Assembly: GCA_030141605.1 (NCBI GenBank)
Contig: JAQGDQ010000908.1
Coordinates: 1 to 64,000, forward strand
Direction of reading: 5' to 3'
Source: Tubiluchus corallicola
Lineage: Eukaryota; Priapulida; Priapulimorpha; Priapulimorphida; Tubiluchidae
DNA length: 64,000 bases
Each line of letters starts with the position of its first letter. Within the stretch, counting starts at the first letter, position 1. A program made the translations under genes and the position numbers. This document shows positions 1 to 64,000 of the stretch, in pieces. The notes beneath the pieces are model-generated. The model saw only the letters and a list, made by a program, of their open reading frames with translations, had not been told where the DNA came from and searched no databases.

Positions 1-1514
1 AAAATCCAGACAGGATTGTTGAAGATTAAAATCTTTCTTTGAGTGTGTAGGGTGTGGAATTTGTTCAAATTTTTGTCGAGATTGCTAAAAAAATTTTACT
101 TTATAAACAACAACTAAATGTTTCTATTAACATCAGCCTCTGTAAGCAACAAAGGGCTGTATTACAAAACTATTAAAATTAACATAATTACAGAAATGAA
201 ATGTAAAAAAACTTGATGATTAAAGGCTGCCTTGATATTCTGCTGTAGAGAGGTTGAGCAATGTAACATGTTTACAGTATCGTTGCCGTCGCTGTTGCTG
301 TTGGTATTGTTGTTGCTGTTGTTTTTGTTGTTGTTGTGGTGGAGGTGGTAGTAGTTGTTGTTGCTGTTGTCATTGTTGTCGTCGTCATCGTCATCGTTGC
401 TGTTGGTGTTGTTGTTGCTGTTGTCGTTGTTGTCGTCGTCATCGTCATTGTTGCTGTTGCTGTTGGTGTTGTTGTTGTTGTTGTTATTGTCATTGTTGTT
501 TTTCTTGCTGCAGTTGATATTGTTGCTGTTGATGTTGTTGTTGTTGTTCTTGCTGTTGCTATTGTTGCAGTTGCTGCTGCTGATGATGATGATGGTGACT
601 CTGATCATCATGATAATTATGACGATGTCACACCTGATGTTGTGGTTTTTATAAAAGCTTTATGCTTTTATACTAATAATTCTGCAAAGAAAAATATTCT
701 CTGTAGACAAGCAAATGCCAGGCAAAGTCCAGCGATCAGCTAAATCTCTTCCCATAGAATATTGAGTTCTTATTTTAATACTTGAAAAGTCACCAATCTG
801 TCAGTTTTATTTACTTTAAAATTTAATGTCAGTCTTAAGATGTTTGCAAACAAGTGTAACCGCAGCAGATTCATAAAAAAATTACTCATATTTATTTTGG
901 CGTGTGCTTTGTTTGCAGCTCACAGTTCAAATACTTTCTAAGCACTTAAACAAACTGAATAAGTTCTTATGTTGATACAGGCAAACAAAATTTGTTAGAA
1001 AAACTTCCGCTGTGGTTATAAAGATTTCCATGATGAAAAGTTGCATCATAAAAGCGAATTATAAAAACACGTTAAAAACTAATTTTGTGTCAAAAAAATT
1101 CTATAGAAAGACTCTAGAATTAATTACAGAATTGTTTACTGTCACGTAGTTGATTTGTGATTAAAGGGATAATTTATATTTACAATCCGTATAAGTTAAA
1201 GTAGGATAATGTCAATTGTTGAGTCATGTAAACAATACTGTAAGCATGTTACATTGCTCAACCTCTCCACAGCAGAATATCAAGGCAGCCTTTAATCATC
1301 AAGTTTTTTTACATTTCATTTCTGTAATTATGTTAATTTTAATAGTTTTGTAATACAGCCCTTTGTTGCTTACAGAGGCTGATGTTAATAGAAACATTTA
1401 GTTGTTGTTTATAAAGTAAAATTTTTTTAGCAATCTCGACAAAAATTTGAACAAATTCCACACCCTACACACTCAAAGAAAGATTTTAATCTTCAACAAT
1501 CCTGTCTGGATTTT
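1..1514. mobile_element. Foldback (long inverted repeat) element
   Basis: Bases 1-284 and 1231-1514 are near-perfect reverse complements. Both outer ends carry the CCAGACAGGATTG block, and only a few mismatches lie near the inner ends. The ~950-bp centre holds a degenerate GTT/GCT/GTC triplet tract and non-coding AT-rich sequence. Long arms with a non-coding core are the layout of foldback elements or large MITEs. No transposase is present, so it would be non-autonomous. The left arm starts at base 1 of the window, so the true left end and the target-site duplication cannot be seen. Confidence 0.8.
285..598. repeat. Imperfect triplet-repeat tract (GTT/GCT/GTC)
   Basis: About 310 bases of imperfect trinucleotide repeat (TTG, CTG, GTC, GTT) run into GAT repeats near 580-598. 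The tract is open in several frames and would give poly-Asn, poly-Cys or poly-Val/Leu translations. These are composition artefacts, not genes. It sits just inside the left arm of the foldback element. Confidence 0.85.
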
Positions 1515-1540
1515 AACATTAATTGAAATCTTGTGAATTA

Positions 1541-1830
1541 TTGAGCTAAGATGCAGTTTATACCGTCACGTCCTCAACACACAAAGGAGGATTTTGATCC
1601 GTAACACAAATATGTCTGCGATCAAGCAATAGTTCAATAATCTCTCTTCTTAAATTGATTCAGCAGATTTCACAACAATTTTGGCAGCGTGAGAAATTGT
1701 GCGTAACGACCAACCTTGAAACTCCCATGACAAACCGTTTATACAAACATTAAACTAAAAATGTATGAGTTAAGGTTTCTTAAATGTTTGACATTTCAGT
1801 AAATTTTTTGGCACTGCTATTGTTTCAGTG
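1541..1830 (+). repeat. Diverged duplicated segment, copy 1
   Basis: This segment resembles 5220-5545 in the same orientation. Shared blocks include the start TGAGCT(A/G)AG, the block GATTCAGCAGATTT and the block TGAGAAATT...CCAACCTT. It could be an old segmental duplication or two copies of a dispersed repeat. No coding potential was recognised in either copy. Confidence 0.55.
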
Positions 1831-4328
1831 GTAATTGTAAACTGCTTTTTATTTTATTATAATTCTGTAACGTACAAAACTGATGTCTTCACAAAGATTT
1901 TAGAAGTCTACACTGTAATAGCTTTAAACACATTTTTTATAAATAAATTGCAGGCGGGTTCATGCCATGCATGAACTATTGGTGAAACTTGGATACTTGG
2001 TGAGTTACGTTTTCATTTGCTCTGCTGATCCTGTTTGTTTACATAGTAGTCGACGTAGAGAACGGATGTTTCACATATGAACATGGCTGAGACACCTCTG
2101 GCAGTTCAGTGGCTCATCTTCAAGAGTTGCCTTTGAAAATAAGCCTGAATCAACTCAGACCACATCTTAAACATCCCAACTTTTTGATACCATTATTTTA
2201 GCATAATTATAATTATGTTATTAGTATGTCATCATTTCAGAGTCAAGTTATGAAGTAATGTGTGTAATAAAGTTTAAAGCTCAGAAGAAATATCTGACTG
2301 TCTAAACACTAACGCTTCTTCAAAATCATTCAACACAAAGAGTTTTGAAAGATGCTGCAATGTTTATTTTAAAACAAGTTTTCCTCCTTTGTGCTGAAGA
2401 TGTGAAAAAATCTGAAGTTATATTAGGTCTTGTGTCAATACATTAGCCTGGGAACTAATAAAAAGACACATGACAAAGAGTTAAGTAAACAAAGCAGAGT
2501 GATTACAAGGTTCTTGAATTTCAAAAGCCCGCATTCCACGCCTGCAAAAGAGTTAACAGAACAAAGCTGAGCAAATACAGACAAGACAGTTAATAGTCTA
2601 CGACATTCCAGGAATATTGACATAAGCTTTTCCAGAATGGAGTGAGAAGTAATAACATTTCTCATTATTGCCTCCTTTTCTGGTATAACAGCCTCCCTCT
2701 CACACCTTAACTCACGCTTAATATCACTTACTGCTTAAGAGAAACTTTAAATTGCTTTACACGAAAGTACGACATTCTTTTAAATGTAATTGATTCGTGA
2801 TCATTAATTTAGCAAGACGCAACACAATGTGGTTTTCTACATCCTGGTCTGCTGACTGCAAACGTCACAAATCCATTTTCTGACCAGTTTCTGTGATCTA
2901 TCAGACGTGTCATTATTTTTTTTCTCTTTGAAGTAAAGCTTGTAATAATATAACCACCTGGGAAATGCGATGTTTTGATCAGATTAAAAGGATTATAAGC
3001 ACAATAATTGAGTTTCAGTTTTCAGATTTCAAAACATTTTAAAGAATTTGTATTGAAAACACAGGAGTAAAAAATCAGTTACTTTTAGCATCACAACAAA
3101 GACGAGGCTGCGTAATAATAATAGCTGTTTGAACGAGAAACATACAATTTTAAGTGTGTAATCACACGGGCAATCATGGCTCCATATGAACGGGTAATTC
3201 TTTAAAGTGATTTGTTTGCTGAAGACAGAAATTGTCCCTCTAATATCAGTCTCCCGCCACCAACCCTGGTATTGTTAAAACTCAATGAAAACGGATTATT
3301 TTTGTCTACTCTTTAGTATGAACAGTCATGCATTTATGTTGCTTTCTTTGACTTGAAATTACCTTGTTGTTATTAATGGATGTTGCTAATAAATCATCTC
3401 TTATCCATGTTTGAGTAAATGATACTTTGATAGAAATTGTAACTAATTTAGAGCAAGGAAAGATCAGGCATTTTGTGTTGCATAAACTGTGAAATTTTTT
3501 ATGTGTTCTGGTTCTATAAGTTTGCACGACATTATCGAAAACAAATATACATTCAAACAGAGTAACATCATCTTTCAATTTCAATGTTTTTAACTTGGTA
3601 TTTATGTTGTATAACTATAAGATATTTATATGATGGTTGTTATGCAGGAACCTGTGTCGGGTCAGGTGTAGAGCCCTCTGCACGGCCTGTTTCCACATCA
3701 GCAGCGACTCACTTTGTGTTGTGCCCAGACTAGGAGCTGCTTCCCTGAGATTGTAGTAACTTCTGGCTTCTAGTCATAGTGTACTTCATTGATTTTTTTC
3801 CTCGCATTTAGTCTTTGCATTTTTTCTTTAAAATAACTGCAGTGTTTGCATTGCAACAATGTACAGTATCACTTGTGTGAAAATTTCAACTATCCAGACA
3901 CAATACTCTGATACACTCTGAGTGCCTGAAAGGGGCGTGTTTTTTTAATTTTATTCAGTTAATTCACTTTCTGATGTTTAAAAAACTAGCATGATGAATA
4001 GCTGAGATTCTCATGGATAGAGCAGTACACAGCTTGTAATCATTTAGTTGTGTCTGTTCTCATACTATAGCAAAAAAGTCATAGGTCTTATGGTGCGGTC
4101 TTGAAGGAGTTAAAGGTAGAGTTTCAAATGTTCCAGAAAAGAATGACATGTAAACAGATTATGTTTAAGCCGCTACCATTTTCAGTAATGACAATGCTGT
4201 CATAAGTGACGTTAAACTGGTACATTAAAACCGTTTTACTTACAATTTTTTAAATTATTTACTAATAATCATCGTTTTAGTTGCTTTTGATTAGTAAAGA
4301 ATAGCACTTTTCATTGCAGCCATGCTAT
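1831..4328. other. Intergenic or intronic, nothing recognised
   Basis: AT-rich sequence with only short random open frames. A small GC-richer patch at about 3650-3770 has no recognised homology. On the minus strand a TTTATT (AATAAA on the coding strand) near 3953 could serve the exon that ends at 4329, but the distance is several hundred bases. Confidence 0.5.
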
Positions 4329-4831
4329 TTAAGTAACGTTATTCTCCTGCCTAAGCCATGCAGGTTTCTCAGTTCGTTGCCTGGCATTATTTTCCTCTCC
4401 TTGCCACATTTCAGACCAGCTAAATGTTGTGTTATGACACTGTCCTATCGTCCCATGTGGAAATGGCACCAATGGCCCAGGTGGAAATCTACACATATCT
4501 GAATACTTTGGTATTGGATCGATGGTATTGTCATTAGCTGGATGTCCAGAGCGTGTCATCCAGAAGTTCAGTATCTGCTCTGGGTACACGCGATGTAGGC
4601 TGATGTAATGTTGACAAATAAGGTGACCTGTTACAGAGGTGGTGTTTACACGTCTGTAATTAATTCTCTTGTCAGGAAAGTATGTTATATTGTTCATCTG
4701 TAGGATCCACAAGGCTAAGGGACGTGTGGCTGTGCTGTGACATTGCAACTTGCCTTCTGTGTTTTGCTTCAGTAAATTTTCTATTATGTCTTTGGTTAAA
4801 ATGATGAATTCTTCATTCATGGTGACCCATC
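4329..4831 (-). CDS. Candidate terminal exon of unknown protein
   Basis: An open frame of about 167 codons on the minus strand ends in a stop at 4329. Directly upstream the sequence reads TTTTATTTTAG then GA TGG GTC ACC ATG, a good splice acceptor. The exon therefore probably starts at 4831 in phase 1 rather than at the ATG at 4820. The protein is not low-complexity. It has several N-glycosylation sequons (NIT, NTT, NTT, NVT), scattered cysteines and a proline-rich stretch (RFPPGPLVPFPHG), which suggests a lumenal or secreted domain. I do not recognise the family. The start, WVTMNEEFIILTKDIIENL, weakly resembles the W...FLIL...ED segment of CHST15-type sulfotransferases. It lies on the same strand downstream of the sulfotransferase exons at 8.2-9.2 kb, so it could be a later exon of that gene. 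That link is speculative. Confidence 0.45.
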
Positions 4832-4915
4832 CTAAAATAAAATAGTCAAGAAATTCAAACCAGAAAATAAAAGTTGCAAAAAACGTTTAAATTACGAAAC
4901 ACGTCTGTACAGAGA

Positions 4916-4977
4916 TTTCATTTGGTCTTTAGCACACTTGAGTGTTGTGCAGAACTCGGGTTCGAATCCCAATGAAA
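4916..4977 (+). tRNA. tRNA-like pseudogene or SINE head
   Basis: A 62-nt stretch has a 7-bp acceptor-like pairing (TTTCATT with AATGAAA), a box A-like TAGCACACTTGAG and a canonical T-arm, CGGGTTCGAATCCC, matching box B. It is about 10 nt shorter than a normal nuclear tRNA and I cannot fold a proper anticodon arm. It is therefore better seen as a decayed tRNA or the 5' part of a tRNA-derived SINE. No CCA and no clear T-run terminator follow. Confidence 0.4.
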
Positions 4978-5219
4978 GTATTTTTTGGATTTTTAGCTGC
5001 AGTATTTCATGAACTTTGTATTTCTCACACTTTTTTCAAAAGCTAGACAACATATTTCTTGTTTCTGCTAAGTGTCTGAACACATTGAATACAAGCAGTT
5101 GCAGCAGTCATAGTCGTAGCCCTCGCTGCAGTCGTTGCCGTTGTCATTGCAGCCAAACAAATGAAAAAAAAATAATGAAATACAGTAGAATTTAATAATA
5201 ACTGAAACCTTGGAAAACA

Positions 5220-5545
5220 GTGAGCTGAGGCGCCATTTATGCCCTGCACGCCAGAGGATGATCCTGATCCCTAAAAATTGTTGCATATTAGGTTATAATG
5301 AAATGACTGAAACCCCAGATAACAGCCTTTTATATAGATTCAGCAGATTTTACGACAATTTTGTCAGAGTGAGAAATTTTGGGTAATGACCAACCTTAAA
5401 ATGTCCAAGTGAGCACGTTTATATAAGTCTAATAATACAAGTCTGAACCGTTTATATAAGACTAAACATTAGAATAAAAATATCCGAGTTTAGGGTTTTT
5501 AAATGTTGCATATTTCAGGAGACTTCTTGGTACTGCTGAATTTCG
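5220..5545 (+). repeat. Diverged duplicated segment, copy 2
   Basis: Partner of 1541-1830, same orientation, about 3.7 kb away. It carries the same ordered blocks plus a short internal duplication (TTTATATAAG appears twice near 5429-5460). The function is unknown. Confidence 0.5.
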
Positions 5546-7966
5546 TGAAATAATTTCTAGCTAAGTACCGACTTAATGGTCTTGGAACTAGTGATTAAAC
5601 TGGCTATAATCATTGTTTAGTACATTTGCAGTACTTTATACAGCGCAAAAAGGTTAAGTAATTTCATTTAATCATGAATTATTACGTTTGCAAGATTTAA
5701 CACAGAATTTTGGAATGTAGCCTTGTATTTCTGAACCATGTACTGGTACTAGGGCCTTAGACCACTGTACGCAGCTACATTTTGTCAAAGCAATGCAAAG
5801 TGATGATACATTACAGACAACATCCTGTATCGGGTGAATAAAATGCAGGTTTAGACAGCACGTGTCTTCGTGAGTATGAAGACTAAAGCTTGACAGTAGA
5901 AAATGCAGTTGACACAATATTGACGTATGATAAAACATTGTTTTAAAGTAAAAAAACAGTGTTTCTTTCCATAAGATAAGCCTATCACTTTTGTTATTTC
6001 AGGAACGTAACATTAGTCCATTTGTTCAATGTTTTGGTGCAAAGGCATTAATAAAACACCCAATAAATGGAATTATTTTTGCAGTCATACAAGCAGACAA
6101 GTAAGAATAGTAACTATCCATGCAGCACCTTTTAGTCCTAAAAACTTGTAGATTTGCGCTGTTGAATTAATGTTTTTAATCCTATCTTCAAATCTAATGA
6201 TCAATAATGCGAAGACACGCAGATAATGCTGAAGGTATGCCACATAACACCCTTTGAAAACAGAGCCCTAGATATAAAATTGTATGCATTATTTCTAACG
6301 TTTTTGACTATTTCCTTTAAACAAGTTTAACTTTAGTGCTTACCGCCTTTTTGCAAAGCATTAGATGAAGACTGCATATATATATATATAGGCATGGCAA
6401 TTACCCAGATCATCCAATGATGTTTGCGCGCTTTTCCCATGCCACATAGTCACATAGTTAACAGCAAGCATATGTGAAGTGTAACGTTATCAATACTAAT
6501 AAGAAATTACTAATAGTTTTTAGCACAAGAACTGCCTAACAGTTACTTAATTAAAGCGACCGTGTGTCATTTTGAGAACTAGAGATCTTAATTCCATGAA
6601 TAATTGCAGCACATGCTTCTTAATTATTTTCAGTGGCGGCTCGTGTGTAGGTAACGTAGCGCTGCAGCACCTCCCTCGTTTTCACTCGTTATTATCGATG
6701 TAACTTTTTCAGCTTTCGTTTCAGACAACAAAATATTTTGTACTCTCTACTCGAAACACTTCTGATATAGACAAAGTCTTTCATACAGATGATATACAAG
6801 ACTTCATCATTGTGAGGTGCATGTTGTTAATTTTGATAGTAAATGGCTTGCTTGGCTTGCATTGCTGTATGTGTTCTTTCAATTCATCATCTCCTCACCC
6901 CTGTCACTTAAAATGGTTTCTATTTTCCTGTTGGAGTACTTCGTTTACTTATGCAGAAAAAACAATACCTGTTCTGGACAGTTGAGTTGATACTTTTCAC
7001 TAGTGCAGACGTTCATTGTTGGTCTGACCAGTGGGCATGTTCCAGCATACCTGTTGTTAACGTATTTGTCTGGAAAGGCTGGCACACAATCTGTGATGTA
7101 ACTTCTTTACCATGGAGAGCTGAGCTAAGTGTTGTTTTGGCCAAGGACGGTGTTCCTGTTGCATAGCCTGTCTCACTCAGTCTCGTTGCTGTTACATGGT
7201 TTGAAGAGCTGGTCAAGCCACAGAAGTGTGATGTTATTACGTTCCATTCAGCTGTTGTAGACTACAACATGTTTGCTGGAAGTTGTTAGTTAGCTGTCGT
7301 CATCTGCATCAGGATCGTCAAGTTGTCGGCGTCAGCGTTGTCATTGTGGGAGGATCGTCAAGTTGTGCACAACATCGTCATGAACATTCAGATAAGTTAT
7401 GCACATTCATTTTCCTATCCTCATCTTTCTTTGGGCGTTTTCACAGCAAGCCACTAATAGTAATTTTTGAGCTCTTATTGTTGACTTTTTGTTGTACTGT
7501 TTTCTTTTGTAATAATTATAGCTCATATTTATATTTACAATTTATATTTCATCTTCTTTTGTTTTTAACCAAATAGCCTTAAAACAGCAGACGAGCCCGT
7601 GAAAATACATGTAGTATATCTACCTGATCATTATATAAAAATTAAGAAAGCCATAGCCCCCAGAACGTTACAATCGATAATATTCAATATAATTCTTTAA
7701 TTATTTCTTTATGTTTGTGCGGAGCACGTGAGGGAAGTACAATTTGCTTCACAGCCCAAGCAACTTGGTGGTTGGTCCTGCGCACATGTCCGAGATAAGA
7801 CGCTTTACTTTCGGTAGAAAGAGTACTGTCGCTCACAGGCCGTACTTGTTGTCAGTTGTCACGTGCTTAAAAGCCGTGAACCGCATATTCTTGAACTACG
7901 ACAATTTATTCGTATGAAAACAACATTTTTTATTTAGATGTTTATCAAGGTTATGTTAAATTTACT
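5546..7966. other. Intergenic, nothing recognised
   Basis: AT-rich DNA without a supportable gene. A short (TA)n is at 6377-6391. The string CAGTGGCGGCTCGTG at 6633 looks like the end of a hAT-type transposon, but no matching right end was found. TTTATT at 7915-7920, which is AATAAA on the minus strand, lies about 255 bases past the sulfotransferase stop and may be its poly(A) signal. Confidence 0.5.
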
Positions 7967-8038
7967 GCCAAATCACGTTGAAAACACCGGTTCTCGTCTG
8001 ATCATCGAAGTTAAGCAACGTAGAGTCTGGTTAGTACT
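7967..8038 (+). pseudogene. Truncated 5S rRNA gene copy
   Basis: The sequence from CACGTTGAAAACACCGG through TCTCGTCTGATCATCGAAGT, TAAGCAACGT and TGGTTAGTACT matches the conserved 5S rRNA backbone, roughly nucleotides 10-75. This includes the start of the internal pol III promoter. The 3' part (GGATGGGTGACC...) is missing and replaced by a CTA/GTA/CCA triplet palindrome. The first ~10 bases are also diverged. It is a dead fragment, possibly a retroposed copy or the head of a 5S-derived SINE3-like element. Confidence 0.75.
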
Positions 8039-8174
8039 ACTACTAGTAGTACTACCACCACCGCCACCACTACTAAGGACATTTCTAATGACAAATATTT
8101 TATATTAATAAAGATAATGAAAATCTAAAAAAGCAATTAGCTTTATAACACAAAAATTAAGATTAGCAAAGATG

Positions 8175-9189
8175 CTAAAACGACAGACATAACTGAAATT
8201 TGCAGCAATGGATATTTTTCGAAGCTATCCGGTTTTCTTTTTCTTCAATGGCTATTTGTTCTTCGACTTCTTCGTGAATCTTTTCAGATGTTAAAGAATT
8301 CCCTTTAAAAAAGCTATACCATGATCTGAGTCTGTAGGAAGAAATAACAAAAATTAGTCAAGAAACTAAAACTATTGAATTGAATTTAATGTATGAATAG
8401 ATTTGTGAATTTTTCTGATCAGATATCAACATAGCTGGGGCCAGATTTCTGTCAAGGTATCTTCTTTTAAGACTACTACATTTTTGTAACATGAGAAAAG
8501 TTAGACAAGTAGTTCACAGAATTTTCGTTTTTAGTAAATACGTGCAGTTTGGCTAACCCCGTCTGTTAAAAAACTAATTAAATGGCTTTACTGTAATACG
8601 TGTACTTTGTAAAAAAATACGGAAAAAGTTGTGCAAGCAGATCATTAGCTAAGCAAAATAAAACCCAATATATTTGTGAGAAAGTTATTTTTTTCTTTTT
8701 GTGACTGACCACAAAACTTTCTTTTAAAGAACCGCTAATGTGATTTATTGTCTCAGAAGGATGAAAGTACCAATATTACAAAGGCGGCAAAAGGCCGAAT
8801 AATTATTTTTTCATATATAACACAGAAATTTGTTCACGTTCGCATTAAGGTAACTATTCTTAGTAATACCTGTCAATTGGATTTCTGAGAGTAACAATGA
8901 GTTTTGCTGACGATGTCAACCAGTGTATATCATCTGCTATGTACTGATTCTCGCTAAATGATCCACGCTGTCCACTGAGATAAGCTGGTGTGAAATCACC
9001 TACAATTTAATCAGCATAACTAAACTTAGTATAGTTGTTGTTAATAGATTGCTATAAGATCACCTAGATTTTTGTATAGCAAACTAAAATTACCATGATT
9101 AAGTACTTTTGTTTGCCAACTGTAGCCTGCATGAACGGGCACCTTAATATCTTTATTCTTAACTACACGGAGCGGAGACTCGTTTGTTT
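8175..9189 (-). CDS. Carbohydrate sulfotransferase (CHST15-like), three exons
   Basis: Three minus-strand blocks join with matching phases. Exon 9189-9094 (acceptor TGCAG, donor G|GTAATT, phase 1) is followed by exon 8999-8870 (acceptor TTGTAG, donor CAG|GTATTA, phase 2) and exon 8331-8175 (acceptor TTCCTACAG, stop TAG). The product contains GDFTPAYLSG, then AKLIVTLRNPIDR across the splice into LRSWYSFF. The RNP...R...S pattern is the 3'-phosphate PAPS-binding motif of Golgi sulfotransferases. Enzymes of this class move sulfate from PAPS to sugars such as GalNAc sulfate in chondroitin. The N-terminal part with the 5'-PAPS loop is not seen; an LTR retrotransposon starts just upstream. The last exon ends 51 residues after the splice, earlier than in full-length relatives, so either another 3' exon exists or the gene is truncated. 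Confidence 0.7.
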
Positions 9190-9464
9190 CTGCATTTTTG
9201 ACGTTTTAAAGGGCCATAAGCAAGAACATAGTTTTCAAACCAATAAACGTGTACATCTTTAGAACTTAGTAAAAAGGCCGGAAAACAGCTGAAGAAAACA
9301 CAACTTTGCTGAAAAATCTGGCTTAAAAGTAAATTTGTTTGGGGGCTAAAATTATAAATTGATTTAAAAACTATAATACATGGCTTCCGATAATATAAGC
9401 TTGGGATACAAATTATACATCTATGAATGCATGACTTCCGGCAGTCCAATACACACATCCCCTC

Positions 9465-11312
9465 TGCAGCTAGTAGGAGATCTATTTCTCTCTCACTGAA
9501 TCGTTCGGGAGCTATGATATGCGTCGTCTTACCTATAATCATGATCTTACGTAAGCAATCTAATGATGCGTTCATAGCATTTAGCGCATCTATCCCTAGG
9601 ATAGCATTTTGTTGCATTTTGACTACCTGGTACCTACCATAATCCTAACCTTGCTATCCCTGAACTTTGTGACAATCTGTCGCTCCCCTATCACAGGCAT
9701 TATCGTTCCAGACGCATCTTTTAGTGTCACACTACTTGGGTCACAAGGACCCATTCCTAACCACCGATATAACGCTAATGATATGCACGAAGTTGTTGCC
9801 CGGTATCAGTTAACATACGGGTGGGTTTTCCATTTAATTCTACCGCACAGGTTGGCTGTGTAATCAACTGTTCTTCCCAACCTGTGGAGATATGGGCTCG
9901 AAACGCACCTATGCCGTCCCAATCCCCTTGTGTCGCCCTGGGTTCTTGCTTCCCTGCTTCCCTAACCTAACCTTTTCAGCTTCAGTCGATCACAGAGACT
10001 TAGCTCACAATTCGGCACGTACATTGAGCAATCTCACATTAGTGAGACTACCGGCCGGCGACCCAGTCGATAGCAGTCACAAAGATGACCACCAGTCCAT
10101 CAGCATAGCAAATCATCCCCATCCCTTATAGGGAACAAAGGGCTCACGCCCAGAGGCAACCGATGGTCTGAACCATAGGATGCCCCGCCGGTAGCCTAGT
10201 AGTTTCCCCGTGGCTTCACTGGACCCATTCTCCCTGGGGTGAAAGGCCCCGGTCTGCGGCATTCCTTGGCAATATCCCTGGTTGCAGACATCTAAAGCAC
10301 AAGTCAGCTCGAGTAGGCCTCCTAGATGTTTGGGCCCACCTACCCATTCCCAGATGGCCTAAACGAGGTAGCGGTCCTCCCCTCTGGGGTTGTACACCTT
10401 TCCCTCATCGGAGACCCTGTCCTACCTCGGGTGTCTTCTGCCTTAACCCTGGCTCTTCATGTTCAGGTCTCTGACCGCCCCCTGGGAGTAATAATTGACA
10501 AACAGGACTTTCATTCCCTTCCTTTTCTTCTGCATCCACATTAATTGGCTTCGCACACAACTGATCATTTCTCAATGATTGTATTAACACGTCGGTCAAG
10601 AACTGCTGTGCCAGGCTCTAATCAGTTTCGGACGGTTTGTATGCTAGCCCTGCATGGTACCAAATCCAATCCACTAATTTTCTTTTGTCGCAGGTTTTTT
10701 AATTCTATCATGTGTTTCGTTAATTCCTCTCTATTTACATAACTCTGCTCCAAAAAGGCAATAAACTGTGCCCAATTCATATTTGACCATAACTCTCCAT
10801 ATCCATCTAGATATTGTGTGCATGCGCCTTCAATGGTCATGTAGGCTAGGCGTACACAGATGCCACCTACATTTTGAGAATCAGGTGATGTGCAGAAACC
10901 CCACCAGAGTTATGCTCTGAATCAACCTATGAAAATTCTCACTACTGTCCGCCTCCTGTCCAGTAAATTTTGGGATGTCGACTAAGGCACTACATAATGC
11001 CCACTGATCAGTCATGGCCCATAAATGCGACAATAGCCAACTGGTTCTCTCAGGCATAATGGGAACGGACCCCTCTGGCTGTCCTGAGGCCCCGGCATCT
11101 GCACTCGATGATGCCCCTACTGTTTTGCTAATTCTTGGTTCTACTATGGGCGGCCTGGGTTGTTCAGTATCTCTCACACGTTTCAAAATTATGGCATGCA
11201 ACACCTGTTCTTCGGGAGTTTGCATCTCTAGCCATCCAGGAGGGATGGTTCTGGTCCGAATCCACTCTTCTAACTGAGCTTCTGTCACCGCTACATTCTG
11301 CGGATCCAACAT
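9465..11312 (-). pseudogene. gag-pro: Gag-protease of LTR retrotransposon, decayed (copy 1)
   Basis: Gag begins with an ATG at 11312 (MLDPQNVAVTEAQLEEW). It runs through a capsid-like part (WAQFIAFLEQSYVNREELTKH at about 10800-10700) and a broken zinc knuckle (CFRCLQPG near 10280). It ends in a retropepsin-like region with TDTG in place of the usual DTG context and then AILGIDALNAMNASLDC at 9600-9560. Frameshifts occur near 10880, in the knuckle, in the protease core and near 9640. The same family occurs intact enough at 54.7-56.1 kb to align block by block. Similarity stops at about 9465, so reverse transcriptase, RNase H and integrase are missing. The layout with LTR and primer site upstream suggests a Ty3/gypsy-type element, but without RT the clade is not fixed. 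Confidence 0.75.
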
Positions 11313-11552
11313 TGCTTAACTTTATAACGTTTATTCTAACTAGACGGCTATAAGCACCATAAATTATAAATTACTGCACAGAATCCAGTTGTCGCTACTG
11401 TTCCAATTATCGGCACATGCCTCACTTTTGGCTAATTGCTTCCTTGTCCACTACTCACAATGTTTTGTTTCCTGAAAGCGCAATGTACAAGGATCAGCAT
11501 CTACAATACGCTGTAACTATGCAAGATGTGTGCAAACCCATAAAGTAATACT

Positions 11553-11570
11553 ATCCTGGTCACGGCACCA
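11553..11570 (-). other. Primer-binding site matching tRNA-His
   Basis: On the minus strand this reads TGGTGCCGTGACCAGGAT. It is complementary to a tRNA ending TCACGGCACCA, and animal tRNA-His begins GCCGTGA and so ends in that sequence. It lies 7 nt inside the LTR end and about 240 nt upstream of the gag start, as expected for minus-strand priming. Confidence 0.65.
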
Positions 11571-11577
11571 CTTTTGC

Positions 11578-12090
11578 TGTTACCCTCAACAATTAAAATC
11601 AGTACAATCGCTATGAGGCAATTAATTCCAAGTAGTTAATTACCCGACTACAGGAGCTTCGATTGGGCCGATCGGGCAGCGATGTGTTCCCACACGACCT
11701 CAAGCCACGAAATACGCGTTGTGATGTAAATCTGTATCTTCCTAGTTTACAAGCTGGACTCTGCAATAAGCCGCTTCAATGTGAATAACCTTTGGTAAAA
11801 ATTCGTGTTACAGATAGCGTCTTTACGACTATGCACTTAAGAATTTCTCGATCTTATCAATTAACTCGAACAAGCAAGTAACAATGAAGCACAAGTTTAT
11901 TGATCGATTACTTATTAACTAAATGATTGACAATGTTGTTTAAAAATTACAGTATTGATTTCTTATACGCTTGTGGCGTTTACAAATAGTATCTATAGAT
12001 TACGACTGAACAATTACAATTCCACACAATACGTTATTCATCCGTTACTTGACAATCTTCGTTTTATACAACCAGTACTATTTAGTAACA
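11578..12090 (-). repeat. Probable 5' LTR of the 9-12 kb retrotransposon
   Basis: A 513-bp segment bounded by TGTTAC and GTAACA, a perfect 6-bp inverted terminal repeat of the TG...CA type. It directly adjoins the primer site. On the minus strand it contains an AATAAA signal (TTTATT at 11896-11901). The second LTR is absent because the element is truncated, so the right boundary rests on the terminal inversion only. Confidence 0.5.
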
Positions 12091-15000
12091 GTACACATGT
12101 GTTATTCAACTATTACTAAGTAGAATGTAATGCTACTTAACTTGTGGACTGGCCAGTCTTATTGCGACTGAAATTGGCCAGATCCGAACTCTATTCTAGA
12201 CGTTCTAAGCACCAGTGGTTGTGGTGTGTCCAACGACGCAGAAGTTTCCTCTATGCGGAGCTATAGTAAAACAATCTCCTACCTCAAGAGTCTTTTTGCA
12301 ACAGACCTCTTCGTCTTCACGTCACGACTGTAATGGCCCGTGCATACAGGGGTAGACCATTGGGGCCAATTAATGGTAGTCGCTGCTAAGTTCGATCAGT
12401 TCCTTGCAGGTGCGTCGTGCACCCAAAAAAATTGGGGGGGGGGCGACTATAATGGCGGATTTTAACTGTTTAAATTTGAATTTTAAATTTTGAAAAAAAA
12501 TAAACAGTATTTTGCATGCAAGAAAAACGATTTATTTAACATGGCATTTAACTTAAAGCTATAGCAACGGAAACTTAATTAAAATTAAAAATTAAATTAA
12601 AATTTAATTAAGTATTTATCAGCTGTCAGGAATCCGATGCAGAACTATCGACGCAGATTGGAATCGACGTTACAGTAGATACAGACGCCGTAGAACCTGT
12701 GTCGGGAACACGGTTGGACTTGAAAAATGAAGTCAGATTGGACTGCCTTGACATCGTTTAAGAAATATAGCTAAAATCGCAGCGAAAATTAGCAAAGATT
12801 TTCCTAGCAGCAGAAAAATGATGAAATGTGCTCAAAATCACGCCATTTTATGCAGCAAACTCGTGGGAAAGAGTCACTAAGGAGTAGCAAAGAGTCGTTA
12901 ATGTCCAATCAAGAGGTGGCTGAGCCGTGGCTCATCAGTTGGTATCTCCCAAACCGACTCTCTGGTACTAGGCTAGCTCAACATGACTTCAATGTTTGCA
13001 TTGTTTTTGCTCTATTATTTCACTTATTCTCTATTATAACACACTGCTGAACGAAGCTCGAGTGCTAACTGAGCTGTTTTGTTAACTAACAGTCTTTTGT
13101 GCAAAGACGCTAATGCTACTCAACGAGCTGTTAACTGTTCCTGCCTGCCTCCTGAATAGATAGATTACAGGCAAACAAATTAACTACATCCTGGCTTTCA
13201 GGTAAACACATACTCATGCTCATACTGTTCGCATTTATGGAGCGCTGGCCGCGTGTCAAAAAGTCGGAAATAAATTTGCTTACTGGTCTCATTACGAGCC
13301 GCTGACGCCCTTCAAATTTTTGACATTTTCTAAAACGACGCCACTGGTTCCTTGGCCGAGCTAGGGTCACTAACCGACTGCCCACTAAAGGAAACAGACA
13401 ATAGCTGAGCGTAGGCAGACTCTACGGGGGCTCTACCTAAACAGCATGGATTCTTTTGTGGTGTGATGAATGAAAAACAGGCTTTCCATCTATACCCCAA
13501 AAACCAAACTGTAACCAGTCGAATAAATGACAAAATATTACGTTTAACGACACAAACAAAAACAGTTGTATAATTGAGCCTTCTGTAAACAATGGAAATT
13601 AGTAATAAGCAAAAGTAAATCTGAAAACGCTACTAAACAGCATGGCATGAAATAAATGCAATGACAAAACATACAAAAATCATACAGTTTTCCTAACTAT
13701 TTAAAGGGTTCCTACTTACTCTACCAGCCGCCCCAAAATGCGTACGCTAGCATAATATCTTCTCCAGACAAATGTAGCTTGTTGTCATAGTCCTTTAGAA
13801 CGACTAGAGTATGGTTCATATTTCATCTGATAGGTTCTCGACTCCCACAGTAGCGACTCAAAAAGTCTGAGAGAAACGTAGCTAAATGTTTCAATGTAAG
13901 TCAAAAGGGTGACGTGTGAACGTAGCTGTAGGCACACATGTGTTCGGAAATTCACATCAAAACAAGTTCTCCCTCTGGCGCCAATTAACGATAAAGTAAA
14001 TAAACAGGCACCTTTGCCTTCCGGTTTATTGGCATAAAGTTCCTACCCGGGCGGTGACGACTTTTCCGTCCCATGCGATGGACTATCGAGCTGGGCACCT
14101 TTCCAACTGCACGACGGTGCTCTCACATGATCCGAAACGACATCTTCCCGGCATGGTAAGATCAGCCAAGCCATATAAACCAATGAGTGGACATCTTCCA
14201 CCACCACAAATAGATCATTAGCTTTTCAAACGTCAGCTAATGGACGATCAGGTAAAACGCAAAAACGCAATTTAACCAACCAAACTCAAGTTGCATATCT
14301 CGTGTCCGTGAAATCTGTGTCATGAACGTACAGAAATCCATGCATTTGGCTTCAATCCGATTAAATGCACAAACGTACAGTTACACGTTTAACCCAACCC
14401 CGGGGGGGGGGGGGACTAACATTCCCTAAACTAACAAATAGTACCTAGTTGATCATAACAATCTAGAAACAATTTACACTCAGTGAACATAAGTAAAGAA
14501 AAGCTGATGTCAAAATACGAAAATAAAGCTTAATGTTTATCTGCAAGTTAAAGTACGGCTTAATGATTTATTCTGGGTCATTACAACGAGAGCCACACGT
14601 CAACAACCCAAGAAACTCTCTTTGCGCACGCTTTTGAATCCAATGTCAGATGATATGACATTTTCAGTGACTCGTTGAGACGCCACCTAACTTGACCATA
14701 ACCCTGACACATCCGTCGTCATTGGGACAAGGCTCTTATTGACCGTGTTCCAATGACATATAGCCTTACTCCAGGCTGTCATTCCTAACTGTTAAATTGG
14801 GTTGGTGATACTCGTGCCTCTCTGAAATTTGCTTATAGGCAATAGCCCTGACCAATGGCTATTTTAACTAGGAAGTGGTTTACTGTGGTACTAGGTTATA
14901 AATGGTTTTATTATTAGCTAGCTGAAACAATATAGCCCTTCCAGTTTTACAGAGTTCAAACTGTTGTTATCTGATTTCTAGATTCTGATTCTAACTATAA

Positions 15001-15825
15001 GTTTTACATAATCTTCCAAACTCTGATCCTTTATGCATTAAATTCAAGGTACAAGCTGGGTGAGTCATCATTGCTGAACGGAACAATCTTCGTTCAGAGG
15101 CTAATCAATTTTAACTGATCTAGATTCTAATTTATAATGAGCAATTCGATATTTGAAAATAAATTCATAACATTACTATTACTTTACCTTAACCTAATAA
15201 TCTCTTGCAATTTTACAGTCTCTGTGTACTTAAGAGGATGCGTGTATGTAAGAGGATGGTGATTTAAATGTCTGCTGTGTGCGATAAAAGCTGCCGCGGA
15301 GTAGAAAACTGGCAATGGTAGTTCTAATGCTCCTTGTTTACAGTTTGATCTTTGCGTGAAACTGTGTGGAATAAGCACTTAATTAATGCTGACGAAATCT
15401 AGAACTTGTAAAATTACTTTGATTGATGGTTTAACTGGATAAGTTCTACTATATTACGATGCTGAATATGTAAGTACACCTAAATGGAGTTAACTACCTT
15501 TACGTCAGTTATTTGCACTTTTTTGCTTAAGCATTTGTACATTAGTTTGAAAATTGGGGATTTTGTGACGTTAAAGTTTAATATAAATACTTTACTTCCA
15601 ACTGACAATAGAGCAATGATGAATAATGAATTCACAAGAGATCTGAGTGAAGCAAAATAAACAAAAATTATGTATCATGTATGTCATATATATATAGCAA
15701 TTGTTTCGTACCAATGAGTACATAATTAGCTATTTATAACGATAAATCAGTTGCATATGGATTAGCAGCACTGCATAAATAATTTCGGTGGAATCTTATA
15801 TAAATATATATATAAATATATATAA
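12091..15825. other. Intergenic, transposon-like debris, no gene
   Basis: No coding region is supported. GC-richer stretches at 12.1-12.4 and 13.1-14.3 kb look like old transposon sequence. A minus-strand TGGCGCCAGAGGGAGAAC at about 13966-13983 resembles a retroviral-type primer site, and a CAATAAA lies about 40 bases upstream of it. No LTR ends or gag could be found. G runs occur near 12437 and 14402. The rest is AT-rich with short (TA)n near 15690 and 15800. Confidence 0.4.
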
Positions 15826-15897
15826 GCAACATGCTGTGGGTTCTTTGGGTGGTGTGGTGTGAAAGGTGTGATACGGGGTGATTGGTATGGTGTGATG
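15826..15897 (+). repeat. 72-bp exact repeat, copy 1 (GGTGTG-rich)
   Basis: Identical over 72 bases to 16944-17015, 1118 bases away in the same orientation. It lies directly next to a TATA-rich patch and is otherwise isolated here, whereas copy 2 sits inside a longer GGTGTGG tract. This suggests recent copying or gene conversion from the longer tract. Confidence 0.85.
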
Positions 15898-16854
15898 GAT
15901 ATATATATATACATACATACATATGAGTGTACTATCCTAAAAACTGTCCCATCTCAGATAAATGTGCTTATGTGTTTATTAATGCCCTGTTTATTTTTCC
16001 CAGGCTATTTTGTTTTCCTTCGGCAAGTTTTTACCTACACAGAGAAAACCCTAACCCTAACCTTAAACCTAACTCTACACTTGCGAAAAAATAAGCAAAC
16101 TTTTGGAAAGAGGAGGACTGCAAGGTGTGAAGGTTTGGCTAGGAGAGATGTCCAGTTGACAAAACAGAAGAAGTGTGTATTGAAGTTATTTTTAAACCCA
16201 CTGTGCTGCACTCTATTTGAAGCATCCATTGTTTTTGAGATCGAGAAATTACGTGGCAGTTTCAGGCATTGTCATCACCCACTACTCTACTGTTTTATAG
16301 ATTACACATTGCGTAGGCTATATCTGTTAGCCCATCAATGACTGGGATGCAAAAAAAACAAAATTATTTAGAATATTCCACCTTATTGATCATTGGTAGA
16401 TTGGTCCAATTTATGACTTCATATGCTTCCTAGTTGGATTTTTAGATTAACGCTCATCGAGTGGCAATTTTGAAAGCCCTTGACCATGAATGACCTTGAA
16501 ATGTCATTTTTCTGACAGGCCACATGCACTTTTATATTAACTATTTATACACATTCCTTAAATGCTTCTTAGTTGAGTTATTTTGACTTTAGTGACTTCG
16601 GTGGCTATTTTGAATTTAAAGCCCCATAACTTTCCTTCCAGAAGAGGACTTGAGGGAATTTTTAATATCCTTTGCTGGACGACTTTCTCGGGGTATGCCA
16701 AAAATTCAGCCGTACGCTATATTGTCTGGTCACACGTTTTCAGCTTTGTAAGAAATGTTTTACTATGCTGCTGTGTTGAAGATATAACACAGATACTGCG
16801 ATATAACAGTGTTGTCAATGTCATCATCTTCGTCATCATGTTAATGGTGTGATG
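15898..16854. other. Intergenic, no gene recognised
   Basis: It contains a short telomere-like run, CCCTAACCCTAACC, at about 16049 that decays into CCTTAAACC. This is too short for an interstitial telomeric array. The open frames here are short and without recognisable domains. Confidence 0.5.
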
Positions 16855-17060
16855 TGATGGTTTTAATGTGGTGTGGTGTGGTGTGGTGCAGTGCGGGTGA
16901 TGAATGCAGTGAGGGTTGTTGTTGCGGATGGGCAAGGTGTGGTGCAACATGCTGTGGGTTCTTTGGGTGGTGTGGTGTGAAAGGTGTGATACGGGGTGAT
17001 TGGTATGGTGTGATGTGGTGGGCGTGGTATTGTGTGTGTTTGGTTTGGAGTGAGCTGCAT
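16855..17060 (+). repeat. GGTGTGG low-complexity tract with 72-bp copy 2
   Basis: About 200 bases of degenerate GGTGTGG/GATG repeat. Bases 16944-17015 are identical to 15826-15897. Similar G/T-rich tracts occur at 37500-37625, and the complementary CACACCA type at 50988-51140, so this composition recurs across the window. Confidence 0.8.
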
Positions 17061-18057
17061 GATGTGGTGGCGCGTTGTGTGTGTTGTTGTGTAGTAGCCT
17101 TAAATATGTGTGGGTATTTTTCATTATAGTTTAGCTATAAAATACATATTTGTACATAATGTAGAAAAGTCAGAATTGTATCTGTAGAACTGTAGCTGAT
17201 CCTATAGTATGGTGAATAGTGGAACTACCCATTCATAGAAGGAATAGAAGAATTTCACCCATCTATTCACTACCCAGCTTTGGTGTTGTTCAACTTTGGT
17301 CGTGAAATTATATTGGAACATATACTTGGACCAGTTTTGGTATTTCCTTCAGAACTCGGTGCTCTAAGCAAAGCAATTTGGCCTTTACAGACTTAATTAT
17401 AGTACGATTATCATTTGTAATAAAAGCGTTTGAATTAAGTCCATTAATGGCAAAAACTTTTTAAAACGATTTTTCAGAATTAATTTACCAAAAAAAATTT
17501 AAAAAACATTTTTACCTGTTTTTTAACCAAACGATATCACTACTGTAAAATTGACAGTTGTGCCGGTTCAAGATATGGAACAATAACTGGCGGTTCAGAT
17601 GTCAAAAAGTCAAATGTTATATACTTGTTAGCATGTCAAAAATAGTTCACGAACTAACAGATTAGTTGTGCTGTGATCTAAGGTAGTGTATCTGTGATAA
17701 AGCGATTTTTCCTAGTGTTGATGTGCTGCATTGATTACTTAAGTCTTCATGACAAAGAGGTTATAACTCGACTGTTGCTTTCAGCTTTGAAACTTGAAGG
17801 TTCTATGTACAACATGTTAATCACATAATAACCAATGTTAGAGACAGCAGTGCTGTCGTTAAATTGTCAGACAGTAACGTTGAACCTGTTGCTGTTGAGT
17901 ATCGCAAATCGCTTCTACTGCTGCTCAACACCCCCCCCCCCATTCACATTCTAGTTTAAAGCTGAAACTCTCTGCTTATTAACATGTTTCCAAACGCTAA
18001 TTAGAAATGCTGATGCTCAAAATATGATACTGATAACAATAATTTTACATTTTGCAG
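17061..18057. other. Intergenic or intron upstream of DUF268 gene
   Basis: AT-rich, no coding region recognised, with a run of about 11 C at 17931. The final bases TTTTACATTTTGCAG form a good splice acceptor into the DUF268 exon, so part of this is probably intron. I could not pick out the upstream exon. Confidence 0.5.
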
Positions 18058-19051
18058 ATTTACAAAGGGAGCATACATTTTGACAGCATTTGCACTTGCG
18101 ATCACAATGTCTATTGGAGTGATAAAAAATTTTGATTTTGACACCGAGACATTTGAAATTCGCACTAATGAATCCATTATTATAACCAAAAGTAACAGTG
18201 AATGTGGCGAAGCTTGTGATATAAACGCTGAAAATTTTAAAATGTCTCAAGGCCTAAATTACCCTTTGTTACACAAAAGTTTCCACTGCGGATTTCTTAT
18301 GCAAAGGTTGTTTTTAGAAAGGCCAGCAAAGCAGTGGCCACCACCCCGTGAACCACCACCTTCGTTACTTGATGAATTCACAATGCATGGAGCAATGCCT
18401 GTGTTGAAATACAGGTATTTTGCCCAGAAGAGAAAGAATAGTCGACATTATTTTAACGTTGAATTCATTTCAAAATTACAGAAGAAGGCACTAAAGGGTG
18501 AAAACGTTTCTTCCTATGGCATGAAAGGCTTCAAGTTGCTAACTGAAGCTTTAAATGTTTTTAGAGAGGTCATTGAAAGTAAAGATGTTTTAGTAATTGG
18601 TACAGTGAAACCTTGGGTTGAAGCATTACTGCTTAATGCAAACGTAGGTCATATAACAACTATAGACTATAATGAAGACACTTCAACACATCCAAACATT
18701 ACACTTATAGCACCTTGGAAATTAGCGGCACAATATCTTCATGAACCCAAGCCTCTTTTTGATTTTGGCGTCAGTTACTCCTCACTGGAACACAGCGGTT
18801 TAGGTCGCTATGGAGACAACCTAAATCCAGCAGGTGATCTTGAAGCTATGGCTCAAGCTTGGTGTTTGATAAAGCCAAAAGGTATCTTCATACTGAATGT
18901 TGAACATGACAAGGGTAAAAATTATTTAGTATGGAACGCTCATCGTGTATATGGAGATGAAAGGCTGAAACACCTGACTGCAAACTGGAATGTTACCACG
19001 TTACTGCAGGAAGAAAGGCATGTGTTACGAATCATGCAAAAGGTTGAATGA
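18058..19051 (+). CDS. DUF268 family protein, type II membrane
   Basis: The frame is open from the splice acceptor TTTTGCAG at 18050-18057 to the stop TGA at 19049-19051, about 331 codons. The C-terminal two thirds match the DUF268 family: DVLVIGTVKPWVEALLL, then VGHITTIDYNE, SYSSLEHSGLGRYGDNLNP, GDLEAMAQAWCLIKPKG and NAHRVYGDERLKHLTANW. The order (GxxxPWxE loop, acidic strand end, hydrophobic SYSSxEHSG) resembles a methyltransferase-like Rossmann fold, but the activity is unknown. Before it lies a basic RFTKGA and a hydrophobic helix, YILTAFALAITMSIGVI, a type II signal anchor. The first in-frame ATG (18107) falls inside that helix. I therefore take the true start to lie in an upstream exon joined in phase 2. 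AATAAA at 19595-19600 could end the transcript. Confidence 0.85.
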
Positions 19052-20514
19052 GATGCGTGAAAGCAACAAAATACAATATTCACAGTAATAATATATAAAC
19101 AGCATGTGTGTGCTGTCACGAACATGTGTAATATATAATTACATATACTAAAATGTGTCACAGATTACCGTGACTGAGTTCAACTCTGCTCCTAGACTTT
19201 TTTGTTTTCTGTTTTGCAAACTAGTTTATTCCGGTCCCTACAACTTTTGAAAATCTACACAGAGTCCTTCAGGCTGTATTTTTAAATTAGGTTAACCTTG
19301 AATTATTTATACAGGCTTCATTCTAAAGTTATAAATTCCTTCGTCACCCTTGTACAGGTGACCATTTGACGCTTGCTATTACTATAAGCAAACGTCATAT
19401 GATCCGCCTAATTCGCTAGGTTATTTTTTCTTTTCCACAGTTTTTTTATAGTTATGTGCTGATTTGCGCGTCATATATCTAGCATTAGTGCTCTGTGCTT
19501 ATTGCATTAACTATGTGATAAAAGTGAATAATTATCCTAAGTTCCTAAGTTCCTAAGATTGGTTTTCCTAAGTTCTATTTAATGTTATAGCTGCAATAAA
19601 AAGTAATAATGTAAATGCGCCAAATCATGTAAGTTGCCATGTGCTAAATCATGTAAATAAATTATATTTTGGGTGGTCACTTCTTTTAATCCAATAGTTG
19701 TATGGTTTTTCTTACAAAGTCATGAATAAATCTAAAATGCATATTTCAATAACTACAAAATATTTTAATTAACAACTCGTAGACGTAAGCGTTGTGCATC
19801 ATTTTCTATAAAAACAAAAAAGTTAGACTATATAGATTTCTACGCACTTTTCTGGTTTATAATCAATAAATTTAAAACCAGGCCGATCTCTCTCCCACAA
19901 ACTTCTGAAAAAATTGTTTACAAAATGTTTTGTTTTTCTCAATGATCGGGTTAAGCTTTTATTTACTCTTGAGTGCTCACTATCGAAAGACGAGCCTACT
20001 AAATTCAAATTGTTGTGGAGCTGCCAATTTCTTGCTTATTAAAGAAAAAAACAACTCTTGGTCAATTATTGTATTTTAATTATAAACTTGAAAATAATAA
20101 AATTACCACAGGATATTTCCGCATAAAATGCCTTGCTTAAGAATGCAAAATAAACTCAAATAAATCAGTTTTGTCTTCTGCCAAACAAACCTCGCTGCGG
20201 TGAGAGGGCATATTGAAAGAAAATGGCGCAATTAGTCTGGAAGACAGAGTGAAGACTTAATTGGAGAAAAACTAAGAAAAGCACGCCCATTTCAGGCAAC
20301 TTAGCCTGACGAGCAGTTTAGGCTGCTGTACACTTGTGCGATCCTACATGTATTTTATTGATCGCCTGCTTGCTATAGCCTAAGAGAACTGTCTGCTGTA
20401 GACAAATTACAAGACAAACTAAAGTCGTCTCATCTTTTATTATGAGTTTCTCTTTAAAAACGGAGTAGACTAGAGGTCAAAGTGTGTCAGAGTTTGTGTG
20501 TAATTGTTTCTTTA
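19052..20514. other. 3' UTR and intergenic
   Basis: The first ~550 bases are the probable 3' UTR of the DUF268 gene up to AATAAA at 19595. Beyond that only AT-rich sequence with short random open frames is seen. Confidence 0.5.
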
Positions 20515-21420
20515 CATTTGAAATTTTCTGCTTTGTGGATTTCACACAAACGATATTACAGTGCAAACACTTCGGTTTCTGAAAGTTTTTTCTCTTTTTT
20601 TCATCAAAAATCGATTTTCAATTTAACTAAAGGCATTTAGGGTATGCAAATGCATTTCATATGTAATTTTACAAGAAAGCCCATGGAATAGTGTGAGGAG
20701 TAGAACCTACAAAGCTATCAAAGATAATGTTATCGTTGCTTAGAGGGAGCAGTTTTTCATGAATCTATGCAAAGTGCAGGAAGCTCTTAAGGAAGTGAAT
20801 GAGTTTTTTAAATATTAAAATAACCCCAAAAGAGTGTTAAAACGGATTCACGTCAATAATTCCAGCAGTAGTAACATCTGTAACCACTCAGTTTACGACA
20901 CTGACACCTGAAATAGGATTTAAGAAACTGGGCTGGAAGAGTGATCACTGGGATAGAAGTCAGAGGAATAGGAGCCGTGAATATCTCAAAGTTGCCGACC
21001 CAAATATGATCGTGTTGTGTTAAACCATTTTTCTAATTTGATGTATTGTTTTCTAGACAGAAACAAAAAACAGATGAATTAAAATAGGCGCATTAGAGTA
21101 ATTTTACATGATTTTTACTCAAGAGTATTTACAATGACGACATGAAAGAAATAGTGTTAAATATTTTTAGTATACAATAGATATATCTATTACATTATGA
21201 AGATCTAACTACATTTTAGAGTAACTGAATAGTAAATGATAATAAAAGTGTCCACAAAAACATTATTCTTTCCCTTATATTACAATATTAAAACAATAAT
21301 ATACCGTGTTCTTGGCAAAGACATAAATTTAAGATTCTACATTATGACCAAAATTGCACCTGCTGCCTGCGAAAAACCTTTGCTGACTTGAGCTTTGTCT
21401 CAAGTTCATAATTTTGCTAT
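20515..21420 (+). repeat. Dispersed repeat, copy 1 (blocks A-B-C)
   Basis: Three blocks recur 11-14 kb downstream in the same orientation. Block A (20515-20790) has its partner at 34690-34945, sharing GATTTCACACAA, ACAGTGCAAACAC and TGTGTGAGGAGTAGAA. Block B (20930-21035) has its partner at 32105-32236. Block C (21060-21420) has its partner at 34108-34410, sharing CTAACTACATTTTAG. The copies are clearly diverged, so this is an old non-coding repeat of unknown type. Confidence 0.7.
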
Positions 21421-22884
21421 TGCTGAATTTTCCATGCTTGATTACCCAGGGACATGACCTGGCCACGTCCATTTTTCATCCACGACCATGACCGCATACC
21501 ACATATGTATGCAGTAATATAAGCTTCTAGTCCTAAACTCTAAGTGGTGTTGAGTTTCGCCCTAAAGTTCGCATTTTGGATCCTGCTGCTGTGACCTATA
21601 CAGTTTTGTGTTTATCTGTTTTAGGTGCTGGCCCTGCAAGTTTCGTGATTCTAGGTCTTTCGTGATTCTAGGAGTTGTTGACTAGACTTCATTTTAACAC
21701 TTTAGATCATGTCACACGCCCAATTTTCGAAAAACACTCAATGCACATCTACACCCATATGTGTAAATTTTCGCATTTACCAAGTTTGTCCTAATTTTAC
21801 ATGTCCTTCTGCATTTGTGCTCCTAACTCGCAACTTTCCTAGGCTCCAATTTCCAAAAAATAGTTAGTGCACATCTACCCCACAGGACCCGTGTGAAAAC
21901 AAATTTTTATTAAACTCAAAGCCCTATGAGGAGACTCACCGATGTCCTGTGTCCTTGACCCTTTCGCCTGAGGTTATCGTACCACTGCCTGTCCTCCACC
22001 CTCAAGTGGCTACCCACCTTGCTTGGTGAGACTAGGTAATACCGCTTAGGAGTTATTCGCCGTTGTGGCATGCAAATAATAATATTTCTCCTATACGCAG
22101 ACTTTTTAACTTGGTAACTTAGTAATTAGTGATAAAATAATTGTTTAGCTCTTGCTAGACTGTTTTTTCCAGCATAGGTCGATGTAAGCTTGACCAAGGA
22201 GTTTCTCCTTGAAAAACAGTTATCATTTGTCCTGTGATACAGTAATATAACTATGTGCCCTATAGGTTAGTGCAATAACTGTGGTTTGTCATAACATTTT
22301 AATTTATGTGTTAAATAATTAATTTAATTTTTTATTTGCACTGCTAGAAACAGCATGTAAATCTGCAACAACATTATAATAAATTAAAATTATCTTTTTC
22401 TAGCCGTATAAAAGAAAATAGAGATAAAAACTAATTCACTAAATGATCAAGTTTTATCGTATCTATTGTTTTTGTTATTGTCGTCGCCGTCGTTTAATTT
22501 TCATTGTTTTGCCCTGCTGTTTGGAAAAGAAAGGCATCAAATTATTGTATGTCATAAATTTTCATTTCTTAAAGTTTATTACTTCAGAATATACAAAACG
22601 AACACATCATTCTACATAATACATTTTTGTTTTGTAGCAATTATAATTCTTTCAGCAAAAATGGACATCAAACTTATACACGCCTATATAGATTATTACT
22701 GTGTGTTGTTTCAAATTTGTTGAGGTAGCAAACAAGAAAGTACTAAATTTCAAATACAGCCTGCTGTTATAGGTATTCAAAAAATAGGAAAATATTTTTT
22801 ATGTATAAAACTATTTATTTTACGTGGATTGACATACAGTAATATTACTTATTGTAGTGTAATAAATACATTTTAGTTGAGAAC

Positions 22885-22949
<65 letters not shown>

Positions 22950-24510
22950 ACTGGTTATCAATAATATAGTTAAGTAGTTAAAAAAACAAAAGTAATTCGT
23001 TAGTTAACACTTAAAATTGAATACAGAACCGATACCAGAAACAATTATCAATGTACATCATCCTATTAGTTATTCACACTAGAGTGTAATTGCTCAAAAA
23101 TGGTACTTAAATCAAAAATACAAAATTCAAAATAATATAGGTTACAATTGAATATGCAATTACAAGTACAGACAGTTGGCGAAATGGTTAGTAGTAATGT
23201 TGTTATGCAGCAATTTGAAGAGACTGCAAACCGGATGGACCTAAATTTGTGCTGGCCATAGTTTGAAAACTAAAAAAATAATATAATTTTTTATTACAGG
23301 TTTTCAGCAAAAAGTCCCTGGGGCTAATTGCAATGCTTTTTTCAACATAGTCATTTTGTTTACTGTGCGTTTTGCTACCGATTTGATCAGTAGTTGGCGT
23401 GGTCATGGCACATTGCTTTTTGGTGCGCCAATTTGACTCCAGTTGACATGAGACCCTGAACATAATTTTCAACAGCACCAGTGCTAGATTATGACATTTT
23501 GTGGTCCTATGCTAATGACATAGGGAGGCCAACCTCTCAGGGAGCCAACTTATAACTCGCACGTATCCATCTTGAACATTTTGGACTCTTGATATTTAAC
23601 GACACTTACTTTGCTTGAAGTGAACTTATTGCAAAAAGTCGAACTAAAAATGTCCCACTCCGTACAACCACTGATGTAATCCATTGATATTATACAAAAA
23701 TGTCCAGAGTGTTGTCACAGTAAGGAAACAAATTTCCAAAGAAAAATAAACAGGGTCTCAACAACCCATGTTCCGCGCTATTCTGGAACAGTTTTCATGG
23801 TAATACACCATGATGGGCCATTCAAAATTTGTTTCTACTGCAATGCAGATGATAACAATGGTCCATAACATGATAATAACCAAAGTAAACATTTAATACC
23901 TTCATGGTTATGACGCTGCTTAGCCAGTTTCACTCCATGTAAAATGCACCCTAAAATGGCTTTAGGGGAGGGGTGCTCCCAGAAGTGGCAGGTACTAAAG
24001 TAAGCTGCCCTAAGGCAAGAGCCATCATACAAATACATAATTTACAGATAAGAAATAAAAAATGCAATTAGAATTTGACCACAGAGCTCATATGATGGCA
24101 TCCGTAAGTAATTTGTTTGTGATTAGAGCAAAAATCTGTAACATCTTTTGGTAATGTTTTTAAATAACGGATATTGACTAATGGCAGCTTATTACCGGTA
24201 CGGCTCCACCCCCTAAAGCCATATTAGGAAATATGTTGGCAAAGCAGAGTTGTAACTACACCATGTTGTAACCATGTGGGCATTAAATATTTAATTTGTG
24301 TAGTATTATGCAAGTGACTATTGAGATCAATTGCATAGTCCTAGAAGAAAATTGATCTGAAAAAATTGATCATAGTAATCTGTAGTCTATTGCATTGTTA
24401 CTTTAATTACATATTTTCTTAATTCTTTTCCTTGTGCACCAGGGTGACAGTCTAATTTTATCTTTATAAAGAATCTCTGCAGTCTAGGGCATTATTGCCA
24501 TATTTACATA
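21421..24510. other. Intergenic, no gene recognised
   Basis: AT-rich sequence with an (AT)n microsatellite at 22886-22947. Several short motifs (for example AATGCACATCTA near 21740) also occur near 39.95 kb, which hints at more diverged repeat sequence. The short open frames here have no recognisable domain. Confidence 0.5.
22886..22947. repeat. (AT)n microsatellite
   Basis: About 31 uninterrupted AT dinucleotides, flanked by AT-rich unique DNA. Confidence 0.95.
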
Positions 24511-27212
24511 CCGTATTAAGAACGAGTCCGCGAGAGCACCATGCAGGGGGTGGCACATGAGGGGCGACGAATTTATATCATTTTTTTCTAACATGAAGGG
24601 CGACCCCCCAAAACCATGTAACCAAGATGTCAAAGCGATCGAGCTACTATTGGCAGAGAAATGACCACATCAAGAAATTGACCTCAAAAGAGGCAAAAAA
24701 TCGCTATTTTGGGGTGGGGGTTACTTTAACTTTTTCTCCTGTATAAACTATTATAGATGGGTCGATGTAAGTTGGCTGGTACATAGACCCAGACATTGTC
24801 TTCTGATATCCTAACTTTTTCTGACATACTATTAATAGTATCAGAGAACGGCATTTTTCAAATTCGGCTGTTTGTTAAGAGTCCAGGGAAAGGTTAAGTT
24901 GTAAGGCTCATAACTCGCCCACTGCGGGGCTACAGAACTTCTGGTTTTCATGTATGTGTTAACCATCTTCCTCACTAATAATATAAAAAAGAAAATTCGC
25001 TGGAGCCTGTTTCAGTATTTAGTACTGGCACTTTAAAATTTCACAAAAATCAGCAAAATTCGCCTTTTTTGTAGTTTTTCAATATTTTTTCTATCTATAT
25101 GCTGGATTATAAGTGACAAATCTATATATTCTAAATTTCATGAAAACGCACGAGCTGAGATAATATCATGAATGACATTATATAAAGGGGGCACTGTTAG
25201 AAAAAACTGCCATATCAACACACTTTTTTACTTTCCCTAGTAATTCCATCCATGTGTAAAAAGTAGACATACTTGGCTCAGGTCGAATATGACAGTGGAC
25301 ATTTAGCCACGTTTAACCTGCATTTTCTGTGACTAGTGCTCTAATTTCCTAGTAGCAGTAGATTCCTTTGCCATGGAAATTGCTAGAAATTTGCGAATTT
25401 CATCTTAGATTGGTTTAGTTTTGTCGGAATTTTCATATGACTACAAATATGAATAATTGTCTCTTCTGATGGATTTCAGGACAGGACATCATGCATGCCC
25501 CTAGTACCGAGTCTGACTCTGATTCAGGGCATTCTCTACACAGCGAATCGCTAATGAATACCAGGAAAGACTAAACAATAAGCCCTCTATTATAAATGAA
25601 GTACCAATTGTTAAGATCACATTCGGTATATACATATAAAATAGAAATCCATTAATTTTTTATACTTTTTATATGAATAAGCTTCATGGCTATACATAGA
25701 AGAATATGAATATCAGTACAAAAATGAAAAACTACAAAAGTCCAAAATACTGTTCCTATTGTAGCAGCATAATCCTATCACTGAAAAGTAGTACATGTAT
25801 TCAAAACCATAGCATCTAAATAATAGAGAAATAATTATCGATGCAGGTAGATTATCACTAGAAGATAGATACAGAAATATAGACAAATATATCATGGGGA
25901 AAGTGATAAAGTGAAAATCTTACAGTCTAAACATGAGACAATATAAGCGCATGGGCCCTTCTAGGGGGATGGCGGTGATATTTAGCTCAGAAAATTTTTT
26001 TCGCCCAAAATTTATTTGTGGCACAAAATCGATACTTCTGACAAAAAATATTAATAGTGTGATTGAATGATTGCGCCAATGGCACAAAAATTTTCGATGT
26101 TTTACAGTCAAAAAATCACCGGACAAATGATATTTTGTGGGGAAGTCTGTCCCATATTTTTTGGGCATTCACTCAGATTTAGGGCAATTTTCTTTGTGTC
26201 CTGGCTTGTACGCCTATGTAAGACAATGAATAATAATGAGGTAATAACCTGTACATAACATTTACAAAGCATAGAAAATAAACAGTACATAAAACATTTT
26301 CCAGTCCTTGCAAGAAGCAATTTCCATTCCGTAGATATTTCATTTGTTTGAAGATGGAAGCGCTCTAAATGCGGTCCAGTGTCTTTGGTACAGGCTAATA
26401 GATTCAAAATATTCGTTTCGTGCGGATAACTAGTCACAATGCCGCATTTAACGCTGGTATATAGCCCAGAAAACGAACATTTTAGTTCAGCTGTGGCCGC
26501 CATCTTGAACGCTGGAGTCCAATCCTGTCAGTACTTTAGCCAATGTGCTGGACAGGCCCCTAGTTGCCAAAGATGAATGTTTGTGATGTTTTGAAGTATT
26601 TTGGCAACTCATGTTTACCTACACGAAGCTTTTTGATGAACGTTGTTACCTATATTTTCACCCTGATGTATGCCTCTTTCAGGGGTCATTTACAATAGGG
26701 TGGAAATTCGCTCCATCGAAATTGTCACTGCAGCATAGTGGGATGGGATGCTCTATTCACATACATATCGATATTTTTGTCCCCGCCCCCGCAGTGGGTG
26801 AGATATAAGACTTTGAAATGACCGAGTATTTGCATCTTGTGCGTAATGCGAACTTAAAGACCCCCAGTAGAGCCGAAAGAGGGGGGTTTGGGACAAAAGT
26901 CGAAAAGTCGTTTTGGAGAAGATAACAAGATCCAATATTGTGCAGAGTCATATCTATTCAAACTCAGTGGTTGCTGCATGGCTAATCCTTCACATATGAG
27001 TAAAAAATAGAGGAAAATAGGTATATTTTCATGAAAATCGGCCTATGCCGTACCTCTGCTACTATGAGGAGTTGGACCAAGCGGATTCACATAGTGAATA
27101 CTAGTGACTAGTGGACCTCATACCCGAACTTTGGTCTGAATCGGTTACCTAGCATGGGCCGGAATTTTTCGATTTTGCATGGTCTTCTCGCGGACGTCTT
27201 TCCTAATACTGT
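24511..27212. mobile_element. DNA transposon with ~37-bp inverted termini
   Basis: The left end reads GTATTAAGAACGAGTCCGCG then AGAGCACCATGCA. The reverse complement of the right end reads GTATTAGGAAAGACGTCCGCG then AGAAGACCATGCA, so about 30 of 37 positions agree. A second shared block, CCCACTGCGGGG, sits about 400 bases in from each end (near 24918 and 26795), so the inverted similarity may extend in degraded form. The interior holds a candidate first coding exon on the minus strand at 26503. No clear target-site duplication is visible. I cannot assign a superfamily. Confidence 0.55.
26108..26503 (-). CDS. Candidate first exon of a transposon-encoded protein
   Basis: The minus-strand ATG at 26503 has a textbook start context, TTCAAGATGGCGGCC. 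The first ~70 residues (MAATAELKCSFSGLY... to ...EWKLLLARTGK) look like genuine protein with spaced cysteines. After that the frame becomes hydrophobic and irregular, so a donor probably lies near 26290-26270 (possible GTACTG). The open frame ends at 26108. It is inside the TIR element, so it may be the N-terminus of its transposase. I do not recognise the family, and downstream exons were not resolved. Confidence 0.4.
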   Translation of the reverse strand: MAATAELKCSFSGLYTSVKCGIVTSYPHETNILNLLACTKDTGPHLERFHLQTNEISTEWKLLLARTGKCFMYCLFSMLCKCYVQVITSLLFIVLHRRTSQDTKKIALNLSECPKNMGQTSPQNIICPVIF

Positions 27213-29474
27213 CCCTGGAGTGTTAATGTCTGCGGTTTTTTGATAAAACTATTTGCCTTTCATCTGTCAAATTTTTTAATCCTCTGTTTCCTGCATTTTC
27301 CCAGGTTTGTCTAGTTTACGCAATAACGTTAAAACCTGAGAGAATATCTTAACAAAAATATAAAACTGCTCATCAATGATTTAAAATAAATATAGACGTA
27401 TTGATTTCGAAGTTGTCTTTGGGGGGGGGGATAATCTTGGAAAATATTTATGGAAGCTTCTTCATCACGAATCAACGTTTGCAGATTTGATTTGTGAAAC
27501 TTATTTGCTACAAAGTTTACTCTTTATATTGGCGGAGCTTATGGCAGAGATTCCTGAGCAAATATTTGTGAATAATGTTGATTTCTCCTTTCTTAACTCA
27601 CCCGAAAAGAAATCGAAATTCCTTTTCAGTCCTTGCTTTTAATCTTTAGCCTGCTTCTCTGTAACTCACTTTTCATTCTGATAGATTTAACATCGAAAAA
27701 TTCATAAAGTTTTAGAGTTTAAATTCGCTAGATTCTGCTTAAATTTTTTTAAATATTTGAACAAAGATGTGAACAGCAAACTACAGAGTGCAGAAACTAG
27801 ACAGAAAGAGGGATGGAAAATTTTTGACTATAATCTTCGATAATTCACCTTTCATCAGTAATTTTGATTGATTTGCCCCAGCTCAATAAAGAAATTTTGA
27901 AATTTGATAAAATCTGCACGAATTATAGACAATTGGAAAACTTGATAAGACTGTTAACCTTCATGCAGTTTTAAAGAGATTAGCGCCAAAAGACCACCTT
28001 CTCTGCAGGGATGAAGTTTAACAGCGACTTCTTTGGTGACTCTTTGGAGAAGGCACCAAATCATGTGTCCACAATTTTATGAAAGTATACACTTCGTACT
28101 GTGAATTTTTCAAAAAATCTCATGTAGTGCATTAAAAGCAAATCTTACATTGTCTTGATTTGGCTTTTCATTTTGATTAATTATTTATTACTTTCGTGAC
28201 TCTGACTGCAAGTACCTATTATTAAACTAGTAATGTGGGGTATCTTACGTTTTATGTAGATATCACTATCATTGGTGCTTACAAAATTAATGATCCCGTT
28301 TAAGTTGCAAGTGGCTTTTGCCAAAAAAACAATGCATGTATGAAGCAGCTTGTGTGAGAGAAAAAAACTGTTATCTAATCACACACTTCTGTCACACTTT
28401 TTAAAGTCTAAGATCTTTATTTGGTAGTATTATGAGTTAGTATGTAACTAGTTCAAAATAAAAAGAACGTAGGAGTTCGTTAATTAAGTAGAGATATTCA
28501 ATTAACTACAAATATTAAACCACAAAAAACCAAAAATGATCTTGACACAAAAATGTGATCGTTACAATAGATCAATTGGCTGTTTAACTGCAAATACTCA
28601 TTGTAACAAAATTAATAAATATTGTATAAAAAGTTAAATATTTCCATTGCCAGCAAGTTAATCAGGCATAAAAATGAAATGCAGTCGCATTTATTTTAGT
28701 TGCTTTCACCTCAACAACATGGCAATTTGTAACTTCCGCTATTAAAATAAATCCAAGCCAGTCTCTCGCAATTGCACGTTTTTTCAAATGCCGTTCTATC
28801 TTGTGGTGGTCATCATTGGACTCTCATTGGGAGCCCCCAGCATGGACCTCGTCAGAGTGCCCGATTTTAGGAAACTATATCTTGATCGAATCTGATGTAG
28901 CAAAGTCAAAAAGCTTAAAGCAGCATTCACTTTTTAAGAAAAATTAATAAAGTGATAAAAGCAACAGAGTGCCATGACAGTTTCAGGTCGCAAGTCATGT
29001 CACAGAGTTATGCTTCAGTGCGTCAAGTGCCTGTTCTAGATAAGCTAGTTTGTGACATCGTGATTTAGACTAAATTAAAGCAGTATACGCCGTTGTGACC
29101 TTGATAGAAATGTGCGCATTAAACTAAATTGCCAAATTTGTAGTTATGTCGCCTTGCTTTGTCAGGGCAGAATACATCTAGTTCTGTGTGATGCACGGTG
29201 CGTAATAAATTGCGCACAAAATGAGCTGGAAGTGCTTCCGCGTACGCGTAATAAATTTAGATAGAATACGGAAGTATTGGTAGCATTAATGCGGATTTTC
29301 GTGCACAAATCACGCACATAGATTCATAGGCAAAATGGGCCTATTTATATACTATTGGAGTTGCTAGATGCTGCCAGACTAAAAGACCTAGTTTGTAGGC
29401 AAGTACGTTTTATTAAACACATTGAAGGATCTTTTATGTCTTTTCACATCTCCTATTGTTAGAACAATAAAACT
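27213..29474. other. Intergenic, upstream of fucosyltransferase
   Basis: AT-rich, no coding region recognised. A G run of about 10 is at 27421. A short GC-richer patch at 28800-28870 has no known match. The 5' region and promoter of the fucosyltransferase gene should lie in the last part, but no TATA box can be singled out. Confidence 0.45.
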
Positions 29475-30623
29475 ATGACTACGAAAAAAATTGCTATAGT
29501 CACTAGTATCATTTTTACTTTAACAATGGCTGTCTTGTATAATTCATGGACCATAAATCCACTGTTAATTGAAGTGAGACGTTTTAACCGGACTTCAGAA
29601 AGAGTTGAAAGCTATTATCCTTCCTTCACTAGTAACCTAACAATTTCACCAACCCGGAAATTAATTTTGTTTTGGAATAAGTTCCACAAGGATGATTTTT
29701 TTGATTTTGGAAAAGGAAGTAAGCCTTTTGAAATGTGTGACGTGCGGGATAGAAATTGTGAAACAACAAATGACAAGACTCGTTTGAATGAAAGTGATGC
29801 AGTTATTGTGCACATGAGGGGCAATATTACTCCTTTCCCTGTTTACCGACCATCTGGACAAAGATGGGTTTTCGTTTTGTGGGAAACGCCAATCAGAATG
29901 TTTCCCTACAAAAAAGGAAAAATCCCAGACTTGTCGCATTTAAATGACATTTTTAACTGGACGATGACTTATCGTCTCGATTCCGATTTTCCTCGCTTAC
30001 ATGGAGAAGTTGTCTTACGTCCTTCACCTCGTGTTGAGATTGTTAAAAATTACGCTAAAGGAAAGGCAAAACTAGTGGCTTGGTTTGTAAGTAACTGCAA
30101 CACCGATTATACTGGACGAATAGAATATGCCAAAGAGTTACAGAAATACATCTCTGTTGATGTATATGGCAAATGTGGCAACTTAACATGTCCGAAAAAA
30201 GACCGTTATTGTGATAAGATGTTAAAACGCGACTATAAATTTTATTTGTCATTTGAAAATTCTTACTGTCGTGACTATATTACAGAGAAAGTTTATAACA
30301 GGTTAATGTTCAGCAATGTGATTCCCGTAGTGAGAGGTGCTGCTGATTACACAAAGTTAACCCCATCACATTCAGTAATCAATACAGCAGATTTTGACTC
30401 AACTAAAAAACTTGCCGAGTATCTCTTGTATTTGGATAAGAACGACACTGCTTATTCACAATATTTTGCCTGGAAGCAGAATTATTCTATAGCAAGAGGC
30501 GCAAATCGAAGCTTCTGCCATTTGTGCAAAAAACTGAATAATCCGACTGAACCAGCAAAAACATACAACATACAAGACTGGTGGGTGAAGCAAGGAAATT
30601 GCATCGAGGTACAAAGACAGTAA
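29475..30623 (+). CDS. Alpha-1,3-fucosyltransferase (GT10)
   Basis: A complete single-exon frame of 382 codons, with its ATG at 29475. Residues ~5-25 (IAIVTSIIFTLTMAVLYNSW) form a signal anchor, giving a type II Golgi protein with a short cytosolic tail. The lumenal part has the N-terminal GT10 features (DAVIVHMRGN, RWVFVLWETP) and the C-terminal nucleotide-sugar domain: VAWFVSNCN, YGKCG, then FYLSFENSYCRDYITEKVYN and FSNVIPVV. This GDP-fucose binding signature is diagnostic of alpha-1,3-fucosyltransferases. Paired cysteines near the C-terminus (SFCHLCKKL) are also typical. The enzyme moves fucose from GDP-fucose to GlcNAc of N- or O-glycans. The length is normal for the family and no key residue appears lost. 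It may be an intronless gene or an old retrocopy; no flanking poly(A) tract proves the latter. Confidence 0.93.
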   Translation: MTTKKIAIVTSIIFTLTMAVLYNSWTINPLLIEVRRFNRTSERVESYYPSFTSNLTISPTRKLILFWNKFHKDDFFDFGKGSKPFEMCDVRDRNCETTNDKTRLNESDAVIVHMRGNITPFPVYRPSGQRWVFVLWETPIRMFPYKKGKIPDLSHLNDIFNWTMTYRLDSDFPRLHGEVVLRPSPRVEIVKNYAKGKAKLVAWFVSNCNTDYTGRIEYAKELQKYISVDVYGKCGNLTCPKKDRYCDKMLKRDYKFYLSFENSYCRDYITEKVYNRLMFSNVIPVVRGAADYTKLTPSHSVINTADFDSTKKLAEYLLYLDKNDTAYSQYFAWKQNYSIARGANRSFCHLCKKLNNPTEPAKTYNIQDWWVKQGNCIEVQRQ

Positions 30624-30758
30624 GATTGTACACGAACCATAACCCTCATCCTATTGGTATTTTTATATGTGCTGTTTGCTTAATCTTCTGTGAGTTGTTT
30701 TCTGTTTCTGATCATTATGGGCGTGGTTATAATTTTGAAAATATGCAGTCATTTGCAT

Positions 30759-30764
30759 AATAAA
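30759..30764 (+). terminator. Poly(A) signal AATAAA of the fucosyltransferase gene
   Basis: The hexamer AATAAA lies 136 bases past the stop codon, followed by a T/G-rich stretch (CTTTGCCTGTGCTTC) typical of a downstream cleavage element. Confidence 0.55.
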
Positions 30765-32104
30765 ATACAACTTTGCCTGTGCTTCTTCAGATATAGTACT
30801 AACACTTATAATTGGTGATGCCGATGACGATGATGATGGTGATGATGATGGTGGTGATGATGATTCCTTTATCATCAGTACTTCGTTTGCTGAAAGCATG
30901 AAAAACAGCCAACATCTCCTTACCACAAGTACAAAGAATGAAATCTTTGCAAGTCAAGAAGCAAAATATAAATGATTTCACTGAGACAAGCCCAACCAGC
31001 CAAAAGCAATTGAAGTGTCATAGAAGATTCGTTGAACTTCTGTCTGGTAAAAATGGCCTAGCTGCCATTTGCATAAAATGTTCTTAATTTTTACTTTGAA
31101 ATAATTTAGCCAGTAAAAGAGCCACAGTACAGCAAAAAACCTTTTTCCATAACATATCATTACTGTGCCATTTTTAAATAATAAAAATCATTTTCTTGAA
31201 ACTAGCCACAAAATGTAAAAACAGTGAATATAAATATGATGTACAAAAAAACAAATGTAGGTATAAAAGTAGACCAAGAACTGTACTAAACGTATGGAAC
31301 AAGCAAATATAGCTCATAAAGAAAGAATTTGCTTAAAACAATTATAAAAGGCGAGCATATTTTTTACTAATAATTTATCAATTTATTTATGCAAGATATA
31401 ATTTGTAAACTCTTGAAGTTAATTTGAAGATTTACAAACCATTTGGAACTAGGACAACATAGGTTTCGCGTTAGAATGATTTCTCCAATTTGTGTTTGTT
31501 TTACATTAACGTTATGATCATGGCTTCCCACAAGTCTTACTCCATTTCCTTCTACAGCTAATAACAAATTCACTTTTTCTTCAGTTTTATGTCATGCCAA
31601 AAGATCGCCTTTCGACTTTACGAGATGTTTCTTACAGTTTGGTATGTCCAGTAGAAAAGTATTACATTTTAATAATATGTAATAGAAACTACATATTCTG
31701 CTACGTGTAGCAATTACTATCCTTTCTAATTTTAAATTGTATTGGTCTTTTTAGTTAGCCTTTTGACGGAAGTGAGGGTTAACCTGTCATTCAACTTGCT
31801 TTTGTTTGAGTCTAGGTAATCTTGGTAGACCATATTAAAGTTGACGAACGCAAAATTAAAGAAATATGGAAGCAGTAAACTTTCTTGATCAAGTATTATT
31901 CCTTTGTTTGTTTGTTCAGTTGTTTGTTTGTAAAGTAAAACGTTTCTACTGCGTGATAAAGTTTCCTACACATTAGCTGGGTGAATAATGGACGACAAAT
32001 ATAGGATGTGAAACAACACAAATTTGGCGATGTGATAGTGATATGATAGGATACTTTTACCAACAACACCATAACGTTAATCTATTTTAGATGACACGAT
32101 ACGA
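30765..32104. other. Intergenic with GAT microsatellite, no gene
   Basis: An imperfect (GAT)n/(GGT)n repeat lies at 30816-30868. The rest is AT-rich with no supportable coding region. Confidence 0.5.
30816..30868. repeat. Imperfect (GAT)n microsatellite
   Basis: About 17 units of GAT with GGT and GCC/GAC interruptions, just past the fucosyltransferase transcript end. Confidence 0.85.
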
Positions 32105-32236
32105 TAAGAAAAAATACTTCTGAGACAGAGGTCACAGCAACAGGAGCCTTGAATATCTTTTTTTCAAAACAGAATGTCTCAAAGTTACGGACTCAAATAA
32201 ATATGATTCGTGTATTTGTTTGTGTTGACCATTAGC
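32105..32236 (+). repeat. Dispersed repeat, block B of copy 2
   Basis: Matches 20930-21035: shared AGGAGCC(G/T)TGAATATC, ATGTCTCAAAGTT-type block, and ACTCAAATA(A)ATATGAT. The match breaks off at about 32236, where LTR-element sequence starts, and the repeat resumes at about 34108. Confidence 0.65.
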
Positions 32237-32250
32237 CGACCAAGGGGTTT

Positions 32251-32514
32251 TTATATTGCACTAAAGACCATACGTCTGCGCCCGCTCATCCGCGCAACAG
32301 ACATACTCGATGTGCTTGACACACCTCCAACTTCTTTCGATCTAACACTAGGTTCACCTGTCCTCACAGGTTTACCGTGTGCATTCATGATTACATCAAT
32401 TATTCCAGCCTTATTTGTACCCTGTGGTAAAGTTAACCTACGTTCAGCAGTTATCTGCTTTAAGACAGGTACAGTTAGTTGCTGCAATTCACTCTCCAGG
32501 TAAACGCCTGACAT
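32251..32514 (-). pseudogene. Gag fragment with SAP domain (BEL-like LTR element)
   Basis: From the ATG at 32514 on the minus strand, an 87-codon frame starts MSGVYLESELQQLTVPVLKQ and continues TAERRLTLPQGTNKAGIIDV. The leucine spacing and G-x-K-x-x-(L/I)-(I/V) ending fit a SAP DNA-binding motif. The BEL Gag at 56781 starts with the same kind of domain. The frame ends after 87 codons where the element breaks off, so all downstream Gag and Pol are missing. Confidence 0.6.
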
Positions 32515-33120
32515 AATTAACGCCTAATCACAGATAATATAGGATAAATAGTAGTTACAGTGGAAAGTAGTATGCAGTGAAATAGTTACAGTGAAACAGT
32601 AGCTTGCAGAATATTTATAGATCTACCATTCAATTGTCACAGACTGGCTCAACGCATACAGACATACATAAATACTGTATATTAGGGTAATGTAAGTGCA
32701 AATCAAACAAAGTAGCAAAATAGGAATATACAAAATCTAGGCCTAGACTTTTGACTAGCCTGCAATGAAATAACGGTTCCACTAGCAGTTGAAACGTTTA
32801 CAGTGCGATCAAGGACAAATCGGGCATTCAAGTCAGCATATACCTAGAATTATAGCATTTACAAAATCTGCATGAAAACTATGTAAATAATGGACAAAAC
32901 ACATTCAACTGAGTAATCAATAATTGAGTGATCAACACTAATCAGTAATCAACTGAGTAATCAGAAGGAAAGATGCTATGTTCTTTCGATATGTTTTTGC
33001 CCAAAGTTTCCCCCTGAATATTAGCCATGTAACTAATTACCTGAAAGGAAATATCATCAAATTCTCAAAATGCTGACAAAGAATTTTATTCCTACCGAGT
33101 TACACCAAATAAAGTCAAAT

Positions 33121-33138
33121 ATCCCACTTCCGGCACCA
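33121..33138 (-). other. Candidate primer-binding site
   Basis: On the minus strand this reads TGGTGCCGGAAGTGGGAT. It complements a tRNA 3' end of the form ATCCCACTTCCGGCACCA, including T-loop-like and CCA parts. It sits 607 bases upstream of the SAP-Gag start and about 12 bases from a possible LTR end. The tRNA identity is not certain. Confidence 0.45.
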
Positions 33139-33149
33139 AAATTTGACGA

Positions 33150-34107
33150 TGTTGTCTAATTTTCGCTATTGCAAATAGGTGGTTCGTGACTTAAGTGTAA
33201 TCCTTAGGTAAAGAATAAAAGCTTAGTCGAAATTAACACTGGGAAAAAAACCACTGAATTAATAAAATAATATAACAATTTAACTAATTTCCCAAAATAC
33301 ATTGCAAGACAAATATTAATAATAAAGATTATGTCGGCTAAGTTTTCACTAGTCCAGTCTAGGCACCATCAAGCGACTTTTCTCCTGCTCCCATTCCGCA
33401 TCATCTCTGTCTGACTCCTCACCAGAGAGCTTCGTCGAGAAATGGTGCACCATAAAAACGGTTTGCCACACCTCTTCATGCATCCGATTACGTGAACGAT
33501 GTCTCCAAACTTTGACGACTCCTGATGACGTCCTCGCCTCCAATAATATGACGCCAAAATAGAGTAGAATTCAAGCTCCTGCACTCGTCACAAGGTAAGG
33601 ATCACCAATTTCGTAATTAATACATGGAAGTACCAACGACAGTTTCATCAACGTCAGGCAAATGCGGATAAGTATCATCATCAGTAGATATCATCGACAA
33701 CTGGTAAATACAATCTTTAATAAGTTATGTATCATCAGCGTCAGGAAAATGTGATCAGCAACAGGTAAGTATCATCGCTGAAATGCAACTATCGTCTCTG
33801 TCGTAACCATGTAGACTGATCGCTTTTCTGCAAGCAAGCACTATTACTACTAAACCATCATTTTATGGCATGAGAACGTCCGCTTAACTCGACAACTTAA
33901 AGCGGAATACCTGGGCGAACTGAACAGCAAAAATTTCGTCTACGTGGCTTCAATCACATGATATAGTAGTAATGCATAAATAGTATCATTCAATGTACAG
34001 GTGAAATCTGATTTCAGAACAGATTGGCTTCTGTCGTTGTACCGTTAAACAGTTTAACTAAACTTCTTTTATAAAAATAGAAAATAATAAATGGTGGAAT
34101 TAAAACA
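33150..34107 (-). repeat. Possible LTR of the 32-34 kb element
   Basis: Starts with TGTTGT just beyond the primer site and could end with AAACA at 34107, where the flanking dispersed repeat resumes. It includes a locally duplicated ATCATC/GGTAAGTATC segment at 33590-33780. Without a second LTR the boundaries are tentative. Confidence 0.3.
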
Positions 34108-34945
34108 GTGGGAACTAGCTACATAACCTGGCCTAAAATAAGCCTGAGAGTCATATATAGTTTTTACACAATGATATTTACATTGACCATATTGGTCTAC
34201 AACGTTATAAAGATGTAACTACATTTTAGTATGCCTGAATAGAAAACGACAAAAACTATCGACATTATCGTTTCCTTTATACTAGAAGATTAAGACAATG
34301 ATGTAAACTAGACCGCGCTCATGGCAAAGCCATAAAATTGACCATTACGATCAAATTTGTAACTGCTGACTGTGAAAACTGTTTGTTGACTTGATCTTTG
34401 TCAGATGAATTAAAATATGCACATTATTATTAGAATTAATCTACAAAGTTTAATCTGCAATTAAGATATCAAAGTAACAGTATTATATAATATTAGAATA
34501 CAAAAGATATAATGATACCTTACAAAGACCTAACTAGGTTTTAGTACAATCAGTAGATGTTAATAAATGTGTACTGCAATAGAATGCCAATTAGGTATCG
34601 TTCTACTCAGGGAAATGTCGGCTATCAATCGGCCATTCAATCGTGCTATTTTAATGCGTATCACGGTGTTGGATAGTTGAAATTGTCCGCATTAGTCGAT
34701 TTCACACAAGTATTGTACTTTGTTACAGTGCAAACACTGCAGTTACTAAAAGCTTTTTTCTATATACCTATTCTTCAAAAATCGATTTTTGGTTTGTTTG
34801 GGGTAAGCAAATGCATTTCGTTTATAATTTTCCATGAAAATCCATTGTGTGAGGAGTAGAAATCTGAATAATTATCAAATGTAACGGTTAGTGACAGCAG
34901 TTTTTTTATGAAACCATGCAAACAGCAGCAAACTCTTACCGTCCG
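34108..34945 (+). repeat. Dispersed repeat copy 2, blocks C and A
   Basis: 34108-34410 matches 21060-21420 and 34690-34945 matches 20515-20790, all in the same orientation. A second partial C-like block lies at about 34505-34570. The order B, C, A here against A, B, C in copy 1 suggests a tandem or rearranged repeat. Confidence 0.65.
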
Positions 34946-37821
34946 TTACTTAAATTCAGAATAATTCATTAAATGGGCACGATGCCAAATACTACTTTTC
35001 CTACAGCCCTGCATGTTCACTCATAAATCTGTTTGCTAGAGCAGATCCAGGCAAATAGGGTTTCACGTATAAACAGTATAACTCGAGATATAACTCGGAA
35101 ACAAGAGCCCAAAAAAGAAGAAGTACTGGTAGTATGAGATGAACATACTAATAATCTAATAATTTATATGAAACAACGCCTTAATCAGGCAGGGCCCAAG
35201 TTATGTTGCTGAATCTATCAGAGAGTATTACGTCAAAAACGTTAAATCATAACATAGATTTACAATAAAAAAAAATTGTAAATCTCCAACGAGATCTCAA
35301 AATAGTAAAATTACAACAAGTATTTGGCAAAAAAATTAAATGCACCTAATAACTTGCAGCAAAATTACTGTAGGTAGGACTACCGAACGACATATTGTGC
35401 TGTACCGTTACAACTTCGTTACAGTTACAGATCATTCATCTTGCGCAAACAAGAATGGCGGTTCTTCACACGCGAGTATAATAACAACGTACAGATAAAA
35501 AATCAAACACAGCATGTTTTACAGTAAACTTCTAATAAAATAGATGTAAAATTCGATTTTGTGTATGATTATATTCCGTAAAAGCCTATATTATAGTCAG
35601 GGTTTTGTTTGACTTTAAATTTGGAGAATATAATAACTTTTCTTTTAGTATATATTCTTTCGTGTATGTATTTAATTTACTTAAAATTTACAGAGAGCTT
35701 AATTGCCACATTTTGTGTTAGCAGATCTGCTGTATTATTGCTTAAAAAAAGAGGATGGTATCATCTGCAGAAAGACTGGTTTGAACATTCGGATAGTTAG
35801 CAAGATCATTTACATGAATTAAAAATAACAAATGGCCGGTGTTGATCCTTGAAGAACATTGCATAGCATAACAATAGTTGAAGCGGTTGGATCTCGAATT
35901 TACCTAGCCAAATGCATTATCTACACCAGTAATATTTTATGGAGGTAACTAGAGGAACACGTGGCACCATCCTGAAACGATATGTCAAATACTACAGCTG
36001 TACAAATTTTAGGTTTTTTGGAAAATTTAACAATTTTAGCAATTAGTGCCTCCTCTATAATAGTGTAATTATCATTGTAAAGTCCATGACGTACATAATT
36101 AATTCTGTATTTTTTATTTTTATTCTGATATGACGCAAATACACAAGAAGCTTTTTTGGTGGCTAGGAGATTATAAAGAAGTTCTGGTAATCTTCGTTTC
36201 TCATATTTATTAAATTCACTCTTGCCTAGTAGTCTCTGCGCACTCTCGCTAACTATTAGAATAACTCAGTTTTCAAACTTCCCGACATTAATGATTTAAA
36301 TAAAAGCTTTTTCTATCGCTGATGTTTTTAGTTCTGGGCGCAGCTGCACAAGCAATTTAGTATTTACAAGGCACGACTAACCAGAGCCACAGCAGCTTAC
36401 AGGTATGTTTATAAGATTTGTGAAAAAAATACGGAACACGTAAATAAGCTTAAAATGTTTAAAGAACTTTGAATATGATAGAGTTAAAAATATTGTAGTA
36501 TAAACTTTAAATTTAACACTGAAATTCTGTGTAATATTGATATTATATTAATTTCAGTTAATTATGTTAAGTTGATCCCATATTCGATATAAAATTAGTT
36601 AAAATAAATAAAAAGCAAATTATAATTTTAACTGTCTCTAGGTCCCTAAAAATTTGTAACATTTCTTTACAAAGTGATACATATATTACTTTTCAAGGTT
36701 CCAAAAGTATTCTAGTAACTTCCGAAATTGTATCACCACTTTGAATTTACCTTTACAGTTAATTTTAATCTAAACCTCAGCGCCAGACATTTGAAAAAAC
36801 GCAGATGTCTGAAAAACAACGTTCCAGATTTCACATGGTTCGGTGTGCTAGAGAACGGGAGATTGTCATGCTTATGTGTTCATGTGAGCTTATCATCGAA
36901 ACTATGTTTGCAACAATAAAATATAATGAAATGATTTATAATTTTTTTTCAAGGTTACAATAGTTGAGTTGTTATGAATGAACGTTCATTGTTGGGTTAC
37001 ATTTTTCGATGCTATCAATTGTTCTTAGCTGCCGATAGTACATTATATGTAAGCCGCATATACAAATCTTCAAAAAATTATTATATAATATTTATTATAA
37101 GTAAGGACTGGAAATAATACCCTCTCTTTTTTACACGTTATAGAAATGCAAGAGTCTTCTCAATTACGTGTCGTATAGATCACCTGGCAGAGTCAACGTT
37201 GATGCCATTTTGCCAACACTCTTGAGTCCACATCTCACTGTTGGGATGTCTCTCTATAGGTTAGACGTCGAATCATGTGTACAGCATGATTCACGTATAC
37301 TATGTTATATGTACAGCATGAATTCCATGTAACAGTAAAAAATTATAACTCTATAGTAAACATTGCCTGCAAAAAGAGGCATGTATATACGTAATCACTA
37401 TATTTATATGTAAAGAACTAGTTATAATAATAACAACAATAATAATAAGATAGCTGAACTCTTCTTATATGCTCCCTAGCTGCAGCTTAGATGTAGTTCA
37501 CGTATTTGGTGGTGTGGAATAGCATGGTGCGGACGGTGCGGTGCGGTTCGTGTGATGTGAGTGGAGGGTGTGGTATGAGTTGCGTGGTGCATGTGATGCG
37601 GTGACGATGGGTGTCATTGTGGGTGTTTGAACAAAATACTTTGATGCAGATATAGTTGTAGTGACCTTTGACCTCGGGCCAAAGGGTATAGGACACTGTA
37701 CATTGGCTTTCAACTGTTGTTCTGCTTCTCCTAGGAATTTGCGTTAGAATTAAGTGTTTTTCACTGGTATTTAGGTACTGCGGCTTGATGTTCAATTGAG
37801 GTCCTAAAAAGCTGATATCAT
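34946..37821. other. Intergenic, no gene, GGTGTG tract at 37500-37625
   Basis: AT-rich DNA without a supported gene. 37500-37625 is a degenerate GGTGTGG/GGTGCGG tract like that at 16.9 kb. Open frames crossing it on the minus strand are composition artefacts. Confidence 0.5.
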
Positions 37822-38475
37822 TTAACATTTACCATCCCGCACATTGAACCCAGTTGACTTTTTATATTTACTGATTTTTCTTGTGGATGTCATCACCAGC
37901 CATTCTGTTCTCTCGAATGGTATCGGTTGCACTGACGCCTTTAGTTGCCATTTCACGCAATAATGCGTGACTAGTAAGAAGTTGTATGTCAAAATGGCAG
38001 CATCACTGACTTCTAAAACCACATTTACCAGTGAGTCTCCCGCATGACTGGCACATCCTTTTCTTTGCTCTTATAAACCTGTATTTGGTATTGATACTCA
38101 TCAATGCTGCAAATATACCACAGTTTATGTCCAAAGCCAATGGGTTTTCCAGGTATATACGTTGTGGCACTACGTTTTGTGGCATAGACTCATCAATGTT
38201 CAAGAAGGAATGGAATGCATCATATTTTATTAAAGCTTCCTTTAACATTGTGTAAATGAGCTCTATTTTTGCAATCTTGTTTGCTTTCCCAAGGGCTTGA
38301 TTAGCAGCAAAAACGTGTGTACTGCTTAGTGGACTGCAAGCGATTCCTGCTCATTTTTACTCTTCACAATTCCGCATCCCAGATCAGGTTCATTTGACCA
38401 GCAGTAGCGTTCTTCTGGAAGTTTATGGTAACTGGACAGCAATAAAATGCCTATAAAATTGACAATGTCGATCTC
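37822..38475 (-). pseudogene. piggyBac-type transposase, decayed
   Basis: On the minus strand, 38474-38360 translates as EIDIVNFIGILLLSSYHKL then PEERYCWSNEPDLGCGIVKS. 38220-38200 gives NIDESM, the family's first catalytic Asp region. Further on, a shifted frame gives REMATKGVSATDTIRENRMAG at about 37950-37890. These match the conserved order of piggyBac transposases: GILLLxGYHxLP and W, then DESM, then KGVxATGTIRENR. Several frameshifts and stops interrupt it, so it cannot be active. TTAA-flanked terminal repeats were not identified. Confidence 0.8.
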
Positions 38476-41400
38476 TTTACAGACTACGCTACGTTATTCT
38501 TCTCTCTGTGGGTAAACAAATTTGTATGGCGTGTTATGTGCTCTTCTGTGTTATCACCTCATCTGTAAAAAAGGCTAACCACATTTGAAAGGGTGACGTT
38601 TCTGAAAGAATCGGATGCACTTATACAATTTTGATTATCTGTCCCTCAAACAATGTTGGCAAATCACATTTTGGATTGGCTGCTTTGCTCTATTTTGGTT
38701 GACTTCTGAAACGTTTAGCTGTTGGCTGATCATTGATTTTTTTCATCAGATGACTCACTTTCAGATCTTGAAGGGTACTAAGCAACATTTGCTATTGCAC
38801 AACTAGTTATCACATCAAAGAAACCAAAACCATTGTTACTTTGTTACCTAACAGTTGTTGGTATAATTGGAAAGTCTCGTGCTACAAACTGCCTAACGTT
38901 CCCATCTAGGAACATCACATATTGGGGTTGATATTTGATAACTAAATAACAAATTAAAATTTTAGTAGTACATGTAATGGATAGGTAGATGTGTCAGCAA
39001 GAGTTATATAGAATAAACAGAAATCAAAGGTTTTTAACTTTTCAATAAGTTTTTGTAATTAAGCACCTAGTTTGAAGAGTGACAGAAGGCTACTTGTCGA
39101 TGTTGAAAATAAAAATTAGTTTCAAACATTCAAAATTTGCCTGTAAATTAAGATTTGTTTAACTAAGAACCAGTAATATTATTTACAACAAAGACAACCT
39201 TAGCATAGACTTTCGGTAGCAGCAAACTTTTGTTCCGATATAGGAACGTTGGGAGGAAAAAAGGAAGTGTAGGGTATTTGTCACAAGAAGAAAACAAGAT
39301 GGCGTCACGATGCAGATGGATGCAAATGCAGTGACTGTGACAACACGTTACAACGCATCATATGAAGAGCTTCGTGGGATAGTTATCACAAGGAACCTTT
39401 TGCTGTTGAAACTGGAACTAGTCGTTTATAATGAAACGACCATATAATGAAACGATCGAAAGCTTGCTTAAAAAAACTTTTAAAAAGTAGGTTTATAGAG
39501 TGCGTTACCTTCATGCTAAAAGTAACTGAAACTGTCAACCATTTTGAAAACTAAAATATCAACTAAATTTGAATGTGAAAAATGGCACCGTGGCATTGTG
39601 GCTAGCCAAAACAGGAAGCTAATAAACTCAGTTTTGGCTGAAAGACCTGTCTTGCATATATAGCCTTTTATTATAGGGCTTTATTATAGGACATGAAAGC
39701 TTGGACTTGCTTCTGTAATTTTTGACGTTTGACGTTATCGTAGAAACTCATCCAAGTACTTTGACATTCATACCTGTGTTCAAGGTCACTGCAAGATACT
39801 TCAGTACTTGAGAATGAGTTTCATGATTCGAGCTGATGTAGATTTTCATTTTTTGGACTTATTGGACGTTCAAGATATGGACATATTTTTACACTCTTGC
39901 CTATGTCACCTGATCTGCTTCACTCTCCATTTTTTTGAAAAAATGCCTAATGCACATCTATCCCTACCCCGGTACCATTAGACACAAAAACATTGAATGG
40001 TAGTGAAATGCTGTAAGAGGAAATGAGCGACAAAAATTGTGGCTGGCAAACATACGTATTCTGATGCTAATATCGTATGATATAAAGAAGTTAGATGTCA
40101 TCCACCTCGCTACAAATGTTAAGCAAATCTGATAATGACTTTGTTAAGTTAAATATATTAAATATCGATACAGTCTACCTATATATCGAGACAAACTACA
40201 GGTCCTAGTCATAAACATTTACTTAGAAAACATAATATCTCAACTCTAAAAGAATATCTGAAATGTATACGTAACGGACTACATACTTATCAGACATAGC
40301 AAGAGATTCTCTATTTTATAACAGAGAACAGGTAGACTATTTTTCAATTCAGCAGTTGACTAATAAATGCAGAGTAAGATCTCAAATAGAACCACCAAGG
40401 TCGCAAATCCCCGTTGATTTATGGTTAGCCCCGCTTGACTTACTAAATCGAGGCAGTAATGCATTAACAAATTGTGTAAATTATATAAGGGATGAATTTA
40501 TTATAAGAACAATATCTGATAACTGTTGTTAAAAATTTGATATAGGTTAGTATAGATTACATTGATATTATAATTATTTTAAAGAAGAACAGCTCGTTAA
40601 ATATTATTGGTATAAGTAATACATATAGAGACTGACATAAATACTATAAAGTTACTGATAACATTGTCAACTTTTAAATTCGATTATATAATATGTACAG
40701 CATGATTTCCATGTAATAGTAAAGTATATATATATATATATATATACGATGATGAGCTAAATATTTAGACGACATTTACAATTGTTAAGCTAAATATAGT
40801 ATAGATAAGACTGCATGATTTGCAGCCTAGGATTACTTTTTTTACTTGCGTTGTAACATTTCTTTGGTTTCAAATTTGTAGACAAATTTATTTTACTTCA
40901 GATAGTCAAATTAATTTATATGTTATTTTTGCACAGTTAAATTTAATTATTTGTTTGAATTATAATTAATTTTTATATTGCTGTGCTCCTTACATTACAT
41001 TACGTTTCAGACGTGTGGCGCTATCCATTAACTTTTCATAAACCGACTTGGGGTGGCTGATCGTATAACGCATATTTGTTGCCACCCCTTCCCACCCACT
41101 TTATTCACAAGTTGTAAAATAAACAATTTGAATCTGAATTCTTGAATTTACTCAGCTTGATGTACTGTGCATGTCCGTGTTTAAACAGGGACAAACAAAC
41201 AAGCAAGCACATTTAGTAAAGTTTAAGTGCTGTTTCGTATAGTGGTAGTATTTATTGATGGATTATGAAGGTGGCAGTAACCGTTTATTGACGTGAGGTG
41301 GTGACAAAGCTATAAGATCTGGATTGATGAGCGATTAACACATTTATTTCACAATAATATATTACATAATAGTATACATATCATAGCTATGCCAAGCCGC

Positions 41401-42855
41401 CTATGATCTGTTCCTTGCTCCCGAGATCCCCGACCTGATCTGAGAGCCTGACTAATCTTGGCTTCCTTGAGGTTTCAGACTGACAGCGCATGCACTATAG
41501 TTGGCGCCAGACTGACGGCTCGGAAGAGCCATTGCCATATTAGGAATTCTTAGTGAAGAATAATCACGTGACGACCGCACCTTAATGTCGGCTTCCTGCG
41601 TGGCCGTGGCTTCCTTTCTAAATTCACTTATCGAACCATTAATCCTATTACTGAACTATTAATCACACATTTTTTTAGCATCTCTTTACTCATTTTTCAA
41701 ATTTGGAAAACTAAATTCATTGACAATTTACAAATAGAAGGATATGAGTTGCGACTACTGTGACGTCACAGTCGTCCTTGCCCATACCAAATTACCCTGG
41801 TGTACATTTCGTACAAAATTTAGTTTTAGTGTAGTAAATTCAATGTTCAATTTTGTCATGTGATTGGGTTGGGTTCGTGTCCGTCCTACGAAACCTCTCC
41901 TTTCCAGTTTTTCATAGCAGTCTTCTGCTAAACGACTTCAAGGTTATGCGCTGGTAAATTTTCGCACCTCCGATCAGGTGGAAGGATGGTCTGTGATTCA
42001 TTTAACCTTTTGATTTATTTGTGTCTGTAAAATTTAACTTTGAGATCTTGTAGTTGTTGGACTCAGATGGGCATCAAGCCAGCTGTTAGTATTGCCATCT
42101 CAAGCAGAGTGATTAAGAATTTATTTATCTGCATCTCTGAGAGGATGGTCCTTTTTGCAGTATGCAAAATTGCAGTGATGTCATGTCACTAGTAAGAAAG
42201 AAATTTTTACTGCAAAATTAATTTAAGTCTAAACATGATTTATTTACTAGACGTGGTAATCACAAAAGCAGAACAACAGCACTCTGAGCCAACTGCGTTG
42301 AAATCACTATGAAAGTGCAATTACAAAGCAGTTCTCTGGAAAGTTAAAAAAACAGCTATGAAACAGTTATACTTTGCCAACATACAAGATACAAGAGCAC
42401 CAAATAAAACCAAATTGTACTGTAGTTTAGCGGCGACCAACCGTTACTGGCACAAATAAGCTCAAACTGAGCTTCGACTCTATCTGAGACTGTCAAAAGA
42501 ATTTTAGACGAGTGTTGAGCCCAAAAAAGAGAGTAAAGGAGTAAAGTTGCCTAACACGAACACTGTACATTCCATTCTGCTAATCAATCACCTACTAAAC
42601 AAAAGATAAAAGAAAAATTAAATGAACAAATCACAAATGAAGTTAATCAAGCCAGAGTTATTCGGATAAGGAAAAAACTGGTTCGCTGGTTGGTAGAAAA
42701 ATGGTCAACAAAATTTGGGAATTTTTGATTTTAATTGTCCCGATCCTGGTTCTCTTTGGCCATTTTATTCTCAGAATGTTCCTTTACTTTCTTCTTTGAA
42801 ATGCATCACTTTCTGATTTGTGTTGAGCTTTAATTGCCCATAATTAGTTATAGAG
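38476..42855. other. Intergenic, no gene recognised
   Basis: AT-rich. An (AT)n microsatellite lies at 40725-40746. A GC-richer patch at 41380-41650 contains TTGGCGCCAGACTGACGG at about 41491, which resembles a primer-binding site, but no LTR or gag was found. Part of 39.76-39.97 kb shares short motifs with 21.7 kb. Confidence 0.45.
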
Positions 42856-44250
42856 TTATAGAGAAACACAGTTTCCACAAGTGCAGCAAAGATACTTAAT
42901 TTTGTATATTTTTGTTAATTTGGAATATGCAGCTAGTGCTAAGATTTTTTCTCTTGATATATCTTCATCTGTGGCCAGAAGACTGCCTAAGTATTTGCTT
43001 TTCCTCCGTGCATCATCTTCATTCCCTTTTATGCAATGTTCTTCTGTTTTATCTTTATTTAGTACGAGATCCATTTCTTTTAATCTTGTTTCTATTTTGA
43101 TTTTGATATCATCTATTTCATGATTGGTTCTTCCTATCCATGAAGTATTATGAAGTATCCATGAAAGGCATATTGCAGGTCTTTGGTTATAATGAACTTC
43201 GTTTTATTAGCATAATTTTGTTCTAATTCTGTTCCAGATAGTAGCTTTTCTGGATCTAGATGTTGTGTAATTGTGGCCACCAAGTTCTTTTCTGGGTGTA
43301 ATTTTCCTGTTCATTAATGCCGTAGCAAGGTAAAAAGTGAAGAGAACAGGACCTAGGCAGTCTTCTTGAGGTATTCCCTTATTCGTAAAAATGAATCACT
43401 CAGTCTGCATTCAAATTTAACACCAATTGGAAGATCTTCCCATAATATTGATATCATGTGAATTTAATCATTGTAAATAGTGTAGCAGTGTCTTTCTTTT
43501 CAAATGCCTTGGAGATGTCAATGAATTATATATACATATTGACTTTTCTGTCAAAGAGATAGCTTTTCTGTTAGTATCTTGCAAGTCTGAACAAGTTCTA
43601 TTGTATTTCTTCCAGGCTGGTAAGCTGCTTGAATTTCAGGAATTCACTTATGCAGTCTGTCATAAATTCTGTTGAGCATACATATAGCTAAAACTTTTCT
43701 TATTATGGTTAACAGCATCAGCAGTCTTAGATTTACTATTGGTCATCTCTATTACCAGGTTCTGGCAGAGGAAGAGAAATGCCCTTATCAAGATCCTTTG
43801 GAAATATTCCTGTTTCAGCTATAGTATTTAATATAATTGCTGTTGATTTGTAAAGTTCGTCAGTTCAGCATTTAAGTAATTCTGCTTTTATTTTATCAAT
43901 CCCTGGACTATTGTTGTTCTTTAGTGGTCTAGCTGCAGATTTAACTTCATCTGAAGTAAAAGGTGTGTTCATGCGATAAGTTCACATTCGTTAATTTTTC
44001 CTGTATTTTCATCATTGAATACATATTGAAAAAATTCTTCGCCTGTTGATATGAGGCAGTAATCAGTCCATTATCAGTCTTGAGCTATGATTTTCTTGTT
44101 TCGTTGAAAGTTTTGTAATATTCTTGTAGCTTTATAGTGTCTCGAAGAATCATAGTTTGTGTTCTTAATCTCATCAGCAATGCTTTTTACTTTGTTATCA
44201 TTGATTTCATTTAGAATTTTCTGAATTTGACATAGTTTATAGTAGCTACG
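42856..44250 (-). pseudogene. Non-LTR retrotransposon reverse transcriptase, decayed
   Basis: Reading the minus strand from 44.0 kb: MNTPFTSDEVKSAARPLKN then SPGIDKIKAELLK, later GISLPLPEPGN, then IPQEDCLGPVLFTFYLATAL at about 43370-43310, and finally KTEEHCIKGNEDDARRKSKYLGSLLATDEDIS at 43050-42950. This is the order of LINE RT domains: K-SPG-D, PLPKPGK, GxPQGDxLSP, and the KYLGS segment after the active site. Many frameshifts and stops are present, and the YADD box region is degraded. The exact clade cannot be assigned. Confidence 0.75.
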
Positions 44251-47136
44251 ATAGCCAAGTTATGCTGTCCATAAGCAAAGAATTCTATACTGAGACATTT
44301 AAAACCTTAAATTTATTAAAGGTAAAGAAATTTATTAAAGGACGAAAATGCTTTACATTATGCGTTCAAGGTTCAAATTCAGCATGAATTCAGAACACAA
44401 AACTGGTGGGTACAATTTTGCAAAAATTGACCAAATTTGCAACCTAAGCATTCAGAATGTTCTCAAAATTGATATACATATATCAGCAATACGTTTTTAT
44501 AAGCCCATTCTACTTTTGACGCTTGCCTATAAGTTCTACCGGACTAGATGAAATGATGCCTTATTTAGTTGGTTATTTTAAAACATTATTCGCGGTAAAA
44601 TAGCATTAGAGATAGGAGTTATTTGATGGTAATATACACTGCATATATTCTAATAAGAATAAGAATACACAGGTTTTAAAATACTTCATTACAGCTTATA
44701 ATTATATTCGCATTTACAATATGTTTAGCAAAACGTTAAACCACCAATTAGGGCAAGAATGCCAAATACGGTTGGACAGACAAATTCAGACAAATACGGT
44801 TGGAAATGTTTCCTTTACTTCAAGACTTCCGAAGGAAGAATGCTAGGTAGTGGGTGAATGAGGAGCATGTTTAGCTACAAAAACACATGGCTAATTGTTA
44901 TACCATCACAAACATCATACCTGCTAGCTCCAAAGCAAGGAAATTGCATTCTTGTGTTATGTGCAGTCCTTGTAATTATGAACACAAATTCTAGACACCT
45001 TTATCTCCACCAATTTCTGCAATGCTAGACTTTTTTCTGGACAGGTTAAGAAAATTTGATACTGGTTTGGTTTTTTGGTATTAATTATGCTAATACCAAG
45101 GGCACTCTGATAAAATAAAATAAAATAAAACAAAACAATAAAAGAACTTGGACATTAAATTTGATAATAGAAGTGTAACATTCAAAAATAACTAGTTGAC
45201 AATGTTTCTGACGTGGCCAGAAACTTAACATTTTGCAAACAATAGCTACAGAATTGGGCCATAAAACGGTCACAGCAATTTGCTTGAAAATCATAATTTA
45301 GATTTTGTTCAATACGCGTTGTTGCTTGATTACGCAGCAACTGCACTTCACAACTTTCTACTTTTTAACCAATGACCCTTGTGCAAGGCCACGGCACCAT
45401 TTGGCAACATACCAAATATTGTGGCCCTAACTCAAGAACTGTGGAAGAAGATAGATCCTAAAGAAAAATAAACGAAGTCCTGCATGCTCCATGTCCTTTG
45501 GCCTGGCGATTCGGGTCACAAGTTTAACTACATAACTTTGCCCAGAAAGTGCACCCTGTGAGCTTTCTGTACATTGCCCTCGGCATGTAAAATGTCACCA
45601 ATTGGGGGAAACCCCAAATTTTCCATTTTGGCCCCTTCTTCGGGCGTTTAAAGCTTGCCAGCTTTATAAAAAAACCCATGTGAAAAAAATTGACCACAGC
45701 AAAATCTTAATTACAAATTCATACAACAAATCAGTAACAATATTTAAAAAAACCGTTAGCATAATCACGAGCCTATACACGTATACATATATATCACAAA
45801 TAAAAAAACGTTTCAAATATAGTCATACAGCAGAGCACAATAAATAATCCAATCAGGCTAACATTCTCATACAACTGAAAAGAAAATCAGATTATCATTA
45901 AAGAAACAGTCATCATTAGGAAGAAAGAAAAATATAATTACTCTTAGCTTGTACAACCTTTACAACAACAAAAAGCTAACGTATCTGTCACGTCTCTGTA
46001 GATTGTCAAAGAGAAACAGGATTACCAGACATTTATATGAGAATACTGTAGAAAACGAGTTAAAGTATTTTAAGCAGAATAGACAAGCCTACATGATACT
46101 GTAGGGGTGTTGCTAGTACAGTATTGAGGCGAAGCACGTGATATAAAATGAAACCACAATATATGGAAAGTTAACTGTAGCAATACCGCAAGGGAAGTTA
46201 ATTCCTAGCACACCACTAAACTAATGGGACAAAGTAGTTATTATTTTAAGGCACTTGGGAAATCGTGAACACGATTCGCGACAATCTCATTTTGACTCAT
46301 GATTTGTAAGCCAATCTTTGAGAGTCCAATCAGATCAATTTCAATCCCGTGCTCGATTCCAGGCACGACATTCTTTTCAGCATGCTGAATGGTGTGCAAG
46401 GTTCAATAAGTAGCATACTTACTTCCATAAGTAGCCATTTAAACCCGTTTTTGGTTTTTACATCTTCATTAAAATAAATAAGCCAAATTTTTTATTTAAC
46501 ATTGTGTAGCTGTTTCAGCTATATCAATAGGATTTTCTCTAGTTGATTCATTTTGCACCTCTTGGAACAATTTTAAGTTTTATCTTAATTAAATCAGCTG
46601 TACGTTTAATTTAATTTTTTCCAAAGTAATTTCTTTTTCCTTAATTAAATATCAAGTTTGATCTTTTTCATTATAAATAATTAATAATTGCTCTCATCGG
46701 TTTTTACCTTTTTGATTATTTAAATTAAATTTTGTTTTCCTTTGGCTACTTAAACTGATTTTGTTTGACATTCGCAAATTTATTTTTAGTTGTTTGGATG
46801 TTAATGCAAGTATTGATTAAACGTTTTGCGCAATTCTTCAATTAGTATTTCGTTTAGTAACTCCTTTGGTTTTAGTGAATTACAGTCAGTTTTGTTCATG
46901 TGCATTACCCTTCCGATTTGTAGTTACTCTTGGCCAGTTACGTGAACCTTGTGTTTTCTTCATTATTGTGGCGATTTTGTATAAGCATAACTATAATGTA
47001 GAATTAAAGTTAAAAACGTTTGCGCTACATCTTGCATATAGTGTGTTTTATAATGCTTTCGGGCACATTCGGAAAAGAACAAGCTGCTAATATTGTTTGT
47101 AATCTTCTTTGTTCTTTGAAAAAATTGCGTAAAAAC
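44251..47136. other. Intergenic, upstream of FkbM gene
   Basis: AT-rich with an (AAAAT)n-like patch at about 45113-45140. No supported gene. The reading frame of the FkbM gene is open back to 47020, but without a better ATG than 47137. Confidence 0.45.
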
Positions 47137-48096
47137 ATGAACTGCTCTCAATCAAAATTCTGCTTTATTTTAAGTTTTATTTGTATTATCGTCAGTTTAA
47201 GCTTGATACATTTTCTGAAGCAAGTGACGTTAATTAACGGTTTCTTCAAAAATAAATCTGAAGTGTGTAATTTTTGTGATTTTATTGTCAGTTCAAGTGA
47301 TTTATTAAAAATTCAGTATGGAACTTTGGCTGCTGATGATAAGCAGTTGTTGGAACACATTAGAAATTGGTGGATTATAGGACCATCTGAGCATCCTGTA
47401 ACTGGAACTGTCACTGATAATTCACAAATACAGCAGTCAACCATCGTAGACAAATTACTCAATCAAAGACAACATGGATTTTACGTAGAATGTGGCGCAG
47501 CAGATGGACATCTCTCCAATTCAATATTTTTTGAAAGAAACCGTGGATGGAAAGGGTTATTGATAGAACCTAATCCGTTATTGTTTAAGAAGTTATTGGA
47601 AAGGAACCGCAATGCATATCACATAAACGCTTGTTTAAGTACAAAAAATACTGCAGAGAAATTAAAATTTGCCATGGCTGGCTTGCTAGGTGGCCTGACT
47701 GAGACAATGGACTCTGATCGGCAAAGTAGATTGACGCGTAAGACCAATGCCACCGGGCTTCAAGTTACAGTAGTACAATGTTTTCCACTCTATTCTATGA
47801 TGCTTGCACTTGGACAAACTCACATTGATTATTTATCTCTAGATGTTGAAGGAGCAGAACTTGACGTATTAAAAACAATACCATTTGAAAAGCTTACCAT
47901 AGATACTCTGACCATTGAATACCGCTCTACTAATGGGGCTCATATTTGTAAGGAAAATACTTTAGCAAAGTTAAAATATATACGTAAATTCATGGAAACA
48001 ACAAAGCTTTATCGGGAAGTTTCCTTATTACCCAATCGAAAGGACGAACTTAGTCAAGATATCGTGTTCATGCGCCATGATACAAAGCCTTCTTAG
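47137..48096 (+). CDS. FkbM-type SAM methyltransferase, membrane-anchored
   Basis: A single-exon frame of 319 codons from ATG 47137 (AAAAACATGA) to the stop at 48096. I chose this ATG because a short N-tail (MNCSQSK) is followed at once by a hydrophobic anchor, FCFILSFICIIVSLSLIHF, giving a type II membrane protein. The frame is also open upstream, and an earlier ATG exists at 47053. The catalytic domain starts at about residue 110: GFYVECGAADGHLSNS (SAM-binding loop), GLLIEPNP (acidic strand 2), then IDYLSLDVEGAELDVL and TLTIEYRS. This is the FkbM fold seen in invertebrate membrane proteins of this type. Such enzymes methylate hydroxyl groups on sugars or small molecules; the substrate here is unknown. 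All key SAM-binding residues appear intact. Confidence 0.9.
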   Translation: MNCSQSKFCFILSFICIIVSLSLIHFLKQVTLINGFFKNKSEVCNFCDFIVSSSDLLKIQYGTLAADDKQLLEHIRNWWIIGPSEHPVTGTVTDNSQIQQSTIVDKLLNQRQHGFYVECGAADGHLSNSIFFERNRGWKGLLIEPNPLLFKKLLERNRNAYHINACLSTKNTAEKLKFAMAGLLGGLTETMDSDRQSRLTRKTNATGLQVTVVQCFPLYSMMLALGQTHIDYLSLDVEGAELDVLKTIPFEKLTIDTLTIEYRSTNGAHICKENTLAKLKYIRKFMETTKLYREVSLLPNRKDELSQDIVFMRHDTKPS

Positions 48097-49401
48097 AATT
48101 AGCCCAGGCTCACTTTCAAATGAAAATCGGCATTTTGCCTCTACTGTGCGGGTGCGGCAGGAAAAGCACAGAAGAAAAAACACTTTTGTCAGTTTTTAAT
48201 CACAAGCTCTTTGGACACGTTTGGTAATCTTCTTAAATGAGCAGCAAGAATTCACAGATACAAGTACAGCCACTTTGCATTATCGTCCTCCCTCCAAATA
48301 TGTTGTTAAAGTTTCTTGTCAAAAGATTGTTTCAGGATCTTTGTAAAAAAGTCGCTGAAGTCTCCTACAATGATTCGACGGTAAACAAATTAGAATAACC
48401 ATAAAATATAAGAGCAGATTTTTCAGAAATAAGCGTTTTGCTAAAAATACAATGAATTGGCGTTTTATAGCCAACACAATCTGGCTTCTTTGCCGGCTTC
48501 CTTTGATTTTGATTGTAGGTATGTATCTCCTTTGATTTAGATTGTACAGATGTATCTCTTTTGATTTAGATTGTAGGGATATATCTATCAATGCACATGT
48601 GTAGGTGTCACATCGCTAGTTCTTAGTATAAATTTGAACAACTTGTCTGGAAAGCTCACTTGGAGTTATTAACCAAGGTCACTTTTTAAACGGGTATTTA
48701 AGAAAGCTGGTCTGTCTGCTTATAACAAGCATTCTTACACATAATACACGCCGACATTCTGCAAAATGTTTTACAGGGTTTAAACCCTATGTTTTGTGTT
48801 AAAGTGTTGATACTTGAAGTGCTTGAAGCGTTTGATTTAATTAAATCAAAGTCTGAACACTTATGACCTGAAACTGTTTTTATTTTATTCACACCTAATA
48901 GTAAAATACAGTCTACAATAAAAAACAATATAATATAAAACACGTTGGCAAAAAGCATACAAATAAGATGTGGTAAACGCACAAAGAGATTAACTGCACT
49001 CATGTGTCCATTGTTTACAATTTATGCAAGTTAACTTTATATTAGCGTCTTTAAATAACTTAATATTTTGTGCAGTTACGAGGGGTGCACTATCAATATA
49101 TGCAAGCAATGAGTTATAAATAGGTACAACTCGATTTGAGGAAAATTAGCCAAATCATACTTTAGCAGTTCGACGCACGAAAAGCTTCAGAGAATGATTT
49201 TGACTTGTTCTATTGCAAGATACACGGGTAAAAAATTTGTCAGTCAACATCAACTTCTCTATGAATAATTTGGTAGCATAAAGCTAAATCTTTTTGAATG
49301 CAACTCTCCTCTGAATACTTTACATGTAGAATCTCCAGACGCTTAGGATATGGCATTTACATTAAACTACATCTATAAAACTAACGTCGAATAAAGTGAT
49401 A
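48097..49401. other. Downstream of FkbM gene, no further gene
   Basis: AT-rich. It contains a 29-bp tandem repeat at 48499-48585. No AATAAA close to the FkbM stop is obvious. Confidence 0.5.
48499..48585 (+). repeat. 29-bp tandem repeat, three units
   Basis: Three consecutive 29-base units of the form TC(C/T)TTTGATTT(A/T)GATTGTA followed by a variable (G/C)(A/T)GTATC-like end. Each differs from its neighbour at two to five positions. Confidence 0.8.
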
Positions 49402-50190
49402 TCACTGTACACTTTCTATGCGGCTAACATTACCCATTAAAGCTGGATTCCAGATCGGCGAGCAATACTCTACAATAGGTCTCATGTAAAATATGAACGA
49501 TTTTAACAATATGTCTTTGTCGTCAGTAGAAAACATTCTAAGTAACATATTTGTAATTCTATTGGGTTTAGTAACCACCTCAATGCATTTGTTTGTCCCT
49601 CTCATGTCATGAGATATTATAATACCAAGATCACGCACATTTGTTTCGATGGGTAAATAAGAGTCAAGAAAGAGATCTTCATGGCCTGGATTAGCATTTC
49701 CAATATGTATAACATTGCATTTCGGTGTGGATATAACTAGTTGTCACTCATTGGCCCATAAGCTAATTGAATCCAGGGCTGATTAAAGATCAATATTTTG
49801 ACTTGACCAAAAACTTTGACAGAGTTTTACATCATCTGCAAATAACTTTACTGTTGTAGCATCAATGAAATCAGTTAAATCATTAATAAAACATAAAAAC
49901 AAAAAACTGTGCAAGAACACTTCCCCTGGAACACACAAGATGTTACACATACATATTCAGATACATTATTACCAATAGCAACACGTCGTTTCCTATCATT
50001 CAATAAAGCTTCAATCCATTTCAAACGATGTCCTACAATGCCATCTGGTTGTAATTTCAAAATTAGTTTGGGATGGGAAATAAGAGTAAAAGCATGCAGT
50101 AAGTGAAAAAACAAATCCTGTAAGTCAAATAAATTGAGCATAACTGCGTTGTTACACTGTGGCCACATTTTGATCATTTGCAAGCTAGTT
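49402..50190 (-). pseudogene. Second non-LTR retrotransposon RT, decayed
   Basis: On the minus strand: GIVGHRLKWIEALLNDRKRR then VAIGNNVSEYVCVTSCVFQG at 50050-49920, KLFADDVKLCQSF at about 49850 (the F/YADD active site), and RDLGIIISHDMRG to FYMRPIVEYCSPIWNP at 49636-49450. This is the Jockey/CR1-like order of RT motifs. The GVPQG box is mutated (CVFQG) and stops or frameshifts separate the blocks. It is unrelated in sequence detail to the LINE at 42.9 kb. Confidence 0.8.
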
Positions 50191-50792
50191 TGTTTTTAGA
50201 TGCAGAAACTCTTGTGTTCGAACAATAGATATGCTATTATTAGGGCTGAAAGCACATCCAGACAGCCACGAAGAATTTGGAGGAATTCAGGTTCCTGCAG
50301 TTAGCGTGGAGCAATGCAGGCAACCAGCTAGCGGGTCTTTTTTGTATTCTCTCGTATTTAAGGTTATTTTGGAGGCCTCAAATGAGCTGTAAATTCTGGT
50401 ACTCAGCCTTCCTCAAACGAGAAAATATGCTTATAATAAATCAATATTTAGGCAATCTTATCTATAACTTTTGCAGATAACTTTTATCTATAACGTAGAG
50501 AACAAATTATAGCTATTTGAAATTCAGCGGCTTTATGGACGAAGAAAAAATTGTGGCCTCATTCCGTTTCTGTTGTCCAGGGCTTACCTAAATTACTTGA
50601 TAATATATTCATAAAACCAAGTTTTAACCTACTTGAAAACCACTAATTTACGGATTTGTTATAATCAGAAAGCTAGAAATAAGCAGATGCAAATAACTGT
50701 TGGCTAATAGCCGTTGAAATGTCGATCTTACATGAAAGACTGGTGCAGCTCATTCATTCAAATGAATGACACTTCTGCAGCACTTGGCTAAT

Positions 50793-50794
<2 letters not shown>
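50191..50794. other. Intergenic, nothing recognised
   Basis: About 600 bases of AT-rich DNA without coding potential or repeats that I recognise. Confidence 0.5.
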
Positions 50795-50864
<70 letters not shown>

Positions 50865-50934
50865 ACTATTATTATTATTATCATCATCATCATCATCATT
50901 ATCATCACCATCGTCATCGTCATCATCATCATCA
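50795..50934. repeat. Compound (ATT)n-(TCA)n microsatellite
   Basis: About 85 bases of ATT repeat pass directly into about 54 bases of imperfect TCA repeat. Open frames giving poly-Ile or poly-Asn/Asp are artefacts. Confidence 0.95.
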
Positions 50935-50987
50935 CAGAGCGAAAACTGTTTTGTGCATAAACCCATAATGACAAACTACTATATCAC

Positions 50988-51140
50988 ATCTACATCACAT
51001 TACCACACCACACACAACATACCACTCACAGCACACCACCTGCAACACACCGCGCTAATCTCATCAGCCACATCACATCATTAGTACCACTCCTCATCAG
51101 CCAGGCCACACTACAACACAACACTCACAATACATCAAAT
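50988..51140 (-). repeat. CACACCA-type low-complexity tract
   Basis: Degenerate CACACCAC/CATCAC repeat, the reverse complement of the GGTGTGG tracts at 16.9 and 37.5 kb. As at 16.8 kb it lies next to a TCATCA-type trinucleotide run. Confidence 0.75.
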
Positions 51141-51306
51141 TGCCCGCATTACACCACAAGCTCCAGCCACCTTCAGTTCCCTTTTTCACTCTTATTTAAA
51201 TGGATATCCCTTACGGTTCTCTCTAACCTATTAATGGCCTTGTTGTAAGCCTTTTCATTTAACTTTTTACTCGAAATAGTCACTCGAAATAAAGTTTAAC
51301 TTTACT

Positions 51307-51471
51307 TTTCATTTGCAAGAAATTGCATCCTGGAGACAGGACAAATTTATATTTGCATTTGCAAGAAATTGCATCCTGAAGATAGGACAAATTTATATTT
51401 TCAGTTGCAAGAAATTGCATCCTGGAGATAGGACAAATTTATATTTTCATTTGCAAGAAATTGCATCCTGG
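51307..51471 (+). repeat. 46-bp tandem repeat, 3.6 units
   Basis: Units of 46 bases built around TTGCAAGAAATTGCATCCTG followed by GAGATAGGACAAATTTATAT. Units differ at one to three positions. Confidence 0.9.
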
Positions 51472-51495
51472 GCAGACAGATCTGTAAGATAATTT

Positions 51496-51790
51496 GAATA
51501 TGATTCGAACAATGATATGCTATTTTGTATTAATAGCGGAATGAGAAAAAAAGGAAATGTGAAATGTATATTATGTATATTTGTGAGAAATTGCATCCCT
51601 GGAGAGGAGTAGAATATGATTCGAACGTTGACATGCTGTTTTGCCTTAACAGCGAAAAGAATGGAACTCAGTTTTCCTCAAGCAGGTGAAAATGAAAAAA
51701 AAGCTGGCCCATTCTATTAAAATGTTTTGTTTTTCTTTTAAACAACACAGAAGGAAATGTATATTATGTATATTTGTGAGAAATTGCATC
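51496..51790 (+). repeat. Diverged duplicated segment carrying the same core
   Basis: Two blocks starting GAATATGATTCGAAC, at about 51496 and 51612, both end in GTGAGAAATTGCATCCCT. The second contains an internal insertion. They share the GAAATTGCATCC core of the 46-bp repeat. The tail end abuts a Ty3/gypsy RNase H remnant. Confidence 0.65.
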
Positions 51791-51799
51791 CCTTTGACA

Positions 51800-52752
51800 A
51801 TATTCGCTGAATGCTGAATATTTTCTTGAACAAAATTTACACTTAGACTCACAAGACCTGCTGTGAGAGCATCTGCATTGTATTCTGCATTTTTGCCAGA
51901 CCTGTGCTCTATGGAATAATCATGCTGGTCAAGCTTTCTCAGCCAGCGGGCCAGCTGACCTTTGGCTTTTTCAAAGATCAAAGCCAATGCAAGGCATCAT
52001 GATTTGTCCCTATTAAAAACTGGCACTTGAAAAGTAGTGATGAAATGTTTCACTGCCTTTATTACTTCTAATAGCTCGTGCCATTTAGCACAGTAATTTT
52101 GCTCTGCTGGCGAAGGAGCCTAGCAAGTGCCAACAAATTTTTTAGATGCTCAAATAAACGCTGTTTGCTAGTTTGCCAAACAAAAGATGCATAAGTTGAT
52201 AAAGAGGTCTAAATACAGCACTACTTTTTGGACGAGTATGCACTTTTTCGTATTAAGTTTAAGACCAGCTCAGCGGAACTGCTCTAAAACTTCTTGAAGT
52301 CGTAATTAATTTTCATTAAACAATGACATCGTCTAGATAAATTAAAAGTACGCCCATGACGTCTTGCCAGGACTTGTTCCATTAAGCGTTCAAAGGTCGC
52401 CGGCGCGTTTGATAAGCCAAAAGGCATAGATTTAAATTGCAAAGGTCTTGGTGTGTAATAAATGCTGTTTTTTCTTTATCTTCTGGTGCCAATTCCACGT
52501 GGTGGTATGTGGGACATGCAAATGAAAATATGACGGATGGAGAGGACGAGTAATACTGTGATGCTGTTGGTCCGATTTATTCTGAGCCTTTGGATTCTGG
52601 TCAGATCTTTTTCTGTAGTTAGTTAATGTTGCAGGTTTTCTATCTGGCTGCCCAGAAGATGGGTATTGCTTTGCAAAATGGCCATTGTAATGACGGCGTT
52701 CCTCGTGGGTGATAGTAATTAGTAACTTATGCAATACGAGAATGAAGCGCAC
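51800..52752 (-). pseudogene. Ty3/gypsy pol remnant (RT and RNase H)
   Basis: On the minus strand: a degraded Gag tail with a broken knuckle (EERRHYNGHFAKQYPSSGQ, 52700-52650), then [19 protein letters not shown] (52500-52450), [18 protein letters not shown]-like sequence, a shifted YLDDVIV active site at about 52330, and RNase H: SPAEQNYCAKWHELLEVIKAV (52110-52060) and ARWLRKLDQHDYSIEHRSGK then NADALTA (51950-51860). Frameshifts and stops are frequent. The Gag tail joins RT almost directly, so the protease has been deleted. It is dead, and a different family from the gag-protease copies. Confidence 0.8.
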
Positions 52753-54689
52753 TTAACTTTGGTAACGTAGCGAGACTAATACTAAGGCTTTTGAAATGCG
52801 GAGTTGTCCTTGTGGTTTATGTGTACCTGTTTCTGAATACAAAGTTTACTAAAAGACTAATTAACATTTCAATGCTTTTATTCTACTAACAGACAATATG
52901 AGTGAATCAAGAGAAAAAGAAAAAAAATACATTACAATAGTTAAGGATGGCCATTTCAAGAATTACAGCACGAGTTCTTGGTACCAAACAGTAACCTAAT
53001 AGTAACTGCAGTTTTCACTGTCCATAAGAGTTTGTGCACAAGATATCACCAATTTGAGTAATCACTATTGAGCTCAAAAGTAAACTGTTACTTATCTCTG
53101 GAGTGAGCGCTCACTACGTCAGTCCATTGGCAATCACTGGGGTACTCCATGGAAGGGATACCATCTCCAAAACATCGCATACCACGCTCGACAGTACTAG
53201 GTGCCGGTCCTCCACACCCTGACAACAAGGGCTGGGTTGCTTATACTGTGTAGAAGGCTCAAAGTTGGTCTTTACTCCACTCAATTGCATTACAACACAT
53301 TGTCCATTAGGATAGTATTACACCATTTACAACTGTCCAGGCTTTTTCACAATAAAACACCAGTTCAGCCATTTTCAACAGATAAATTTTAAGTTTGTCC
53401 TCAAAGGTATAAACCCAACATTTTAACAGCTCTCATTTTCCAGACCATTCTACCCACTTCTCAATATCAAAAGCACATTTTCCTGTTACTGGAACAGTTC
53501 ACTACATTCTAGGTAGTTTTATACTTTAGACAGGTAACTGTAACACTATATAGGCTGAATGAGAAAGCAAAACACCCCTGTAATAAAATAAACAAGGCCG
53601 AAGCCAACACACTTTCAAAATGACCTGCATAACACTGACATGTAGGTTACATGTGGGGCAGATATAGTTCATGGGAGCCTGGTACATTATTACAACAACA
53701 GCCATAAAAAATAAAGTAAACAATGCAGGTAGCTTCCTTATACAAAATCAAACTAAGTTAGGCCTCTTCAATCGAACAAAACATTTATCATTGAACAAAT
53801 TGCATAATATAATGTACATAGGTGGTTGCTTGTAATGTGCAAGAACACACTTTAGCCAAGGGGTGGACCTAGTCTGGTCCATCACAGCCATGACCTCTAC
53901 AATTACAGCTCACGAAATTGCCAGTTCTCGAAAAATTTGATCCTTAATCAAACACAGGTTTTTTCTACTCTTTTTTGAAAGTGGTATTACCAGTCTTTTT
54001 TATGACTTAAATTTTTATGACTTTATTTACTCGCTCCTCCCTGATTTTGTTATGGAAATTCATATAATTTCATTAAGGGACTCATCCAGCTTGTAGCTTG
54101 AATTTAATGAGTTGGAAAAGTGAAACCGACAAACTGAGATGTCGCAAGTTAAGTTCAAGAGTTTAGATTTAATAAGCAGAATTGTCGCAATGTAGTGAAA
54201 CTGACAGGTTCAGAATTCAAAGAGGCGCTGTTTACTAGCAGCGTGCACGCCAATTAGAAAACAAGAGAATAAGGTCAGTAGTAACCGTTTGTCACGTGCC
54301 GAGGAAGAAATCAAAAGCGGCAAATCCAGTAGCAGCAATTATTGATCATAAAGTTAGAAATCGAAAGTATTATCCGCTGTCCAGGAGGTAAGATGGCCCG
54401 AGATGGTGCAATACTCAATATTTGCTTTATAAGCTTGAAGAAAGTTCAAGCCACACACACAACGAGGGAGAGTCACACACACAACGAAGGAGAGTCACAG
54501 AGATGACGTGGAGGAGAGACTGACAGTGGTTGCCGATACATTGTTGTTGTGTCTGAGGCATATTCTGCAAGACGTCAGAAATATCGTTAGTCCAGTGTTG
54601 GGAATAAATTTATAAATCGATAATTTGGTAATAAATCTCATGCCTCCCTGATTTTATAAAATAAATTTATTGATCGATATAAGAACTCA
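52753..54689. other. Intergenic, no gene recognised
   Basis: No coding region supported. A 23-bp tandem duplication (ACACACACAACGA(G/A)GGAGAGTC) lies at about 54454-54499. Upstream sequence of the gag-protease copy at 54.69 kb does not match that of copy 1, so that copy is 5' truncated. Confidence 0.45.
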
Positions 54690-56117
54690 TCTGCCCAGGA
54701 AGAGCCGTAGTAGGCTTGAGGAGGCCGCAGGAAAACTATTAGGCTCCCAACGGGTCGTCTCCCCCGTCAGGAGCCAACCTTTTGTAACGGAGATAAGCAG
54801 CGTTGTAAATAATAAAATTGTGAATAAAGATAGTGTATGCAATAATTGTAGTAATATGACTAGCAATAAAAAGGGCAGTGATGCGCATAGAGGGTGCCAA
54901 TGTAATTTAAGGGTGTCAAGTGTGAATAGGGATAATTGGGACGCAGTGTGTGCGTTCCGAACTCACAGCTCAACAGGCTGGCAGGAACCATTGGTTACCC
55001 AGCCGACCTGTTTGGTTGAATTAAATGGTAGGCCTACACTTATGCTGATCGACACGGGTGCAGCGACCTCATGTGTGTCGTTAGCATTATATAAATGTCT
55101 AGGAATGGGACCTTGTAAAGCAAGTAGCGTGACTTTGAAGGATGCCTCAGGCACAGTCATGCCGGTAATTGGGTCAAGAGATATTGAAATTTTAGTGACA
55201 GCAAAGTTAGAATTAAGTATCAAATCGTCCGAGTGCAGCAGAATGCCATTTTAGGCATTGATGCACTTCAAGCAATGAATGCCTCGTTAGATTGTGGTAG
55301 GAAATTGATGATTATTGGTAAAAAGGCCTACCTTCTTGCTTTAGATCGAGTGAGTGAGAAAGAACTCGATGTTCTTCTCGCCGATGAGAACACTCTAATC
55401 CCCTGTAACAGTGAGGTAGTGATGCGTACTCGGATTAAGAGGGATAGGCCAAATGGACAACTCCTGTGTGTGGAGATGGCCGAACATGCGCACGTGTTTA
55501 AGAATCGCCCGGACGTTGGGTTCGAGGCCGGTTTAGTGGATGTAGAAGAAGGGCATAGGAGCTCAGTACTCATACGAAATAATTCATGTAGGCCCATAAG
55601 AATTAGGAAGAATTGCGTGATTGGCACCGCGCAAGAAACTATCGTATTGAACGTACATGCAATAGCGCTAGCAAATAAGTGGAACAATAAAAGCGGCTCG
55701 AGAAAAAATTATGGCGTAACTAGTCAACGAAGGTTTCGAGATGATAACCTTCACTGCATGCCCGCACGGAACAAGGGGATTCTGCAGGTTCCCCAGGTCC
55801 CTAATGACCGACGATTAGTGGTGAATGCGATGACTCGCGGCAAGATGCATAATGATAGAGTGCGCAGTAGGGCAGCAGGTAATTATCCACAAGAATGTGG
55901 ACTTAAAGTTCAGTACGATGATAGGGGCGGAATGTTTATGGAACTCCGGGATATAGAAGGCCCCTCGCCAAGCGTTTCAGGCCGTTTCAGAGCTGAACGT
56001 GTATCAGAACCCGAAATCTCACAAGAAGGAGAAGATCTTAGTAGGAGGGGCCAGGAGGGGTCAACTCCTGTGCTTACCTCTTTGCCAGGGGCAACGTTAA
56101 GTCAAGGGCAATGTTAA
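54690..56117 (+). pseudogene. gag-pro: Gag-protease of LTR retrotransposon (copy 2)
   Basis: The open frame up to 55254 contains RLEEAAGKLLGSQR, then a cysteine cluster, STGWQEPLVTQPTC, and the retropepsin active site LMLIDTGAATSC (DTG at 55051). One base out of frame the protein continues VQQNAILGIDALQAMNASLD (the ILG...D protease C-terminal motif) and a long downstream region to the stop at 56117. Copy 1 at 9.5-11.3 kb has the same blocks in the same order, which supports one family. The frameshift at about 55200-55230 breaks the protease. The start is truncated: only the Gag C-terminus is present and there is no ATG. The region after about residue 60 of the second frame has no match in copy 1, and no RT follows. 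Confidence 0.75.
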
Positions 56118-56780
56118 GCACATACACGTTTCCCTACCTATTAAATTTGGTCTTGCCCCTTTAACTGTCATCAGTCATGTGACCAGGTAGTTGGCCAGGT
56201 AGACATTACCTGACATGCAATTCAATTGATATGATGTGAATGTTGTTGTTGATTTCTTATTGTTTTTTCTTGCAAGTTATAAGTGCCAAAACTCAGGGAG
56301 ACCACATGTAAGTGTCTAATTATGTTTATTGAACAACTTTATGCTATTAGAACAATTTAGCTGTCATTTTTTTGTACAATTATAGACGATAATCACGTTA
56401 GCTAATTTCGTAATGTACCTTTATCAAACTTATGTTTTTCATTAAAAACTTATTGCTGTAATTTATTATTACAGATAAAACGACAATTGCTGCATGTTAA
56501 ACATTTGATGTTCTGGAGTTTAAATGTAGTACAGTTTTATATGCCTCGCCGGGAGTTTCATGTTGCCATTAAGCAGTGACCTTGGTTCAGGCGCAGGAAG
56601 TTTGACATGCTTACCTGATAGCTTTGCTCATTATGGGTTTCTACAGCGTAGCTGGTTTCTACAGGTAAAGCTGCATGAACTCTGTGAACTTGGACGCGTC
56701 AGCTAATGGGCAATAGATGGCGCTTCGGTATTGAAAGGTGATCCTAAAATTTTTAAAGAGCAATTTAATTTCAATTGAAA
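56118..56780. other. Leader region of the BEL element
   Basis: Mostly AT-rich sequence. TGGCGCTTCGGTATTGAAA at 56718-56736 could be a primer-binding site: its complement ends in GCGCCA and includes a T-arm-like TTCAATACC. It lies only 45 bases before the Gag ATG. No clear TG...CA LTR could be bounded upstream. Confidence 0.35.
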
Positions 56781-59700
56781 ATGGCATCAGCGTTATTCAC
56801 TAAAAGCGAACTGGAAAATAAAGTAGTTGAAGAGCTGAGGCAAATTCTTCGTAGCATGTCTTTGGCGGTTTCTGGCAACAAGGCAAATTTAGTACAACGA
56901 ATTTTGAAGCAACAGGAAACCGGTCCTTGTATACCAGGCTCTCCAGATGAATCAGCCGATTTATCGCCACCCTCAATAGTAACTGACCAATCCATGCAAG
57001 AGAATCGTAGGAGCGAAAAGTCCACCAAATCCTCGAGTGTGACGTCATCGAAGAAGAGTGCCAAGCTAAGAAACCAAGAGCTTATGATTAAAGAACAAGA
57101 ACTCAAACTCCAAGCGATGAGAATACGACATGAACGCATGCAGAATGAGTGTAGTTCTGAAGATGAACGTGATGAAGACAGCTTTGGTTCTGCAGCTGAT
57201 GTTGAGACCAGGTTAGTGGACCATGGAACATCAGACTCAAAGGTCAAAGCATGGCTAAGGTCAAGGTCAACATACACGGATCCGACAATTAAACATACAC
57301 AACCTACATGCGAAAGCGATGAGAATTACTTGTCTGAAGCCTTTGTTACTCTAGCAACTACTGATAAGTATGCTTTGGGAGCACTTGTTCTTGCTTCTAG
57401 TTTGCATCGCACAAGAACAATGAGATGCTTAGTCATCATGGTAACAGAGGGTATTTCTTGTGATATTATGACACTTTTGAGAAATGCATTTGATTTGGTT
57501 GAACATGTCAGTATTATTGATAGTCATGAGTTTAAAAGGTTACAATTGTTAGGAAGACCAGAACTTAATGTGAGTTTCACTAAGCTACATTGTTGGAGGT
57601 TGACACAATTTAGCAAATGTGTTTTTGTAGATTCTGATACAATTGTATTAGATAATGTTGATGACATGTTTAGATTTAAAGAGCTGTCAGCTGCCCCTGA
57701 TGTAGGCTGGCCAGATTGCTTTAACTCTGGGGTGTTTGTTTACAAACCAAGTATTGATATGTATAATAAGTTAATGTTGTATGCTAAATCAGAATCCTGT
57801 ACTTTTGATGGTGGGGACCAAGGATTATTGAATCAGTTTTTTAAAGACTGGTCAACTAGTTATGAAAAACATTTGCCATTCACTTATAATGCTGTCATTC
57901 AGGGTCGGTACGGATATTTACCAGCTTTAATGCAATTTGGGAAAAATGTAAAAATTGCTCATTTTTTAGGTCAACATAAACTATGGCACTATATTGAACA
58001 CGATTCGCATACAGCTCACGTGGCGCCACCTGTTGGCAAAAAAGGTTATGAATTCGACATAATGAACAAGTGGATACAGATCTTTGATACTGACGTTAGG
58101 CCACTGCTGGAAAACAAAAATATTCGTTTGCCTATGCAGCATCCAAGTTCTGGAAATCAGTGTCTGAATGCATCAGCGTCTGCCTTTATTCCACTAGCGC
58201 ATGGCAGTAATATACTGCGCGAGAATAGGCATGGTTTTAATTCTACTCAACCTACCATTTGTACTGCTAACTTAAGCGACATGCCTAATCAATGCCACCC
58301 ACAGAGCAATGACATGACTATGATAATGAACATCATGCTTGAAGCACAGCGTCAACATACCAACATGTACAAAGCAATGCAACTTCCAATAGCGGAGTTG
58401 GACAAATTTGATGGTAGCGTTCTAAACTTTTGGCAATTCATGAGACGTTTTGAAGCCAACGTCGAGAGCTACACACAAGATGAGGCTGCGAGGTTTCAGA
58501 GATTAATGCAATTTTGCACTGGAAAAGCCAAAAAAGTTGTAGAAAGTTGTAGCTACATGGACCCCAGTCGAGCATACAAGCATGCAAAGCAGTTACTCAT
58601 CGACAGGTTCGGCTCCTCGTTTATGGTTACTCAGGCTTGGATGTCAAAAATAATCGAGTTTGACCAAATCAAGGCCAATGACAACGAGAAGCTGCGAGAA
58701 TTTGCTGACTTACTTTTAAGCTGTGTCGAGACGTTGAAAGCAATGAATAATCTCAGCGAAATTAATACACAGACAAGTCTCGTTCAGATTGTTAAAAAAC
58801 TGCCATACAAATTCCATGATAAATGGAAAGACGTGGTGTCCAGGATAGCAAAACATGAAATCAGAAACCCATGTATTTATGATTTGCTAACATTCATTCA
58901 GGAAAATGCTGAAAAAATGAACCACCCTGTATATGGTAGCCTCGGCGATTGGGAAAAACCTAAACGAAGCATCTTTGCCAAAAATTATGCCACCTCTGCT
59001 AAAACACCTCAAGTTCAAACAAACAATGGCAAGGCGAAAACAAATCAAGAAAAGCCGCAAACCAAAAGCGCCCAATTTTGCAAAAAAGTTTGCATATTTT
59101 GCAACTCAAATGAGCATTCTTCTCTTGGACAGTGTGAAGCTTTTGCAGCTATGGACCCCCCAGCTAAGTTGATGTTCGTGCGTAAGGAACGCCTCTGCTT
59201 TAATTGTTTGGCGAAAGGAAAACATAGAGCAGCTAGATGTTTCAAACCGTCTTGTAGTGTTAATGAATGCAACAAGAAGCATTCAGCTTTATTGCACGAT
59301 GCAGTGGGGAGGCTGAGCAGTTCTTCTTCAGATGTTAATAGGCTTGCCAGGGATGAGCAGCAAAGAAAAGACGAGACTGAAGCTACAAGCTGTGCAAATA
59401 GGGACAGTTCTAAAGGAAAGAAGATAGCATTGCCTATGGTCAAAGTTCAAGTACATGTACATGGAAGAGACCCTGTTGAAGCCATGGCTCTGTTAGACCC
59501 TGGATCTACAAACACGTTTTGTTCCAGGAAGCTGTTTGACAGCATAGGTGCTGAAGGAAAAGAGGATGTTCTTACCCTAACCACAATCGAGAAACGCCAA
59601 AGTAAAGCAGACACTTTAGTTACAAGTTTCGTTGTTACGGACAGCATTGGTGAAAACAGAATCATGTTGCCTCATGTTTTTGTTCGACAATCACTGATGC

Positions 59701-60077
59701 TAGATACAGAATGCTTTGCATCAGTCGCAGATGTTCAAAAATGGCCGCACTTGAAAGAGATAGCGTCATCTTTAGTTGAGTATCACGGACACGATGAAGA
59801 CCTAAGCTTACTAATCGGTCTTGACGTACCTGATGCCTTGGCGCCTCTGCAAGTTAGACGTGGTGTTGTAAACGCTCCTTATGCTGTTAAGACGAAGTTA
59901 GGATGGACGTTGAATGGGCCTATAGCGGGCAGCAAAGTACACAACGTGTCAGTAAATAATTATGTTCTGGTCAAAGAGTCTTCTGAAGCCAAAACAGATG
60001 TCTTGCAGCAGCAAGTCGAGAGATTTTGGAAAATAGATTCTGTTTGGATGATGAGCAGTATTCTAGAGAAGAGATGA
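56781..60077 (+). CDS. BEL/Pao Gag-protease with captured glycogenin domain
   Basis: One open frame of 1098 codons from ATG 56781. Domains in order: SAP motif (residues ~5-45); Ser-rich and charged coiled-coil-like part with REXELKLQ-type repeats (~75-130); glycogenin GT8 domain (~185-447); linker; DUF1759 Gag domain (~528-760, starting AELDKFDGSVLNFWQFMRRF); zinc knuckles (CIFCNSNEH and CFNCLAKGKHRAARC); DUF1758 aspartic protease (ALLDPGSTNTFCS and LIGLDVPDAL). SAP, DUF1759, knuckles and DUF1758 are the standard BEL/Pao order; the GT8 domain is foreign. The frame should continue into RT but shifts near 60030-60060 and stops at 60077. The start is set by the first ATG in frame. Gag forms the particle, the protease matures it, and the sugar-transferase activity would be an extra. 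Confidence 0.9.
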   Translation: MASALFTKSELENKVVEELRQILRSMSLAVSGNKANLVQRILKQQETGPCIPGSPDESADLSPPSIVTDQSMQENRRSEKSTKSSSVTSSKKSAKLRNQELMIKEQELKLQAMRIRHERMQNECSSEDERDEDSFGSAADVETRLVDHGTSDSKVKAWLRSRSTYTDPTIKHTQPTCESDENYLSEAFVTLATTDKYALGALVLASSLHRTRTMRCLVIMVTEGISCDIMTLLRNAFDLVEHVSIIDSHEFKRLQLLGRPELNVSFTKLHCWRLTQFSKCVFVDSDTIVLDNVDDMFRFKELSAAPDVGWPDCFNSGVFVYKPSIDMYNKLMLYAKSESCTFDGGDQGLLNQFFKDWSTSYEKHLPFTYNAVIQGRYGYLPALMQFGKNVKIAHFLGQHKLWHYIEHDSHTAHVAPPVGKKGYEFDIMNKWIQIFDTDVRPLLENKNIRLPMQHPSSGNQCLNASASAFIPLAHGSNILRENRHGFNSTQPTICTANLSDMPNQCHPQSNDMTMIMNIMLEAQRQHTNMYKAMQLPIAELDKFDGSVLNFWQFMRRFEANVESYTQDEAARFQRLMQFCTGKAKKVVESCSYMDPSRAYKHAKQLLIDRFGSSFMVTQAWMSKIIEFDQIKANDNEKLREFADLLLSCVETLKAMNNLSEINTQTSLVQIVKKLPYKFHDKWKDVVSRIAKHEIRNPCIYDLLTFIQENAEKMNHPVYGSLGDWEKPKRSIFAKNYATSAKTPQVQTNNGKAKTNQEKPQTKSAQFCKKVCIFCNSNEHSSLGQCEAFAAMDPPAKLMFVRKERLCFNCLAKGKHRAARCFKPSCSVNECNKKHSALLHDAVGRLSSSSSDVNRLARDEQQRKDETEATSCANRDSSKGKKIALPMVKVQVHVHGRDPVEAMALLDPGSTNTFCSRKLFDSIGAEGKEDVLTLTTIEKRQSKADTLVTSFVVTDSIGENRIMLPHVFVRQSLMLDTECFASVADVQKWPHLKEIASSLVEYHGHDEDLSLLIGLDVPDALAPLQVRRGVVNAPYAVKTKLGWTLNGPIAGSKVHNVSVNNYVLVKESSEAKTDVLQQQVERFWKIDSVWMMSSILEKR
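57333..58121 (+). other. Captured glycogenin (GT8) catalytic domain
   Basis: About 262 codons inside the Gag frame align end to end with the catalytic core of animal glycogenin, from SEAFVTLATTDKYALGALVL to the DVRPLLEN helix. Conserved residues (numbered from ATG 56781): Lys268 in TKLHCW (human Lys86), DxD Asp284 and Asp286 in FVDSDT (human 102/104), DGGDQG at 343-348 (human Asp160-Gln164 region) and Tyr377 in RYGYLPAL (human Tyr195, the self-glucosylated residue). GWPDCFNSGVFVY is identical to the mammalian stretch. The FLG..KPW block has Leu in place of Pro (FLGQHKLW). Glycogenin primes glycogen by adding glucose from UDP-glucose to its own tyrosine. The segment has no introns, no UTR remnants and no glycogen-synthase-binding tail, so it comes from a spliced mRNA trimmed to the catalytic unit. 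Confidence 0.95.
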
Positions 60078-60775
60078 TGGTCATCGATATTTGGGAAAGC
60101 TCAATAACCAGAAGAGACGGCCACTATGAGTTAGAAATACCATTTAAAGGCAAACATAATGTTATTCCTGATAGCTTTCAGATGGCAGCAAAACGGCTCA
60201 ATGGACTCAGAAGAAAATTCACCAAGAATCCCATTCTTCATCAAAAGTACACTGACGGAATCAACGATTTGCTAAACAAGGGTCATGCAGAGCTAGTGGA
60301 AGAACAATCAGCAAGTACTCCTACACATCTGACTTGGTATCTTCCTCACTTCCCAGTCTTTAACGAAAATAAACCAGATAAAACCCGTATTGTTTTTGAT
60401 TGCGGTGCAGAGTGCGAAGGTATTTCACTGAACAAATTGGCTTTGCAAGGTCCTGACCTTACGAATAATTTGGTTGGTGTCCTCTTGCGATTTAGGCAGT
60501 ATCCAGTTGCCGTGCTAGCAGATATACGTGAGATGTATCACCAAGTGTTTGTTTCGCCCAAGCATAGAGATATGCTGAGGTTCATTTGGTGGCCTGAGGG
60601 ACGAATTGACCAGCCTCTTCAGATACTTAGAATGACCGTGCATCTTTTTGGAGGGGTTTGGTCCCCCAGTGCGGCTTCATTTGCCTTGAAACGCACTGCA
60701 TTGGACTACCAAAACAGCTTTGATAAAGAAACGGTAGCAACAGTGCTTTACAATTTTATGTGGATGACTGCCTAA
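60029..60775 (+). pseudogene. pol: BEL/Pao reverse transcriptase, frame-shifted
   Basis: In the -1 frame relative to Gag-protease the protein resumes ENRFCLDDEQYSREEMMVID, then the BEL RT: HYELEIPFKGKHNVIPDSF, WYLPHFPVF, TRIVFDCGA, VAVLADIREMYHQVFV (first catalytic Asp) and RFIWWPEGR. It stops at 60775 right at the active-site box, because a base is missing in the run AATTTTATG. The expected FYVDD continues in the next frame. Homopolymer loss or a sequencing error are both possible. Confidence 0.85.
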
Positions 60776-61493
60776 AGTCAGTCGAGAATGTGGACCAAGC
60801 ATTGAAGCTAATTACTCAGCTAAAGCTGCTTTTACAGAAGGGTGGATTTTGTTTGACGAAATGGATGTCAAACGATAAACGTGTTCTCGACACTATCCCA
60901 ATTGAAGATAGGGGAAAAGGTGTTAAAGATCTAAACTTGTCAAATGACACACTGCCAAATGAGCGTGCCTTGGGAATAAGTTGGCAGATGGAGGCTGATA
61001 TGCTAGGCGTCCATGTAAAACAAAAGGAGCATCCCAATACAAAGCATGGATTGCTTAGTTCTCTTTCCAGTGTCTATGATCCCCTTGGAATGTGTGGTCC
61101 ATTTGTTCTACAAGGAAAGAAACTGTTTCAAGAAGAATGTCGTTTACCAGACAAAATGTGGGATAGCAAGTTGGACGGCGCCATAGAGAAGAAATGGAAA
61201 CAATGGAAAGACGAAAGCACACTGTTAACAGATTTCAAGATTGAGAGATCATTCATGCCTCGTGAGTTTGGTAAGGTGATATCCACAGAGCTTCATTATT
61301 TTTGTGACGCTTCTGAAAGTGCTTATGGTGTGGTAGTGTTCATTCGTCAGCAGAATGAGCTCAACGTTATCCACACTGCCTTTGTCATTGCGAAATCAAG
61401 GCTAACTCCGATGAAAGGACTGACTATTCCTCGCCTGGAGTTATGTGCAGCAGCTCTTGCAGCTAAACTTGAAAAGGTGCTATGGAAAGAGCT
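60760..61493 (+). pseudogene. pol: BEL/Pao pol, RT end to RNase H, truncated
   Basis: The third frame starts with YVDDCLKSVENVDQALKLI, continues with KGGFCLTKWMSN and LGISWQMEADMLGV, the peptidase A17/Pao segment (HGLLSSLSSVYDPLGMCGP, LFQEECR) and RNase H-like HYFCDASESAYGVVVFIR and KGLTIPRLELCAAALAAKL. It runs directly into the 19-bp minisatellite at about 61494, so the rest of RNase H and the whole integrase are missing. No 3' LTR is seen in the window. Confidence 0.85.
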
Positions 61494-64000
61494 AATGGAA
61501 GTCCTCTGTCCTCTTGGAAGTCCTCTGTCCTTTTGGCTATCTTCAATCCTATAGGAAGTTATCTAGGAAGACATATGTCTTCATGGAATTTCTGTGTCCT
61601 CTAGGAAGTCCTCTGTCTTCTTGGAAGTCCTCTGTCCTTTTGGTTATCTTCAACCCTCTGGGAAGTCTTCTAGGAGATCCTCTGTCCCCGAGAAGTCCTC
61701 TTTCCTCCACAAGTCTTCTGTCTTCTAGGAAGTGCTCTAGGAAATCATCTAGGAAGACCTCTGTCCTTTTGGAAGTCTTTTATCTTCCAGGAACTCATCT
61801 AGGAAATCATTTAGGAAGACCTTTGTCTTCTGGGAAGTCCTCTGTCCTTTTGGCTATCTTCAATCCTATAGGAAGTTATCTAGGAAGACAACTGTTTTCA
61901 AAAAAATTCTGTGTCTTCTTCGAAGTCCTGTGTCCTTTTGGTTATCTTCAATCCTCTAAGAAGTCTTCTAGGAGATCCTCTGTCCTCCAAGAAGTCCTCT
62001 TTCCTCTAGAAGTCTTCTGTCTTCTAGGAAGTCCTCTAGGAAATCATTTAGGAAGACCTTTGTCTTCTGGGAAGTCCTCTGTCCTTTTGGAAGTCCTCTG
62101 TCCTTTTGGCTATCTTCAATCCTATAGGAAGTCAACTAGGAAGACATTTGTCTTCAAGGAAATTCGGTTTCCTTTTGGTGTCCTCTGTCTTCTTGTAAGT
62201 CCTCTGTCCTTTTGGATGTCTTCAATCCTCTAAGAAGTCTTCTAGGAGAACCTCTGTTTCCCGAGAAGTCCTCTTTCCTCTACAAGTCTTCTATCTTCTA
62301 GGAAGTCCTCTAGGAAATCATTTAGGAAGACCTTTGTCTTCTGGGAAGTCCTCTGTCCTTTTGGAAGTCCTCTGTCCTTTTGGCTATCTTCAATCCTATA
62401 GGAAGTCATCTAGGAAGACATTTGTCTTCAAGGAAATTCTGTGTCCTCTTGCAAGTCCTCTGTCTTCTTTGAAGTCCTCTGTCCTTTTGGTTATCTTCAA
62501 CCCTCTACGAAGTCTTCCAGGAGATCCTCTGTCCCCCGGGAAGTCCTCTTTCCTCGACAAGTCTTCTGTCTTCTAGGAAGTCCTGTAGGAAATCATCTAG
62601 GAAGACCTTTGTCTTCTAGGAAGTCCTCTGTCCTTTTGGAAGCCCCCTGTCCTCTACAAAGTCCTCTGTCCTTTTGGAAGTCTTTTATCCTCCAGGAAGT
62701 CATCTAGGAAGACATTTGTCTTCAAGGAAATTCTGTGTCCTCTTGGAAGTCCACTGTGTTTTTTCAAGTCCTCTGTCCTTTTGGATATCTTCAATCCTCT
62801 AGGAAGTCGTCTAGAACGACATTTGTCTTCAAGGAAATTCGGTTTCCTTTTGGTGTCCTCTGTCTTCTTGTAAGTCCTCTGTCCTTTTGGATGTCTTCAA
62901 TCCTCTAAGAAGTCTTCTAGGAGAACCTCTGTTTCCCGAGAAGTCCTCTTTCCTCTACAAGTCTTCTGTCTTCTAGGAAGTCCTGTAGGGAATCAGGGAA
63001 GACCTTTGTCTTCTTGGAAGTCCTCTGTCATTTTGGAAGTCTTTTATCTTCCAGGAAGTCATCTAGGAAGACATCTGTTTTCAAAAAAATTCTGTGTCTT
63101 CTTGGAAGTCCTGTGTCCTTTTGGTTATCTTCAATCCTCTAAGAAGTGTTCTAGGAGATCCTCTGTCCTCCAAGAAGTCCTCATTCCTCTAGAAGTCTTC
63201 TGTCTTCTAGGAAGTCCTCTAGGAAATCATTTAGGAAGACCTTTGTCTTCTGGGAAGTCCTCTGTCCTTTTGGAAGCCCTCTGTCCTCTAGAAAGTCCTC
63301 TGTCCTTTTGGAAGCCCCCTGTCCTCTACAAAGTCCTCTGTCTTTTGGAAGTCTTTTATCCCCCAGGAAGTCATCTAGGAGGACAATTGTCTTCAAAGAA
63401 ATTCTGTGTCTTCTTGGAAGTCCTGTGTCCTCTTGGTAATCTTCAACCCTCTAGGAAGTCTTCCAGGAGATCCTCTGTCCCCCAGGAATCCTCTTTCCTC
63501 GACAAGTCTTCTGTCTTCTAGGAAGTCCTGTAGGAAATCATCTAGGAAGACCTTTGTCTTCTAGGAAGTCCTCTGTCCTTTTGGAAGCCCTCTGTCCTCT
63601 AGAAAGTCCTCTGTCCTTTTGGAAGCCCCCTGTCCTCTACAAAGTCCTCTGTCTTTTTGGAAGTCTTTTATCCTCCAGGAAGTCATCTAGGAGGACAATT
63701 GTCTTCAAGGAAATTCTGTGTCCTCTTGGAAGACCTCTGTCTTCTTGGAAGTCCTCTGTCATTTTGGAAGTCTTTTATCTTCCAGGAAGTCATCCAGGAA
63801 GACATTTGTCTTCAAGAAAATTCTGTGTCCTCTAGGAAATCCTTTATGAACTTTTCTGTCCTCCTGGAAGTCCTCTGCCCTTTTGGAAGTCATCTAGGAA
63901 GTCCTCTAGGGAATTGTTTAGGAAGATTTTGTCTTGCAGGAAGTCCTCTGTGTTTTTGGAAGTTCTCTGTCTTCTTGGAAGGCCTCTGTCCTTTTGGATA
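61494..64000 (+). repeat. 19-bp minisatellite with higher-order repeats
   Basis: At least 2.5 kb, running off the window end. The base unit is GGAAGTCCTCTGTCCTTTT (19 bases), with many variants (GGAAGCCCCCTGTCCTCTA, GGAAGACATTTGTCTTCAA) and shorter 12-base units (GGAAGTCATCTA). Longer duplicated blocks are superimposed: 62143-62309 recurs at 62818-62984 (675 apart) and 61887-62098 recurs at about 63070-63281 (1183 apart). Because 19 is not a multiple of 3, all frames read a rotated 19-residue unit. Neither strand has a stop in the consensus, which explains the long false ORFs (up to 239 codons). Confidence 0.9.

What the first reader, a model, noticed from the sequence alone, without database searches (positions are those of the whole stretch)
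56781..60077. Retrotransposon Gag that has captured a whole glycogenin catalytic domain in frame
Seen directly: a single open frame contains SAP, glycogenin GT8, DUF1759 Gag, zinc knuckles and aspartic protease. Both joints are in frame, the glycogenin part begins at its natural N-terminus and ends at the end of its catalytic core, and it is intronless. Known: BEL/Pao elements encode Gag-Pol without host enzymes, and host-gene capture from mRNA is best known from retroviruses. Inference: the element copied a glycogenin mRNA by template switching during reverse transcription, or an exon-like cDNA landed in gag and was kept. A cellular enzyme inside Gag would be a new kind of LTR retrotransposon.
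Basis: partly seen in the sequence, partly recalled or inferred. Interest (0 to 1): 0.92.

Follow-up and report, generated by a model that had tools for sequence, protein, structure and literature searches.

The report
Retrotransposon Gag containing a glycogenin enzyme
A family of jumping genes in this animal genome has built a whole sugar-adding enzyme, glycogenin, into its own particle-forming protein and has kept the enzyme's active site across many diverged copies, which suggests that the enzyme is useful to the jumping gene.

Summary
Window 56781-60077 is one open frame: SAP, glycogenin catalytic domain, DUF1759 capsid, zinc knuckles, protease. A 5' LTR lies at 56112-56535; this copy's pol has two frameshifts and is cut by a satellite. 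It is not a one-off. The 343.5-Mb genome holds 67 glycogenin-like places, 50 with a BEL/Pao capsid within 2 kb downstream, in subfamilies only 37-53% identical over Gag. Two other copies have LTR pairs 99.76% identical and lie in open frames of 2201 and 2217 aa. The domain is under purifying selection: omega 0.089 over 16 copies, and 0.062 against 0.053 for capsid in the same eight loci. Catalytic residues and the self-glucosylated tyrosine are kept in 10 of 11 element domains covering the sites. The host's own glycogenin is split into five pieces; the element domain is not. All 21 sampled carriers fall in one capsid clade (support 90), with 7 non-carriers nested inside. Best reading: one old RNA-mediated capture, kept as a working, probably self-glucosylating part of Gag.

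The parts
56112..56535 (+). 5' LTR (about 424 bp, starts TG; the last two bases may belong to the leader)
   Evidence: similarity to other copies starts here; 99.07% to the 3' LTR of the C448 copy
56781..60077 (+). Gag-glycogenin-protease open frame, 1098 aa
56826..56909 (+). SAP domain (residues 16-43)
   Evidence: Pfam E 3.3e-8; also in 8 carrier and 2 non-carrier N-parts scanned
57054..57149 (+). long predicted helix (residues 92-123) before a disordered linker
   Evidence: homology to other Gags mostly not above shuffles
57327..58115 (+). glycogenin catalytic domain (residues 183-445)
57630..57638 (+). DXD metal site (Asp284-Ser-Asp286 = D102, D104)
57807..57821 (+). catalytic DGGDQ (D343, D346, Q347 = D160, D163, Q164)
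57909..57911 (+). Tyr377 = acceptor Tyr195
   Evidence: Tyr in all 12 element domains that cover it
58164..58193 (+). LNxxAxx[FW]xP motif where Gag resumes
   Evidence: shared with P0123, P0124, P0125
58407..58838 (+). DUF1759 capsid region (residues 543-686)
59091..59297 (+). two zinc knuckles (residues 771-839)
   Evidence: invariant and nearly invariant Cys/His columns
59436..59912 (+). aspartic protease-like domain (residues 886-1044)
   Evidence: weak Pfam hit, strands in the model
60047..60757 (+). reverse transcriptase part, in another frame (frameshift before it)
60751..61495 (+). rest of RT and Pao peptidase A17, in a third frame, cut off by satellite
61496..64000 (.). satellite (19-bp unit, higher periods) that interrupts pol; not part of the element

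Best explanation
It is a BEL/Pao LTR retrotransposon of a lineage that once captured a spliced animal glycogenin mRNA (catalytic domain only) into the linker of its Gag, between the SAP/helix N-part and the capsid, and has carried the domain since as part of Gag. Shown: many copies in several subfamilies, near-identical LTR pairs on two other copies, long open frames, intronless domain, one capsid clade, purifying selection, active site kept. Inferred: Gag binds Mn2+ and UDP-glucose and attaches a short glucose chain to its own tyrosine (Tyr377 in this copy), so particles are assembled from self-glucosylated Gag. No glycogen-synthase-binding tail was found, so it probably does not prime full glycogen. 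Likely use (guess): a soluble sugar coat or a tether for particles, or docking near glycogen stores. My odds: maintained functional domain 0.9; self-glucosylation 0.6; any one role about 0.25.
For: Own-genome search: 55 Gag matches; the top 8 rows are 92-100% identical, 12 further rows run from residue 2-8 to 1051 or beyond, glycogenin included, at 37-51% identity (some rows look like duplicate contigs). GT8 search: 89 matches in 67 merged places, 50 with capsid within 2 kb downstream; 34 of 38 places of 700 nt or more. Omega 0.089 over 16 element domains; 0.295 and 0.299 in two shallow five-copy groups, against omega 1 with kappa set to 2 p 0.0034 and 0.00016; domain 0.062 and capsid 0.053 in the same 8 loci. 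Catalytic residues kept in 10 of 11. LTR pairs 424 bp with 1 mismatch and 413 bp with 1 gap, on copies in open frames of 2201 and 2217 aa. Host gene in five pieces. Fold match to glycogenin, E 1.1e-30. Capsid clade support 90.
Against: No expression or activity data. The free GT8 tree does not group the element domains (support 7), although forcing them together costs only 0.15 log units. One carrier, L025, has Glu at the first Asp of DXD; partial domains L087, L090 and L102 each have one altered catalytic site. The window copy has lost 6 of 72 near-invariant columns against 2.6 expected (p 0.047) and its pol is broken. Seven sampled members of the clade do without the domain, so it is not indispensable to all. 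In the shallow groups omega is about 0.3, higher than over the deep tree.
Confidence: 0.82

Rival explanations
1. The domain is kept only as a structural part (spacer, or a dimerising module that helps Gag assemble), or to bind UDP-glucose, without glucose transfer mattering.
For: Glycogenin is a dimer (recalled); in the model the domain sits between linkers as a separate globule; no glycogen-synthase tail found.
Against: The metal, catalytic and acceptor residues are kept in 10 of 11 covering domains from diverged subfamilies, more than a scaffold needs.
Confidence: 0.2
2. Several independent captures of glycogenin by related elements, not one.
For: The free GT8 tree splits element domains into three groups.
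Against: Splits are unsupported (7); monophyly costs 0.15 log units, p-AU 0.60; 16 carriers with an HSP reaching the end show domain starts at 176-187 and ends at 441-447; all 21 sampled carriers share one capsid clade.
Confidence: 0.1
3. Neutral passenger: a captured sequence that hitchhikes and decays.
For: The window copy's pol is broken, some carriers have stops, and a nested subfamily lacks the domain.
Against: Omega 0.062-0.30, comparable with capsid, and kept active sites.
Confidence: 0.04
4. Assembly chimera, one-off insertion, or a single domesticated host gene.
For: None found beyond the window copy's broken pol.
Against: Recurs genome-wide with LTRs.
Confidence: 0.01

Closest known systems
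BEL/Pao LTR retrotransposons with DUF1759 Gag
   Same: DUF1759 capsid, zinc knuckles, A17-type pol, LTRs of about 420 bp, 5-bp target repeats; best database Gags 38% identical
   Different: None of the 30 database Gag proteins scanned carries GT8 or SAP
Maize Bs1 (named in passages of PMC7264820 and PMC11963269; details recalled)
   Same: LTR element that took up host gene sequence
   Different: Plant element; as recalled, gene fragments in a defective chimera. Here a whole enzyme domain in a diversified lineage under selection
Bdelloid rotifer LTR elements with ORF3 (GDSL esterase, DEDDy exonuclease; PMC5408684, passages read)
   Same: Animal LTR retroelements that keep an extra enzyme
   Different: A separate ORF3, not a domain inside Gag; other enzymes
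Acutely transforming retroviruses with gag-onc fusions (recalled)
   Same: Host coding sequence fused in frame to Gag
   Different: Recent and replication-defective; here old, several subfamilies, with full-length open frames
Metazoan glycogenin (GT8)
   Same: Fold, active site, acceptor tyrosine
   Different: Fused into Gag; no glycogen-synthase-binding tail found

Membership tests
BEL/Pao LTR retrotransposon | DUF1759 Gag and Pao-type peptidase A17 in pol | tested here: met
   Pfam E 4.8e-9 and 3.6e-40
BEL/Pao LTR retrotransposon | LTR pair with short target-site duplication | tested here: met
   two other copies: LTRs 99.76% identical, 5-bp repeats read by eye; the window holds only the 5' LTR
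BEL/Pao LTR retrotransposon | RT phylogeny within BEL/Pao | not tested
   RT part aligns to five BEL/Pao relatives at 44-52% but no RT tree was built
Glycogenin (GT8) | catalytic-domain homology and fold | tested here: met
Glycogenin (GT8) | DXD, catalytic Asp/Gln, His/Lys of the UDP site, acceptor Tyr195 | tested here: met
   window copy; 10 of 11 covering element domains
Glycogenin (GT8) | C-terminal glycogen-synthase-binding motif | tested here: not met
   pattern found in 88 of 120 glycogenins, absent from P0001 and six frames of 56001-61500; no significant match in 20 carrier loci, nor in the 9.9-kb host stretch
Glycogenin (GT8) | self-glucosylation from UDP-glucose | not testable with these tools
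   needs an enzyme assay
Captured host gene | intronless copy of a gene that has introns in the host | tested here: met
   host gene in five separated pieces; exact splice sites not refined
Domesticated Gag gene | one or few copies, no LTRs | tested here: not met
   many copies, LTRs

The most novel reading that the evidence does not exclude
A retrotransposon lineage whose capsid precursor is itself a working glycosyltransferase: Gag uses the cell's UDP-glucose to put glucose chains on itself, giving particles a carbohydrate modification made by the element, after one capture kept through diversification into subfamilies about as far apart as glycogenins of different animals.
Probability: 0.5. 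Interest if true: 0.95.

Novelty: new variant of a known kind. Interest (0 to 1): 0.88.

Why it matters
LTR elements are known to pick up host genes, but the cases that I know of (recalled, or from passages read here) are fragments, separate ORFs or defective viruses. Here a complete metabolic enzyme domain sits in the middle of Gag, in many diverged copies, with its active site under selection close to the capsid's. It makes the question of what an enzyme does inside a capsid protein directly testable, and it offers a natural comparison with relatives in the same clade that lack the domain.

Tried and rejected
One-off insertion, chimera and single domesticated gene: rejected. An early argument that Gag stayed open while pol broke (P about 0.01-0.05) became moot once many copies were seen.

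Recent capture from base composition: in this copy GC3 of the domain (66/250) differs from the rest of Gag (297/797, p 0.0018) and not from three host-like ORFs (314/1049, p 0.28). Nine sequences of other subfamilies among the sixteen, and two more, have GC3 0.31-0.36, so I withdraw composition as evidence of recency.

Donor placement: the AU test rejected none of six placements, fungi included; element plus host as sisters costs 28.8 log units, p-AU 0.10. Donor unresolved.

Helix homology N-terminal of the domain: clearly above 60 shuffles only for P0123 and P0129; not used.

Other species: among the proteins fetched none matches both GT8 and Gag parts (238 GT8 only, 27 capsid plus NC/protease, 3 NC/protease only). 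But those searches admit only 604-1922 aa (P0001) or about 163-518 aa (GT8) and list at most 120 hits (120 of 142; 120 of 2228; all 28), so Gag-Pol proteins of 2200 aa would be missed. Viral contigs and genome contigs, which is prokaryotic, gave none. Absence elsewhere is not shown.

Rows dropped: one search left out L014 and L027 (frame-broken), then L011, L023, L026 (one stop each), leaving 16 of 21. One search used 104 of the 152 capsid matches, whose printed list is itself cut. The tree used 16 element domains, some partial.

Full report
WHAT IS THERE. The frame 56769-60077 is open; from ATG 56781 it reads 1098 aa. Pfam finds SAP, Glyco_transf_8 and DUF1759 above cut-off. phmmer aligns residues 182-445 to rabbit glycogenin-1, E 7.6e-83. 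A model of the domain (pLDDT 79, pTM 0.83) matches solved glycogenins, best E 1.1e-30. A model of the whole frame shows separate globules (SAP, glycogenin, helical capsid, protease) joined by low-confidence linkers (mean pLDDT 66, pTM 0.43).

THE JOINTS. tblastn of octopus glycogenin ends at 58115; database Gags P0123, P0124 and P0125 start at 58122, 58122 and 58095, so capsid-side Gag resumes where the enzyme ends. A motif LNxxAxx[FW]xP at residues 462-471 recurs in those three of 30 scanned, with a looser form in P0126. The N-side joint is less sharp: Gag homology there is weak, but diverged carriers have N-parts of 171-204 aa where the frame is open all the way (8 of 14 looked at; the other 6 are shorter or broken).

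THE ELEMENT. Downstream are RT and A17 parts in two other frames, then a satellite from 61496. Similarity to other copies begins at 56112, and the 3' LTR of the C448 copy matches this start at 99.1%, so the 5' LTR is 56112-56535. The 30 database Gags scanned had no GT8 and no SAP.

NOT A ONE-OFF. In the 343.5-Mb assembly P0001 has 55 matches (42 of 425 first-look candidates scored, so counts are lower bounds): the top 8 rows are 92-100% identical, and 12 rows cover nearly the whole Gag at 37-51%. The domain alone gives 89 matches (104 of 104 candidates scored), merged to 67 places; 50 have a capsid match within 2 kb downstream on the same strand. Of the 17 without, 4 are glycogenin-like gene pieces on C2137 and C2318, and one (C1210) lies at a contig end. 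Counts include likely duplicate contigs (for example C1796, C2016, C2136, C2140, C2209). N-parts of eight carriers all show SAP, six above cut-off and two just below.

RECENT ACTIVITY. The C448 copy (open frame 2201 aa) has LTRs of 424 bp with one mismatch, with GTACC read on both outer sides. The C1810 copy (open frame 2217 aa, 48% identical to the window Gag) has LTRs of 413 bp with one gap, and ATATT on both outer sides, where the exact LTR end is ambiguous (repeats read by eye). No mutation rate is known, so I give no age in years.

SELECTION. Of 20 domain pieces fetched plus the window, 16 had clean frames. A codon model gives omega 0.089 over all 16. Within two five-copy groups omega is 0.295 and 0.299; against omega 1 with kappa 2, p 0.0034 and 0.00016. 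In eight loci with both parts clean, the domain has 0.062 and the capsid 0.053. So the enzyme is about as constrained as the capsid. Between subfamilies synonymous sites are near saturation, so the deep values are rough. The window copy alone shows slight relaxation: 6 of 72 near-invariant columns changed, 2.6 expected, p 0.047.

ACTIVE SITE. Against a vole glycogenin-1 the window copy keeps K86, D102, D104, D125, N133, D160, D163, Q164, Y195, H212, G215, K218, W220; N12 is Thr and T83 is Ser (roles of the residues recalled). Of 16 element domains, 11 cover all 14 sites scored; 10 of these keep all but T83, which is Ser in two. The exception, L025, has Glu at D102. All 12 that cover the tyrosine keep it. 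Among partial ones L087 has Ser at N133, L090 Asn at D160, L102 Arg at Q164 (at its truncated end).

ORIGIN. The host's glycogenin lies on C2137 in five pieces over about 5 kb; splice sites were not refined. The element domain is uninterrupted, so RNA-mediated capture is the simplest account. Capsid tree: 56 sequences, 191 columns; I chose 20 carriers and 20 non-carriers from 152 capsid matches, plus the window and 15 database Gags. All 21 carriers and 7 non-carriers form one clade, support 90; those 7 sit in a subclade (support 100) with 6 carriers, some at near-zero distance. The 20 non-carriers had no GT8 in the fetched upstream stretch of about 1.2-1.9 kb. Two of the 7 were scanned and have SAP in an open N-part of 226-246 codons. 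One gain and later loss is the simplest history. The GT8 tree is unresolved: element monophyly costs 0.15 log units, p-AU 0.60. Element domains are 46-60% identical to the host's, so the capture is probably old, unless the domain evolved unusually fast.

HOW IT LIKELY WORKS. Inference: since both the catalytic set and the acceptor tyrosine persist, the chemistry itself is probably selected, and Gag glucosylates itself. The tail that recruits glycogen synthase was not found, so short glucose chains on Gag are likelier than glycogen priming. The role is unknown; a sugar coat that keeps particles soluble, or a tether, are guesses.

LITERATURE. Full-text searches (open-licence PubMed Central only): glycogenin+retrotransposon+gag (3 papers), LTR retrotransposon+glycosyltransferase domain+gag (23, 1 paper), captured host genes (34), BEL Pao+captured (43), Bs1 (44, 52), SAP domain+BEL (56, none), glycogenin+retrovirus+fusion+horizontal (71, none), Pao+additional domain (72), glycosyltransferase+captured (126). 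No listing showed such a case; I saw listings, cut at 8-20 rows, not the papers. Passages read: PMC6431247, PMC5408684, PMC7264820, PMC11963269, PMC3118150, PMC8905726; abstract and outline: PMC3726574. [quoted passage not shown] a legend there notes an env in frame between gag and pol in a planarian element.

LIMITS. Host species unnamed; no expression data; other species not searchable at the needed protein length; RT phylogeny not built.

Noticed in passing
window 54652-56117 (+) and 9159-9644 (-): Remnants that look like another retroelement family: gag-asp protease hit in 54652-55254 and a NAILGIDAL.AMNASLDC stretch shared by eye between 55188-56117 and 9159-9644. The BEL/Pao element lies directly beside the first.
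   Followed up: no
window 18014-19051, 29463-30623, 47014-48096 (+): Three long uninterrupted host-like ORFs: DUF268 protein, fucosyltransferase (GT10), FkbM methyltransferase.
   Followed up: no
window 7960-8055 (+): 5S-rRNA-like sequence, 49.9 bits; gene, pseudogene or 5S-derived repeat not decided.
   Followed up: no
window 61496-64000: Satellite of a 19-bp sub-repeat with higher periods of about 107 and 274 bp that reads open over long stretches.
   Followed up: partly
L060 (C2318:1-6000), 606-794 (-) and 2400-2567 (+): Pieces of a second, more diverged glycogenin-like gene on opposite strands: paralogue, misassembly or foreign DNA.
   Followed up: no
L065-L071: Non-carrier Gags inside the carrier clade; L066 and L069 keep SAP in an open N-part: a natural comparison.
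   Followed up: partly
L025 (C461:20460-21530): Carrier in which the first Asp of the DXD motif is Glu while the piece stays open: maybe a catalytically altered branch.
   Followed up: no
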